Origin: Paludibacter sp. 221 | Lineage (GTDB): Bacteria > Bacteroidota > Bacteroidia > Bacteroidales > Paludibacteraceae | Direction of reading: 5' to 3' | Assembly: GCF_010501035.1 (NCBI RefSeq) | Contig: NZ_QVMH01000009.1 | Coordinates: forward strand, 1,074 to 49,532 | Length of the DNA stretch: 48,459 bases | Shown: piece by piece, positions 1-48,459 of the stretch | Layout: every line of letters begins with the position of its first letter | Numbering within the stretch: position 1 is the stretch's first letter | Translations under genes and position numbers: made by a program | Notes under the pieces: generated by a model | The model's input: the letters and a program-made list of their open reading frames with translations, nothing else | Database searches by the model: none | What the model was told of the DNA's origin: nothing

Positions 1-74
1 CTCCAATGGATTAATCCCGGCAAGTCCGATGGCTTAAACCGCTTTTGCGATGCTATTACTCCAAATCTATTCAT
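1..74 (-). CDS. Partial phage protein, N-terminal 24 codons only
   Basis: An open frame starts at ATG (74-72, minus strand) and runs off the left edge, encoding MNRFGVIASQKRFKPSDLPG and a few more residues. An AGGAGG ribosome-binding site lies about 8 nt upstream, inside the last codons of the 184-aa gene, whose stop is only 2 nt from this start. The two genes are therefore probably translationally coupled. It continues the late (structural) operon. The product is not recognisable from so short a piece. Confidence 0.6.
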   Translation of the reverse strand, partial: MNRFGVIASQKRFKPSDLPGLIHW

Positions 75-76
75 AA

Positions 77-631
77 TTACCCCTCCTGATATTCATATAG
101 GCCTATAACCGAGAAATCCGTATCACTTACCCGAACAATGGCAACAGCTTGGTCTATGTCGGGAATAATAAGAGAGGTATGCTCACGGTTAAGAGTAAAG
201 CCGGCAGCACAACTTATTTCAACTGTACCTGTACCATATTTAGTAATGTCGCAATGAAAGGGTGTAGGGGTATCTCCAGTCAAGGTCAACACTATGTTTT
301 CGTTTCCGGTAATGATGGATGCTCCGTTGAGCGTTGAGTTTAAATCAGAAGATTGATTTATAGGCGTTGGTAACGGAGACGACCCTCCGGAGTTAAAAAG
401 TTTCCTTAATTTTTCCTCTGCATTTTCAGGAGTAAGCATTTCACCGTCAACCTCCACGCCGTTTTCAAACGTTTCATACTCCATCCGCGCATTGTTTCCT
501 TGTTTGTAGAAATAGATAATACTGTTAGTCCTTCTGGCATACATATCTCCGTACGCTCCATACCACACACCTTGATTGTCTTTCTGTAAAGAATAGGTTT
601 TTGTCTCGTCATTAGTGATTATTATAATCAT
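77..631 (-). CDS. Hypothetical phage late protein, 184 aa
   Basis: This is an intact frame in the late operon, between the glycosyltransferase gene and the partial gene at the window edge. The N-terminal half (to about residue 75) is mixed and aromatic-rich. A short Gly/Ser/Pro-rich hinge sits near residue 83 (SGGSSPLPTP), followed by a beta-rich C-terminal half. That layout of two modules joined by a flexible linker resembles accessory tail or head-decoration proteins, but I recognise no family. No signal peptide or membrane segment is seen. Function is inferred only from its position at the distal end of the structural operon. Confidence 0.6.
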   Translation of the reverse strand: MIIIITNDETKTYSLQKDNQGVWYGAYGDMYARRTNSIIYFYKQGNNARMEYETFENGVEVDGEMLTPENAEEKLRKLFNSGGSSPLPTPINQSSDLNSTLNGASIITGNENIVLTLTGDTPTPFHCDITKYGTGTVEISCAAGFTLNREHTSLIIPDIDQAVAIVRVSDTDFSVIGLYEYQEG

Positions 632-660
632 AATATATTAGTTTTTAATTATTGCTTAAT

Positions 661-681
661 TCTTATCTCTTATCTCTTACC
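661..681. repeat. Heptamer repeat (TCTTATC x3)
   Basis: Three tandem 7-bp units, TCTTATC TCTTATC TCTTACC, fill the short gap between the 184-aa gene and the glycosyltransferase gene. It belongs to the window-wide set of degenerate 7-bp repeats. Confidence 0.75.
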
Positions 682-689
682 CCTAAAAC

Positions 690-3239
690 TCAATTCTCCC
701 CCTCCCTATACACCCCTACCGTTTTTTCAACCATCCCCTCAACACCAAATCTCTCCTCATATAATTTTCGGACATTTTCCGACAGTTCTTTTCTTCTTTC
801 TTTATCATTTATCAGCCCGATAATCTTATCTGCAAGTTCATTCGTATCAACGTACAGGCTGAAATTTTCAGAAAACAAAGGTTTTATCTTTATTGCGGTT
901 TTGCCTGTGAACATTTCATCCAACCCATCAACCGCAGTAGTGATAATAGGAAGCCCGAACATAGCCATCTCGATAGCCGCATAGCTGCATTGTTCTTGAA
1001 GCGAAGCTATAATACCGCAATCGGCTTGCGTGTATTGCTCTCTGAGCTGGTCGAAAGGGATATTGCCCAATAACTTTACATAGCTGCTTTGCGAAAAGTG
1101 ATGTTTCAGTTTTTCATCGTAAGCACCCGCAATGTTAAGCCGTACTTTATAACCTGCAGCAGCTACTTTATTTACTGCCTCGTGAATAAAGAATATACCT
1201 TTACCCGCATTGAGCGACCCAACATACAAAATATCAAACACCTCCTTATCTTTAAACGACCGCTGAAATCCGTCTCCTGCGTCCTCAATTCCGTTTGGTA
1301 TTACAATACTGTCAACCCCCGCAGCATCTTTCACATATCGTTTCGCATTTTCGGTCACGCAAACTACTTTATCCGAATGAGTATAGGTCTTTCTTTCATA
1401 ATCAGTCGTTATAAAACTATCGTCAATCCCCGCCTCAATACTTTTTTTGTATAGCTCATTAAACCGTTTACGGTTGCTATTGTACAACCCCTTCCACGGT
1501 ATGCAATGCAGGTGTGATATTATCCTGCACTCCGCTATCTGAGCCTTGATGTATACAGCCAAGTCAATCAGGTTCAGAGTATGCAGGTGCAGGATGATGT
1601 TTTCTTTTCCGGCAAACAGATGGTTTAGCTGGTCGTAGATAAATGCCGGATGCTTTTGTAGCATATCCCCTTTGTGGGGTGGATAATACACGGTGAAATC
1701 ATTCCCTTCAGGACGGAATACCAGCTCCCGTGTACCCTGAAAAAATGTGATTGTATGCACTTCTACATTCGGGTGGTTTTTCAATCCCTCTTTTAGCTGT
1801 TCAATATACCGCACCACGCCCGACGGATTCTGATTGCGTATGCTCAGGATAAAAAGATTTATCGTATCACCGAATTGCTCTTTACGGATTAAGTTGCGGC
1901 AATCACGCTGCTCTTTCTGTTTCGAAAGGCTTATTTTATCCACATTATCGCTCCTGTATTTCAACAGCACATCAGGCAGGTTAGCTATTTTACCATGTTT
2001 GCTTATATCTATCAGTAAATTGTAATCGGCAGAATACAAGTACCTTTCATCGTAACGAATACCATAACGCGTAAATACATCACTCCTTACCATCAGGCTT
2101 GGGTGTGTGCAGGGATTGTCTTTTTTCAGGAACTCTTTTATGTCCTCCCACTGTGTCAGTTTTTTTTGCGGGGACGATACTCCCTCTTTGCTGAAATATA
2201 CAATATCCGACCCTACAGCAAGATAATCGGAGTTTGCACGAAGGAATCTTATTTGTTTTTCAAAACGTCCGGGAAGCGAAATATCATCCGCGTCCATTAC
2301 AGCTATATATTTGCCTTTAGCGATGTCTATCCCCTGATTACGCCTTACATAGTTACCCTTTCTTTCATCATTCCTGATTAAACGGATACGCTTATCCGTG
2401 AATGTTTCAACCACGTTAACGGTTTTATCCGTCGAGCAATCATCCACTATGATTAGCTCAAAGTTATTGTACGTTTGTTGTAAAATGCTTTCAATAGCTT
2501 CTGCAACCGTATTCTCCATATTGAATACCGGCATGATTACCGAAACCTTTTCCGACGATAGATACGCTTTCACTTCATCCTGTATACGGCCGGCAGTAGC
2601 CGACATTATCTCTTTTTTACGTTGGCTTTCCTGCGTAGGTGACAGGCGGTAATGTATCAGGGCTTGAGGGATGGTGTAAAATTTTGCCCCTTTTTTAGCC
2701 GCTTCTACCCATAGTTTGTAATCCTCCGCGCAGGGGTAATCCTCGTTGTAGCACAAATGGTGTTCTTCAAGAAAACTTTTCCGCATCATCACAGTAGGAT
2801 GGAAAAGAAAGTTTCTTTCGGCTAAAACATACAGGGGATTTTCGATAAGCTCTTTGCCCGAAGCTGCCACCTTATCCCCTGCAAACATCCACGACGAGCA
2901 AATGTCAATATCCGCATGTGCCTCCATGAAATCATACTGCACCTTTAGCCGTTCAGCCAATGCGATATCGTCCGCGTCCATCCGTGCAATATATCTGCCT
3001 TTGGCATTTTTAATACCACGGTTAAGGGAGAAAGCAACCCCTTTGTTTACACCATTTAGCAGCAATCGTATTCGCTTATCCCTGTAGGCCTGTATAATCT
3101 CTACGGTATCATCTGTCGAACCATCATCCACTATGATAAATTCAAAACTGTCATACGATTGCTGTAAAATGCTTTCAATAGCCTCTCCTATAAAAGAAGA
3201 AGCATTGAAAGCCGGCATTATTATGGATATTGCACACAT
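690..3239 (-). CDS. Triple-domain glycosyltransferase (GT2-GT2-GT4), 849 aa
   Basis: Three glycosyltransferase domains are fused. Residues 1 to about 215 are a GT-A (family 2) domain with IIVDDGSTDD near residue 36 and the metal-binding DADD near 88. Residues about 230-430 are a second family-2 domain with IIVDDCSTD and VMDADD. The two share a near-identical stretch around EAIESILQQ and look like an internal duplication. Residues about 470-849 are a GT-B (family 4-like) domain with ILYVGSLNAGKG and the E-x7-E region EQCSYAAIEMAMFGLP. No membrane segment is seen, so it is probably cytoplasmic. It sits in the late operon beside fibre-like genes, suggesting that it glycosylates virion proteins or alters host surface glycans (inference). 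A host-derived moron is an alternative. Confidence 0.9.
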   Translation of the reverse strand: MCAISIIMPAFNASSFIGEAIESILQQSYDSFEFIIVDDGSTDDTVEIIQAYRDKRIRLLLNGVNKGVAFSLNRGIKNAKGRYIARMDADDIALAERLKVQYDFMEAHADIDICSSWMFAGDKVAASGKELIENPLYVLAERNFLFHPTVMMRKSFLEEHHLCYNEDYPCAEDYKLWVEAAKKGAKFYTIPQALIHYRLSPTQESQRKKEIMSATAGRIQDEVKAYLSSEKVSVIMPVFNMENTVAEAIESILQQTYNNFELIIVDDCSTDKTVNVVETFTDKRIRLIRNDERKGNYVRRNQGIDIAKGKYIAVMDADDISLPGRFEKQIRFLRANSDYLAVGSDIVYFSKEGVSSPQKKLTQWEDIKEFLKKDNPCTHPSLMVRSDVFTRYGIRYDERYLYSADYNLLIDISKHGKIANLPDVLLKYRSDNVDKISLSKQKEQRDCRNLIRKEQFGDTINLFILSIRNQNPSGVVRYIEQLKEGLKNHPNVEVHTITFFQGTRELVFRPEGNDFTVYYPPHKGDMLQKHPAFIYDQLNHLFAGKENIILHLHTLNLIDLAVYIKAQIAECRIISHLHCIPWKGLYNSNRKRFNELYKKSIEAGIDDSFITTDYERKTYTHSDKVVCVTENAKRYVKDAAGVDSIVIPNGIEDAGDGFQRSFKDKEVFDILYVGSLNAGKGIFFIHEAVNKVAAAGYKVRLNIAGAYDEKLKHHFSQSSYVKLLGNIPFDQLREQYTQADCGIIASLQEQCSYAAIEMAMFGLPIITTAVDGLDEMFTGKTAIKIKPLFSENFSLYVDTNELADKIIGLINDKERRKELSENVRKLYEERFGVEGMVEKTVGVYREGEN

Positions 3240-3244
3240 AATAT

Positions 3245-3338
3245 AGTTACAAGTTACTAGCTACGAGTTACTAGTATTTTTTATTTTTTATTTCTTGATT
3301 CCTCGCTACCCACTACCCACTACTATCTACCCACTACT
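3245..3338. repeat. Two heptamer repeat blocks between late genes
   Basis: The first block, 3245-3276, reads AGTTACA AGTTACT AGCTACG AGTTACT AGTA. The second, 3304-3338, reads CGCTACC CACTACC CACTACT ATCTACC CACTACT and touches the stop codon of the 212-aa gene. They fill the gap between that stop and the glycosyltransferase start. Confidence 0.8.
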
Positions 3339-3976
3339 TACCCTAAAACATACCCCTCCGTTTCTTCCGAAATCTCAAAAGCCTTTTTAAATGCTTCCAT
3401 TGCTTTCTCTTTGGTTTCGGCTACCGGGAGGTAATTCTCGGTAAAGATGCTTTTCAACCGTTCCATCTCAGCATACTTATTTTTTACGTCCGTCGTCTTT
3501 TTGCGAATAGAAGCAGCTATTTTGTCTTTCTTCGATTTTTCATCATTATACTCTTTCAACAGGCTTTGGTATTTACTTTGAGCTGCCGAGTTTGCCTTTT
3601 TAGCCTCTTTGATAGACTCAAAAAGTTCTGCCGAATAGCACTTTTCCTCTTTCAATGCAAATGCCATATTTGCCTCTTTTTCAATCTTCGTAATGCCTGC
3701 CGATACATCCATTTTTATATCCTTCAGAGAGCTGCATGCTTTCAGATAGTTTGCAACTGTATTCGCTTCCTCAGCATTCAAGAAATACAGCGACGTACCC
3801 TGTATGTTAAACAAAGTAACATCCTGCTCCGCTATTTCAGTCAGTTCCGGCTTTGTTGGTTTAGAGAGTATCTTCACGCCTTGTTCAATGGCTTCTGCAT
3901 CTATAAGAGTATTTATATCACTCTCGTTTAATGCCAATATTTCCTGTTCTGTAAGTTCGTCAAATCTTTTTTTCAT
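3338..3976 (-). CDS. Coiled-coil phage late protein, 212 aa
   Basis: The frame starts at ATG 3976. The C-terminal half (about residues 95-200) is Lys/Glu/Ala-rich with long helical heptad character, strongly suggesting a coiled coil. The N-terminal third is acidic and helical (EQEILALNESDINTL). No catalytic motif, signal peptide or membrane segment is visible. It lies between the fibre-like repeat protein and the glycosyltransferase in the late operon. A virion assembly, chaperone or fibre-attachment role is possible but unproven. Confidence 0.6.
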   Translation of the reverse strand: MKKRFDELTEQEILALNESDINTLIDAEAIEQGVKILSKPTKPELTEIAEQDVTLFNIQGTSLYFLNAEEANTVANYLKACSSLKDIKMDVSAGITKIEKEANMAFALKEEKCYSAELFESIKEAKKANSAAQSKYQSLLKEYNDEKSKKDKIAASIRKKTTDVKNKYAEMERLKSIFTENYLPVAETKEKAMEAFKKAFEISEETEGYVLG

Positions 3977-3984
3977 AATAAATT

Positions 3985-4019
3985 AATTGTTAATTATCAA
4001 TGTTTAATTATCATTCTTT
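3985..4019. repeat. Heptamer repeat (AATTGTT/AATTATC family)
   Basis: Five degenerate 7-bp units, AATTGTT AATTATC AATGTTT AATTATC ATTCTTT, lie in the leader of the 212-aa gene. A further heptameric stretch of another family (ACACGGA GACACCA AGACACG) follows at about 4022-4042. Confidence 0.75.
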
Positions 4020-4072
4020 AAACACGGAGACACCAAGACACGGTGCTTCGGTTTATTCAAACTTTTACCCCA

Positions 4073-4099
4073 CTAGTCACTACTAACTACTAGCTATTT
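4073..4099. repeat. Heptamer repeat (CTAGTCA family), overlapping a gene end
   Basis: Units CTAGTCA CTACTAA CTACTAG CTATTTT run from the gap into the end of the fibre-like gene. The stop codon (4083-4085) and the last residues (ASS) of that protein are encoded by the repeat. Confidence 0.75.
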
Positions 4100-5465
4100 T
4101 CCGCTCCAAAGCCCATGCTTTACCACTAACAGCCATAAGAGCGGCATTTAGTCCGTTGATATTCAATAGCCCTCTTGCAGCATCAGGATTATCAACGCCC
4201 CAAACATCCGACATACGGTCGCCATAATCGTTTTCAAATCCGGAAATAATACTGTGTGCAGCTCCCGAAACGTTATGTAAACTTTCTGTCAGCTCTCTGA
4301 TATTCATAAGTCCTCCAAGCGATTTTGAATCTTCAACGCCCCAAACATCCATGAAACGAGCACCATAATAATAATTAGAACTGGTCCCAGAAGTAAAACC
4401 GGAAACGATGTTATTCACTTCTCCCGATGTTGCAAAAGCAATTCCTGATGTATAGCGTAGTTCTCTATCTAGTTGGTCGATATTGAACAGCCCTCTTGCA
4501 GCATCAGGATTGTCAACACCCCAAACATCTTTGAATCTACTACCATAACCGTTTTCAAATCCGGAAATAATACTATGTGCAGCTCCCGAAACCTCCTCAA
4601 GCATCCCCGTTACAAGACCTAAATCTTCGGTTATGCGTGGAATTTTTACTGAATTAATTTCGGAAACGGTATCTTTCAACTCATCCAAGTTTCCCGACAC
4701 AGTGATAAGTTTAAATCTATCTTTCTCAATAGCTACCGATAAGCCCGAAATACCCGATAAACCATCGGCTATTGTATCACTACCGGTTCCCCACACACTG
4801 GTAAAATTGGCATTGGCATTTAAACCGCCTTTTATATCTACAATATCAGCTGTAGCACTATTTGCGGCATTCAGGGCATCGTCAGCCACACCGCTGATGG
4901 TTCTTATACCGTTCTTTAAAGAAGACAACGGAGATTCCCAAACACTTCTTCTGATATTCCAGATATACGAAGTTGGCAATATATCGCTGCTTGTTACGGT
5001 TATTACAGCAAAATTAGGTTCGGTATAAACCCCTTCAAGCACCGCCTCTTTACCTGAAATAGCTGATGGAAAATCAGTAAACATCACTTTCCCGGTAATA
5101 TAGATATTGCTCGGAAGGCGTAAGGAGCTCAACCAACTAATAAAGCCGGCAGTGTCCCCCTGCAAGGGGTTGGGCTGTCCCGGATTCATTGCCATCCATT
5201 CCGCAGCTTTCAGGTTCAAATCAGACAATACACTATCATTATTTATACTGTCAATCAGATATTCCCATTTACGCAGGTCGCTGTTCCAGTAAGCAATGTT
5301 CTTGGGGGTTGCAACCAAAGCAAACCAACCATACTCTCCTCCCATTGGGTAGCGTACATACAAATCATTGATAACATTCACTGGAGGCTTTAGATACTGG
5401 AGTACCGGAATCTTTTTTAGCTCCTCGCAATATGCCTGTTTTTTATTTTCTCTGCATTTATTCAT
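4083..5465 (-). CDS. Repeat-containing fibre-like late protein, 460 aa
   Basis: I choose ATG at 5465. The longer frame starts with GTG at 5495 and its extra residues come from a heptamer repeat. The N-terminal part (about 200 residues) is unique. The C-terminal part holds copies of an approximately 107-residue unit containing GAAHSIISGFEN and DVWGVDNPDAARGL. Two copies are nearly identical at the DNA level, with a 321-bp offset (4171-4260 against 4492-4581). A divergent copy lies between them, and a more degenerate version precedes them. Such Gly/Ser/Asn-rich repeats are common in phage fibres and head appendages. It follows the 233-aa protein in the late operon. Receptor binding is possible, but no known adhesin or pectate-lyase domain is recognised. 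Confidence 0.7.
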   Translation of the reverse strand: MNKCRENKKQAYCEELKKIPVLQYLKPPVNVINDLYVRYPMGGEYGWFALVATPKNIAYWNSDLRKWEYLIDSINNDSVLSDLNLKAAEWMAMNPGQPNPLQGDTAGFISWLSSLRLPSNIYITGKVMFTDFPSAISGKEAVLEGVYTEPNFAVITVTSSDILPTSYIWNIRRSVWESPLSSLKNGIRTISGVADDALNAANSATADIVDIKGGLNANANFTSVWGTGSDTIADGLSGISGLSVAIEKDRFKLITVSGNLDELKDTVSEINSVKIPRITEDLGLVTGMLEEVSGAAHSIISGFENGYGSRFKDVWGVDNPDAARGLFNIDQLDRELRYTSGIAFATSGEVNNIVSGFTSGTSSNYYYGARFMDVWGVEDSKSLGGLMNIRELTESLHNVSGAAHSIISGFENDYGDRMSDVWGVDNPDAARGLLNINGLNAALMAVSGKAWALERKIASS

Positions 5466-5487
5466 ATTCTTAACTTTATACTCCCAA

Positions 5488-5515
5488 CTAGTCACTAGTA
5501 GCTAGTTACTAATCA
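5488..5515. repeat. Heptamer repeat (CTAGTNA family)
   Basis: Units CTAGTCA CTAGTAG CTAGTTA CTAATCA fill the gap between the 233-aa gene and the fibre-like gene. The stop codon of the 233-aa gene (5513-5515) lies within the last unit. Confidence 0.8.
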
Positions 5516-6214
5516 CTGCTTTGTTACCACATTATTCCCTCTTACAACCTGTAACCCCGGATACATTTCAATAGCACGTTGTTCCAATGCTCTTGAAAGG
5601 TCGTATTTCTCAAACATGGTATATACGGTACTGGCACATAAATAAGCAATAGGCTCTATAAGTTGCTCGTTTAGTTTTATATCTTCATTCGGGGAATAAT
5701 TTTTCAGAGGTTTTGCTATCGGGACATAAATAGCCTGCTCTATTCTATGTTCAACCATTGATGGCGACAATGAATAATAATTTAATACCTGTTTCACTTC
5801 ATTCCCTATTGACTTATTAGAAATAGTACAAACAGGGCGGATTGCGCTACCTCTAGTCCACTCGTTGGATTGAATAGACGATACCTTCTCATCTTCTATC
5901 GTTGCCTCAAAAACTGCTTTTTGCCAACCTTCCATTTTAAAGGAAGTCAACAAATAAAAATCATCCGGAAGCACTACATATCCTGTACTATACGATAAAT
6001 CCGGAATGGGAAGTAAATTACTGAATGATTTATTCTCAAACCATGTACGGGGCATTACTTTTATACAGCGTCGCCACGCATCAGCATAACTGCCCTCAAT
6101 GTAACGGTCCACTTGTGCCATATCAGCACCGAGCAATGACAGTCCTTTGTTGGTAGACATATCTGCCTCATTCATTATAAGCATTACGCGGTTTATAAAA
6201 TCTACTTTCTTCAT
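5513..6214 (-). CDS. Putative head-tail connector/adaptor protein, 233 aa
   Basis: The frame starts at ATG 6214. The protein is soluble and mixed alpha/beta, with a helical start (FINRVMLIMNEAD), an aromatic middle (YADAWRRCIKVMPRTWF) and a late helical region (CASTVYTMFEKYDLSRALEQ). It is encoded two genes downstream of the major capsid gene in transcription order. The size and the pattern of an N-terminal helical bundle plus beta region are like podovirus head-tail adaptors. I infer a connector role from position and shape only and see no family-defining motif. Confidence 0.5.
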   Translation of the reverse strand: MKKVDFINRVMLIMNEADMSTNKGLSLLGADMAQVDRYIEGSYADAWRRCIKVMPRTWFENKSFSNLLPIPDLSYSTGYVVLPDDFYLLTSFKMEGWQKAVFEATIEDEKVSSIQSNEWTRGSAIRPVCTISNKSIGNEVKQVLNYYSLSPSMVEHRIEQAIYVPIAKPLKNYSPNEDIKLNEQLIEPIAYLCASTVYTMFEKYDLSRALEQRAIEMYPGLQVVRGNNVVTKQ

Positions 6215-6237
6215 TCTGCCGGAGTTTATTTAATAAA

Positions 6238-6276
6238 ACAAAGGCTGTCAGCCTTTACTGACCTGACAGCCTTTGT
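6238..6276 (-). terminator. Intrinsic terminator or attenuator in the late operon
   Basis: A perfect 14-bp stem (ACAAAGGCTGTCAG / CTGACAGCCTTTGT) has an 11-nt loop and is followed on the minus strand by TTTTATT. It stands between the 146-aa and 233-aa genes. Partial read-through would lower expression of the downstream genes relative to capsid. Confidence 0.75.
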
Positions 6277-6293
6277 TCTCTTTTTTGTCTTAC

Positions 6294-6734
6294 TTAGTCT
6301 TCTTTTTTCAGGTTAGGGAATGAAACGCCTAATTCGGCTGCTTTCGCAAAAATCTTTTCCGGAGTACTTACATCGGGACTTGTTGCAGGAATATCGTAAG
6401 GCTCTCCCGACAATACATCTTTTGCTTGTTGGAACGTGCTTACTTCAGGATATTCTTTTGGTTCTCCTTCATTACTATTAACAGGTTCTCCTTCTTTTCC
6501 TTTCTTTGTCTTTTTCACTTGCCCGTTCTGGTCGCTGAACACAAGTTTTATTCGTCCGGCTTTAAATAAGTCAGATTCTTCTATTCCTTTCTGAATTTTT
6601 TCATCGCTTGTCTCAAACAATGCCAGTTTTGCATCTCGATATGCCTTTTTAAATTTTATATATTGACGAGCTCCACTTACTTCAATCGGGAGCGTATGTT
6701 CTCCGCCTAATGTCTTAAAACTATATCTTTTCAT
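6294..6734 (-). CDS. Hypothetical phage protein next to capsid, 146 aa
   Basis: An N-terminal globular part of about 70 residues (MKRYSFKTLGGEHTLPIEV) is followed by a Lys/Glu/Pro-rich low-complexity linker (residues about 75-95). A short helical tail ends in FPNLKKED. The gene is bracketed by two strong hairpins and follows the major capsid gene, as do head-completion or capsid-decoration genes in many phages. No recognised domain. A small capsid accessory role is a positional inference. Confidence 0.6.
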   Translation of the reverse strand: MKRYSFKTLGGEHTLPIEVSGARQYIKFKKAYRDAKLALFETSDEKIQKGIEESDLFKAGRIKLVFSDQNGQVKKTKKGKEGEPVNSNEGEPKEYPEVSTFQQAKDVLSGEPYDIPATSPDVSTPEKIFAKAAELGVSFPNLKKED

Positions 6735-6763
6735 TTTATTTATTTTATTCGGTTATTAAATAA

Positions 6764-6802
6764 AAGCAAGTAGTACCGCTCTAAAGAAGATACTACTTGC
6801 TT
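6764..6802 (-). terminator. Terminator immediately after the major capsid gene
   Basis: A 12-bp perfect stem (AAGCAAGTAGTA / TACTACTTGCTT) with a 15-nt loop is followed on the minus strand by TTATTTAAT. It begins 7 nt beyond the capsid stop codon. A hairpin here would stabilise and bound an abundant capsid mRNA. Confidence 0.75.
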
Positions 6803-6808
6803 GTTTCT

Positions 6809-8155
6809 TTAAATTAATTGAATGCGGGCGTGAGCATATTCATTCTGCAACACCAAACCGAAAGTGTCAATATATACTTGTGATTTACTATCCGATTGCC
6901 CTAACTTTAGATTGTCTAATGGAATGGAACGCCATTCGTGCTTATATTTAATTAAATAAGTATCATCAATTACCAATGCGCAGTCTGCCATGTCAACATC
7001 CTCAAATGCTGGCTCCGCACAAACAAATAATGTATATTGTCCGTAAATAATCTTTTGAACATCAAGCCCAAAAACTTGACCGGGTTTACCGGGAAATATA
7101 ACCTGATTGTATTCTATTTTATTAAGGGTTTCAATGACATCTGCACCTGCTAAAAGCGTCTTTGTATTGCTTGATTTATTCCCGACAAAAATAGTTTTCA
7201 TCATAGAAATTAAGTCGGCTGATGTTGCATTTCGTGGCAATGAGAAATCCTTTCCTGCTTGCCACCAGATACCTTCTTGGAAATAGGTATCCTCTTCTTT
7301 ATCTCCATTAAATTTATTGGCAATCTTTAATTTACGTTTTTTACCTAACAACATGTCAGCCTCAGCAGTCATCTTATGCTCGAAAATTGCATAATCTGTC
7401 AATTCAGTTTTATCCCATTTTGCATCTGCTCCTGTACTGGATATTCTGAAGAAAGTAGTTTCCTCTGTTTCCAGTATCATTTTTTGCATATACTGTATCT
7501 TTTTTGTAGGAGTGGCTGTCAGTGGAGCTGTCCGGCTTTGCTTTTCCGAACCGGTTCTTGCACCTCTCACTACAATGGTTCCGGCTGCGATAGAAGGAAT
7601 GGTATTATCGGATGCGCCGGATTGTACTCCATTGACTGGCACAATAATCGGTTTCCCGGTATTATCCTTATCTTTTACGTAGGCCTGAAACCATCCGTCA
7701 ACTGTTGCTCCATCCTCTTTATATCCATCAATATTCTTAAAGAATAAGGTTTGGTTTATGGCAATCAATTTATTGTCTGTCAAATCAACTACATCCTGAA
7801 CTGCTCCCGAACCTACATATGCGGTCGCCAATGTTGTTGTTAATCCTTGAGCTTCAATTTCGTGGTATTCAATTAAGGGGTTTGTTCCTTTTTTCGTTCG
7901 TCCATGATTTGCTGCAATAGTGTAGAGAGGGGCTAAGTGTGGCTTTATTACTACGACCTCACGTTCTATTGTTGCTCTTACAATATCCGGCGACTGCTCA
8001 TTGGCCATTTCTAACGAAAGGGCTTCTCCGTATGTTACTGTACCGGAGTCTGCACACATAGCATCTACTCCCGTTATCCCAAACAGTGAGCAGAAAAACA
8101 TAATGGCGAACAAAAACAGTCCGCTGTTTCTCATTTTTTCAAAAATCTTCTTCAT
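6809..8155 (-). CDS. Major capsid protein with hydrophobic N-terminus, 448 aa
   Basis: Assigned as the major capsid protein by its place directly after a scaffold-like gene, its size, and its downstream terminator. The body is mixed, with an early acidic helix (EALSLEMANEQ), an extended middle region and a DVVDLTDNKLIAINQTLFF segment resembling HK97-fold capsids of large-portal podoviruses. The first 33 residues are unusual: a basic start (MKKIFEKMRNSG), about 18 hydrophobic residues (LFLFAIMFFCSLFGITGV), then DAMCADSG, like a signal peptide or membrane anchor. An alternative start at Met33 would omit it. No protease gene is visible nearby. Sequence alone does not prove the capsid call. Confidence 0.7.
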   Translation of the reverse strand: MKKIFEKMRNSGLFLFAIMFFCSLFGITGVDAMCADSGTVTYGEALSLEMANEQSPDIVRATIEREVVVIKPHLAPLYTIAANHGRTKKGTNPLIEYHEIEAQGLTTTLATAYVGSGAVQDVVDLTDNKLIAINQTLFFKNIDGYKEDGATVDGWFQAYVKDKDNTGKPIIVPVNGVQSGASDNTIPSIAAGTIVVRGARTGSEKQSRTAPLTATPTKKIQYMQKMILETEETTFFRISSTGADAKWDKTELTDYAIFEHKMTAEADMLLGKKRKLKIANKFNGDKEEDTYFQEGIWWQAGKDFSLPRNATSADLISMMKTIFVGNKSSNTKTLLAGADVIETLNKIEYNQVIFPGKPGQVFGLDVQKIIYGQYTLFVCAEPAFEDVDMADCALVIDDTYLIKYKHEWRSIPLDNLKLGQSDSKSQVYIDTFGLVLQNEYAHARIQLI

Positions 8156-8189
8156 AATTTTCGTCTTATTTTAATTTTGATGTTAGTTT

Positions 8190-8969
8190 TTACACATCTC
8201 TTTCCACAAAGGCATCTGCTACATTAGTTATTTTATTAGCGTATCTTTCAGGAGATGATGTTTTCTTATTCGATTTTTGTCCTGTCAAATCCGGCATTGT
8301 ATCTGCAGGCTGCTTTTTATTTTTAATTTCCTCAATGGCCTCATTTTTAGCCGCAAGTCTGGCTGCTTCCAATTCAGCCTCTTTATCCGCATCATGGTCT
8401 AATCCTTTGTGGACAATTTCAATGATATCGCGAGAGATTGAACGTTCCATGAAAGCCTCGGCTATATCTAAAATGGTTTCATTTATTTCATTAATGGCTT
8501 CTTCATCCAAGCCGTTTTCTTCTGCATAAGTTTTCAAATCATTTTCATAGGTATTGAAGTTATCTTTTATCCGAGTGAAATTTGATTTGTATTCCTCTTG
8601 TCCCTTGCGAAGCTCCTCCAACTGGTCATCATTCACTTGGTCTATAAGGTTACCAAAGGTTTTACCTAGTGCATACATCAAGTTTTCACCGTTAGCTACC
8701 ATTGCAATAAACTGAGCAAAACGAGGGTCTTCCGAGATAACAGCAGACAATCGCTCGTTTGCGCCGTTAATTCGCTCATAATTCCCTTTCAGCTCATCTC
8801 TTTCCGTCAACCCTATACGGCCAAAGTCAAAAAGAGAATCATCATCCGGCTCATCTGCTATATCCGGATTGTACTTTTTATATGCTTCTAAAAAAGCGGC
8901 GCGGCCTCTTGGTGTCTGTCCTTCTTCTGGCTGCTCTGTAGCTTGAACTTGAATTTTTGCATCTTCCAT
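8190..8969 (-). CDS. Putative scaffolding protein, 259 aa
   Basis: A very acidic, almost wholly helical protein, rich in Glu, Asp, Lys, Asn and Ala, with a coiled-coil centre (about residues 90-200) and a flexible, polar C-terminus ending in VADAFVERDV. These are the usual traits of phage scaffolds. It is first in its transcription block, 34 nt before the capsid gene, the classical scaffold-capsid order. The 19-bp motif shared with the portal leader lies 71 nt upstream of its ATG. Confidence 0.7.
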   Translation of the reverse strand: MEDAKIQVQATEQPEEGQTPRGRAAFLEAYKKYNPDIADEPDDDSLFDFGRIGLTERDELKGNYERINGANERLSAVISEDPRFAQFIAMVANGENLMYALGKTFGNLIDQVNDDQLEELRKGQEEYKSNFTRIKDNFNTYENDLKTYAEENGLDEEAINEINETILDIAEAFMERSISRDIIEIVHKGLDHDADKEAELEAARLAAKNEAIEEIKNKKQPADTMPDLTGQKSNKKTSSPERYANKITNVADAFVERDV

Positions 8970-9040
8970 AAATCTTGTTCTTTGTATTGATTTGGATTAT
9001 TCTTAAATGAATACAAATGAATGATTTTTTTAAATTATTA

Positions 9041-9059
9041 TTTGCCCAAGATGAGAATT
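9041..9059 (-). promoter_or_regulatory. 19-bp late-operon motif, copy 1
   Basis: On the minus strand it reads AATTCTCATCTTGGGCAAA, identical to positions 29952-29970. Both copies lie upstream of the first gene of a late block: scaffold here (71 nt to ATG), portal there (43 nt). The flanking bases differ, so the identity is confined to the motif. It is probably a phage late promoter or activator site (inference). Confidence 0.6.
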
Positions 9060-9102
9060 ATTTGTAGATTTAATACTACATTTGTAGTTTAAAACTGCTA
9101 TT

Positions 9103-9438
9103 ATGAAAAATACAACAGAAAGAGATACATATATTTTATATTTATGGGAAAATAAAAAATTAAACTTTGATGAAATTGCTCAACAAAAATTACCAAGTTT
9201 TCTTTCATTGAAAAGAATAAGGAATATCGTTTATAATGGAAAAAGCAATTTAAAATTGGAACATTCAAAGGAAATATATAAAGTTTTCAAACTTAAATTT
9301 TTGGAAATCAAGGATGTAAATAAAGCTATATATTATACATTCAATAATCAACCCGAATATTGTCTCCATGAAAAAACTATCAGACGTATCATCAACAAAC
9401 AACTTAAACTAAGAGCAAATAATGATAATAGCCATTGA
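9103..9438 (+). CDS. Hypothetical basic protein, possible DNA-binding, 111 aa
   Basis: First gene of the plus-strand insert in the late region. The protein is short, basic and helical, and holds two helix-turn-helix-like stretches (FDEIAQQKLPSFLSLKRIRN and a later EKTIRRIINKQ segment). It may regulate the insert, but no family is recognised. The DNA is distinctly AT-rich. A TACATTTG box (9077-9084) fits the Bacteroides -7 consensus TAnnTTTG and lies 18 nt before the ATG, though no well-spaced -33 box is seen. The end overlaps the HAD gene by 17 nt. Confidence 0.6.
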   Translation: MKNTTERDTYILYLWENKKLNFDEIAQQKLPSFLSLKRIRNIVYNGKSNLKLEHSKEIYKVFKLKFLEIKDVNKAIYYTFNNQPEYCLHEKTIRRIINKQLKLRANNDNSH

Positions 9439-9790
9439 TTTCGACGGTACTATTGTAGAGAACAAATTTCCCGAAATAGGTACTCTCCTGCCCAAAGCAA
9501 AAGAGGTCATCAATTCGTTATATGATACCGGGCATTATATTATCATTTGGACATGTCGTTGCGACCTGCATCTTACTTCCGCTGTTAATTTCCTGCTGAA
9601 TAACGATATAAAATTTCACCGCATCAACGACAACGAACCAACCAATACAGCCAAATACAACAGCAATAGCCGCAAAGTATATGCGCACATGTACATCGAT
9701 GATAAAAACGTGGGAGGCTTCCCGGGATGGAACAAATGCAAAGAAGAAATCGAAAGGGTGGAAGCTGAATATAATAATCTGAAAAAATAA
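9422..9790 (+). CDS. HAD-superfamily hydrolase, small phage type, 122 aa
   Basis: Motif I is at the extreme N-terminus (IAIDFDGTIVEN, nucleophile Asp5 and Asp7). Motif II threonine is in IIWTCR, and the motif IV acidic pair is in YIDDKNVGG. The protein is a minimal HAD core without a cap domain, like the small BT0820-type HAD proteins of Bacteroides. It probably hydrolyses a phosphate ester, perhaps a nucleotide or nucleic-acid phosphate; the substrate is unknown. It overlaps the upstream gene and precedes the rhomboid gene. Confidence 0.85.
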   Translation: MIIAIDFDGTIVENKFPEIGTLLPKAKEVINSLYDTGHYIIIWTCRCDLHLTSAVNFLLNNDIKFHRINDNEPTNTAKYNSNSRKVYAHMYIDDKNVGGFPGWNKCKEEIERVEAEYNNLKK

Positions 9791-9799
9791 AAATCAATC

Positions 9800-9820
9800 T
9801 TGATTCTTGATTCTTGATTC
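9800..9820. repeat. Heptamer repeat (TTGATTC x3)
   Basis: Three exact tandem copies of TTGATTC lie in the leader between the HAD and rhomboid genes. The same heptamer family recurs inside the giant polyvalent gene. Confidence 0.85.
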
Positions 9821-9837
9821 TCTAAGCTTTAAAATAT

Positions 9838-10407
9838 ATGAAACATCTCTTTATATTCATTTTCATTATAGTATACTGTTTCTGGGGGTTGGAGCTTGGA
9901 GTTACCTCCTCTTCTTCATGGTGGACGCATCTTACATACTCATTCCAGCACGCTAATTTTTGGCACTTAATCCTAAATTCCATTTCATTTTTTATGTTCT
10001 TCCGTGTACTACAAAAAAGAATAAAACCTCAATTATTAGCTTTTAGCTCATGGCTGATAGCCGTTCTTGCCTCCTTTCTCTTATTATCCCCCCTTAGGGG
10101 GGACTTAGGGGGGCTTCCTCTCGTCGGTGCAAGCGGCATGGTTTACGCGATGACAGGTATATATATTGGGCTTGTGCTATCTGACGCGATAACACGGAAG
10201 ATTAAAATAAAAAACAACTTCTACATTTTTCTCGCATGCCTTACCCTCAGCTTAACTCTAAGTTTCCTCAAAGAAAACAGCGCCTTTTCATTACATTTAA
10301 TATGTATGCTATCTGCATGTATTTTGTCTATGCTTCTTAATATATTTACTAAAAAAAAGTCAAATGAAAATCAACTGCTCACATTTCGAAGTAATCAAAA
10401 GAACTGA
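9838..10407 (+). CDS. Rhomboid-family intramembrane serine protease, 189 aa
   Basis: A membrane protein with about six hydrophobic segments. It has the conserved histidine/asparagine signature HANFWHLILNS (about residues 38-48), the catalytic-serine motif VGASGMVYAMTG, and a late histidine in SLHLICML that could complete the Ser-His dyad. Rhomboids cleave transmembrane substrates in the inner membrane; the target here is unknown. Two oddities: a GC-rich palindrome encodes part of the loop just before the GASG motif, and the last membrane segment is duplicated at 10659-10805. The visible copy has a less canonical TM6 (SLHLICMLSA) than the downstream remnant (GLHLICLLLG), so activity is uncertain. 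Confidence 0.8.
   Translation: MKHLFIFIFIIVYCFWGLELGVTSSSSWWTHLTYSFQHANFWHLILNSISFFMFFRVLQKRIKPQLLAFSSWLIAVLASFLLLSPLRGDLGGLPLVGASGMVYAMTGIYIGLVLSDAITRKIKIKNNFYIFLACLTLSLTLSFLKENSAFSLHLICMLSACILSMLLNIFTKKKSNENQLLTFRSNQKN
10088..10113. repeat. GC-rich palindromic element inside the rhomboid gene
   Basis: CCCCCCTTAGGGGGG is followed by ACTTAGGGGGG. It stands out from the AT-rich surroundings and is read in frame as part of SPLRGDLGGL, between two membrane segments of the protease. It resembles dispersed C-run/TTA/G-run palindromes found in Bacteroidetes genomes. Confidence 0.6.
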
Positions 10408-10648
10408 AATCACGCGTAAGCCAACAGCAAAACGAGTATATAAAACCAAATTTAATTATAAAGTTAAATTCATTGCTGGAGGTATAGGTATAACCAACAT
10501 AATTTATGACATAAATAACAAATTGTGTTTATATGTTATTGATAATTATGATGAATATAATATAGCTGTTACAATAAAACCTACATCAAAAAAGAAATTA
10601 TCACCAATGACTAGTTTTATAAGAAACCGTACTGCTCACATTCTGTAA
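10364..10648 (+). CDS. Hypothetical protein, 94 aa
   Basis: A short basic frame overlapping the last 44 nt of the rhomboid gene. It encodes Lys/Thr/Asn-rich, probably beta-rich sequence without a signal peptide or membrane segment. It lies between the rhomboid gene and the duplicated rhomboid tail, so it may have arrived with the event that displaced the original 3' end. No family is recognised, and it could be a non-functional by-product. Confidence 0.4.
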   Translation: MKINCSHFEVIKRTEITRKPTAKRVYKTKFNYKVKFIAGGIGITNIIYDINNKLCLYVIDNYDEYNIAVTIKPTSKKKLSPMTSFIRNRTAHIL

Positions 10649-10658
10649 AAGATTTAAT

Positions 10659-10805
10659 AACTTCTATATTTTTCTTGTTTGTCTTACACTCAGCTTAACT
10701 CTAAGTTTTTTCAAAGAAAACAGCGCCTTCGGACTACATTTAATTTGCTTATTACTCGGAATTGTTTTTTCATCGCTCACATTACATGTTAAAAAAAATA
10801 AATAA
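10659..10805 (+). pseudogene. Remnant of a rhomboid C-terminus
   Basis: This frame encodes 48 residues beginning NFYIFLVCLTLSLTLSFF and ending HVKKNK, then a stop. It matches the C-terminal part of the upstream rhomboid (NFYIFLACLTLSLTLSFL from 10216) at protein and DNA level for about 115 bp. It has no start codon of its own. Its GLHLICLLLG is closer to the canonical rhomboid TM6 than the copy now joined to the gene, so it may be the original 3' end, cut off by an insertion of about 330 bp. Confidence 0.75.
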
Positions 10806-10833
10806 AATGATAATCATTTATTTTTGTAAAAAA

Positions 10834-11736
10834 ATGTACATGAAAAACCTAATTACTTATATCAAACAGCATTTCTTAATTGTTTTTATACTTAACATTT
10901 CAGTTATTGCTATATTATATTTATTTGTTATAAACCCATATCATGAAATTTATGTTCTGAAAAATAAGCATTTTATTATGGCTCATGGTAATAATCTATC
11001 TTTAACTTACCGTTCATTTAGCCTTGAATTTAATGGAAATGGAGAGGATTTAAAATATCATGCATTAAAATATGAAATGGATAGCATAATATGGAGAGAA
11101 AAAAAGGACAGAGGGGAAGATATGGTAATTAAGGATGCAATCGTAATAACTGATAATTTTCCGATATATTGGGTTCTAGAAGATGAGTGTATTACTTATC
11201 ATCTTAAAGAATACTACTATAGCACTGAATTTCATGAAAATAAATTTGAAAGTAAATTAACTATTGACGTTGATTTGAGCGAACATCGAGAACACACAAT
11301 ATTATACAGGTACAAAGGAAATTTTTTTGGAATAAATGAAAAAAAATTTAAGATAGAAATGAATTATACCTGCTTTGATGATACTCCAAGAGGGACACAG
11401 GGATTCCTAATCAAAGCACCTTTTAACTTCGATATTGAAACATTTCCTCCCTATCAACAGCTTTTTGATGAGAGTTTAGTATATTCTGAATCGGATAACG
11501 ATTTTTTGGATTATGTTTATATAAAAGGGGAAAGGACAGACAACACTTCGAAACACGAGACACGAAATCTCGTTATTGCTACTTTGCTTGGAGGAATTAT
11601 CTCTCTCTTATTTACTATGTTTTCAAAATACATTGAAAATTATTATAAGCGAAATAAATTAAAAAAGCTTAATGTTAAAAAAGATATGGAGAAAGAAAAA
11701 TTAAGAGAAGATAATAATACTAACATAAATGTGTAA
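10834..11736 (+). CDS. Bitopic membrane protein with large external domain, about 300 aa
   Basis: I place the start at ATG 10834 (MYMKNLITYIKQ) or 10840. The longer frame from 10762 overlaps the rhomboid remnant. An N-terminal membrane segment (HFLIVFILNISVIAILYLFV) is followed by an approximately 200-residue domain rich in charged and aromatic residues and probably beta-structured. A second membrane segment (LVIATLLGGIISLLFTMF) and a basic, Lys-rich tail follow. The central domain is therefore outside the cytoplasm. It may be a partner or substrate of the adjacent rhomboid protease (inference from adjacency). Function unknown. Confidence 0.65.
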   Translation: MYMKNLITYIKQHFLIVFILNISVIAILYLFVINPYHEIYVLKNKHFIMAHGNNLSLTYRSFSLEFNGNGEDLKYHALKYEMDSIIWREKKDRGEDMVIKDAIVITDNFPIYWVLEDECITYHLKEYYYSTEFHENKFESKLTIDVDLSEHREHTILYRYKGNFFGINEKKFKIEMNYTCFDDTPRGTQGFLIKAPFNFDIETFPPYQQLFDESLVYSESDNDFLDYVYIKGERTDNTSKHETRNLVIATLLGGIISLLFTMFSKYIENYYKRNKLKKLNVKKDMEKEKLREDNNTNINV

Positions 11737-11829
11737 TCTGAAAATGTAAAGGAGGCACTGTCCGAATCCGATTACCTGTTTTACAGTTTACACAAAATTT
11801 GGGATACTGCCGTAATTGCATTATACAAA

Positions 11830-11863
11830 ACTAGCTTGTCTCCCGACAAGCTAGTCTCTTTTT
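11830..11863. terminator. Bidirectional terminator between convergent genes
   Basis: A perfect 11-bp stem (ACTAGCTTGTC / GACAAGCTAGT) with a TCCC loop is followed by CTCTTTTT on the plus strand and TTTTG on the minus strand. It separates the plus-strand insert from the end of the giant minus-strand gene. Confidence 0.85.
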
Positions 11864-11902
11864 ACATGAAAACACAACTTATTTAAAATTCAAAACAGTT
11901 TC

Positions 11903-14900
11903 TTACTCCAACGCATCAACTATTTCATCATACTTCTTTCTTGTTGTATTGATTTTTGCATCCATCCTGTCGTCGGTATATTTTTTCTGACCTTTCAGGT
12001 ACTTCCTTATGTCGCTGACAGCATCTTTTTCAAGCTTCAGTAAATTTTTGTATTGCTTTTTGTTTTCATCCAGTTCTTTCAGCCGTTTTTTAGCTACTTC
12101 CGAAAGGCTATCACGTCCTTTATCCAACACCTGCCACTCCTTAGCTTCTTCTATAGCATTGTTGAATCTGGTCATATCGCCCTCATCACTAAACAGGTAT
12201 TTATCTATAATGGATTTCAACTCACGTTCAAAACGCTTTTCATTGTCATATGCCAGCGAAACTCGTTTGGCATAATCCCCGATACTTTCTCCTTGCTGAA
12301 TCTTTTGGGCGGTTGCTATACGGATACTCTGCGGAACATTCGTAAAATACTGATAAGCCATAGCAGCTCCGCCTTTTTCTTTTATTCCTTTCTCATAGCC
12401 GTTATATATATTTTTCCATGTATCGAAATTAATACCCGTATTGAACTTAATAAAGGTTTTAGTTGCAGCAAGTGCCACTTCTTCGCTAATAAACCCTTCT
12501 GCTTTGGTAGCTTTTACTATTTCATTATAAGCTTTCTTTATTTCGCTGCTCATCAAATCCTGTGGCTCAAATCCATCTATAACAGCACTTATCATACTAC
12601 CACCAAGTATATTATCTATAGGAGAAGTAGCTATTGCTTTTATTATTTCTGCTTTCTTTTCATCGTCATCATCTCCCGTTCCCCACAATGCTTTTTCCGC
12701 AAGCTGCCAAATCGTATTTAGCATCACACCAAACATAACGGCATTCAATACCGCTTTTCCATCCGCATTCAACACTGTTTTTAAAGCATTGCTTTTGGCT
12801 GCTTCCTCATTCATGCCGGCTTCAAGATTCTTTCGCACAAGTGCTTCGTATTGTTTTTTACTTCGGGCTAATTGTAACACTCCTTCTACTTGTTTACGTA
12901 AGTATCCGAAGTTAGCATTCATAAAGGTAGTTAATCCTCGCGCCCAAAGTGTTTCTGATTTTTGTATAGGCGATAGAAATACATCCATAGCAGATTGCTG
13001 GCTCTCATTTCCTGCTATTGCAGCATCAAACAGGGCGCGTTCGTTAGCCTCCTCTTCTGTTAATCCTTGTTTCTTATAAATGCTTTTTTTATAGTCGTAA
13101 ATGGCTCTTCCTCCTGCCGATATGGCCAAACCGTCTATAAATTGATTCGGCTTCATACCTATTTTAGTCAGTACATTAAAGAAATCATCTGCCTTAACGC
13201 CTGCTTTTCCTAATATCTTTTGCTTTCCTGCTGCTTGTTCGCTATTCTGCCACCCATCAGATAGCAATTTTTCGTTTCCAAATGCTCCTGAGCTTACCCG
13301 CTCTTTAAACCCCGGTAAATGGTCTAACGCCCATCGGTAGTTCCGGTAAAGCATGTAAGGGTTAAGATTAGATATCAATCTGGCCTGATATACCGGGTTA
13401 GCTGAATAAGCCATAAATGCAGGGTAAGAAAGAATTTGCTTGAAAGCCGTATTTATTCGGAACGCAATTGCCGCTCCGGCCAATTTACTGTTAAATCGTC
13501 CTGCCCAGCTTTCAGGGTCCAATACTTTATCTCTTTTTGCCTTAAGGGCTATTCGTGCACTATCTTTGAATTTTTCAAAAGCCGTTCTGTCGTTGGCATC
13601 TACAAGGTTCCTGAAATGCTTATTGCTCAATAAGGAGTTCATATCTTTACGCAAGCGCGCGTAAGCATTCCACTCTTCCATTTCATGCCCATTCTGCATA
13701 AGTATATCAAAGGCGTTAGCATTCAAAGCTATTTCGTTCTTGTTCCTTTTACGCCCTATAATTGCCCCTGTCATAGTGCTCGGCAAACCAAAATCCAGTT
13801 CCCGTCCTATCTCTACCGGCTTGGAAATATCTTTCTCATTATATTTCAACGGAAAATAATTTTCAACTGCTGCCATCGATGTGAAAAATACACGCTTATG
13901 TGTATCGTTGTATTTCGTACGTCTCGATGGTAAAAATTCACTTTGTACCCAATCGGCAAACGCAATATATTTATCTCCCAGCGTTTCTTTTATTTCGTCA
14001 ATAACTGCTTCGTCGATAAGCATGTTTCGCAGTTTTTCACGTCCCTCTGCTTGCTTCCATGTCATGTAAATATACAGTAACTCGCCCTTGGTCATAGAAG
14101 CGGTTGTTGTTACGGGAACTAGCTCTCCATTTTCACCTTCTTTTTCAAATGTCTTATAAGTTACAGCAGCTCCGCTATCTTTCCGGCTATCATTTATTAC
14201 TTGGTAAAATTTCTCACCGAATATTTCTTCTGCTTTTTTTGCAACCTCCTCTTTAAAAGAACGCCAGCCTTTTTCAAAATTTATTTCTGCTTGCAACGCT
14301 CCTTCTTTCCCTTTCATCCAACGTTCATACATAGAGCCGGCCCCTATGGGATGATTTCGGTCTAGGCTTTTCAACATAAAATTAAAACTACCGAGCGGTG
14401 ACAATAAAAACTCTTTTACTTTATTATGAGCCAAAATATCTTTTACACGCTCCCAATTTGATAGTTCTTTATCCTGAGCCTGCGTTTTTATTTCTTTGTC
14501 GTATACCGCCTCAATAGATTCGCGTGCTATCTCATTTCTTCGTTTAAGCTCATGCTCTTTTTGCTCTATTAATTTACTCTTGCCGGTATTTATCAGAGAG
14601 TTCAACTCATTGATAACATTATCATACGCCTTATTCGTATATTGTTGCTCCGCAACACGTTCTTGTTGTAGCGATTGTATAATATTCCTGCGGTGTCTGT
14701 AAGCGGCTTTTAGCGCCTTGTTGTTTACCGGGTCTTCTTTTTTAAGTTGCTCTATCTGCTGTGTGGCTTCCACATTTGCCCGGCGTATCTCATCATCTAT
14801 CTGACGTACATTGTTATGCCCTACATTAATGGCAGACAATAGGCGGATAATTTCTAAACTTCCAAGCGTTTGTGTATCTTCCGGTGATAGAATGCCATTC

Positions 14901-17900
14901 TCCGCATTGCTTTCTATTTCTGCGATACGCTCATGTACCTCTGCTTCAGACAAATACTGATTAGTCCGTATATATTCTACTGAACGCCGCGTATCATCGT
15001 CAACCGTTTTTGCTATGGATACACCTTTCTTATTCCAATCAAGTATTTTGGTATTTAATAATGCATTCAGTGTCCGGCGGTTCTTGCGGGTTTCTATGCT
15101 GTTCAACGTTCTGTCAACCGCAAGCATGGCTGCCTCTACATCCTTTTTGCTTGTCGGATTATTCAAACCGGCCAATAAGCTGCGTAATTCTCCCAACCCC
15201 ATCCAATCAGCCAATTCGTTATTCAGATTATTCCTGATATAACTTTCCAATTCATGAGCTGTCTTCCGGGTACGTTCCAATATCTCTGCCTTATTGCCTC
15301 CGATTTCGTTTATATCACCTACTTTTCTTGCAATGGCATTGCGCTTATATCGTAGCTTTTTCAGCGCTACATTTGCGGTATTGAGCTCCTTGGTTATTTC
15401 GCTGATTTCATTTGCGATATTATTTCGCCAGGCATTTATTCGTACCGAATAGTCAAGTAATGATTCGCCCGATTCTATTTCCGGAGGAACTATTCTTTCG
15501 TTTCTTTCTTTTTCTAGTGCCTCTACTTGCTTTTCTGCTGAACTCTTTTCTGCTGACAAGCTATCTGCTTTTTGGGCAAATTCACTATTGCTGATTTCTT
15601 TTTTTAAATGAGCCTTCCGAAGAGCATCTTTTTTCTTTTCAATACTTGCTATTTTCTTATTCCATTCATTTATCTCTTTGGCAAACTCACCAATACTTTT
15701 ATCCGGAGAGTATTGGGGCTTTTCCCCATCCACCTGATAACGAATATCATTATCGGCAGGGTTAAATCCTCCTGTATTATCAGTAGCCGATTTTATTTGG
15801 TTAGCTGCAAAGGCAACGTAATCGTTCGTGGGAGTCGCTAAATCTCCATAATCAACACCATCACTTACGTTGTTGAAAATAACACCATCTTTTCTGCTTT
15901 TTCTCGCATATTCAGCCCATTCATAAGTATCTTTCCATTCTCCATTATGCTCGATGTCACTGAAATGAGAACCTTTTGCGTCTATCACTAAAGGATTTCT
16001 TAAATTTAAAAATGTTTCATACACCGTACTTCCATAACCGCCTGCGTTGTCAAATTCGCTATTAAAAAAATGCCCGCTTTGCTCATCATAAGTGTTTTTG
16101 AAGATGGTAAAATCACTGTGCAAAGTGTTATAATCCTTTGTCTTTTCATTCCAAACTTGTTTTACTTCTGTATTATTTGTTCCATGATATACCACCAACG
16201 GCTCACCATTTGCGTCCACCACCTTGCTTGCGGTTTCAGGAGAGTTTTCCCAGTCACCAAACCATTTTTTAAAATTAGTAGTCCGTACTTGCAGCCATTG
16301 TCTTTCATTCAAATTAGTAGGTTTCCCATTGGGAGCAAGCATGAAAGTGCCGTTATCAATGCTATTTTGCCTGACAGCATCCATTTCCGATATTTCCTGC
16401 AACCTCGCTTCTGTAGCCGGACGAATAATATCATCAATAACATGGATAAATCCGTTTACATCTTTCAATACATTACGCGGATGAAGGTCGGATACAATGT
16501 ATTTCCCATTAGTAAAGGTCGTGTCATTGATTTTTGTATAACCTTTTGACTGCATAAATCCGTCAATATCTTCTTGTGTAGCTTCAACAGCATCCGGCAC
16601 ATAATCCTGTTTTAGCACTACTTCAACAATAGGAATGCTATTCGCTCCAAAATCATATCCGGTTACTCCCTCTATGGAGTATGCATCCATCGGAAATATA
16701 CTGTTATGCGCCTCCACCTGTTCCAGTAGTTGCGAAACAAGCATATTCGAGTTCATAAGGTTGTTTGATTTGTAGATTGCTCCCGTTTCTGCGTCAATGG
16801 CTAAGGTGTTTTCATTGCCCCCGCCACGCATAGGCATACCGAGCGAGTACAAGTCGTCAATCCAAAAACCTTGTTCTTTGGCAAAGTCAACAGCAATACG
16901 TTTTTCAACGTCCTGTCTTTTTGTTATCGGGAGTTGCGAAGAATTTCCTCCTGTACCTTTTCTAAGTCGAGAGGTAAGACCCGTTCCGAAAGAGTTTTCA
17001 TTGCCCCTTCGTAGTTCAGTCTTTCGGCTTCCGAGTGGAATGTCGGAGTCTTCTTGTTGTGCGGTTGTTTCATCGTTTACAAATATACTGTTTTTTTGCG
17101 GATTTTCCAAATTATTATCTTGCTCTTTATCTACTGATTCTTGACTCTTGATTCTTGACTCTTGACTCTCTACAATCTTTTCTCCACCCAACAATTCACC
17201 CACAGCCAAATCCGTAAAATCCTCTAAGGTCATATCCTCAAGCTTAATGTCAGATGATATATTCAGCTTGGCTTTTATCCATCCCCACACCTCATTCAGC
17301 CACTCTCTTAATTTATTAAAGTTACTTTTCCCTTTTCCCTTTTCCCTTTGTACTAACAACGCCCCTTTATCTCCAATGGCCATAGCCAATGCCTCATCTA
17401 CCTTACCTTCTTCCGAAAGATTACTATAAACCGGATTTTCATTTACCCGCTTCCAGTACTCGCTGTCTTTTATCAGTTCAGCTCCTTTTTTATACAATTC
17501 CGAATTATTCTCTTTCGTAAAACTATTCCACAAATGCCCGAACTCATGGATAGGAGTATTAGCGTTCATTCGCTCCGGATTCAGGTAAACTACACCATCA
17601 GACGTAACAAAACCGTAAACCGTACCATTCGGATATTTCATGAACTGAACATTCAGCAATGTTCTCCAATCCGTATCAAGGTCGCTTATTTCTTCTACAG
17701 CAGCTAAAAAGTCAATAATTTCGTTCGCAGCATCTTCCCACTCTTTGATATTGTCAACCTGTTTTCTTATAACTCCTGTTTTATCTGAATAACCCACTGC
17801 CGAATTATCCTTAACATTCACCAGAGATAGGTTATGAACACTACTATCCGAATTTCGATTAAAGTTCCAAGAATGGTCTTTATTCATTCTGATTGAAATA

Positions 17901-20900
17901 GGCTGTCCACGATAAACCGCATCTACATATTCATTTCCATTGTTATACCGTTCTTTGACAAAGTCTATTAATTCCTGTGCACTTTCTGTCTCTATTTTCG
18001 GATTATGGTAAAACATGGCTCTGACACGAGAACTATTCTTTTTACCGGACAACTCCATTAATTTTCTATCAAACTCCCCTTTATCTGTCACAACATCCTT
18101 TGCCAAGCCAGTTTGTTTTAATTGCTCAATAAGAGAATCAAACATCTCTCTCGATATAGGAGTGAAAACTGTTGAAGACTTCTGAATAGAAGAAGTGTTT
18201 TGAAAACGAATTTCATTCGTGTTGTCATATCCCCACTCATTTATATCGTTACTATCCCACCATACATAGCGAATAGGAACTTCTTCTTTTATAATTTTAT
18301 ATTCACCTTCTCCAAACCGATGCTCTCCGTGCTGTTGTGCATATGATTCGGAAAATGTAACCCAGTCATATTGTTTTAATTTATCAACATCAATATCCTT
18401 TGGAATTGCCCTATATGCAGTAATAGTAATTTCAGAAAGATTCTTTCCTGCATTTATTGCTCTTTTTACATTGTTAATAGCTGTAAGGCTTTCATGCCCT
18501 GCTGTTGTATCATAAGAGTAGTATTTAGCCCCTACTCTTGTGTCAAAATAATTATCAGGCTGATTATGAAAACCTCTTACTACTTCCGATAGATTAAATT
18601 CATCTCCATTATCCAAAGCCTCTTGTAGTGATTCATATCCCATACTCGAAGCTGCATGCCCATCACGCCAATCTTCCCTGACGTTCTGAAAACGAATATT
18701 TTCGGCCGATTTATCAGGTTCTTGACTCTTAGTTCTTGGTTCTTGGTTCTGAATAGAAATATACTCCACAAACGGCTTTATTCGCCTGCCGTCCATTTCA
18801 GCCCATTTCCTAAACGTTTCTACATCGGTTGGAGTTATATCACCTAAACCCTGCCAACCATCTTCATAATTAGACAAATAAGCCTCTCTCGCTTCTTCCA
18901 ACGAATTAAAACCAATCATCACCTTATGCTCATCAAATACAAAGTCTTGATTCCTGGTTCCTGACTCTTGGCTCTGAACAGGGGCAACTTGGTCAACTAC
19001 ATAAATCGTATCACTCATCGGATTAGGACCAATAAACACATCTATCTGCTCACCGTCCTTGCTTTTTGTGCCGCGAATATATCCGTAGTCATTCTGCATG
19101 GTTACACTCCATTGAGTCCCATTTTCATCCACACCCGAACGCACAGAACCTTTAGGATTTTCTATGGTTACATCAAACCCCTGTATATCTACATGACCTT
19201 TCTTATAATTTCCTGCTTCTTTTTGCGCTTCGGTAGGATTGGTATTAACCTGTTCTTCTGCTTCTCTTATCTCATTATTTTTAGCTATATTTTGGGCAAA
19301 CTCAATTATATCTCCGGTAAATTTATTGTCTGTAGGAGCATTAATATCCTCTGCTGTGGAAGGATTAGAGAAAGATTCCTGACTATCAACTCTTGGTCCC
19401 TGATTCTCAATATCAATAATCTCAATTGCATGATTTATACTTTTCATCAATTCCTCTTCTGTTCCGGGAAACCAAGATTCTATTTCCATCCGTCGGGATG
19501 TATTGTCAACTCCAATACCATGTTCGCCAAGAGACACATGGTAACCGCTTTTCGTTGGTTTTATAGACAATACATAATTCCCCTTTTTAGCTAGTATATC
19601 ATCTCTACCTTCAAACAACGTCCCTTCCCTCCATGTACGCTTATCTACTGTATCAAAATAATCATTCAACCTGTTTTCTAAGTCCACGGGGGAGAAATTA
19701 TCACCATCCTTTGGAACTTCAACCGGAATAGCTTCTTGGGCTGTTTGTGCTTCCTGATTTTCAACCGGTTTGTTTTCAATGTTTGCATCCTCCAACTCTG
19801 CCGACAAGCCTTCTTTTATTTCCTGACTCTCGGTGCTTGATTCTTGACTTTCTTTAGGGGTTTCCCTCAGTACCCCAATAACTCCATCAATGCTATTCTT
19901 CTTGTTTTGTAATTCTGCAATCTCCGTACGAGCAGCTTTCCGTTGATTTATTGAATCTGCTTTTCCTAGTTTTTTTTGTGCGGAAGCTATCTTATTGTTG
20001 ATAACCTCTGCAACTGAAAGCAATTCTTTTATTGTTTCTGCCGTTCCTTCCTCACTCTCATAAAGCGTAGCAAATGCTTGCGGACTCTTTTCTAGTAATG
20101 CATCATAGTCTATTTCACCATTTTCTTGCTTGGGTGCCGATTGCCGTATAATTTCAATAGGGGATAATGATTCTTCTCTAACAACACCTGATTGTTCCAA
20201 AACTTCTTTTTCTCGGACGCTTTCCCGCAATGCTAACTCCGACTGTATCTCCTCTTCTAATTGAATCAGCTCATTTTCTTGCTGTTCACTCAATACGCCC
20301 GATTCCAACGCGCCATTTATCTGCAATAGTTGCTCGTTTAGTTCTTCTATTGTTTTATCTGGAAACAAGTTGTCAGCTCTTTCTTCATTCGTAAAATCCG
20401 GCTGTTCTACCATATCTCCAACCTCAGCGTCATTTTTCGGAACTTGTGCGAAATAATCGCGTACGGAGCTATTTATATAAGCCTCTTGTTGTTCATTCTC
20501 TTGGCTATACCGGTCATGTAATTGCGCTATACTATCTTCTAAGCTACTTTGGTCGACAATCTCCACATTCTCGGCTGTTGTAACCTGCACCTTACCAGCT
20601 TTATCAAAGTAATAAATTGCTTCATCCGAATTTTCAACATCAACAACATAAGGATTAATTTCGTTATTTTCATCAATACCCAAGGTCACTCCTCCAGTTA
20701 TAAAAACTCCCTGAGCATTTTCGTCTCCCAATATATTGGCCGACACTAATGTTCCGGTTTTTTGGTTCACGGAATTTTTCAATTGCTGCTCCGCGCTAAT
20801 TAAATTCTCATTGATTAAATTCTGACGGGCAGCCTGCAACTGCTTCTCCAACGCAGCTGTAGCTATATAATTAACGATAGCCTCTTTTTGGTCAGTCGAC

Positions 20901-22237
20901 AAAGATTCATCTTGCAATACTTGAGATACAATCTGCTTTTGGTCCTCAATCACCAAGCCCGCTACATCAGGATTAAATGTGAAACCGGTATCTTGCAATG
21001 CTTCATCCATCGCCCTTTTAGCTTCAACAAAAGTAATCTTTGAATATACATAGTTATTTACATTGTCAAAATCAAAGTTTTCCGGTAATACAGGATTTAC
21101 TATATTTTCAAGTATAGTGTTTTGTTTCCGGTTCCGTCGTGCTAAGTCTCCGGCACGATAAGCGGATGTTCCGGCAGTAACACCGCCGAACTGAGCGCCT
21201 CCTCCGGCACCATATACAAAAGCATCCAATACGCCCTCAAATGGCCTGTATGTTTCCGATACTCCCGTAGCAGCGTCTATTGCGTTTTCGCCTAACTGGG
21301 AAACAACCTCTTCAGCTCCTTCTGTTACGGTTTGAATAAGTGCGTTGATTCCGCCTTTTTTTAGTATACCTTTAACGGTTGTTTCCGTCATTTTAGAAAG
21401 GAAAGGCTCTATCATCTTGGCATCCACCTTTGCGCCCAACTTTTCTGTTATACCTTCAAGCGAACCTGAAACGGCAGCATTAAGCATCTTTTTCCATTCG
21501 GGCATATCTTTTGTGTCGGGGTCACTCTCCAGTTCATTCAATTTTTGCCCTGCAGCAGAAGTTACTATAAGTGGTAGCCCTGCACCCGGTATCATAGCAA
21601 CAAGAGAAGTTGGAGCTGATTCTGTAGCAGTTAACATAATTTCGCCCAAACCGCTTAAAATCTTACCTTCTTTAAACAGGTCGGAATATTGCACTTTACG
21701 TCCTGCACCCGTTTTAGGGTCTATCATCGTGCCATACCTGTCTGCCCGTTGCGATATTTCAGCTCCTTTCTCTTGCAATTTATTGCCTAACCCTAAATTC
21801 TCCTGCTTATATTCTCCTGCTATAACACTATTCATCACGTGGTCGGGAATATAATCTCCTCCCATGGTAATTGGTATTCTCGAACCTTCTGCTGCTTTTT
21901 CTACCATGCTCAAAAGTCCTGCACCTGTATTCACTACACCTGCACCGAATTTCTCCAGCAAATCACCTGCCCATGTATTCCAGAATCCTTTTTCTCTTTC
22001 TACAGCTTGTTTTTTCGACTGATAAGGGGCTGCTTCATTAGTTGGCGGGAAACCCATATCAACCGAAAATTGCTCATAGGGAACAGTAAAGTCCTTATCG
22101 CGCGATGTTAGGTTATCATACAATCTACGACGTTTATTTGCATCTTGCATGTCAGTAGAAAACTGTTCTAAACTTATGGTAAACCCGCTGTCACGCGACG
22201 TTAAATTATTATGTAATTTAGTCAAATTCTCATTCAT
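11903..22237 (-). CDS. Giant polyvalent virion protein, about 3444 aa
   Basis: The start is ATG 22237; the frame extends 2 codons further to a TTG. Approximate residue map. 4-62: twin motif (NNLTSRD/DNLTSRD). 1030-1130: InPase-like (GYIRGTKSKDGEQIDVFIG). 1215-1340: ART-like (AYRAIP, WVTFSESYA, INEWGYD). 1500-1680: metallopeptidase with HEFGHLW near 1565. 1790-1950: kinase-like, with IYKSNN, SDLHPRNVL and VIDD. 2000-2165: second ART (VVYHGTNN to NDIRYQ). 2180-2420: coiled coil. 2450-3446: helical virion-core region with a hydrophobic stretch near 3160. These modules match domains described from phage and ICE polyvalent proteins, thought to be injected with DNA and to disarm host defences. Unlike a typical virion gene, its linkers contain 7-bp DNA repeats. 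Domain calls are by motif only. Confidence 0.8.
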   Translation of the reverse strand: MNENLTKLHNNLTSRDSGFTISLEQFSTDMQDANKRRRLYDNLTSRDKDFTVPYEQFSVDMGFPPTNEAAPYQSKKQAVEREKGFWNTWAGDLLEKFGAGVVNTGAGLLSMVEKAAEGSRIPITMGGDYIPDHVMNSVIAGEYKQENLGLGNKLQEKGAEISQRADRYGTMIDPKTGAGRKVQYSDLFKEGKILSGLGEIMLTATESAPTSLVAMIPGAGLPLIVTSAAGQKLNELESDPDTKDMPEWKKMLNAAVSGSLEGITEKLGAKVDAKMIEPFLSKMTETTVKGILKKGGINALIQTVTEGAEEVVSQLGENAIDAATGVSETYRPFEGVLDAFVYGAGGGAQFGGVTAGTSAYRAGDLARRNRKQNTILENIVNPVLPENFDFDNVNNYVYSKITFVEAKRAMDEALQDTGFTFNPDVAGLVIEDQKQIVSQVLQDESLSTDQKEAIVNYIATAALEKQLQAARQNLINENLISAEQQLKNSVNQKTGTLVSANILGDENAQGVFITGGVTLGIDENNEINPYVVDVENSDEAIYYFDKAGKVQVTTAENVEIVDQSSLEDSIAQLHDRYSQENEQQEAYINSSVRDYFAQVPKNDAEVGDMVEQPDFTNEERADNLFPDKTIEELNEQLLQINGALESGVLSEQQENELIQLEEEIQSELALRESVREKEVLEQSGVVREESLSPIEIIRQSAPKQENGEIDYDALLEKSPQAFATLYESEEGTAETIKELLSVAEVINNKIASAQKKLGKADSINQRKAARTEIAELQNKKNSIDGVIGVLRETPKESQESSTESQEIKEGLSAELEDANIENKPVENQEAQTAQEAIPVEVPKDGDNFSPVDLENRLNDYFDTVDKRTWREGTLFEGRDDILAKKGNYVLSIKPTKSGYHVSLGEHGIGVDNTSRRMEIESWFPGTEEELMKSINHAIEIIDIENQGPRVDSQESFSNPSTAEDINAPTDNKFTGDIIEFAQNIAKNNEIREAEEQVNTNPTEAQKEAGNYKKGHVDIQGFDVTIENPKGSVRSGVDENGTQWSVTMQNDYGYIRGTKSKDGEQIDVFIGPNPMSDTIYVVDQVAPVQSQESGTRNQDFVFDEHKVMIGFNSLEEAREAYLSNYEDGWQGLGDITPTDVETFRKWAEMDGRRIKPFVEYISIQNQEPRTKSQEPDKSAENIRFQNVREDWRDGHAASSMGYESLQEALDNGDEFNLSEVVRGFHNQPDNYFDTRVGAKYYSYDTTAGHESLTAINNVKRAINAGKNLSEITITAYRAIPKDIDVDKLKQYDWVTFSESYAQQHGEHRFGEGEYKIIKEEVPIRYVWWDSNDINEWGYDNTNEIRFQNTSSIQKSSTVFTPISREMFDSLIEQLKQTGLAKDVVTDKGEFDRKLMELSGKKNSSRVRAMFYHNPKIETESAQELIDFVKERYNNGNEYVDAVYRGQPISIRMNKDHSWNFNRNSDSSVHNLSLVNVKDNSAVGYSDKTGVIRKQVDNIKEWEDAANEIIDFLAAVEEISDLDTDWRTLLNVQFMKYPNGTVYGFVTSDGVVYLNPERMNANTPIHEFGHLWNSFTKENNSELYKKGAELIKDSEYWKRVNENPVYSNLSEEGKVDEALAMAIGDKGALLVQREKGKGKSNFNKLREWLNEVWGWIKAKLNISSDIKLEDMTLEDFTDLAVGELLGGEKIVESQESRIKSQESVDKEQDNNLENPQKNSIFVNDETTAQQEDSDIPLGSRKTELRRGNENSFGTGLTSRLRKGTGGNSSQLPITKRQDVEKRIAVDFAKEQGFWIDDLYSLGMPMRGGGNENTLAIDAETGAIYKSNNLMNSNMLVSQLLEQVEAHNSIFPMDAYSIEGVTGYDFGANSIPIVEVVLKQDYVPDAVEATQEDIDGFMQSKGYTKINDTTFTNGKYIVSDLHPRNVLKDVNGFIHVIDDIIRPATEARLQEISEMDAVRQNSIDNGTFMLAPNGKPTNLNERQWLQVRTTNFKKWFGDWENSPETASKVVDANGEPLVVYHGTNNTEVKQVWNEKTKDYNTLHSDFTIFKNTYDEQSGHFFNSEFDNAGGYGSTVYETFLNLRNPLVIDAKGSHFSDIEHNGEWKDTYEWAEYARKSRKDGVIFNNVSDGVDYGDLATPTNDYVAFAANQIKSATDNTGGFNPADNDIRYQVDGEKPQYSPDKSIGEFAKEINEWNKKIASIEKKKDALRKAHLKKEISNSEFAQKADSLSAEKSSAEKQVEALEKERNERIVPPEIESGESLLDYSVRINAWRNNIANEISEITKELNTANVALKKLRYKRNAIARKVGDINEIGGNKAEILERTRKTAHELESYIRNNLNNELADWMGLGELRSLLAGLNNPTSKKDVEAAMLAVDRTLNSIETRKNRRTLNALLNTKILDWNKKGVSIAKTVDDDTRRSVEYIRTNQYLSEAEVHERIAEIESNAENGILSPEDTQTLGSLEIIRLLSAINVGHNNVRQIDDEIRRANVEATQQIEQLKKEDPVNNKALKAAYRHRRNIIQSLQQERVAEQQYTNKAYDNVINELNSLINTGKSKLIEQKEHELKRRNEIARESIEAVYDKEIKTQAQDKELSNWERVKDILAHNKVKEFLLSPLGSFNFMLKSLDRNHPIGAGSMYERWMKGKEGALQAEINFEKGWRSFKEEVAKKAEEIFGEKFYQVINDSRKDSGAAVTYKTFEKEGENGELVPVTTTASMTKGELLYIYMTWKQAEGREKLRNMLIDEAVIDEIKETLGDKYIAFADWVQSEFLPSRRTKYNDTHKRVFFTSMAAVENYFPLKYNEKDISKPVEIGRELDFGLPSTMTGAIIGRKRNKNEIALNANAFDILMQNGHEMEEWNAYARLRKDMNSLLSNKHFRNLVDANDRTAFEKFKDSARIALKAKRDKVLDPESWAGRFNSKLAGAAIAFRINTAFKQILSYPAFMAYSANPVYQARLISNLNPYMLYRNYRWALDHLPGFKERVSSGAFGNEKLLSDGWQNSEQAAGKQKILGKAGVKADDFFNVLTKIGMKPNQFIDGLAISAGGRAIYDYKKSIYKKQGLTEEEANERALFDAAIAGNESQQSAMDVFLSPIQKSETLWARGLTTFMNANFGYLRKQVEGVLQLARSKKQYEALVRKNLEAGMNEEAAKSNALKTVLNADGKAVLNAVMFGVMLNTIWQLAEKALWGTGDDDDEKKAEIIKAIATSPIDNILGGSMISAVIDGFEPQDLMSSEIKKAYNEIVKATKAEGFISEEVALAATKTFIKFNTGINFDTWKNIYNGYEKGIKEKGGAAMAYQYFTNVPQSIRIATAQKIQQGESIGDYAKRVSLAYDNEKRFERELKSIIDKYLFSDEGDMTRFNNAIEEAKEWQVLDKGRDSLSEVAKKRLKELDENKKQYKNLLKLEKDAVSDIRKYLKGQKKYTDDRMDAKINTTRKKYDEIVDALE
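17135..17169. repeat. In-frame heptamer repeat (TGATTCT/TGACTCT x5)
   Basis: Five tandem 7-bp units encode, on the minus strand, VESQESRIKSQESVD, a 7-residue period. It lies in the linker after the metallopeptidase module of the giant protein. Confidence 0.85.
17326..17349. repeat. In-frame heptamer repeat (TTTTCCC x3)
   Basis: Three exact TTTTCCC units plus TTTG encode REKGKGKSN in the giant protein. It is a different heptamer from the neighbouring TGACTCT family. Confidence 0.75.
18719..18753. repeat. In-frame heptamer repeat (TTCTTGA/TTCTTGG)
   Basis: Five units, TTCTTGA CTCTTAG TTCTTGG TTCTTGG TTCTGAA, encode IQNQEPRTKSQEPD between the InPase-like and first ART-like modules. Confidence 0.8.
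18944..18978. repeat. In-frame heptamer repeat
   Basis: Units GTCTTGA TTCCTGG TTCCTGA CTCTTGG CTCTGAA encode VQSQESGTRNQDF within the giant protein, following the InPase-like motif. Confidence 0.75.
19374..19408. repeat. In-frame heptamer repeat
   Basis: Degenerate units GATTCCT GACTATC AACTCTT GGTCCCT GATTCTC encode ENQGPRVDSQESF, a linker before the InPase-like module. Confidence 0.65.
19820..19854. repeat. In-frame heptamer repeat
   Basis: Units TTCCTGA CTCTCGG TGCTTGA TTCTTGA CTTTCTT encode KESQESSTESQEIK in the N-terminal third of the giant protein. Confidence 0.7.
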
Positions 22238-22239
22238 AA

Positions 22240-23262
22240 TCAATACCAGCCATTTGTACTACCTGTTTGGGTAGTCGTCTGTTCTACATTCTGTTGTACT
22301 GTCGAAGATGCCTCCTGACGGTTTAAATGAGGTGGATAGCTCAAAGGACGCCAGATGAAATTATTCATATCAAACCCGGGCGCTTGCTTTTCTAATGTGC
22401 CATTCTCATATTCCTGCAGGTAAGCATCTACAAATCTGTCTTCGTCTGCATATTTTGTAACTATTTCACTACGTCCATCATCATCCATTACCTTCTTCTG
22501 AATAAGTAAACCGTATTTTTTCAACAAATCCGGACGGGATTTTATAATGTACGACATCATGTTCGATTTCTCAGCCGGAGTAACAGTGTATTGCCGCCGT
22601 TCGCCATATTCGCGAGTTACGACAGGAGCGGTAGTTGTAGTATTATTTTTATTTGGTGTTACGTAAAATTCTGTACGGGGACCCGGTTTGGTAGGAGGAT
22701 TAGCTCTCGCCCGTTCCTTAATAAGCTTCACTTCGTTATCAAAAGCCTTCTTTTGATAGTTCAATTTGTCTTGCCTGTCTTGTTCTCTTGCTATTTCTTC
22801 TTGCGTCTGCCTATCTTTATACATCAACCATTGCCTTTTCTCGCCACGGGCATCCATAGCTGCTTTCAACATCTGGTTGAAGTCCTGCATCTCTGCATTG
22901 CCCCGCATGGTCTGATATCGGGTTAAATCATTATTATACTTATCCCGAATTGCGTCCAACCGGGCATTAGTCGTCTGGCTACTGGTGTTTCCCTCCCTGT
23001 TACGGATATGCGCTCCTTGGCCATGCGCGAACATCTCTGCAAGCGACGAGAAACTATCGGTCAACGCCGATGCAAATTTTGCGCGCTTTTCCTGCTCCGG
23101 GGTAATTTGCGGTTCAGGCTTGCTATAATTACTCATTATCGCCTCAACGATAGGTTTACCCCCTTCTTTCCAATCGCTTACAAACTGGTTGTAATTAAAT
23201 GCGGGCATTTCTTCTATCTGCTGTTCGTATTGGTTGTATGATTGTTTTTTTTCTTCTGCCAT
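22240..23262 (-). CDS. Hypothetical internal virion protein, 340 aa
   Basis: A hydrophilic, Gln/Asn/Lys-rich protein. It has a helical, probably coiled-coil middle (about residues 90-200, with KDRQTQEEIAREQDRQDKLN), a Pro/Thr/Asn-rich linker (RANPPTKPGPRTEF), and a Gln/Thr-rich C-terminus (TVQQNVEQTTTQTGSTNGWY). Its stop codon is 2 nt from the ATG of the giant polyvalent gene, so the two are probably translationally coupled. That suggests it is packaged or ejected with the giant protein, perhaps as part of the internal core. No family recognised. Confidence 0.6.
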   Translation of the reverse strand: MAEEKKQSYNQYEQQIEEMPAFNYNQFVSDWKEGGKPIVEAIMSNYSKPEPQITPEQEKRAKFASALTDSFSSLAEMFAHGQGAHIRNREGNTSSQTTNARLDAIRDKYNNDLTRYQTMRGNAEMQDFNQMLKAAMDARGEKRQWLMYKDRQTQEEIAREQDRQDKLNYQKKAFDNEVKLIKERARANPPTKPGPRTEFYVTPNKNNTTTTAPVVTREYGERRQYTVTPAEKSNMMSYIIKSRPDLLKKYGLLIQKKVMDDDGRSEIVTKYADEDRFVDAYLQEYENGTLEKQAPGFDMNNFIWRPLSYPPHLNRQEASSTVQQNVEQTTTQTGSTNGWY

Positions 23263-23278
23263 AATTCATTATTTTAAA

Positions 23279-23306
23279 CTAATCACGAGTAGCTGGTTAC
23301 GGGAAA
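23279..23306. repeat. Degenerate heptamer repeat
   Basis: Units CTAATCA CGAGTAG CTGGTTA CGGGAAA overlap the stop codon region of the 171-aa gene and the leader of the 340-aa gene. Confidence 0.55.
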
Positions 23307-23812
23307 CTCGGTTTGCGTCTCAATGGAGTTGTTCTCCGGATAAGCAAACTCTTTATATCCTCGATAGCTTTATCCAACCGTGAATAATAGGTTGCCGCAT
23401 CGTTTGGCGATTTTGTCTCAAGCCATCGGTAACAGATATTATCTATCAGGTATTGCTGTATCTTTATGTCGATACTTTTTCGGAACTGCAACGGAAAATC
23501 ATTGTGCATCTCAAGATAAAGGTTGAAATCACGGTCAACGCTGAAATCCGGGAACTCCCGATATACAGGTTCTAAGTCGGTAGGAGTATCTGCTAAATAA
23601 TTAACAGGTATCTTTGTTATTATATCTGCATGTGCCTCACCGAAAAGACGCCGGAATAATACATCATATTCCTCGTCCATTACCAGCTTATCAAAAAGGC
23701 TTTCTTTGCTTCCGTCTTTAAGTTCCGTAAAACGGCGTTCAGCCAGCAAACTTGTTTCCTGCTTCACCAGCTGCTGTATAAGGTCGTGCGTATATATAAA
23801 AAACAGTATCAT
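23297..23812 (-). CDS. Hypothetical virion-block protein, 171 aa
   Basis: An acidic, helical protein starting MILFFIYTHDLIQQLVKQE, with a basic C-terminal tail rich in Arg/Pro (LLIRRTTPLRRKPSFP). It lies between the 145-aa and 340-aa genes in the portal-to-giant-protein block, all on one strand with short gaps. The N-terminus is mildly hydrophobic, but there is no clear membrane segment. The position suggests a neck, tail or ejection component. No family recognised. Confidence 0.55.
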   Translation of the reverse strand: MILFFIYTHDLIQQLVKQETSLLAERRFTELKDGSKESLFDKLVMDEEYDVLFRRLFGEAHADIITKIPVNYLADTPTDLEPVYREFPDFSVDRDFNLYLEMHNDFPLQFRKSIDIKIQQYLIDNICYRWLETKSPNDAATYYSRLDKAIEDIKSLLIRRTTPLRRKPSFP

Positions 23813-23839
23813 TAATAATTGACAATTAATAATTAAACA
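23812..23839. repeat. Heptamer repeat (TTAATAA/TTGACAA family)
   Basis: Degenerate units TTAATAA TTGACAA TTAATAA TTAAACA fill the gap between the 145-aa and 171-aa genes. Confidence 0.65.
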
Positions 23840-24277
23840 TTATAATTTCACCCTGTTCAGCATCTTTTGATAACGTATATACTTCTCCATCGCTTTTTTC
23901 TTTTCTTCGGTAGTCTGAGTGTTGTTCCTCGATAAAGAAGTAGAATAAAAACACTTTTGTTGTAGTTCAAGGTAACTCATGTGCTTAGGCAGCCATCCCA
24001 TGCGCTTGCAGTACTTAAACCCATCATTATCTATACTGCGCAATCGGATAATGGAATCACCGTTTTCTTTTATTCCCACCTGCATGGAGATGACAAAAAA
24101 ACGTCGGTTCTTAGCTTTCTGCTTGATGTCTGACAAGTGTATCGCCAGCTTTAATTTAATGGCTTCAATATAAAGTATGAATGATGCCTTCGTGTGAAAC
24201 TTTAATTCTCTGATAAATTCAGATATCCGTTCCATGAGTGTAAGTCCTTTTTTTACTTCCATTGTGTTTCCTTTCAT
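23840..24277 (-). CDS. Hypothetical basic virion-block protein, 145 aa
   Basis: The start is ATG 24277 (MKGNTMEVKKG); Met6 (24262) is an alternative. A basic, helical N-terminal region (ERISEFIRELKFHTK) precedes a compact mixed region with RFFVISMQVGIKENGDSIIR and a Lys-rich helical tail. No membrane segment. It lies between the ejection-like 208-aa gene and the 171-aa gene. The basic charge would suit contact with DNA. No family recognised. Confidence 0.55.
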   Translation of the reverse strand: MKGNTMEVKKGLTLMERISEFIRELKFHTKASFILYIEAIKLKLAIHLSDIKQKAKNRRFFVISMQVGIKENGDSIIRLRSIDNDGFKYCKRMGWLPKHMSYLELQQKCFYSTSLSRNNTQTTEEKKKAMEKYIRYQKMLNRVKL

Positions 24278-24303
24278 AAGAGTTGTATTTTTATTTATTT
24301 TTA

Positions 24304-24345
24304 CTAATCACTACTCGCTATTCGCTACCAACCACCCGCTACCAT
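24304..24345. repeat. Heptamer repeat (CTAATCA/CTACTCG family)
   Basis: Units CTAATCA CTACTCG CTATTCG CTACCAA CCACCCG CTACCAT run up to the stop codon of the 208-aa gene. Confidence 0.75.
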
Positions 24346-24971
24346 CAAGCTAACGATGTGCCGTTATTCGGGTCTGAAATACCATTACCTCCCGATGGGG
24401 TATAATCATAATTTACATCACTACCCGCTTGGGGTATGGCGTTATTATTTCCTTTGTTGTTTCCAAAGTTGATGATGCTCGACCAGTCTGCGTTTCCAAG
24501 TCCTTTTATCCCATTATAAAGCATGTTGTTTGCGCTTTGGGCCTGCTGTCCCAATGTGTCATATTCTAATCCTTGTAAACTGTATTTACGTGACAAGTAC
24601 CTGTCCTGAGCACGGTCTTTACGGAGCTGTCCACGAGCTGCAAGGTTTCCGTACAAATCAGCTACGGCTCTGTTGCGCATTTCCTTATTTGCGGCTGCCA
24701 CCTCCGGGGTTGCTCCGGTTACAACCTGATTGTTTTGCTCTGCCTTCGATTGCCTTTTCATGTTCTCGCGCATCTGTCTGATAACGTTTTGTGCTTCGGC
24801 TGTTTGCAGATAATCGCTGTAATAATCTTTATTGAACAAGGCTTCGTTTTCCGCGTTCCACTTATTACGTTCACGTTGCATTCTTTTTCTCTCTTCACCC
24901 TCTTTTACCGCTCCGTATGCTGTTTGAGCTATATTTGCTATTGCGGGTATTGCTGCTAATGGTAATGCCAT
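24345..24971 (-). CDS. Putative internal/ejection virion protein, 208 aa
   Basis: An Ala-rich hydrophobic N-terminus (MALPLAAIPAIANIAQTAYG) is followed by a long charged helical region (EGEERKRMQRERNKWNAENE), Gln/Asn-rich helices, and a Gly/Asn-rich disordered C-terminus. This profile is shared by small podovirus internal-core (gp14-type) proteins that are ejected and insert into the host envelope. It lies two genes after the portal. The assignment is by composition and position. Confidence 0.6.
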   Translation of the reverse strand: MALPLAAIPAIANIAQTAYGAVKEGEERKRMQRERNKWNAENEALFNKDYYSDYLQTAEAQNVIRQMRENMKRQSKAEQNNQVVTGATPEVAAANKEMRNRAVADLYGNLAARGQLRKDRAQDRYLSRKYSLQGLEYDTLGQQAQSANNMLYNGIKGLGNADWSSIINFGNNKGNNNAIPQAGSDVNYDYTPSGGNGISDPNNGTSLA

Positions 24972-25008
24972 ATTTTTAATGTTTAATATTTAATTATAAT
25001 CCTTATTA

Positions 25009-25057
25009 CTAGTCACCGGTCACCGGTAGCTACTAGATAGCCACTCGCAACTACCTC
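25009..25057. repeat. Heptamer repeat (CTAGTCA/CCGGTAG family)
   Basis: Units CTAGTCA CCGGTCA CCGGTAG CTACTAG ATAGCCA CTCGCAA CTACCTC run into the 3' end of the tail protein gene. A further AATGTTT AATATTT AATTATA stretch lies just before, at 24979-24999. Confidence 0.8.
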
Positions 25058-27780
25058 ATCTTATCATTCGTATAACTGTCCGCTATCTCAAAGTCAATAT
25101 GTCTTATTTCTGTTTCTTCATCAACATCAGCTATTAGCGACAGAAAGTAATTCCTGTAGGTCGAACGTGTCATCAGCCCCAAATCAAAATCTTTGTAATC
25201 CTGTCCCTGCACGTTAGCAGGCATACCGAAACCACGCAACAAGGTATGGTTTACACCGTCGTTTGAACCGTACAATGCTAAGAATGCTTTGTTGGCGGGC
25301 AAATTGGACCGGACTTGGTAAAACAAGCCTCGCACTATGGCGCGTTGTAGTTTTTTCACCTCATCGATACCGAAATATAAAGGACGAAGCGTAAATTCTA
25401 TATGACTTACATTCGTACCCGACTGGAAGTAATCTTTTATCTTGTTACCCTCTGCTACTAATAATTTAGGATACGTGTTACCCACTTCGTAATCTATCCG
25501 TTCCGTCGATTGATAGATATTCCGGGTATCAAAACAATACACATAATTGAAACCATAATCTTTGTTGACGATGATTAATTCATTCTCCGTGGGGTTATAA
25601 ATAAGGGCTGAAAGCGTTTTAATATATTCACGAAACGAAACAAGTTGCTTTTTATCACCGTCCAAAACCATACTTTCAGGAAATTGCTCTACAGGTAAGG
25701 TAATACATGTCGTTTCGTTGCCGTTGATAATATAAATACCGCGCTGCCCTACAAAAGCAATTCCGTAAGGCGTGGGGCATAGCAAACCCAAAACAGGTAC
25801 TTCCCGCGACGAAGATGGAGTAACATTAGAATACACAACCTCTCCACTACCTACACTCAGCATAAAGAATCCTTGTGTAGTCGCTATATACAATGGATAC
25901 ATTCCGAAATTACGGTCCGATACATTCATCACATTGGCTGCCATGTTAAGTATTTCACCATTGCTCGCCATATAAGTGTTGATAGCTGGAAAATAAAACG
26001 GATTGTTTAATTCGGAAACACGTATTTTATTCTGCTCTTTATAAGTTGGTATTTTATCCCAGTCTAAGTCAGAAGGTATTTTAAACATAGAAGCTAAGTC
26101 TGTTATTGGATGTATTGTCCCAATCTGAGGTGTATTAGTGCTTCGTGTCTTGTAGTTTGCACGTAAAAAGTAAGATATATTAAGTGAATTATGCGCTGTT
26201 AGTTCTTCCGAAAATATACATCGGAGTATATTGGGTATTTGTCGTGTTATGACATAGAAACGTGTAGCCCTTGAATCGGGATATGAAAAATAAGCACTGA
26301 AAAAAGCTCCTTCTTTATCATTAGCCTTATATTCGGATATGGCATATTTTTTTACATTGTCAACGTTAAGTTCAACTACAATATAACGAGGAACGGTTAA
26401 CAATTCTTCCGCTGCCGAAACATCATTATAACGGTTTCCATTCCATTGGAAGTAATCCGGACTGAATCCTTTGAAAAACGTTGTCTTTATATCCGACAAG
26501 TGAAGCCTGCTGTTATAAATCAATGCATTTCCCGCACCTATATTATGGTGACTGAAACTATCTGTCGACATTTGTTCTTGATAGACAAGATTATCTAAAT
26601 TAGGAATCAGGTCTTTTGCTACATCCGGAAATTTTACATCAACACCTTCCGAACCTATTTCTAAGCTCCGTATATGATAGAAAAGAGATTCTTCCTTAAC
26701 AGTATTGATGGCCTCTAATGGTATTTGTGTTTTCACAAATTTGCCGGCGGCTTCTATAACAGGATGAATATGTTTTACAATTTTATAACCTTCGGCTATA
26801 AGTGGAAATGGAGTCCAAAAATATTCATGATAAACCTCGTTTGGTTGTTCTTGTCCTGATTGTATATCTTTTCGTATGTTCTCTATGTTGGATAAGTTTA
26901 ATGCTGGACTTAAAAAAACATCCACCGACTTGATTATATCTTTAAAATCATTTAGCGTAGATAAATCGTAATTCAACAATACGCTGTAAGCCGTAATTGT
27001 GGCGCTAAGGTTATTCCTATAAACGCCACTACTACCTCCTGATTCAGCCTTCAAAGTTGCATACTTAGCCGCCAGTATTCCTCCAAATTCATGTTCTAAT
27101 TCTTTATATTTACTCTCATGCTTTACCTTTTCAATACCGGGAAGCAGTAAAATAGGAGGTGAATGTTTTATTAAAGAGTTATCGTGCAGCCTGAAAGCAT
27201 AACGTATCAGATGTCCGTCAAACAATACTGATTCGTTTTCCTCCTTTATTTTGTTGATGATTCCATAAACTAGTGACTTTACATGAAGTTCTATTTCTTC
27301 TGAATCAGGATTTACGCCCCCTGTCCAACTCGAAGTATCCGTCTTTGTATACAAATGTGCATCATCAGAACCAAACTGTATGACAGGAAGTTCCGGGAGT
27401 ACTCCTATAAGTTTATAATCATTTTCTGTATAAAGGGCATAATAAATATCATCCTCCGTTACAAATGAAAGGGTATTTCCTATCTGTTGTATGGAGTTTA
27501 TTTTTCCGCTTACGCTTCCTATTTGGATAGCAACATTATTTATATTGTAATAAATCGTTGATTTTTCCGCTTCGAGTATTACACCTATCCAGTTCTCGTA
27601 ATCCGAATTACTATGAACTACAATTATATCATATTTACGGTCTAGCTCCTTTATTACTTTGCGTGGGGTAACCGGATGCAATGCGCCGTTTTTCTTTCGC
27701 ACATTCACCGCCTCAGCACAATCACCCTCATTATAAAGCGATGTTGTACTTATACCCTGTATGTCTATGCTTTTTTTCAT
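25051..27780 (-). CDS. Large tail/nozzle-like protein, 909 aa
   Basis: A big, beta-rich, soluble protein directly after the portal gene. The start MKKSIDIQGISTTSLYNEGD and the region EAVNVRKKNGALHPVTPRKV, followed by repeated short beta segments (for example IAFVGQRGIYIINGN and FDTRNIYQSTERIDYEVGN), resemble the propeller-type stabilisation or tubular tail proteins of podoviruses (P22 gp10 / T7 gp12-like role). It would cap the portal and form the tail nozzle. The identification is structural analogy; no catalytic motif is seen. Confidence 0.6.
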   Translation of the reverse strand: MKKSIDIQGISTTSLYNEGDCAEAVNVRKKNGALHPVTPRKVIKELDRKYDIIVVHSNSDYENWIGVILEAEKSTIYYNINNVAIQIGSVSGKINSIQQIGNTLSFVTEDDIYYALYTENDYKLIGVLPELPVIQFGSDDAHLYTKTDTSSWTGGVNPDSEEIELHVKSLVYGIINKIKEENESVLFDGHLIRYAFRLHDNSLIKHSPPILLLPGIEKVKHESKYKELEHEFGGILAAKYATLKAESGGSSGVYRNNLSATITAYSVLLNYDLSTLNDFKDIIKSVDVFLSPALNLSNIENIRKDIQSGQEQPNEVYHEYFWTPFPLIAEGYKIVKHIHPVIEAAGKFVKTQIPLEAINTVKEESLFYHIRSLEIGSEGVDVKFPDVAKDLIPNLDNLVYQEQMSTDSFSHHNIGAGNALIYNSRLHLSDIKTTFFKGFSPDYFQWNGNRYNDVSAAEELLTVPRYIVVELNVDNVKKYAISEYKANDKEGAFFSAYFSYPDSRATRFYVITRQIPNILRCIFSEELTAHNSLNISYFLRANYKTRSTNTPQIGTIHPITDLASMFKIPSDLDWDKIPTYKEQNKIRVSELNNPFYFPAINTYMASNGEILNMAANVMNVSDRNFGMYPLYIATTQGFFMLSVGSGEVVYSNVTPSSSREVPVLGLLCPTPYGIAFVGQRGIYIINGNETTCITLPVEQFPESMVLDGDKKQLVSFREYIKTLSALIYNPTENELIIVNKDYGFNYVYCFDTRNIYQSTERIDYEVGNTYPKLLVAEGNKIKDYFQSGTNVSHIEFTLRPLYFGIDEVKKLQRAIVRGLFYQVRSNLPANKAFLALYGSNDGVNHTLLRGFGMPANVQGQDYKDFDLGLMTRSTYRNYFLSLIADVDEETEIRHIDFEIADSYTNDKMR

Positions 27781-27822
27781 TACTTATCTGCTCTCTATCC
27801 CTTACTAATTTTTCATTTTTAA

Positions 27823-27857
27823 CTAGTCACCGGTAGCTAGTAACTAGTAGCTACCCA
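27823..27857. repeat. Heptamer repeat (CTAGTNA family)
   Basis: Units CTAGTCA CCGGTAG CTAGTAA CTAGTAG CTACCCA lie between portal and tail protein genes, running into the portal stop codon. Confidence 0.8.
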
Positions 27858-29908
27858 CCAACTCCCTCCGCCTGTTGCATTATCATTTCCTGTACGTCAG
27901 GAGGCAAGCTCGATAACTGCTGCTGTACCTCCGGCGAAAATTGGTATTGCTGTAATTCCTGCTGCAATTCAGGTGGGAGCTGCGCTCCTGCCATTGGCTG
28001 TCCGGCCATAGCTGCATCTTTCACTTCCTGTTCTCTCTTGTTCATATAATCCAGTAGCTTGTCTTTAAATGGCAGGTTCCCTGCTTCTATCATCCCTCTT
28101 AAGTCAAGTACGTTATTGGTGTCAAATTGCTTCAGTTGGAACAACAGGTCATTTACCATCAGGCGATATGCAGGCGTGTCCGTATTTTCAACTACTGCTA
28201 TCTCTACATCAATGTTTTTTACTTTGGGTGGGTCATAAAGTAGTCGTTTCCCGGAGTTTTTATCAAAAATGTATCTTCGTTCATCGTAATACTGCTGCAT
28301 CAGCTGTACATTCATCTTATCCCTCCGTACACGGAACGAGTTGATTGCCTCAAATATACCGTTCAGGCTGGTCGCGGAGTTTTGGCTTTGCTGTGCATAC
28401 ATTTGCGCAGGAGTGCCTGAGGTTGGCTGCTGGCCTTGCAATGCCCCGTAAACACCGCTCACATTCTCCGATAAGCGCAAATACATATTAACCACGTTTA
28501 GCGGTGTAAATGCCTGAGCCACCGTGTTTACATATTCGGGTTTAGTATGGGGTGTTCTCGGGTCGGGTTTATAAGGAATGACGGAATCGTAATCAGTCGC
28601 TTTATCTTGTATATACTCTATTCCGTAACCATTTTCATCGTCTATGTAGTTGGTAGGCATGAACAGCAGCGACTTTGCGCTATACTTCGACAGCAGCTCC
28701 GAAATCGCCGATAGGCGGTTTATCTGCTTATTGGTATCTATCAGGTCTTTGACAAATGGGTATATCTTGCCACAGAAGAAATCATGCAGCTCAAACACAA
28801 TCGGAGGCATCTCATGCCAATACGGGTTCATCCCCTCATCCAATACCTCGCCACAGGGTGTAAGGAAATAGTATTTCCAGAAATTCGCGGTACCCCATTC
28901 ATAGTCTATCAGCAACATATCTTCCTCATCCACACCCATTGCGCCCTGTTCCTGTATTCTTCGGACGTTTTCCTTTTTAATATCCGATTCTTTTATCTCG
29001 AAATCGGGATAATACGTACCGTGCAGGTAATCATGTATCCAAAAGCACTCTTTACTCTCTTTACGCCATATTTCAATCACCCTGCATAAGCCATACGCCT
29101 CCGTACCGGGAACAAAGAAATCCAACTCCAAACGCTGGTCGGTAAATGTTTCCGACATTTCATAAATACGCTCCTCGCTTCTCCCACCGTAAAGCCGACG
29201 CAGTTTCTCACCCCTGCTTTTACTGCCTTTGGAGAATAACCCGACAATATCATCTGCCGACACATCGTAAAAATAACCTACTAACGAGCAGTCCGTATAG
29301 CGCGGGTCTTTCATTGTGTTATCCACGAAGAAAGAAAAGGGGTCGATAAAATCGTTTACTACATCCTTTTCTCCGTCTCTGCTTGCGAAATGGTTCTTTG
29401 TCACGGATACTCCGGATATAAGCAATTGAAGCAACTCCGCCATATCCAGTTTCCACAGCTCATTCTTACGGTACAGGGCATGAAGCGTAGCGGTAAGTAC
29501 TTCGCTCTCCGCTTGGTTCTCGTCTTTTTGTGCTATACAGGATGGGAGTGTCTTGTTCGAACTCCAAACACCTACAATTGTGCGTAATACATTCCGGATG
29601 ATGTTATACTGGCTAGGTTGCAAGCCCTGCTCTACAAGCAAGGCACGCTCTGTCACGATACGGTGCTTCTTTGCGTCATACACACGGTCCGAAAATTGGT
29701 CGCCAAAAACAAATTCTTCGTTCCGGCGTATATCTGTGCGCCACTGCGCCATCGATAGCCAGCAGTTGTAGGCAGACATCAAAAGGTTTGATTCGTGTTT
29801 TATATCACTATCCTCTAGGTCTGCTCTGCGTTGCTTCCTTTTCGCATTTTGCGCCGTTTTGCTGTACTTTCGTTGGTAGGCTTGTATATTCCTGCGGGTT
29901 TCTTGCAT
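27851..29908 (-). CDS. Portal protein, 685 aa
   Basis: Size, position at the head of the late block, and sequence character fit a podovirus-type portal. There is a basic N-terminus with Tyr and Lys/Arg, a QWRTDIRRNEEFVFGDQFSD region, an acidic middle, and the helix LIDTNKQINRLSAISELLSK, typical of the clip/stem part of portals. A Gln-rich C-terminal barrel-like tail (PPELQQELQQYQFSPEVQQQ) follows. It forms the dodecameric DNA channel at the capsid vertex. The 19-bp late motif lies 43 nt upstream of its ATG. Confidence 0.85.
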   Translation of the reverse strand: MQETRRNIQAYQRKYSKTAQNAKRKQRRADLEDSDIKHESNLLMSAYNCWLSMAQWRTDIRRNEEFVFGDQFSDRVYDAKKHRIVTERALLVEQGLQPSQYNIIRNVLRTIVGVWSSNKTLPSCIAQKDENQAESEVLTATLHALYRKNELWKLDMAELLQLLISGVSVTKNHFASRDGEKDVVNDFIDPFSFFVDNTMKDPRYTDCSLVGYFYDVSADDIVGLFSKGSKSRGEKLRRLYGGRSEERIYEMSETFTDQRLELDFFVPGTEAYGLCRVIEIWRKESKECFWIHDYLHGTYYPDFEIKESDIKKENVRRIQEQGAMGVDEEDMLLIDYEWGTANFWKYYFLTPCGEVLDEGMNPYWHEMPPIVFELHDFFCGKIYPFVKDLIDTNKQINRLSAISELLSKYSAKSLLFMPTNYIDDENGYGIEYIQDKATDYDSVIPYKPDPRTPHTKPEYVNTVAQAFTPLNVVNMYLRLSENVSGVYGALQGQQPTSGTPAQMYAQQSQNSATSLNGIFEAINSFRVRRDKMNVQLMQQYYDERRYIFDKNSGKRLLYDPPKVKNIDVEIAVVENTDTPAYRLMVNDLLFQLKQFDTNNVLDLRGMIEAGNLPFKDKLLDYMNKREQEVKDAAMAGQPMAGAQLPPELQQELQQYQFSPEVQQQLSSLPPDVQEMIMQQAEGVGG

Positions 29909-29951
29909 AAACTCAAAATAAACTCAAAATTGCGCTTTTTTGAGTTGCTAT

Positions 29952-29970
29952 TTTGCCCAAGATGAGAATT
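29952..29970 (-). promoter_or_regulatory. 19-bp late-operon motif, copy 2
   Basis: Identical to 9041-9059 (AATTCTCATCTTGGGCAAA on the minus strand). It lies in the divergent gap between the portal gene and the plus-strand 107-aa gene. See copy 1 for the comparison. Confidence 0.6.
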
Positions 29971-30059
29971 TATTTTATCATTAATCTTAAGTCGGCTATT
30001 TCTCAACAATCATCTTTGTAATTTAGTCTCTTTTAAAATATCCAATCATATATACAACT

Positions 30060-30383
30060 ATGGCAAAGAAAGAGATAACTCCCTCTGCGGATGAAACAAC
30101 AGTAGTCAAAAAGAAAAGGGAAAAAACAGGAGGAAGGAAGAAAGGCACACCCAACAAAACTACTGCAGAGATGCGTAGCTGGCTTAACAAGTTTGTAGGT
30201 GACAACTTGAAAGAATTTGAAAAGAACTTCAAAACGCTGGAGGTAAACGAAAAGATTAACATCATCACCAAACTTCTTCCCTATGTCTTACCAAAGCAGA
30301 CAGAGAATAAACTATCGTTCGACGAAGAAACAACCAAGGCAGTTAAAGAAAGCATGGATAAAGTAAATGAGCTGTTTGAATAA
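30060..30383 (+). CDS. Small basic phage protein, possible terminase small subunit, 107 aa
   Basis: A Lys-rich, disordered N-terminus with GGRKKGTPNKTTAEMRSWLN is followed by helices and the segment INIITKLLPYVLPKQTENKL. Proteins with the GGRKKGTPNKTTAE start are common in Bacteroidales phages, and some are tentatively called small terminase subunits or DNA-packaging accessory proteins. It is divergent from the portal gene, next to the packaging block, but no large terminase is in the window. I see a probable DNA-binding role and no proof of function. Confidence 0.55.
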   Translation: MAKKEITPSADETTVVKKKREKTGGRKKGTPNKTTAEMRSWLNKFVGDNLKEFEKNFKTLEVNEKINIITKLLPYVLPKQTENKLSFDEETTKAVKESMDKVNELFE

Positions 30384-30394
30384 TAAACTATTCC

Positions 30395-30551
30395 CTAATC
30401 ACTAGTAGCTAGTAACCAGTAACTGAAACATCTATTTCCCTCTATTTTAGATAATCCGGAGCTTATCATTTATCAAACCAAACAACCAAGCACCTGAATA
30501 TCAACCAACAGACCGATTCCTACTTCTTAATTCCTACTTCTTAATTCTAAA
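30395..30551. repeat. Two heptamer repeat blocks in the 30384-30804 gap
   Basis: Block one, 30395-30422, reads CTAATCA CTAGTAG CTAGTAA CCAGTAA. Block two, 30517-30551, alternates TTCCTAC and TTCTTAA twice, then TTCTAAA. Apart from these and the terminator at 30661, I see no supportable gene in this 420-bp gap. Confidence 0.75.
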
Positions 30552-30660
30552 TAATAAAACAGTTTCTTCCCTTGAAAGCGAAATTAACATTCCGCTTCCT
30601 TTCGGGAAGTATAGGACAAGCTGCCGGAAATCAAAAAAAATCATTCATACTTGGACAAAA

Positions 30661-30693
30661 AAAAATTTGGCTCTTATATGTAGCCAAATTTTT
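30661..30693. terminator. Bidirectional terminator
   Basis: A perfect 12-bp stem (AAAAATTTGGCT / AGCCAAATTTTT) has a 9-nt loop, with A/T runs on both sides that would serve both strands. It lies between the convergent 107-aa gene and the minus-strand early operon. Confidence 0.8.
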
Positions 30694-30804
30694 ATATAAC
30701 TCCCTGATTTTTAAAGGATGTATTTTTACCTATTCTGATTTTCAATACTTTAAGCATGCCCTTATCGGCATTTCGCAGATTTTTGCTGAATTTTCGTAAA
30801 TTAT

Positions 30805-31758
30805 TTATTGTTTTGCTATATTGTATTGCTTACTTAAAAGCTCCTTATATTCCTTTTCCTGTGGCGAAATAATCGTCTTAAACCGAGCGTGGCTATCCTC
30901 GTAGTCACGCACAAACTCACGGATGGTTCTATACTGTTTAGGCGTTATTAATCCTTCCTCCAACTCGCTTTTTGCTTTTTCAAGGTATTCCTCCGCACCC
31001 ATATTAATAATCAATTCGGCACGCTCTATTTCGCTTTTTCGCGCGCCTTTATCGGCACGTACCGTCCGCATAAAAAATAAGTCTTTCCAATCCACATAAA
31101 ACCACTTCACAAGCCGGTTTATATTCTGGTCTGAAAAGAACGAATCCGCCCTCTCATTATGGCGTTTATACACTGTCTCTACTCGTAGTATTTTCAAAGC
31201 CTCTCCATCGATAGGTTTGGCCGGGATGCGCTTTTTATCCATCATCTCCCAGCCTTTATCATATATCTTAAAGTATTTCCGTATATCTTTATGCTTTAGC
31301 GTCGTCTTTTGACGGTTTATCCGATAGTTAGCATCAATGAACATGATTTTATCCCGGAGCGATATATATTTCACCAGTTCAATAAATGATAGCGGGTCGT
31401 AACTCACGTTCAGGTTCAACCCTAATTCAAACTGTACCACCCTTGTTTTATATGCTGTCAGTCCGTTTTCAAATAGCAGCATCTCAAAAGCGGCCTTAGC
31501 TTCCGATATGGTAAACATATTATCATTTCGTAATTTCCCAAAGCTCCTTTCATTCCAAAACTTGTGCAAGCTCGTTTTTATAGTAACTTTCCCGCGTACT
31601 ATTCTAACCTCCACGCCTGTAAGTTTAGAATACTCACTGCTCCGGTATTCCGATAGAGTTCCGCTTTCATTCGTCCAAACATGCAAACGATGAAGACGTG
31701 CCAGATGCACACTTTCATCATCGCTTACCGCAGCACGTATCGTTATCTTATCGAACAC
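30805..31758 (-). CDS. Possible phage replication protein, 317 aa
   Basis: Last gene of the long minus-strand early operon. It starts MFDKITIRAAVSDDES and holds a basic centre with KHKDIRKYFKIYDKGWEM and ILRVETVYKRH. These are weakly like the Tyr/Lys region and the LRxE segment of the II/X-type phage/plasmid replication proteins. I see no clear HUH metal-binding pair, so the resemblance is tentative. The rest is helical and charged. If the call is right, it would nick DNA at an origin. Otherwise it is an uncharacterised DNA-metabolism protein. Confidence 0.4.
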   Translation of the reverse strand: MFDKITIRAAVSDDESVHLARLHRLHVWTNESGTLSEYRSSEYSKLTGVEVRIVRGKVTIKTSLHKFWNERSFGKLRNDNMFTISEAKAAFEMLLFENGLTAYKTRVVQFELGLNLNVSYDPLSFIELVKYISLRDKIMFIDANYRINRQKTTLKHKDIRKYFKIYDKGWEMMDKKRIPAKPIDGEALKILRVETVYKRHNERADSFFSDQNINRLVKWFYVDWKDLFFMRTVRADKGARKSEIERAELIINMGAEEYLEKAKSELEEGLITPKQYRTIREFVRDYEDSHARFKTIISPQEKEYKELLSKQYNIAKQ

Positions 31759-31767
31759 AATCTTGTT

Positions 31768-32694
31768 TTAGAAATATTCTCTACAATAAAATCCTTTGCG
31801 TGGTTGATAATCTTTAAAATCCACACTTTTAAAAGTAGCTTTATGATTGCACCATCGAGCCATATCCTGTTGCCATTGAGGAATAATCTGGTTGTTTGTA
31901 AAATCTCTGTACGGCTGTGCAAAAGGAGATACTCTTAATTCTTTTGCTTTATTCAATCTTTCATAACTATCATTCAAGCTCTTCAACAGGCAATACACGA
32001 ATACCTTCGAATTATCAATGCCATATTTATTGAGTTTATGCAGGGCTGACAATAGTGGGAGTAATTGCTGTTCTGTATCATAAGCAAAACGTATATACCG
32101 TATCCACTTTATTCTCGACAGTAATTCTGCAATTTCATCTGTTACCAACCGGCTATCTAATCCCTGATTGAAATCAACCTTACAACCGGATTCAATTATA
32201 TCATTCAAATGTTTGATACAATCTTTACTTGCAAGAATATTATTATCAAGCAATATCGCTTTATTGAATCCATTTGCAACTCTATAAATATCCGATACGG
32301 TTCTTATATACCCCTCTTTCTGTGGAACAATACACCATGTACACTTTCGTATACATCCACGGGTAAGAAAACCATAAGCCGTTTTAGCATCATACCACTT
32401 TGATATGGGATAAATTGAATAATCAGGCTGGGTATTTTCTATGTATTCCGGCAAACTCTCATATCTCCCATATCCTGTTCCGCCTTTTATTTCGTGTATA
32501 GATGCTATAGGATGTTCATAGTCAGGAGTAAATGTAAAAACCTTACTCATATAAACTATGTCATAATAATAACTCCCATTTAGCCACGAGTACCAATCTA
32601 CACTATCTCCTTTCTGTTTATGATAAGCAGATATTTTCATCAAAGCAAGATTCGGAAAATTATGCCCGTCTACATCTATTAATCCTACTCTCAT
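31768..32694 (-). CDS. Radical SAM enzyme of unknown substrate, 308 aa
   Basis: The [4Fe-4S] motif CxxxCxxC is present as GCIRKCTWC (Cys114, 118, 121), preceded by an N-terminal domain (MRVGLIDVDGHNFPNLAL) of the kind seen in B12-binding/radical SAM proteins. The downstream barrel contains ILLDNNILASKD and FNQGLDSRLV. It would generate a 5'-deoxyadenosyl radical; the substrate is unknown, perhaps a nucleotide, tRNA or peptide. Its ATG overlaps the stop of the 53-aa Cys-rich gene (ATGA). Similar enzymes occur in other Bacteroidales phages. Confidence 0.8.
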   Translation of the reverse strand: MRVGLIDVDGHNFPNLALMKISAYHKQKGDSVDWYSWLNGSYYYDIVYMSKVFTFTPDYEHPIASIHEIKGGTGYGRYESLPEYIENTQPDYSIYPISKWYDAKTAYGFLTRGCIRKCTWCIVPQKEGYIRTVSDIYRVANGFNKAILLDNNILASKDCIKHLNDIIESGCKVDFNQGLDSRLVTDEIAELLSRIKWIRYIRFAYDTEQQLLPLLSALHKLNKYGIDNSKVFVYCLLKSLNDSYERLNKAKELRVSPFAQPYRDFTNNQIIPQWQQDMARWCNHKATFKSVDFKDYQPRKGFYCREYF

Positions 32695-32852
32695 TTATAC
32701 AATTCAGGATGCTGCTCCCTGCTATAGACAAAGTTATTTTTACAACGCATATTTTCTTCATCAACAATTCGGTTATGCTGGACACATTTGTATCTGTTTG
32801 GCGATTCCTGCCGAAAATGGTCACAATGCTTACATTTTATAACTACAGTCAT
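32691..32852 (-). CDS. Small Cys/His-rich protein, 53 aa
   Basis: A 53-residue frame from ATG 32852 with four cysteines and four His: IKCKHCDHF, KCVQHNR and MRCKNNF. The CxxC-x(19)-C-type spacing suggests a one-zinc ribbon. Its TGA overlaps the ATG of the radical SAM gene, supporting real, coupled translation. It could be an accessory protein for that enzyme, but no family is recognised. Confidence 0.55.
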   Translation of the reverse strand: MTVVIKCKHCDHFRQESPNRYKCVQHNRIVDEENMRCKNNFVYSREQHPELYK

Positions 32853-32853
32853 G

Positions 32854-33060
32854 CTAATTTAATCTGAACTTATCTTTTTTCGATTTTGGTATCAATACTT
32901 CTTTTACTATATTCTGAACATGCAAGGTCAGTACCCCGTCATCGTCGTCCAATAGTGCTCCGGCGAGGGAAAGAAGTATTATCTTCACATTAGGATTAAC
33001 CGTTTCATCCGCAAACTGCCTCAACCTTTCTATTTCTTCCAATTTCCTTTCATTGCTCAT
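32854..33060 (-). CDS. Small helical early protein, 68 aa
   Basis: I place the start at ATG 33060 (MSNERKLEEIERLRQFADET), which overlaps the end of the 270-aa gene by 11 nt. The open frame reaches 33108. The protein is acidic and helical with an Asp-rich stretch (LLDDDDGVLT) and a basic end. No recognised domain. Confidence 0.5.
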   Translation of the reverse strand: MSNERKLEEIERLRQFADETVNPNVKIILLSLAGALLDDDDGVLTLHVQNIVKEVLIPKSKKDKFRLN

Positions 33061-33862
33061 ATTCGTATCTATTATATGCTTCGGAAAATTCTTCAGGAAT
33101 ATACACATGGATAGAGGTAGGTTTGGCCAACTCTATCATGGTTGTAAAAACCCTCTCCGGCTCATTTTTTTCTTCCGAGCGCTTTCTTTCCTTCTTTATT
33201 AAGTAATCGTTTATAAGCATCATGGCCCGGTCTACGGTAAATGTGTGAACTACCGCTATCGAGGCGGTATAATACTCCCCATCTACCTCAATGCTAAATT
33301 CTATATGATAAAACTTTTTCTCGCTGTCCGACGAATTTTCATTTTCCGTATCCGTGTCAGCTTCCGCAGGTTTTACCGCTTTCAGATTATCAATCAGAAT
33401 AATATCTGCACGATAGTCTTTTATCTCTTTAATAAAAAAAGGAGAAGTATAATTCAGCTCAATGTAGTCGTTAAGAATAAGTATTGCATTATCAATACCG
33501 TTTGCATAAAACAGAAACTTATATTTCTTTCTGTTCATTTCTACAATGGCCATGTGAGGAAACAAACAAGTACTTTCCTGACAATAAGCAATCCGGCGTT
33601 GGTTACTTACCTCTATTTCTTTAATCTCTCCGCTCTCCATGTGAAACCGTATCTGCGACAGAATATCCTGATTTATCAGTATGCCCTTTTCAAAAAGAAC
33701 CTCGTTCCTTTCTATGCTTACTACCTCTCCGCTATCTTCGTCTACAAAATTTTCCACCCATGATTTTAATACTCTATTTGCCGTGTACCTGTTCAGCATA
33801 TTAGCAGGTATGGAAGTCTTAAACCTTTCTTCTGTATGTTTGGTCGCTATTTTATTCCTCAT
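33050..33862 (-). CDS. Conserved-looking early phage protein, 270 aa
   Basis: A soluble protein with an N-terminal basic region, then ENFVDEDSGEVVSIERNEVL (about residues 37-56), a sequence with slight similarity to an RNA polymerase beta/beta-prime hairpin. A beta-rich domain (KFLFYANGIDNAILILNDYI), an acidic linker rich in Asp/Glu/Ser, and a second beta domain (FYHIEFSIEVDGEYYTASI) follow. Proteins with this two-domain pattern are frequent in Bacteroidales mobile elements. The function is not established, and the polymerase-like resemblance is weak. It overlaps both neighbours by about 11 nt. Confidence 0.55.
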   Translation of the reverse strand: MRNKIATKHTEERFKTSIPANMLNRYTANRVLKSWVENFVDEDSGEVVSIERNEVLFEKGILINQDILSQIRFHMESGEIKEIEVSNQRRIAYCQESTCLFPHMAIVEMNRKKYKFLFYANGIDNAILILNDYIELNYTSPFFIKEIKDYRADIILIDNLKAVKPAEADTDTENENSSDSEKKFYHIEFSIEVDGEYYTASIAVVHTFTVDRAMMLINDYLIKKERKRSEEKNEPERVFTTMIELAKPTSIHVYIPEEFSEAYNRYEYEQ

Positions 33863-34088
33863 CTTCTTTGTGTTTTTTAGGTGGATTTACTTCAAAATAT
33901 ATGTTTTCAAGAAATTGAATATACCGCTCCAAGTCCGGTTCGTAGTCAAATTCCTTTACTATTATCTCACCGTGAACACGGCAAACAGTCTTTTTTCTAA
34001 GATTGGCAACTATCTTTATTTGGTTGCCAAAGTCGTGCGTTACCTCCTCCACGCCCAACTCCGAATGCTTAAATGTTGTTTCCCACAT
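33852..34088 (-). CDS. Small early phage protein, 78 aa
   Basis: Acidic, mostly helical and beta, no membrane segment; the C-terminus is Lys/Glu-rich (PPKKHKEDEE). It overlaps the 270-aa gene by 11 nt, so the two are probably co-translated. Function unknown. Confidence 0.5.
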   Translation of the reverse strand: MWETTFKHSELGVEEVTHDFGNQIKIVANLRKKTVCRVHGEIIVKEFDYEPDLERYIQFLENIYFEVNPPKKHKEDEE

Positions 34089-34138
34089 AAGTATTTTATT
34101 TAAAGTTATTTTAATTCTCCTTGCCTTACCACTTCCGG

Positions 34139-34378
34139 CTACTCATTAACTAATTCAAGTTCGCTTTCGAGACACTCCGTTAATGAAAGATTAAGGCCGT
34201 TTACTTCGCCTTCAATTACGATATACGAATGCTCGTTAGGCTCTACCAAAGCCCCGTTTTCTTTGCTGATAATACAGCCGTCTTCTTCGGTTTCAAAGCC
34301 GATAATACAGCCTACTCTCCGTTCCGTTTCTCCTTCGGGGATAAATGTTACTTTGTCGTACAAATTAAATTTTCTCAT
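34139..34378 (-). CDS. Small beta-barrel-like early protein, 79 aa
   Basis: The pattern YDKVTFIPEGETERRVGCII followed by strands suggests a small SH3/KOW-like barrel. It is acidic overall, ending ESELELVNE. Such proteins can bind RNA or RNA polymerase, but I infer this only from the strand pattern. Confidence 0.45.
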   Translation of the reverse strand: MRKFNLYDKVTFIPEGETERRVGCIIGFETEEDGCIISKENGALVEPNEHSYIVIEGEVNGLNLSLTECLESELELVNE

Positions 34379-34442
34379 GATTTATATCTATTTTTACTGA
34401 ATTATTGTATATTGGTATATATATTTTTCGTTTAAAATTGTA

Positions 34443-34640
34443 TTATATTTCTATCGGATTTTCGTCCCATTTGGGACAACTTTTAAAAGTGCCGTCCGGG
34501 AAATCCCGATATGCCCCTTTTGGTTGTTCTTGTCCGTGCGATTCTTCGTCATAGCTCCATTCATCACGCCAACGAACCGGAGGATATTCGCAAAGCCACA
34601 AGGTTTCAATACCATTTTTATCTTTGCTTAACCACGCCAT
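34443..34640 (-). CDS. Small Trp-rich protein, 65 aa
   Basis: A short acidic protein unusually rich in Trp and Pro (CEYPPVRWRDEW, KSCPKWDENPIEI). Start at ATG 34640; the 74-aa gene ends 3 nt upstream. This kind of peptide is common in Bacteroides phage early operons. Unknown role. Confidence 0.5.
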   Translation of the reverse strand: MAWLSKDKNGIETLWLCEYPPVRWRDEWSYDEESHGQEQPKGAYRDFPDGTFKSCPKWDENPIEI

Positions 34641-34643
34641 AAT

Positions 34644-34868
34644 TCATAATTTATCTATTTCTTGTTCTACAGCATTCCAAAAATCCCATTTAGAATTCAA
34701 TCCTCCTGCATACATAGGGATTTGAGATTTTAGTAAAGAGATTTGTTCTTTTGCTCTTTCTTTAGCCCATTCCCACATTTCATTGTTAGAAACCATGCAG
34801 CGTAAATATCCTAAGGGCTGATAAATACTGTTAACTATTTCCCGTGCTTTTAATTTTGTTTCTTTCAT
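34644..34868 (-). CDS. Small helical early protein, 74 aa
   Basis: A helical protein with MWEWAKERAKEQISLLKSQI in the centre and WDFWNAVEQEIDKL at the end. It resembles the small helical phage proteins, ending in a Trp-x-x-(V/I)-x-x-EIEKL motif, widespread in Bacteroidales. Its leader begins with one copy of the 65-bp direct repeat. Confidence 0.55.
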   Translation of the reverse strand: MKETKLKAREIVNSIYQPLGYLRCMVSNNEMWEWAKERAKEQISLLKSQIPMYAGGLNSKWDFWNAVEQEIDKL

Positions 34869-34930
34869 AATCTATTATATACCTGTTATTGTTACTTTTA
34901 CTTTATGACAGGTCTAAAAAGGTAATTCAT
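34866..34930. repeat. 65-bp direct repeat, copy 1
   Basis: Matches 36324-36388 with a single mismatch. It spans the start codon of the 74-aa gene, the gap, and the last codons (ELPF-stop) of the 67-aa gene. The two copies bracket a 1.4-kb cassette of four small genes. Confidence 0.85.
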
Positions 34931-35117
34931 CATCAGGTCGGCAATCCTCAATAATATAATGATTGTCTTCTATTGATTTAATCGTACAAAGCACGTATGC
35001 TTTTTTCTTAAATAAAGTTGCCAGTCGCTTAGCTTCGTTTTCCGCAGAATCCATGCTTTCATGTTTATACGTTGGATGTCCGCACCCTTCCACAAATACC
35101 ATGTAAAATGTTTTCAT
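34914..35117 (-). CDS. Small protein with SSB-like C-terminal tip, 67 aa
   Basis: A compact protein (MKTFYMVFVEGCGHPTYKHE and onward) ending in EDCRPDDELPF. The acidic tail closing in a hydrophobic-Pro-Phe is the signature of the bacterial SSB C-terminal tip (for example DDDIPF), which recruits replication and repair proteins. No OB-fold is present, so it is not an SSB. It may dock onto SSB-binding partners or compete with SSB (inference). The ELPF-stop end lies in the 65-bp repeat, and a gene-end remnant is duplicated at 36361-36384. Confidence 0.6.
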   Translation of the reverse strand: MKTFYMVFVEGCGHPTYKHESMDSAENEAKRLATLFKKKAYVLCTIKSIEDNHYIIEDCRPDDELPF

Positions 35118-35204
35118 TGTTTTACTTTTTTAAATAAAATGTATAATAAGATGTACTGTTGTTTTACTTTTCTGCAGTTATTCGAAAACATCGAGTAACT
35201 TATA

Positions 35205-35615
35205 TTACTCTTGTTTTTTGATTTTACATTCATCACAATAATACATTCCATCATCATTTCGACCGTCTTTTTTCCACATGTCAGTCATGCAACAATCGCA
35301 ATAAACGGCTTCACTATTATCTTCACATGCACCACAATAAAATTTGCCCTCAATCTCATAATAACACCCCTCTGAATAGCTATCATACATCTGTTTACAA
35401 TCATCGCACATTTCGATATGGTCAGGGAGTATTGAAAAGTGTTCTTGTAGATACCATATAATTAAACTCGATTGTTCTGGTGTCAAGTTTAATGGCGTAC
35501 ATCGTATATTTTCAGAAATTTCACCCTGCAAAAAATCGTGAAATTCTTGTATCCACTCAACATCACTCCACTCCCTATTGCAATTATTTTTTTGTAATTT
35601 GATTTCATTTTTCAT
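35205..35615 (-). CDS. Cys-rich zinc-binding protein, 136 aa
   Basis: The C-terminal half holds multiple CxxC pairs: MCDDCKQMY, YCGACEDN, YCDCCMTDMW and YCDECKIKKQ. These would bind two or three zinc ions in a treble-clef or LIM-like arrangement. The N-terminal half is helical (QEFHDFLQGEISENI). Possibly a DNA-, RNA- or protein-binding early factor. It lies inside the direct-repeat-bracketed cassette. Confidence 0.6.
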   Translation of the reverse strand: MKNEIKLQKNNCNREWSDVEWIQEFHDFLQGEISENIRCTPLNLTPEQSSLIIWYLQEHFSILPDHIEMCDDCKQMYDSYSEGCYYEIEGKFYCGACEDNSEAVYCDCCMTDMWKKDGRNDDGMYYCDECKIKKQE

Positions 35616-35618
35616 TAC

Positions 35619-35942
35619 TCATACCCTCCCAATACTTTCATTGATTACTTTAAAAGAATTGGTTAATATAGCTGTGATTTCATTATACCTTTTAGCCTCA
35701 ATATGACATCCGTATAATGTAATAATCGTATCTAACTGCTTCCTCAATTCAATGCATTTATCCAATAATTCGGGAGCAGTAGCGATAAGTTGGGCATTAG
35801 CTTTTACTTCATCCGATATTTCATTTTCAATGTGTAAATGGCAAATTATTTTTTCGCCTGAGCCGATCGAAACTTGTTTGTAATCAGCCAAATCTATTTC
35901 AACTGATTCCCACTTACCTTGTGTTCCGTTAAATTCTTTCAT
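35619..35942 (-). CDS. Small phage protein with ANAQLIATAPELL motif, 107 aa
   Basis: The sequence NAQLIATAPELLDKCIELR recurs in many small phage hypothetical proteins that otherwise lack a known function. An N-terminal beta region (GTQGKWESVEIDL) precedes it. Cytoplasmic; role unknown. Overlaps none of its neighbours and is separated from the Cys-rich gene by 3 nt. Confidence 0.6.
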   Translation of the reverse strand: MKEFNGTQGKWESVEIDLADYKQVSIGSGEKIICHLHIENEISDEVKANAQLIATAPELLDKCIELRKQLDTIITLYGCHIEAKRYNEITAILTNSFKVINESIGRV

Positions 35943-35947
35943 AACTA

Positions 35948-36319
35948 TTAATTGGGCGTGATGTTTTTTGTTTCGATAATTTCACCAAGTCTAATAATAA
36001 ATACATTGTCATCGGGAGCGCCCCATTCCTTATGCCCTTTCCCTACAATAATTCCTTTTAGTTCAAGTAATATTTTAGGAGATTTCGAAGAATAACCATT
36101 CCTAAATTCGACATGAGTATATACATCATTCATCGCATTCATACAATGTTCGTGTCTTCCGCCACAACTATTATATTTACAGGCAACAAAGCCACCCATA
36201 AAGCAAAAAGTGAGTCTTTTCATCCAGTATGGTTTAATCTCTCGATATTCTTCTTTCTTATCTCCGGAGAGTACCATGTCGAACCATTTCTTTTTTAAGG
36301 TCAATCGTAGTATTTTCAT
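35948..36319 (-). CDS. ASCH-domain-like protein, 123 aa
   Basis: The start MKILRLTLKKKWFDMVLSGD with KKEEYREIKPYW is the hallmark N-terminus of small phage ASCH (PUA-like) proteins, which bind RNA or modified nucleobases. A Cys/His-rich insertion (YNSCGGRHEHCMNA) may bind zinc, and the C-terminus has LELKGIIVGKG. It is likely an RNA- or nucleotide-binding accessory protein of the early operon. Confidence 0.75.
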   Translation of the reverse strand: MKILRLTLKKKWFDMVLSGDKKEEYREIKPYWMKRLTFCFMGGFVACKYNSCGGRHEHCMNAMNDVYTHVEFRNGYSSKSPKILLELKGIIVGKGHKEWGAPDDNVFIIRLGEIIETKNITPN

Positions 36320-36323
36320 AATT

Positions 36324-36388
36324 CATAATCTATTATATATCTGTTATTGTTACTTTTACTTTATGACAGGTCTAAAAAGGTAATTCAT
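36324..36388. repeat. 65-bp direct repeat, copy 2
   Basis: Matches 34866-34930 with one mismatch (C/T). It contains an orphan copy of the ELPF-stop gene end, now next to the 51-aa gene's own stop at 36385, so it looks like a scar of recombination. Confidence 0.85.
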
Positions 36389-36540
36389 TTATTAAACTTA
36401 TCTGCTATTTTCTTTGCTTCGCTATAAGAACCACGAAATGGGAACATGCCATCATATACAGGTTGCCACGGCATATACCATGCTGCTTTCACCTCTACTT
36501 CGTAAGTGCCTATTCCACCTTGTACTACTCTTGCTTTCAT
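36385..36540 (-). CDS. Small Trp/Tyr-rich protein, 51 aa
   Basis: A frame of 51 codons from ATG 36540 encoding MKARVVQGGIGTYEVEVKAA, then a Trp/Tyr/Pro-rich middle and a helical Lys-rich end. The start overlaps the stop of the radical SAM gene (ATGA), which supports its being real. Function unknown. Confidence 0.5.
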   Translation of the reverse strand: MKARVVQGGIGTYEVEVKAAWYMPWQPVYDGMFPFRGSYSEAKKIADKFNK

Positions 36541-37361
36541 TGATTAAAAAGATTATATTTCTTACCTACGAAAGTAAAAGGAAGATGACCAAGGGTTATA
36601 TCCAACTTCTTCATAACCGAATGTTTCAGGAATATTTTTCCAACAAAACCGTCCTTACTCCGGATAAGCCAATTGATAAAGTCGTACAACTCACCATAGT
36701 TATATTCCTTCCCCTTATCCATAAGGCCTATTTGATGCAAATGGCAGCAATCCATTGTTTGCTCTATCACCTGCTTTGCTTTCTCAAATGTGATAATAGG
36801 CTCCACCGAGCTAAATGTTTTAAACCCCATTTCGTATAGTTGACGCATAGCTGCAATGCGCTCTGCATTGGACGAGGCATTTGGCTCACGCTCATCATGC
36901 CCGGTAAGGGTGAAACCTATTGCCACATTCTTTTTCCGTAACGACGTCATATACTTGGCCGAAAAGTAAAGCCAGCTCTCACTTTCTAAGAAATCGGCTC
37001 TTTTTGTAAGTATCTTTACAGGCACGTCGTTATCCAAACATATCAAAGCGGCATTGAGTGTCAGCTTGATTGTTTCAGTTAGCATAGGGTCGGTAGTGAA
37101 CGAGAAAAACAAACCATATTTCTGCAACTCCTCTTTATTTTTCAATAGCTCGTATGTGAATATCTCAATCGCCCTGTTTGGATTTACAAGCATCCGTTTC
37201 AAAGTGGGAGATGTGCTCCAATAAATACCTAAAGGATATTCTTTACAGTAACAATAGTCGCAATCATTTGAACAGCCCATGTAGAAATTACACGCCCATC
37301 TCGAATACTCTCCGGCAGGACCGGCAGGGTTGTAAATTGCTTTTCCTTTGAATGTTTCCAT
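36537..37361 (-). CDS. Radical SAM protein, SPL/DUF5131-like, 274 aa
   Basis: The most likely start is ATG 37361 (METFKGKAIYNPAG), 1 nt after the MazG-like gene; the frame extends to 37412. The cluster motif is GCSNDCDYCYC (Cys30, 34, 37 in that numbering), preceded by GEYSRWACNFYMG. This resembles the spore-photoproduct-lyase-like radical SAM family found in phages. A possible role is base modification or repair. It is the second radical SAM enzyme of this operon. Confidence 0.8.
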   Translation of the reverse strand: METFKGKAIYNPAGPAGEYSRWACNFYMGCSNDCDYCYCKEYPLGIYWSTSPTLKRMLVNPNRAIEIFTYELLKNKEELQKYGLFFSFTTDPMLTETIKLTLNAALICLDNDVPVKILTKRADFLESESWLYFSAKYMTSLRKKNVAIGFTLTGHDEREPNASSNAERIAAMRQLYEMGFKTFSSVEPIITFEKAKQVIEQTMDCCHLHQIGLMDKGKEYNYGELYDFINWLIRSKDGFVGKIFLKHSVMKKLDITLGHLPFTFVGKKYNLFNQ

Positions 37362-37362
37362 A

Positions 37363-37674
37363 CTAATGTCTTTTATATTCAGGGTTGCTTTCTCTAATTT
37401 TATTCTTCTCATAAGCCATTCTTAGCAGTTCCGATGCACATAAATCTTTTTTATGTTCCATACCAATGCAATATGCCAAATGAAGAAGCACGGCAAAGGA
37501 ATCACTCAACTCATCTATTATCCTATCTGTATTATCCATCCCACGCTCCCTGTTTAGCATTTCTATATGAAGCTCATTCACCTCCTCCTGCAATTTCCGG
37601 TAACGGCGCTCTACATCTGTACCGTACTTTTTATCAAAATAATTTATTACTGTATTTTCCTGAAGTGTTTTCAT
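37363..37674 (-). CDS. MazG-like NTP pyrophosphohydrolase, 103 aa
   Basis: It carries the metal-binding EExxE...ExxD pattern of the all-alpha MazG/dUTPase-like fold: LQEEVNEL (Glu30, 31, 34) and DELSDSF (Glu55, Asp58). It would hydrolyse nucleoside triphosphates, a common way for phages to adjust nucleotide pools or deplete (p)ppGpp precursors. Short length, about the size of a single MazG domain. Confidence 0.75.
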   Translation of the reverse strand: MKTLQENTVINYFDKKYGTDVERRYRKLQEEVNELHIEMLNRERGMDNTDRIIDELSDSFAVLLHLAYCIGMEHKKDLCASELLRMAYEKNKIRESNPEYKRH

Positions 37675-37688
37675 AATGTGTAAATTGT

Positions 37689-39092
37689 TTATGCAGTTAC
37701 CCGTTCCGCTATTAGTTTTTTATTCCGGTTTAGCAGTTTAAGAATCCTGTCGTGGTATTCCGTATTGTTATTGTGCTTTCCCCTACATTGGTCTACTTTC
37801 ATTGTTTTGAGGTTAAACTCTATGGTTTCTACTCTTGTTTCTTTTAGTTTGGCCGAGAGGATTAGCTTATTGTCTTTTTTAAAGTATTCGTTTGTAAATA
37901 CACAGTGCTTCAGTTCATCCCCTTCCTGCTTAAATTCTTCAATCGTCTTCAATGGTTCTATTACAAGTTCTCCATCCGAAATAACAAGGTCGATAAAACG
38001 TTCTATAAATTCCCTGTACACCTTCTCCCTGTCCGATTGCCATTTCAGTTTTTTCTCTAACTCTACACGCTTTTTATCATTCAGGAGCCTGTTGTATTCT
38101 TGTTTCAGATTTTTAGGGAACACGTAGTTCTTTTTATCGAATGGTATCCCGAAGTATTCCAGTAGGCTTAAATAATCCCCTTCCATGTTTTTCCGCTCCT
38201 GAATCTTACGTTTCTTCGCCACAAATCGGTCATGCTCCTTCCTTAAATTCTTAGGACATACGTATTTTGCATTATGCAGGTCTTTTTTGAAGTAACTGAG
38301 CAAGTCAAGGTAATCAAGCCACAACCCGGCATCTTTCACCATATATTTATTCCGGAGGCATATTTTTATCGAAGCCCAGTATTTGTCTATACTTCCCCTT
38401 TTTGAATACCATTGGCCAAGCATACTATATTGCTTTGCTTTCAACAGAGTTTCGGCTTTAGGGTCATGAGGTAGAACTTTAATCGCCTCCAAGAAAGTAA
38501 AACCTTCCAATTTGTGATTTATGCCATAAATGCTGTACATCGGCTTGAAAACAGAGGCGGGATGATATTTATAAGGGTAAACATCGTATTTATCACCACC
38601 GTAATACCGGGGGTAATCTCTCCGTATCTCCATATCTCCATTCCACGAATCACAATACCAGTTTGTAGTGTGATTTTTGCCGTAAACCTCTCTTTTACCA
38701 TTCGGCAATATCCAATGTTGCAATATCTCATCAAAATAATACCTTGCTTTTTCACCTGCCCTGTGGTACGAACGAAGCTCATAGTTGCGGATAACCTGAA
38801 ACTCTCCGTATATCTCAGCATAAGCCACGTATGTCCGTTGCTCATCGGTGGTTTTTCTCGATTGCGTCACTTTTATACGTGTATTGCAATGGGGACAAAC
38901 AGCTTGTTTGCGTTTTACCATTTCCGGCGAAAATGTTTCACCGCAGTCCATACACACTACACGCTTTTTTGTAGCATATCCCCTGTGCTCTAAACACACC
39001 TTACTCGCCCATGGGAGTATTTCATTCTCCCTGTTAAAAAGATATTGGGCTGATTCTACTATTTCTCGCTGTAATCTAGTTCTCGGTTTCAT
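37689..39092 (-). CDS. PcfJ-like protein, 467 aa
   Basis: An N-terminal zinc ribbon (VCMDCGETF and VCPHCNTRI, residues about 45-70) and a large basic, Lys/Tyr-rich body. The C-terminal region, with GDELKHCVFTNEYFKK and KVDQCRGKHNN, is typical of PcfJ-like proteins of phages and conjugative elements. It is immediately preceded by the PcfK-like gene, as in those elements. The biochemical role is not established; DNA handling is likely. Confidence 0.75.
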   Translation of the reverse strand: MKPRTRLQREIVESAQYLFNRENEILPWASKVCLEHRGYATKKRVVCMDCGETFSPEMVKRKQAVCPHCNTRIKVTQSRKTTDEQRTYVAYAEIYGEFQVIRNYELRSYHRAGEKARYYFDEILQHWILPNGKREVYGKNHTTNWYCDSWNGDMEIRRDYPRYYGGDKYDVYPYKYHPASVFKPMYSIYGINHKLEGFTFLEAIKVLPHDPKAETLLKAKQYSMLGQWYSKRGSIDKYWASIKICLRNKYMVKDAGLWLDYLDLLSYFKKDLHNAKYVCPKNLRKEHDRFVAKKRKIQERKNMEGDYLSLLEYFGIPFDKKNYVFPKNLKQEYNRLLNDKKRVELEKKLKWQSDREKVYREFIERFIDLVISDGELVIEPLKTIEEFKQEGDELKHCVFTNEYFKKDNKLILSAKLKETRVETIEFNLKTMKVDQCRGKHNNNTEYHDRILKLLNRNKKLIAERVTA

Positions 39093-39099
39093 AGCTTTA

Positions 39100-39492
39100 T
39101 CAGAATAACACTAATTGCCCTACGTCTTCTTTCTTTTGTTTTGAGGTTCTTTTTTTAGTCGAAACTGTTTTATCTTCACTTGTCGGTTTGGCTGCTTTAT
39201 TATCATCTTCATCTCTTTTGTTCTCGGTTTTATGGTTTACCACCACTTTAGCGTTGACCGGTTTACCTACATCAATATTATCTTCGTCATAATAATGTAC
39301 TGCCATAGAGTAAATTTCATCATCATCAAAGCCGTTACAACCTGATTTTTGAACCGAATTCAGAATATAAGTAATGCAATCCTCTATATTCTTATTGGGT
39401 TTGGCATAAGTTTCCGCAAAAAGTTCGTCCTCTTTTGCCCGGTTATCTAAATAGGCTTTTATCGTTTTTTTAAATCCATCGGATGCTTTCAT
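39100..39492 (-). CDS. PcfK-like protein with clamp-binding-type tail, 130 aa
   Basis: An N-terminal helical domain of about 75 residues (FKKTIKAYLDNRAKEDELFA) is followed by a disordered, Lys/Asp/Thr-rich linker. It ends in VGQLVLF, and QLVLF fits the beta-clamp-binding consensus QL(S/D)LF except at the third position, which is Val. The gene directly follows the phage sliding-clamp gene by 11 nt and precedes the PcfJ-like gene by 7 nt. Recruitment to the adjacent clamp is a good hypothesis. Confidence 0.7.
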   Translation of the reverse strand: MKASDGFKKTIKAYLDNRAKEDELFAETYAKPNKNIEDCITYILNSVQKSGCNGFDDDEIYSMAVHYYDEDNIDVGKPVNAKVVVNHKTENKRDEDDNKAAKPTSEDKTVSTKKRTSKQKKEDVGQLVLF

Positions 39493-39503
39493 ATAGCTAT
39501 GTG

Positions 39504-40607
39504 TTATGAGTTAATAATCGAGGGCATAATAAGCAATGTAATGCCTTCTGTTTTGGGAGTGATGAGAGCTGCTCTCTCCGGTTCCGAAAAGTGCAAGGTA
39601 CAGGATGATGTTTCAACCGAATTAATCAGTGCAATCAGGTAAGATGCTTTAAAGCCTATCCTAAGGGAGATTCCGGAGTAATCTACAGGCATTGTTTCCT
39701 TTGCCGACCTGCTGTAGTCCACATCTTCAGCATTTAAAGTGATGGTATTTGTATTAAGCTCAAGGGTCATTAACGACGTTGCTTCATTCGCAAATATGGC
39801 AATACGTCTCAATACTCCTAAGAAATCACTTTTATCAACCTCAACCGATAATTGGTTGTCTGGAATAACACTTCTGTAGTTCGGATAACGCCCCTCTATC
39901 AGCCTGTATATAAAACTGTATCCCTTCGACCTGATTAATATGTTTTTAAGGGATATGCCCACTTCTACTGTATCATCACAAACAGCAAGCATAGATGCAA
40001 TCAGTTTAGCGGCTTTGGACGGGATAATAGCTCCCGTTTCAAACACGGAATCAAAAGGATATTCACGCAAAGCAAGCACATGGGCGTTAGTAGCTACAAA
40101 AGATAATTTTCGTTCCTTCAATTCCATGTAAACACCGCTCATCACCGGACGAAGTTCATCGTTACCCACACAACCTATCACCTGATTGATACCCTCAATG
40201 AGCAATTTTTTCTCTACCGACAAACAGGTATTAGCGCTATTATCTTTTATTACAGGGAATAAATCAGGATGATGCGTACCTAACTCAAACGTACCGGAAC
40301 TATATTTCACTTCCGTTTTAAAATCATTCACCTCGATAACCAATGGTTGGTCCGGAAGCTCACTGATTGCATCAAGCATCTTTTTTGCGTCAATACACCA
40401 ACGTGCACTACCCGAAATGCTTATACACTCTATTTCTACCGTTATCATACCCGATATATCAGTTCCCGATACTTGTAATGTATTTTCTTCCGCCTCAAGC
40501 AAAAACTGTTCGGCTATCGGGTTTACTTTGTTTGGCTGTACTATTTTTCCAACCAGACGGAGCTTGTTTTGTAACTCCGATTTTGAGACTTTAATTGTTG
40601 TGTTCAT
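39504..40607 (-). CDS. Phage-encoded DNA polymerase sliding clamp (DnaN-like), 367 aa
   Basis: Length and sequence match bacterial DNA polymerase III beta subunits (about 366 aa, three repeated domains). Recognisable elements are the start MNTTIKVSKSELQNKLRLVG, LRPVMSGVYMEL in the middle, RLIEGRYPNYRSVIP, and the C-terminal end with a hydrophobic groove region. It encircles DNA and tethers polymerases and other partners. No phage polymerase is in the window, so it may act with a host or off-window polymerase. Confidence 0.9.
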   Translation of the reverse strand: MNTTIKVSKSELQNKLRLVGKIVQPNKVNPIAEQFLLEAEENTLQVSGTDISGMITVEIECISISGSARWCIDAKKMLDAISELPDQPLVIEVNDFKTEVKYSSGTFELGTHHPDLFPVIKDNSANTCLSVEKKLLIEGINQVIGCVGNDELRPVMSGVYMELKERKLSFVATNAHVLALREYPFDSVFETGAIIPSKAAKLIASMLAVCDDTVEVGISLKNILIRSKGYSFIYRLIEGRYPNYRSVIPDNQLSVEVDKSDFLGVLRRIAIFANEATSLMTLELNTNTITLNAEDVDYSRSAKETMPVDYSGISLRIGFKASYLIALINSVETSSCTLHFSEPERAALITPKTEGITLLIMPSIINS

Positions 40608-40618
40608 GTAAGTTATTG

Positions 40619-40930
40619 TTAAGTAAAGTAAAAAGTTCTACCTGTTCCGAAGCTCTCTTGTTTGATTGTTGTCTGAAATGGGAATTCTGTTTTAGGTATT
40701 TTATCTAGAGCCTCTTTTATTTTAGCTGCATTAGTGAAAAATTTATATTCGTTCCCATTATATTTTATTTTTAAGATATATCTTCCATCCCCATGACGGG
40801 TGGTTATGTCTTTTTCAAAGTCCAATACTTCTATTTCACAATTAATTATTTCGGTTATTTGTATTTTGGGAACTTGAAACATATTTTTACCAGTTTCAAT
40901 CTCAATCCCAAGTTCTGAGAATTTCTTCAT
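40619..40930 (-). CDS. Hypothetical protein coupled to the RT gene, 103 aa
   Basis: The start (ATG 40930) lies inside the RT gene, 26 nt before the RT stop, so the two genes overlap and are probably translationally coupled. The protein looks beta-rich with KIKYNGNEYKFFTNAA and ends in FGTGRTFYFT. It does not look like the four-helix Avd accessory protein of known DGRs. It could be a DGR accessory protein of new type, or an unrelated gene shared with the replication module. Confidence 0.55.
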   Translation of the reverse strand: MKKFSELGIEIETGKNMFQVPKIQITEIINCEIEVLDFEKDITTRHGDGRYILKIKYNGNEYKFFTNAAKIKEALDKIPKTEFPFQTTIKQESFGTGRTFYFT

Positions 40931-41897
40931 TGATTATGGTTTTGATTAAATGTTTGGAGTTACAATGTTTTGCCCATCCAAGCCATGAACATATTTTTAT
41001 CTTATATTCTTTGGCAGTAAGGTTTTTCTTGTTGAGTTTAGCGACACGCTTACAGAACCGTTTTTTGATTGATTTACGCATCAGAATGTATTGATGGTAG
41101 AATACGTACCCTACAAAGTCAATCCCCCGTTTATTGACAGGAAATACCTGATAATTGTGTTTTACCTGTAGCTTGAGGTTATTGTTCAAGTATTGCTCTA
41201 TCTCTTTGAAGAGGATATGCAGATATGGTTTATCCAGTGCTAAAATGACTATATCATCGGCATAGCGGTAATAGTACTTAACTTGCTTCTGTTCTTTCAT
41301 CCAATGGTCGAAATAAGACAGGTAAAGGTTTGCAAGGAACTGTGACAGATAATTTCCGATAGGCACTCCGGGTGCTGAATCTATTATGCCATCAAGCAGG
41401 TTTAAAAGGCGTGAATCCTTTATCTTCTTCCGAATAATGATTTTCATTACTTCGTGGTCGATACTTGGATAGAACTTCTTTATATCAAGTTTGAGGCAAT
41501 ACCGGGTTTCTTCTACATTTTTCATATCACGCCGGATGTGTTTTAAGGCTCCGTGTATTCCACGTCCCTTGATACAGGAATATGTGTTGGATATGAAAAT
41601 GGTATTCCATATACTTTCCATCACATTCATTATTGCGTGGTGCACTACTCTGTCTCTAAACGGGAGACGGTAAATGGTCCGTTCTTTTGGGTCGTGAATG
41701 ATGAAAATGTCGTATTCGGATGTTTTGTATGTACCGGAAAGAAGTTCGTGTTGTATCTGATTTAGATTTTCGTCCAGATTCTTCTCAAAGAGCTTTACTC
41801 CATACCGATTTGACTTTCCCTGTCTGGCTTTTTGGTAAGCCAGATAGAGATTATCAAATTCACATACTTTTTCGAATAAGTTATTTATCCGTTTCAT
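40902..41897 (-). CDS. DGR-type reverse transcriptase, 331 aa
   Basis: RT motifs in order: LKLDIKKFYPSIDH (RT3; residues 135-148), GVPIGNYLSQFLANLY (RT4; residues 177-192), YADD catalytic pair (RT5; 212-215), FVGYVF (261-266). The IGNYLSQ form (IGxxxSQ) replaces the Q-G-x-x-x-S-P of most RTs and marks DGR reverse transcriptases. The enzyme copies the TR RNA with adenine-specific errors and directs the product into the variable repeats. The start codon is 111 nt downstream of the TR on the same strand. No maturase or endonuclease domain is seen, ruling out a group II intron. Confidence 0.92.
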   Translation of the reverse strand: MKRINNLFEKVCEFDNLYLAYQKARQGKSNRYGVKLFEKNLDENLNQIQHELLSGTYKTSEYDIFIIHDPKERTIYRLPFRDRVVHHAIMNVMESIWNTIFISNTYSCIKGRGIHGALKHIRRDMKNVEETRYCLKLDIKKFYPSIDHEVMKIIIRKKIKDSRLLNLLDGIIDSAPGVPIGNYLSQFLANLYLSYFDHWMKEQKQVKYYYRYADDIVILALDKPYLHILFKEIEQYLNNNLKLQVKHNYQVFPVNKRGIDFVGYVFYHQYILMRKSIKKRFCKRVAKLNKKNLTAKEYKIKICSWLGWAKHCNSKHLIKTIINEEILRTWD

Positions 41898-41979
41898 AGC
41901 CTTTGCTTTTCTTATCGGAGCGTTCGGGTTATCCTACTAACACCTTTTGAATTGTTGTTTTTTGCCAAGGGGCAAGGTC

Positions 41980-42098
41980 TTTGTCTTTTTAGAAAATCAT
42001 TTCTGCATAGGTGCGAACTGCTACCTGCATTCGCATTCGAGTTATCGTAATTCGAATCGTTGAACGTGAAGCCTGAAGGAGACAGCCACAAAGACAAA
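41980..42098 (-). repeat. 9-bp inverted repeat flanking the TR
   Basis: TTTGTCTTT at 41980-41988 and AAAGACAAA at 42090-42098 flank the TR. They could pair to close a stem around the TR-containing RNA. A small hairpin (TTGCC / GGCAA, 41962-41975) lies between this and the RT gene. Confidence 0.5.
42008..42084 (-). other. DGR template repeat (TR)
   Basis: A 77-bp non-coding template between the third target gene and the RT gene. Read on the minus strand in the target frame it would encode SPSGFTFNDSNYDNSNANAG onward, with AAC/AAT codons at the variable positions, the usual design of DGR templates. The three VRs (42190-42266, 42612-42688, 43111-43185) match it except at template adenines. I counted 14, 15 and 12 differences respectively, every one at an A of the minus strand. 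Confidence 0.95.
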
Positions 42099-42111
42099 CA
42101 ACCTTTTGTTT

Positions 42112-42507
42112 TTATCCTAATTGAACGTCTTTCCAAACATCCAAGAACGTTTTTCCTATGTAATCGGAGGTTTCCTCATTCAGAACGCGAAGGCGCGAAC
42201 CGCTACCCGCACACGCAATCGAGCGATCGTAAAGCGAACCGTAGAACGCGAAGCCCGAAGGAGACATGATAAACCAAGGATACCATTTGGGTTGACTAAA
42301 GTTGCCCCAGTCTATTTCTTCCGGATTATTTTCTTTTTCTATTTTCCGGGCTGCTTCTACTATGATTTTTGCAGTATAGTCTGCTTCTTCATGTTTTCGC
42401 ATGTCTTCCGGATAAACAGAAAAATCTATTTTAGGACGTCCGGTTTCGTTATAGGCATCTTCTACTGTTTTTAATCTATCTTCCAGTTGTTCTTTTAATG
42501 TTTTCAT
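42112..42507 (-). CDS. DGR target protein 3, 131 aa
   Basis: Shortest of three tandem paralogues. A helical N-terminus shares RLKTVEDAYNETGRPKIDFS with target 2. Then come WYPWFIMSPSGFAF, the variable segment YGSLYDRSIACAGSGSRL, and a constant C-terminal helix (KTFLDVWKDVQLG). No signal peptide or membrane segment, so presumably cytoplasmic. It is shorter than targets 1 and 2 (160 aa each) at its N-terminus. Fold not identified: unlike classic DGR targets the variable part is followed by about 28 constant residues. Confidence 0.85.
   Translation of the reverse strand: MKTLKEQLEDRLKTVEDAYNETGRPKIDFSVYPEDMRKHEEADYTAKIIVEAARKIEKENNPEEIDWGNFSQPKWYPWFIMSPSGFAFYGSLYDRSIACAGSGSRLRVLNEETSDYIGKTFLDVWKDVQLG
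42190..42266 (-). other. DGR variable repeat in target 3 (VR3)
   Basis: Aligned to the TR without gaps at an offset of 182 bp. Fourteen differences, all at TR adenines, changed to G, T or C. Sequence similarity to the TR stops at both ends of this interval. Confidence 0.93.
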
Positions 42508-42533
42508 TCTTGCTATTATTTATAGTTGTTAAT

Positions 42534-43016
42534 TTATCCTAACTGTATTTTCTTCCAGATGTCAAGAAATTGCTTTGCAACGTAGATTGCTTTCTCTCGC
42601 GTTTCAAAATGAAGGCGCGAACCGCTACCCGCATACGCAGCCGAGTAAGCGCAAAACGAAACGTCGAACGCGAAGCCCGAAGGAGACATGATAAACCATG
42701 GACGCCATTTGGGTTGATTATCATTGTCCCAATCAGGAATCCAACCTTCGTTTATTGCCTCTGAAATGACATTCATTTCATATTCGGCTTCAAACTTTTC
42801 TCTCATATCTTTAGGAAGGTTGGAGAAGTCTATTTTAGGCCGTCCAGTAAGTTTGAAGGCATCTTCTACCGTTTTTATCTTTAATGTAACATCTTCACTT
42901 TCAAAAATTTCTTGTCCGTAAATTGCTTCGAGTAGCTTTTTCCCGTCGTTATCAGCATTACGCCATTTCTTTATGATTTCTGCTTTTGGAATGCTTAATT
43001 GTTCGTCTATTTTCAT
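42534..43016 (-). CDS. DGR target protein 2, 160 aa
   Basis: I choose ATG 43016 (MKIDEQLSIPKAEIIKKW); the longer frame starts with TTG at 43064 inside target 1. With this start it has the same length as target 1. Domain pattern: helical N-terminus, linker with KIKTVEDAFKLTGRPKIDFS, then WRPWFIMSPSGFAF, the variable segment DVSFCAYSAAYAGSGSRL, and the conserved tail with AKQFLDIWKKIQLG. Confidence 0.87.
   Translation of the reverse strand: MKIDEQLSIPKAEIIKKWRNADNDGKKLLEAIYGQEIFESEDVTLKIKTVEDAFKLTGRPKIDFSNLPKDMREKFEAEYEMNVISEAINEGWIPDWDNDNQPKWRPWFIMSPSGFAFDVSFCAYSAAYAGSGSRLHFETREKAIYVAKQFLDIWKKIQLG
42612..42688 (-). other. DGR variable repeat in target 2 (VR2)
   Basis: Aligned to the TR without gaps at an offset of 604 bp. 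Fifteen differences, all at TR adenines. It is the most divergent of the three from the template. Confidence 0.93.
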
Positions 43017-43035
43017 ATTGATTGTATTTTTAAGG

Positions 43036-43518
43036 TTATTGAATAAATTCTCTCCAAAGGTCAAGGAACTGTTTGCCTGAATAGTTTGCTAATTCTTCAG
43101 ATTTGTAGCAAAGGCGCGAACCGCTACCCGCATCCGCAGTCGAGCGACCGCAATTCGAATCGTAGAACGCGAAGCCCGAAGGAGAATCGTTACATTCAAA
43201 CCATGGATACCAACGGCGCACATCGGAATCGTAAATATCAAACTCCCGTCCTTCATTAAGGGCCTTGGTAATGGTTTTAAGTTTACGATAAGTGATTTCG
43301 TCTTTTGTAAAGCCAGCTTGGAGTAATTCGTCCTCGTTTATAGGTTTTTCGCCCAACTCGACACAAGCATCCTCATATGTTTTTATACGGTCGGTTACTT
43401 TTGAAGAAAAGAAGTCTTTCCCTGCTTTTTTTTCTAAAAGGGATTTTACTTTGTCAGAAGCTCCGGCGTATATTTGGCGGGCTTCTTGCGGATTGATGGT
43501 AAATGTTTTTTCATTCAT
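43036..43518 (-). CDS. DGR target protein 1, 160 aa
   Basis: First target gene of the cassette, 2 nt from the winged-helix gene upstream. The pattern is as in targets 2 and 3: helical N-terminus (INPQEARQIYAGASDKVKSL), RIKTYEDACVELGEKPI, then RWYPWFECNDSPSGFAF, the variable segment YDSNCGRSTADAGSGSRL, and the constant tail (GKQFLDLWREFIQ). Related small proteins with a WYPWF...GSRLCFKS signature are common in Bacteroidales genomes and phages, with unknown function. No export signal. Confidence 0.87.
   Translation of the reverse strand: MNEKTFTINPQEARQIYAGASDKVKSLLEKKAGKDFFSSKVTDRIKTYEDACVELGEKPINEDELLQAGFTKDEITYRKLKTITKALNEGREFDIYDSDVRRWYPWFECNDSPSGFAFYDSNCGRSTADAGSGSRLCYKSEELANYSGKQFLDLWREFIQ
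43111..43185 (-). other. DGR variable repeat in target 1 (VR1)
   Basis: Aligned to the TR without gaps at an offset of 1103 bp. Twelve differences, all at TR adenines. It is the closest of the three to the template. The similarity ends one residue earlier at its 5' side than in VR2 and VR3. Confidence 0.93.
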
Positions 43519-43520
43519 AA

Positions 43521-43799
43521 TTATATTTCTATTAATTTATGTCCTTGTGAATGGATGCTTTCAATTTCGAAGAAACTCTTGAACTTTTTCCGCAGTTTGC
43601 AGATATAAACATCCATGCTACGGCGGGTAAATTCGTCTACATTCTTCCAAATAGAGGAAAGTGAGGTGTCACGTTCTACAATTTCTCCTTTATTGCTGTA
43701 AAGCAGTTGTAACAGTAGAAACTCTTTTTCGGTGAGCCGGGTAGTCGTACCGTTAACCGATACTATACGCTGTGCGTCATTAAAAATAACTTGGTTCAT
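43521..43799 (-). CDS. OmpR-type winged-helix DNA-binding protein, 92 aa
   Basis: The likely start is ATG 43799 (MNQVIFNDAQRIVSVNGTTT); a TTG at 43835 extends the frame. The product is a lone effector domain of the OmpR/PhoB class: RLTEKEFLLLQLLYSNKGEI, the SSIWKNVDEFTRRSMDVYIC recognition region, and the wing SIHSQGHKLIEI. There is no receiver domain, so control by phosphorylation is not expected. Its gene is 2 nt upstream of the first DGR target and shares the operon, so it may control the DGR. Confidence 0.75.
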   Translation of the reverse strand: MNQVIFNDAQRIVSVNGTTTRLTEKEFLLLQLLYSNKGEIVERDTSLSSIWKNVDEFTRRSMDVYICKLRKKFKSFFEIESIHSQGHKLIEI

Positions 43800-43834
43800 A
43801 ATAATGTTTTTTATATTGTTCTTATTTTCATTCA

Positions 43835-43924
43835 AGTACAGGCTCTACTCTTCACGCCTGAAGAAAAAAAATGTGGTTTTTATTTGCTCTGATAATCAAT
43901 GTTTATTTTATTAGAGCCTGTACT
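43835..43924. promoter_or_regulatory. 12-bp inverted repeat in the intergenic gap upstream of the DGR operon
   Basis: AGTACAGGCTCT (43835-43846) and AGAGCCTGTACT (43913-43924) are perfect inverse copies, 66 bp apart. They frame the 128-bp gap between the small HTH gene and the winged-helix gene, where the promoter for the DGR operon would lie. Possible binding sites for the winged-helix regulator. Confidence 0.5.
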
Positions 43925-43927
43925 TGG

Positions 43928-44125
43928 TTATGAATATGAGTTCCAGTATCGTTTTATCTCTGCTCCGGTATAAAGCCTCCGCTTATTTACACGGTTATAG
44001 ATACATTTTATATATCCTTCCTCCGTATGTTTCCGAAGCGTATCACGGCAAATACCCAAAATCTTGGCTGTTTCTCCAATAGGATATCGGTCATTATCTT
44101 TTATTTCCGGCATCGTAGTTGTCAT
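43928..44125 (-). CDS. Excisionase/MerR-like small DNA-binding protein, 65 aa
   Basis: I choose ATG 44125, whose ATGA overlaps the stop of the 78-aa gene; the frame extends to 44185. The core YPIGETAKILGICRDTLRKH followed by RRLYTGAEIKRYWN is a winged MerR-like helix-turn-helix of the type found in phage excisionases and small regulators. Located near the lysogeny switch, it may be an excisionase or a Cro-like regulator. Confidence 0.7.
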   Translation of the reverse strand: MTTTMPEIKDNDRYPIGETAKILGICRDTLRKHTEEGYIKCIYNRVNKRRLYTGAEIKRYWNSYS

Positions 44126-44358
44126 ATGTTTCTTATTTTTGTACAATACACTCTTACACCGTCTTCTATCTCTTTTTCCGAACAAGTAAACATTTTTCCT
44201 GTTTTTGGATTTTTGTTCAATCTCGATACTGCCGATTTTAAAGTACCTAAAACAACATCCCTGTATTTGAAATCCAAAAAATCCCCCGGCTGCATCTGTA
44301 ACAAGGTTGCCTTCACATCTATTTTTTTTACTGGTTTTAGCCTCTCTTTTTTATCCAT
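44122..44358 (-). CDS. Early phage regulator-like protein, 78 aa
   Basis: The best start is ATG 44358 (MDKKERLKPVKKIDVKATLL), because the promoter box at 44428-44435 makes the longer frame from 44430 unlikely. It contains GDFLDFKYRDVVLGTLKSAV followed by SRLNKNP, a pattern of small Bacteroidales phage proteins with a helix-turn-helix-like basic stretch. First gene of the leftward early operon, so likely an immediate-early regulator. Confidence 0.65.
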   Translation of the reverse strand: MDKKERLKPVKKIDVKATLLQMQPGDFLDFKYRDVVLGTLKSAVSRLNKNPKTGKMFTCSEKEIEDGVRVYCTKIRNI

Positions 44359-44427
44359 ATCTACTATTTTATTATATTTGTATCTTATCTCATTTGGTTG
44401 CGTTTTAGTTACACGTTGATTGCATTG

Positions 44428-44435
44428 CAAATATA
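44428..44435 (-). promoter_or_regulatory. Early promoter -7 box (TATATTTG)
   Basis: On the minus strand TATATTTG fits the Bacteroides -7 consensus TAnnTTTG. It adjoins operator 1 directly, so repressor binding there would block leftward early transcription. Confidence 0.6.
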
Positions 44436-44451
44436 TGTAGATATTTCTACA
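44436..44451. promoter_or_regulatory. Operator 1 (TGTAGA-N4-TCTACA)
   Basis: An inverted repeat with 6-bp arms and a 4-bp spacer, between the divergent early operon and the repressor gene. Same arms and spacing as operator 2. Confidence 0.7.
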
Positions 44452-44474
44452 ATAAAAATAATTCTCCGTAATAA

Positions 44475-44492
44475 TTGTAGAATAATCTACAA
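44475..44492. promoter_or_regulatory. Operator 2 (TTGTAGA-N4-TCTACAA)
   Basis: A perfect inverted repeat with 7-bp arms and a 4-bp spacer, 27 nt before the repressor ATG. It is centred 40 bp, close to four helical turns, from operator 1, allowing cooperative binding. Confidence 0.7.
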
Positions 44493-44518
44493 TTTAGAAT
44501 GTTTAAAAATAACTCGGG

Positions 44519-45241
44519 ATGGAAACAACTATTAATCAAAGAATTAGTATTATATCAGAGAAACTTTGCGATAACAATATTTCTGAATTAGCACGCATTA
44601 CAGGGGTGAATCAACCAGCTTTAAGAGATATTGTTGGTAAAAAACAAGCAAAGCCAAGATACGAAATACTAAATAGAATTGTAGATAATTCGACATTAAA
44701 CATTAATGCTGATTGGCTTTTAACAGGCAGGGGAGAGATGTTGAATACACAGCAGAAAGCTAAGCCGTATAAAACAAAGAAAGAGCAAAAAACTATTATT
44801 ATTAACTCTACCGACGAATGGGAAGTGAATAATAAAATAACAGAAATGAATAATAATGGCTGGAATGCTATTAACACATCCATATCCGAAGCCGGATTGC
44901 AATCCGGTGGGGTACAACGCCACACAGTAATTTTATTTGAAAAATACGATTCTTTCAACACCACCTCAATAGTAGCCTCGCCGGTTCCGGAATACAATAA
45001 GATAGATGGAAACAATCAAGATGAACTAATAAATGAGCTCAGAAAAGAAATAAAATCCTTGGAACAGGACAAGTTAGATTTAAAACAAGACAAAAAAATT
45101 TTACAACAGGATAAAGAAATACTAAATAGGGAGCTTGAGAATAAACAAAAAACAATTGATAGACTTTCGGCTGTTAAAGAAAATGATTTTATCGAAAACG
45201 CTAAAAAAGGGGCAACTTATAAGGATAGATTACGCAAATAG
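44519..45241 (+). CDS. Phage repressor (CI-like HTH protein), 240 aa
   Basis: The N-terminal helix-turn-helix ISELARITGVNQPALRDIVG (residues about 20-39) is followed by LLTGRGEMLNT, a motif common in Bacteroidales phage XRE-type repressors. Instead of a LexA-type protease domain, it has a beta segment and a long C-terminal coiled coil (ELRKEIKSLEQDKLDLKQDK). It is transcribed away from the early operon across the two operators. It would maintain lysogeny; the lack of a Ser/Lys protease implies induction other than by classical RecA cleavage. Confidence 0.8.
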   Translation: METTINQRISIISEKLCDNNISELARITGVNQPALRDIVGKKQAKPRYEILNRIVDNSTLNINADWLLTGRGEMLNTQQKAKPYKTKKEQKTIIINSTDEWEVNNKITEMNNNGWNAINTSISEAGLQSGGVQRHTVILFEKYDSFNTTSIVASPVPEYNKIDGNNQDELINELRKEIKSLEQDKLDLKQDKKILQQDKEILNRELENKQKTIDRLSAVKENDFIENAKKGATYKDRLRK

Positions 45242-45386
45242 TATAATCCTAGAATGTACATTTCTGTTAATCATAGGTAAGGAGAGGCTTAATTAATTCG
45301 TATTTTTTACAAAACCAACAGCTTATATGTGAAAGCAAATATACAAAATTTATCTTAAAATTAACAACATTGAAACAAAATCATAT

Positions 45387-45857
45387 ATGAAAAAAACACT
45401 ATTACTTTTAGCCTCAATCCTACTGCTTACTTCCTGTGATAACGAACCCCTCGATGGCACACAATTAGATGTAGAAACTAAGTTGGACGTAGAACTCGTA
45501 GGAGGCACACTTATGTCTTGTGACGAAGAAAGTCGTGGCTGTACCGAATGTTATTTCATTCGTCTTGGTGCTGAAGCTGGTTCTTTTCAGCTTAATGTAA
45601 AATCAAACACGAAATGGACAGTCGAAATTTTTAATTACTTAGAAACTGGAAGGGGTGAAATTATTATTCCCGTTGAAGGATTACAAGCCACTCCTCTATC
45701 GGGACAAAATGATGGCAAGGTGAATGTAAGATACAAGCAAACCATTCTAAATCCCTCACTGCCACCTGTTCACGCAGTGCTATCTTTTAAGTATTTCTCA
45801 AATGGATTTGAAGAAGAAAAAATCATAGAAATTTCTCAAGAAAAAACCATAAAATAA
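45387..45857 (+). CDS. Lipoprotein with BACON-like segment, 156 aa
   Basis: A signal peptide with lipobox (LLLLASILLLTSC, lipid-modified Cys near residue 16) is followed by an Asp-rich linker and a beta-sandwich-like region with FQLNVKSNTKWTVEI, as in BACON-type domains. It is likely anchored in the envelope of the host. It comes first in the plus-strand cassette between repressor and attachment site, where phages often carry conversion or superinfection-exclusion genes. Confidence 0.75.
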   Translation: MKKTLLLLASILLLTSCDNEPLDGTQLDVETKLDVELVGGTLMSCDEESRGCTECYFIRLGAEAGSFQLNVKSNTKWTVEIFNYLETGRGEIIIPVEGLQATPLSGQNDGKVNVRYKQTILNPSLPPVHAVLSFKYFSNGFEEEKIIEISQEKTIK

Positions 45858-45866
45858 AAAAAAACG

Positions 45867-46133
45867 ATGCTCACAATTGGATGTCTACTTGCAGGCTTAT
45901 TAGCCTTTCCTTATTTCAATAAAGGTAAATTAGTACACAAGATTATTTTCGGAGTATTTACTGTCTCCATGGTCGTATTCGGAATCTATATTTTTAAATA
46001 TTTTGGAATAATCGACAAATGGTATATTCGGCTATTTGCACCATCAGTAATTGTATTTATCTCAAATTTCATGATACACATGATGTTATTCTTTGTTAGT
46101 AGCGAATACAGAAACGAAATCGAAAAGAAATAA
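45867..46133 (+). CDS. Small membrane protein, 88 aa
   Basis: Three hydrophobic segments: TIGCLLAGLLAFPYF, IIFGVFTVSMVVFGIYIF and LFAPSVIVFISNFMIHMMLF. Short charged ends. It starts 9 nt after the lipoprotein gene and precedes the J-domain gene, so probably part of the same operon. Function unknown. Confidence 0.65.
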   Translation: MLTIGCLLAGLLAFPYFNKGKLVHKIIFGVFTVSMVVFGIYIFKYFGIIDKWYIRLFAPSVIVFISNFMIHMMLFFVSSEYRNEIEKK

Positions 46134-46164
46134 TTTTTTCATCCCTGCCAATTCCTGAAAAAAC

Positions 46165-46863
46165 ATGTATCTTAAAAATTATTACTCAATATTGGGCATC
46201 TCTCCACGAGCCACGCAAGAAGAAGTAGCGATGGCATACAGAACTATGGCCAAGAAATGGCATCCGGATGCAAATAGCAATAGCGACACCACTTCTCAAA
46301 TGCAATTAATAATAGAAGCAAATACCATTCTTAGCGATAGAGATAAAAGAAGGGATTACGATATAAAGTATTACACACAATTTTATCAAAGAATACAACC
46401 ACAACAAAAAACAGAAGTAAAAATAGAAAAATGCTATTATTGTGATCGCAATTTGGCAAACAAAGAATTTTCATATAAAACAACACTCTACAAAGAAACT
46501 AAGCGAACTCACTTTCCACAGCGAAAAGTTTGGTTCAGCACTGTAGATATCGAAATACCAAGATGTGGAGCATGCCATAAAACACATAAAATCAGCTCGA
46601 ATTTATTCTTATTCTTACCACTTATTTCTTTTGCCGCATTGGGAATTATTTTAGGACTTATCAGTGGTTTGGAAAACGATTGGCTTCTTTATTCAATAGT
46701 AGGTCTACTTTTGGGATGGTTTTTGGGACGAATTTTATCTGCAATTGACAAATCAATCATAGTCAAAGATGCCGGAATAAAAAAAGAATCTGATATATCA
46801 GCTTGCGAACTTGTAGTTGCATTACATAAAAGAGGCTGGTCTAAAAACAAACCAACAGCATAA
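46165..46863 (+). CDS. Membrane-anchored J-domain protein, 232 aa
   Basis: Residues 1-70 are a J-domain (YYSILGISPRATQEEVAMAY, HPD at 33-35, then DRDKRRDYD), able to stimulate an Hsp70. The middle has paired cysteines (CYYCDRN and CGACHKTH), probably a zinc site. Two membrane segments follow (LFLFLPLISFAALGIILGLI and WLLYSIVGLLLGWFLG). The J-domain precedes the membrane part, placing it in the cytoplasm. It could bring DnaK to the membrane or to phage factors (inference). Confidence 0.75.
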   Translation: MYLKNYYSILGISPRATQEEVAMAYRTMAKKWHPDANSNSDTTSQMQLIIEANTILSDRDKRRDYDIKYYTQFYQRIQPQQKTEVKIEKCYYCDRNLANKEFSYKTTLYKETKRTHFPQRKVWFSTVDIEIPRCGACHKTHKISSNLFLFLPLISFAALGIILGLISGLENDWLLYSIVGLLLGWFLGRILSAIDKSIIVKDAGIKKESDISACELVVALHKRGWSKNKPTA

Positions 46864-46889
46864 AAACTCCATATATTTTCAAACGAAAG

Positions 46890-47507
46890 ATGAGCAGAAA
46901 TAGAAAAATACTCTTAGTTATAACTATCGTAATAATTGCATTTTGTTATGCTTTTTTGCTTTATTTGACAATCGATAACACTGATAACACACCACGAAAT
47001 CCTCGTGTAGCAAAAACACATGAGACTACACGTCAATATAGCTCCCATCAAACACACAAAAGCAAGTATGCCGGCTATCAACTTCAAAATGGATCGTCGC
47101 CTTTCGACTCTTGTTTTGGTAAAGGAATTTACAACGGAAATGCCACATTAACCATAAAAAACGGAGCAAGTTCGGATGCCGTCATTTGTCTGTATAGCAT
47201 TGCTCTCGATAGAACAATAAGAAATGAATACGTACAAAGAAATACAAATTTCACCATGACCGACATTGCGCAAGGCAGATACAAAATTCGAGTTTTTTAT
47301 GGGAACGACTGGAATCCAGAACTCGAAAATCCCTGTGGAGGAAAAGGATATTTCGAATCAAATGTAAGTTTCTCAGAGTTTGATAAACCCCAGTACTTCG
47401 AAGACAGTTATAATGGTTACACTGTTGCTACGGTAACTCTTTATACCGTGACAGGTGGAAATGCTTCAACCTCTCGTATTAATCAATCTACTTTTTTCGA
47501 AAATTAA
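46890..47507 (+). CDS. Membrane-anchored external protein, 205 aa
   Basis: An N-terminal anchor (ILLVITIVIIAFCYAFLLYL) with a basic start, then a polar Ser/Thr/His-rich linker and a beta-rich external domain with three cysteines (SCFGKGIYNGNATLTIKNG, CLYSIALDRT, NPCGGKGYFES). Immediately follows the J-domain gene. Extracytoplasmic location is clear; function is unknown. Confidence 0.65.
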   Translation: MSRNRKILLVITIVIIAFCYAFLLYLTIDNTDNTPRNPRVAKTHETTRQYSSHQTHKSKYAGYQLQNGSSPFDSCFGKGIYNGNATLTIKNGASSDAVICLYSIALDRTIRNEYVQRNTNFTMTDIAQGRYKIRVFYGNDWNPELENPCGGKGYFESNVSFSEFDKPQYFEDSYNGYTVATVTLYTVTGGNASTSRINQSTFFEN

Positions 47508-47553
47508 GTATTTATGTGAATACATTACTATTGTTATTATTTAAGAATTCAGA

Positions 47554-47808
47554 ATGAAAAAGCAACTATTACTCATATCGTTCACCTTATTCTTAGCTTC
47601 ATTCTCACTCAATGGAACAGAGAACAAAATAAAAAGTAGCACACAAGAAACTAAAGTAACTATCTGTACCGGTAATTCAGCTACCAAATACCATAAAACA
47701 AATAAGTGCCGGGGGTTAAATGCTTGCAAGGGCGAAAAGAAAACAGTAACAATGAAAGAAGCAGAAAAGTGGGGGAGAACCAAGTGCAAAATATGCTATA
47801 AACAATAA
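47554..47808 (+). CDS. Secreted Cys-rich protein, 84 aa
   Basis: A signal peptide (MKKQLLLISFTLFLASFSLNG) is followed by a short Cys-rich domain with the spacing CTGNSATKYHK, CRGLNACKGEKK, then WGRTKCKICYK. This domain (a small zinc-binding module of the Bacteroidetes, also found in nuclease-like contexts) is probably exported. 2 nt from the next gene. Function unknown. Confidence 0.65.
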   Translation: MKKQLLLISFTLFLASFSLNGTENKIKSSTQETKVTICTGNSATKYHKTNKCRGLNACKGEKKTVTMKEAEKWGRTKCKICYKQ

Positions 47809-47810
47809 AC

Positions 47811-48146
47811 ATGCTTGCTCAAATACTCACCAATCTTCTTCATGAGCGCAAGGTAAATAAAACGGCATTTGCTAAATATCTTGGGATTCATCGCACTACA
47901 CTTGAAGGCTATTTAAGTGGTAAAACATTCATGCCGTCTGATAAAATAGTTAAAACAGCCAAGTATTTCAATGTTACAGTAGCTTATCTTTTTGGAGAAG
48001 CTAAAGACGTAAAACAAGGAGGAACGGATTTAAAAATTTTACTATTCAAACAACAAGAGCAAATAAACAAAATGTCAATACAATTAGAAGAACAAAATAA
48101 AACCATTAATAATATTGCAAATATATTGCAAAAAAAAATCAAGTAA
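47811..48146 (+). CDS. XRE-family HTH regulator with coiled-coil tail, 111 aa
   Basis: A helix-turn-helix (NKTAFAKYLGIHRTTLEGYL) with VTVAYLFGEA marks the XRE/Cro-like family. The C-terminal part is a coiled coil (QEQINKMSIQLEEQNKTINN), giving dimerisation. Last gene before the attachment site. It may regulate the conversion cassette or integration. Confidence 0.75.
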   Translation: MLAQILTNLLHERKVNKTAFAKYLGIHRTTLEGYLSGKTFMPSDKIVKTAKYFNVTVAYLFGEAKDVKQGGTDLKILLFKQQEQINKMSIQLEEQNKTINNIANILQKKIK

Positions 48147-48187
48147 TCATTTTGATTTGATTATCAGACTCTTAATTCTAGCAACGT

Positions 48188-48233
48188 TTGCTTTGGGAGC
48201 AGGGGGTCGTGGGTTCGAATCCCGCTACCCCGA
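48188..48233 (+). other. Right attachment site: 3' part of a tRNA-Pro gene
   Basis: The sequence holds the anticodon loop TTTGGGA (anticodon TGG) with its 3' stem GCAGG, the T-arm GTGGG TTCGAAT CCCGC, the acceptor 3' strand TACCCCG and discriminator A. No D-arm or 5' acceptor strand precedes it, so this is only the 3' portion. That is typical of the att scar left by integration into a tRNA gene. The following hairpin would be the host tRNA terminator, indicating that the element lies to the left. Confidence 0.8.
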
Positions 48234-48244
48234 CATTACAAATA

Positions 48245-48291
48245 AAGCTCTGATAATCAATGTACAGAACATGGTTATTAGGGCTTTTTTT
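48245..48291 (+). terminator. Terminator of the interrupted tRNA-Pro gene
   Basis: A 15-bp stem with G-U pairs (AAGCTCTGATAATCA / TGGTTATTAGGGCTT), a 12-nt loop, and a run of seven T. It starts 11 nt after the tRNA fragment. The remainder to the window end (48292-48459) shows no gene, only degenerate CTCTGTG-like repeats; it is probably host chromosome. Confidence 0.75.
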
Positions 48292-48459
48292 ATTAAATTT
48301 TTGCCTGTTTACAACACTATATACACTGTTGGAAATGACAATTTTTGAAGAAAAACTCTCTGCGAAACTCCGTGAACAATTCTGTGTGGCTCTGTGAAAC
48401 ACACAACCAACATTCATGAGACATAGATGCTTCTCGCGACTCGGCATAAACCGAAATTG

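Follow-up and report, generated by a model that had tools for sequence, protein, structure and literature searches.

What do the three tandem target genes of a diversity-generating retroelement (DGR) in a Paludibacter prophage do, and which partner assists its reverse transcriptase (RT)? We addressed these questions in a 48,459-nt stretch of DNA from Paludibacter sp. 221 (GCF_010501035.1, NZ_QVMH01000009.1 positions 1,074–49,532, forward strand), here called the window; coordinates of genes and repeats are positions in the window. The cassette lies on the minus strand, in the order T1, T2, T3 (the targets), template repeat (TR), a match to the RT-17 RNA, the RT gene and the gene for a 103-residue protein, P103. 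T1 (43036..43518) and T2 (42534..43016) each encode 160 amino acids and are paralogues with 39% identity (alignment A1), and T3 (42112..42507) encodes a short form of 131 amino acids, with which the family profile matched from position 35. Each gene contains a variable repeat (VR): VR1 (43108..43185) ends 24 codons before the end of T1, stop included, and VR2 (42612..42688) and VR3 (42190..42266) are followed by about 25 codons. An earlier note made from the sequence had described three paralogous genes whose repeats align without gaps to one template; we confirmed this, and its gene coordinates were exact. Realignment placed the single template at 42005..42084 instead of the 42008–42084 given there.

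To assess the adenine rule in the window, we aligned TR with the VRs gaplessly under symmetric scoring (+1/−1), so that adenines were not favoured. VR1 aligned over 78 nt, in which the template has 20 adenines, with 13 mismatches, all at template adenines (chance P 3.5e-10). The alignments of T2 and T3 each covered 76 nt with 19 adenines, and their 15 and 14 mismatches were likewise all at template adenines (chance P 1.4e-12 and 1.7e-11). Template adenines thus account for 42 of 42 mismatches; the earlier note was right about their location but had counted 12 in T1 and 41 in total. Twelve template adenines differ between the three copies. At 42074, 42067, 42026, 42019, 42012 and 42008, the base change is the same in all three (five G, one T), so that in the stretch common to the copies (−66 to +5) 18 of the 44 differences are due to these six fixed adenines. 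We also searched the 3.1-Mb draft genome (102 contigs) with a 51-nt template pattern having N at adenines and allowing up to 3 mismatches. The matches were four, the template and the three copies; with none elsewhere in the draft genome, the pattern revealed no tail gene among the targets.

The template adjoins an RT gene (40902..41897, minus strand; 331 amino acids) of the DGR class, with the motifs IGNYLSQ and YADD and with profile matches to RVT_1 (E 7.6e-19) and phrog_1423 (E 1.8e-131). A DGR-type RT had been recognised before, although the gene falls outside the interval 41902..43518 that had been quoted for the element. Between TR and the RT gene, a match to the RT-17 RNA (Rfam RF03020; 41902..41979, minus strand) scored 46 bits against a gathering cut-off of 40.4, and a search of 14 other loci matched this RNA in 5 of them. 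The P103 gene (40619..40930, minus strand; phrog_19665) starts 29 nt within the end of the RT gene, and the next gene encodes a DnaN homologue (39504–40607), beyond which lie PcfK- and PcfJ-like genes. Genes for DNA-binding regulators (43521–43835 and 43928–44185) and a divergently oriented gene that matched repressors weakly (44519–45241) are upstream of T1; this position suggests that the cassette lies close to where the leftward early block of the prophage begins. The portal gene (27851–29908) is 12 kb away. Elsewhere in the window, a gene of 3446 codons (11903–22243) has InPase, Kinase-PolyVal and ART-PolyVal domains, a 'polyvalent' phage protein by the class name of the Pfam models, and an 849-residue protein at the window edge (690–3239) has glycosyltransferase matches, including O-antigen conversion type.

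We then turned to relatives of the cassette. The RT search kept 80 viral loci, and the target search added 18 loci from genome contigs. By a profile-based count in the 67 loci whose sequence upstream of the RT spans 2,200 bases or more, two targets of the T family were present in 41, three in 6, one in 3 and none in 17; with identical RTs collapsed (59 loci), the numbers were 35, 6, 2 and 16. The three-target loci were the window's own record, L016, L067, L071, L100 and L106 (one copy 2.3 kb apart). Several VRs have been reported in 28.6% of 948 DGRs (PMC6642488), and DGRs with up to eight targets have been described (PMC10743442). Multiple targets are a known theme, and the triple target is one variation on it; two targets are usual in the window's lineage. 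Three targets on one template, though real, had been given too much weight in the earlier note. The target copies in L016, L017 and L019 number 3, 2 and 2, and 4 other sites distinguish L017 from L016.

The adenine rule extends to these relatives. Alignment yielded 107 TR–VR pairs, which came from 53 of 57 viral loci supplied (5 further matches were without a template); under a scoring that penalised adenine mismatches less, 1525 of 2306 adenine sites were mismatched, against 31 of 6322 sites with another template base. Variation of VRs between related prophages, which the earlier note had proposed to look for, was seen in relatives rather than in the Paludibacter strain itself. Between L038 and L039, two near-identical contigs, 9 of the 44 adenine sites in the VRs differ, and the cassette is unchanged at the remaining 115 VR sites, the 81 template sites and 2317 further sites. 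No VR difference was found in 20 of 28 near-identical pairs, most of which are identical throughout. L016 and L019 are identical in the compared region except for one absent target copy, indicating that copy number changes too. The adenine-limited mismatches, the DGR-class RT, the RNA match between TR and RT, and relatives differing solely at such sites support the first reading of the locus as a DGR in which one template serves three tandem targets.

The edges of the rewritten stretch were surveyed in 78 unique TR–VR pairs from 35 templates, with positions counted from the CAC of CACCTATG. At the 3′ edge, the VR base is G in 75 of 77 cells at −6, G in 75 of 76 at +1 and T in 75 of 78 at +5, where the change is silent; at the 5′ edge, it is G in 49 of 50 cells at −54 and in 35 of 35 at −60. 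Most adenine sites between −48 and −8 take several bases. In BPP-1, IMH*/IMH is a directional signal of 21 bp with 5 mismatches (PMC3240598). By analogy, the three fixed 3′ adenines (−6, +1 and +5; G, G and T in the VRs) are read as a putative IMH*/IMH, with IMH* predicted at 42008..42019, and the predicted mutable core would be about 41 nt long (42021..42061, −48 to −8; both on the minus strand, with inferred boundaries). One site resists this reading. The silent site −13 (42026), inside the predicted core, is G in 18 of 18 VR cells despite variable sites on both sides. Adenines in the context C-A-G are G in 187 of 190 VR cells, a count in which context and position are confounded.

What kind of protein is diversified? 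The T proteins belong to phrog_11581, a family of unknown function, have no Pfam match and contain no strongly hydrophobic segment (best 19-residue mean, 1.04). Among 120 listed homologues, T1 included, of the 414 found, VR columns 119, 120, 122, 124, 125, 127 and 129 have entropies of 2.5–3.6 bits beside nearly invariant columns; a few columns outside the VR reach 3.0–3.1 bits. The VR is internal, with about 25 codons between it and the gene end; a C-terminal VR has been described as near-universal in DGR targets (PMC8144416). An AlphaFold2 model of a target (mean pLDDT 85.7) is helical in its N-terminal half and poorly resolved in the variable region; when the VR blocks, with a pLDDT of 54–78, were examined for a C-type lectin fold, the model gave no fold match in the PDB. 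A C-type lectin domain has been reported for the second Quimbyvirus target (Benler 2021, PMC8008677), which was described there as non-structural.

Two other phages, LoVEphage and Versailles, have T homologues that are likewise targeted by a DGR, with 19 of 19 and 15 of 16 mismatches, respectively, at adenines, and each homologue shares its template with a tail gene. The LoVEphage homologue lies among methyltransferases (DNA-modification genes), and that of Versailles, annotated as 'tail protein', between NinB and a replisome organizer. LoVEphage and Quimbyvirus are probably the same kind of phage, because they share the prophage relative CP011531 (PMC8525569). Second variable regions near counter-defence genes are described in a 2025 Nature paper (PMC12629997). 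Around the cassettes of L042, L034 and L100, there are genes for a DnaB-like helicase, primase, replication initiation and a methyltransferase. In a survey whose queries were drawn from loci of this cassette type, methylases were found at 8 of 38 cassettes and replication genes at 11 of 38, versus 0 of 11 RT loci that lack T-family targets. Rather than tail fibres, the targets are small proteins, whose family is also reached in LoVEphage and Versailles by a template serving a tail gene; the cassette in the window's lineage serves this T family.

The other partner to be accounted for is P103. In 74 of 75 matches, the P103 family domain is directly 3′ of an RT or in one ORF with it, and when genomes were searched without asking for an RT, 8 of 8 matches, including the window's own, adjoined a DGR-type RT. 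The domain shares an ORF with the RT in L059, L061, L063 and L097 and in phages p00, BT-TP2 and BS-TP4, lies at the RT's end in LoVEphage, and is encoded by a gene of its own following the RT in ANMV-1 and vir525; it also occurs beside RTs that serve tail targets. The P103 model (pLDDT 89.2) has three strands, a helix and two strands, to be compared with the five-stranded barrel and helix between strands 3 and 4 of an OB fold; many of the PDB proteins similar to it are OB folds. The Avd model PF22296 matched 0 of 32 P103-bearing records, under conditions in which the BPP-1 control was positive (E 2.2e-37), and had no match on the window's contig or in the viral record G001, which has the same RT and T1. 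These results suggest that P103 likely takes the place of Avd, as a so far overlooked helper of DGRs that is predicted to be an OB-like accessory protein. Three side observations concern these families. Seven bAvd-like PF22296 matches, three of them over the cut-off, are on the host contigs C46, C7, C31, C36 and C37. The RT frame of L067 (5869–6882) has lost its own C-terminus and has a P103-like tail at its end. The RT of the crAss-like L111 (4572–6023, cr55_1) has a C-terminal extension that resembles a degenerate P103 by eye, with no match to the P103 profile up to E 10.

We consider it probable that the locus is a prophage DGR whose RT copies one template with adenine errors into three non-virion targets, with P103 as a substitute for Avd. 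The template RNA and the spacer would recruit the RT, and copying would start in IMH* at the 3′ edge of the template, both by analogy with BPP-1 (PMC12875486). The three fixed adenines would tell the template from the targets. In the predicted reaction, the RT makes errors at adenines while copying the template RNA, and the mutagenised copy would replace the matching VR of each target, about 41 nt being rewritten. P103 would do the job of Avd, probably by holding the template RNA or its single-stranded copy through the OB-like fold. The targets would act outside the virion, as phage proteins that bind changing host-cell partners, for example defence proteins, through the randomised patch; this early, intracellular binding role, suggested by sequence and gene position, is the weakest element of the proposal.

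The targets might instead belong to the virion, for instance as small proteins of the tail tip or for receptor binding, in which case the cassette would change host range as in BPP-1. The template common to a tail protein and a T homologue in LoVEphage and Versailles fits such a role, since one binding surface could serve both, and so do the 'tail protein' annotation in Versailles and the packaging or head genes that begin about 2–4 kb after P103 in L034 (terminase and portal) and L042 (head protease). In the window, however, the portal gene is 12 kb off and the neighbours of the cassette are regulators, DnaN and Pcf-like genes, and the T homologues of Versailles and LoVEphage keep company with replication and methyltransferase genes; we regard a virion role as possible but unlikely. 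We find it distinctly unlikely that the cassette is a relic, in which the variation was made in the past by a DGR that no longer works in the Paludibacter prophage. Such cassettes can decay, given that L093 has no RT match while its targets, a template-like ORF and a piece of P103 are retained, but in the window the RT, TR, RNA, P103 and all three targets are open, the VRs differ among themselves at 12 sites, and relatives are changing, as L038 and L039 illustrate.

As for P103, its predicted OB-like fold and the DnaN homologue encoded next to it could mean a phage single-strand-binding protein that merely follows the RT. Its invariable neighbourhood with DGR-type RTs in the unselected search, its fusion to the RT in several phages and its presence beside tail-serving RTs speak against this, and we consider such a bystander improbable. 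Plain divergence of paralogues without reverse transcription, which the kinship of T1–T3 might bring to mind, was rejected as practically inconceivable, for the base pattern is confined to template adenines (42 of 42 mismatches, P below 1e-9 per target).

What stands out in the prophage DGR that we favour is the kind of target and, above all, P103, rather than the number of targets. An Avd-like domain co-occurs with 62% of non-redundant DGR RTs in complete genomes (PMC8934634), and many DGR RTs are therefore without one. The question of what replaces Avd is testable by one deletion, as the RT chain of hankyphage, whose DGR is active in culture (PMC12135933), includes the conserved partner. A cassette of small non-tail targets offers a clean system for asking what a phage gains from hypermutating non-receptor binders. 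We give an even chance to the joint claim that P103 is a new DGR-specific OB-fold accessory replacing Avd in Bacteroidota phages and archaeal viruses and that, in addition, the DGR of the window's lineage is wholly devoted to tandem copies of an early intracellular binder, amounting to a repertoire that the phage makes and directs at host defence proteins, not receptors.

Compared with known systems, the locus resembles the BPP-1 DGR (mtd, avd, TR, brt) in its TR/VR pairs, adenine-only changes, an RT downstream of TR and fixed 3′ mismatches like those of IMH/IMH* (PMC3240598). BPP-1 has Avd and one tail target, whereas the window has P103, no Avd and three small targets. The BPP-1 VR is at the gene end and is followed by a hairpin, unlike the VRs of the window, about 25 codons before the gene end; perfect stems of 6 bp or more occurred in 16 of 72 post-VR regions, no clear excess over 40 simple shuffles (mean 10.1, max 18). 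The DGR of the archaeal virus ANMV-1 (PMC4372165) has a P103 homologue directly after the RT, but its target AdtA is near tail-fibre genes and a figure of that paper draws an Avd ORF; such ORFs of nanoarchaeal DGRs are stated there to have Avd-like charge and size. In hankyphage (PMC6199706; PMC12135933), the C-terminal part of the p00 RT is the P103 domain, and its DGRs are active in culture (PMC12135933); it differs in having a tail-fibre target and a distantly related RT (profile E 6.6e-62). Likeness extends to the targets in the LoVEphage/Quimbyvirus DGR (PMC8008677; PMC8525569), since LoVEphage has a non-tail target of the T family, the adenine rule and a P103 domain. In LoVEphage, however, a tail fibre is a further target of the template, and about 13 kb separate the T homologue from the RT, whereas in the window T-family targets alone are served, in tandem.
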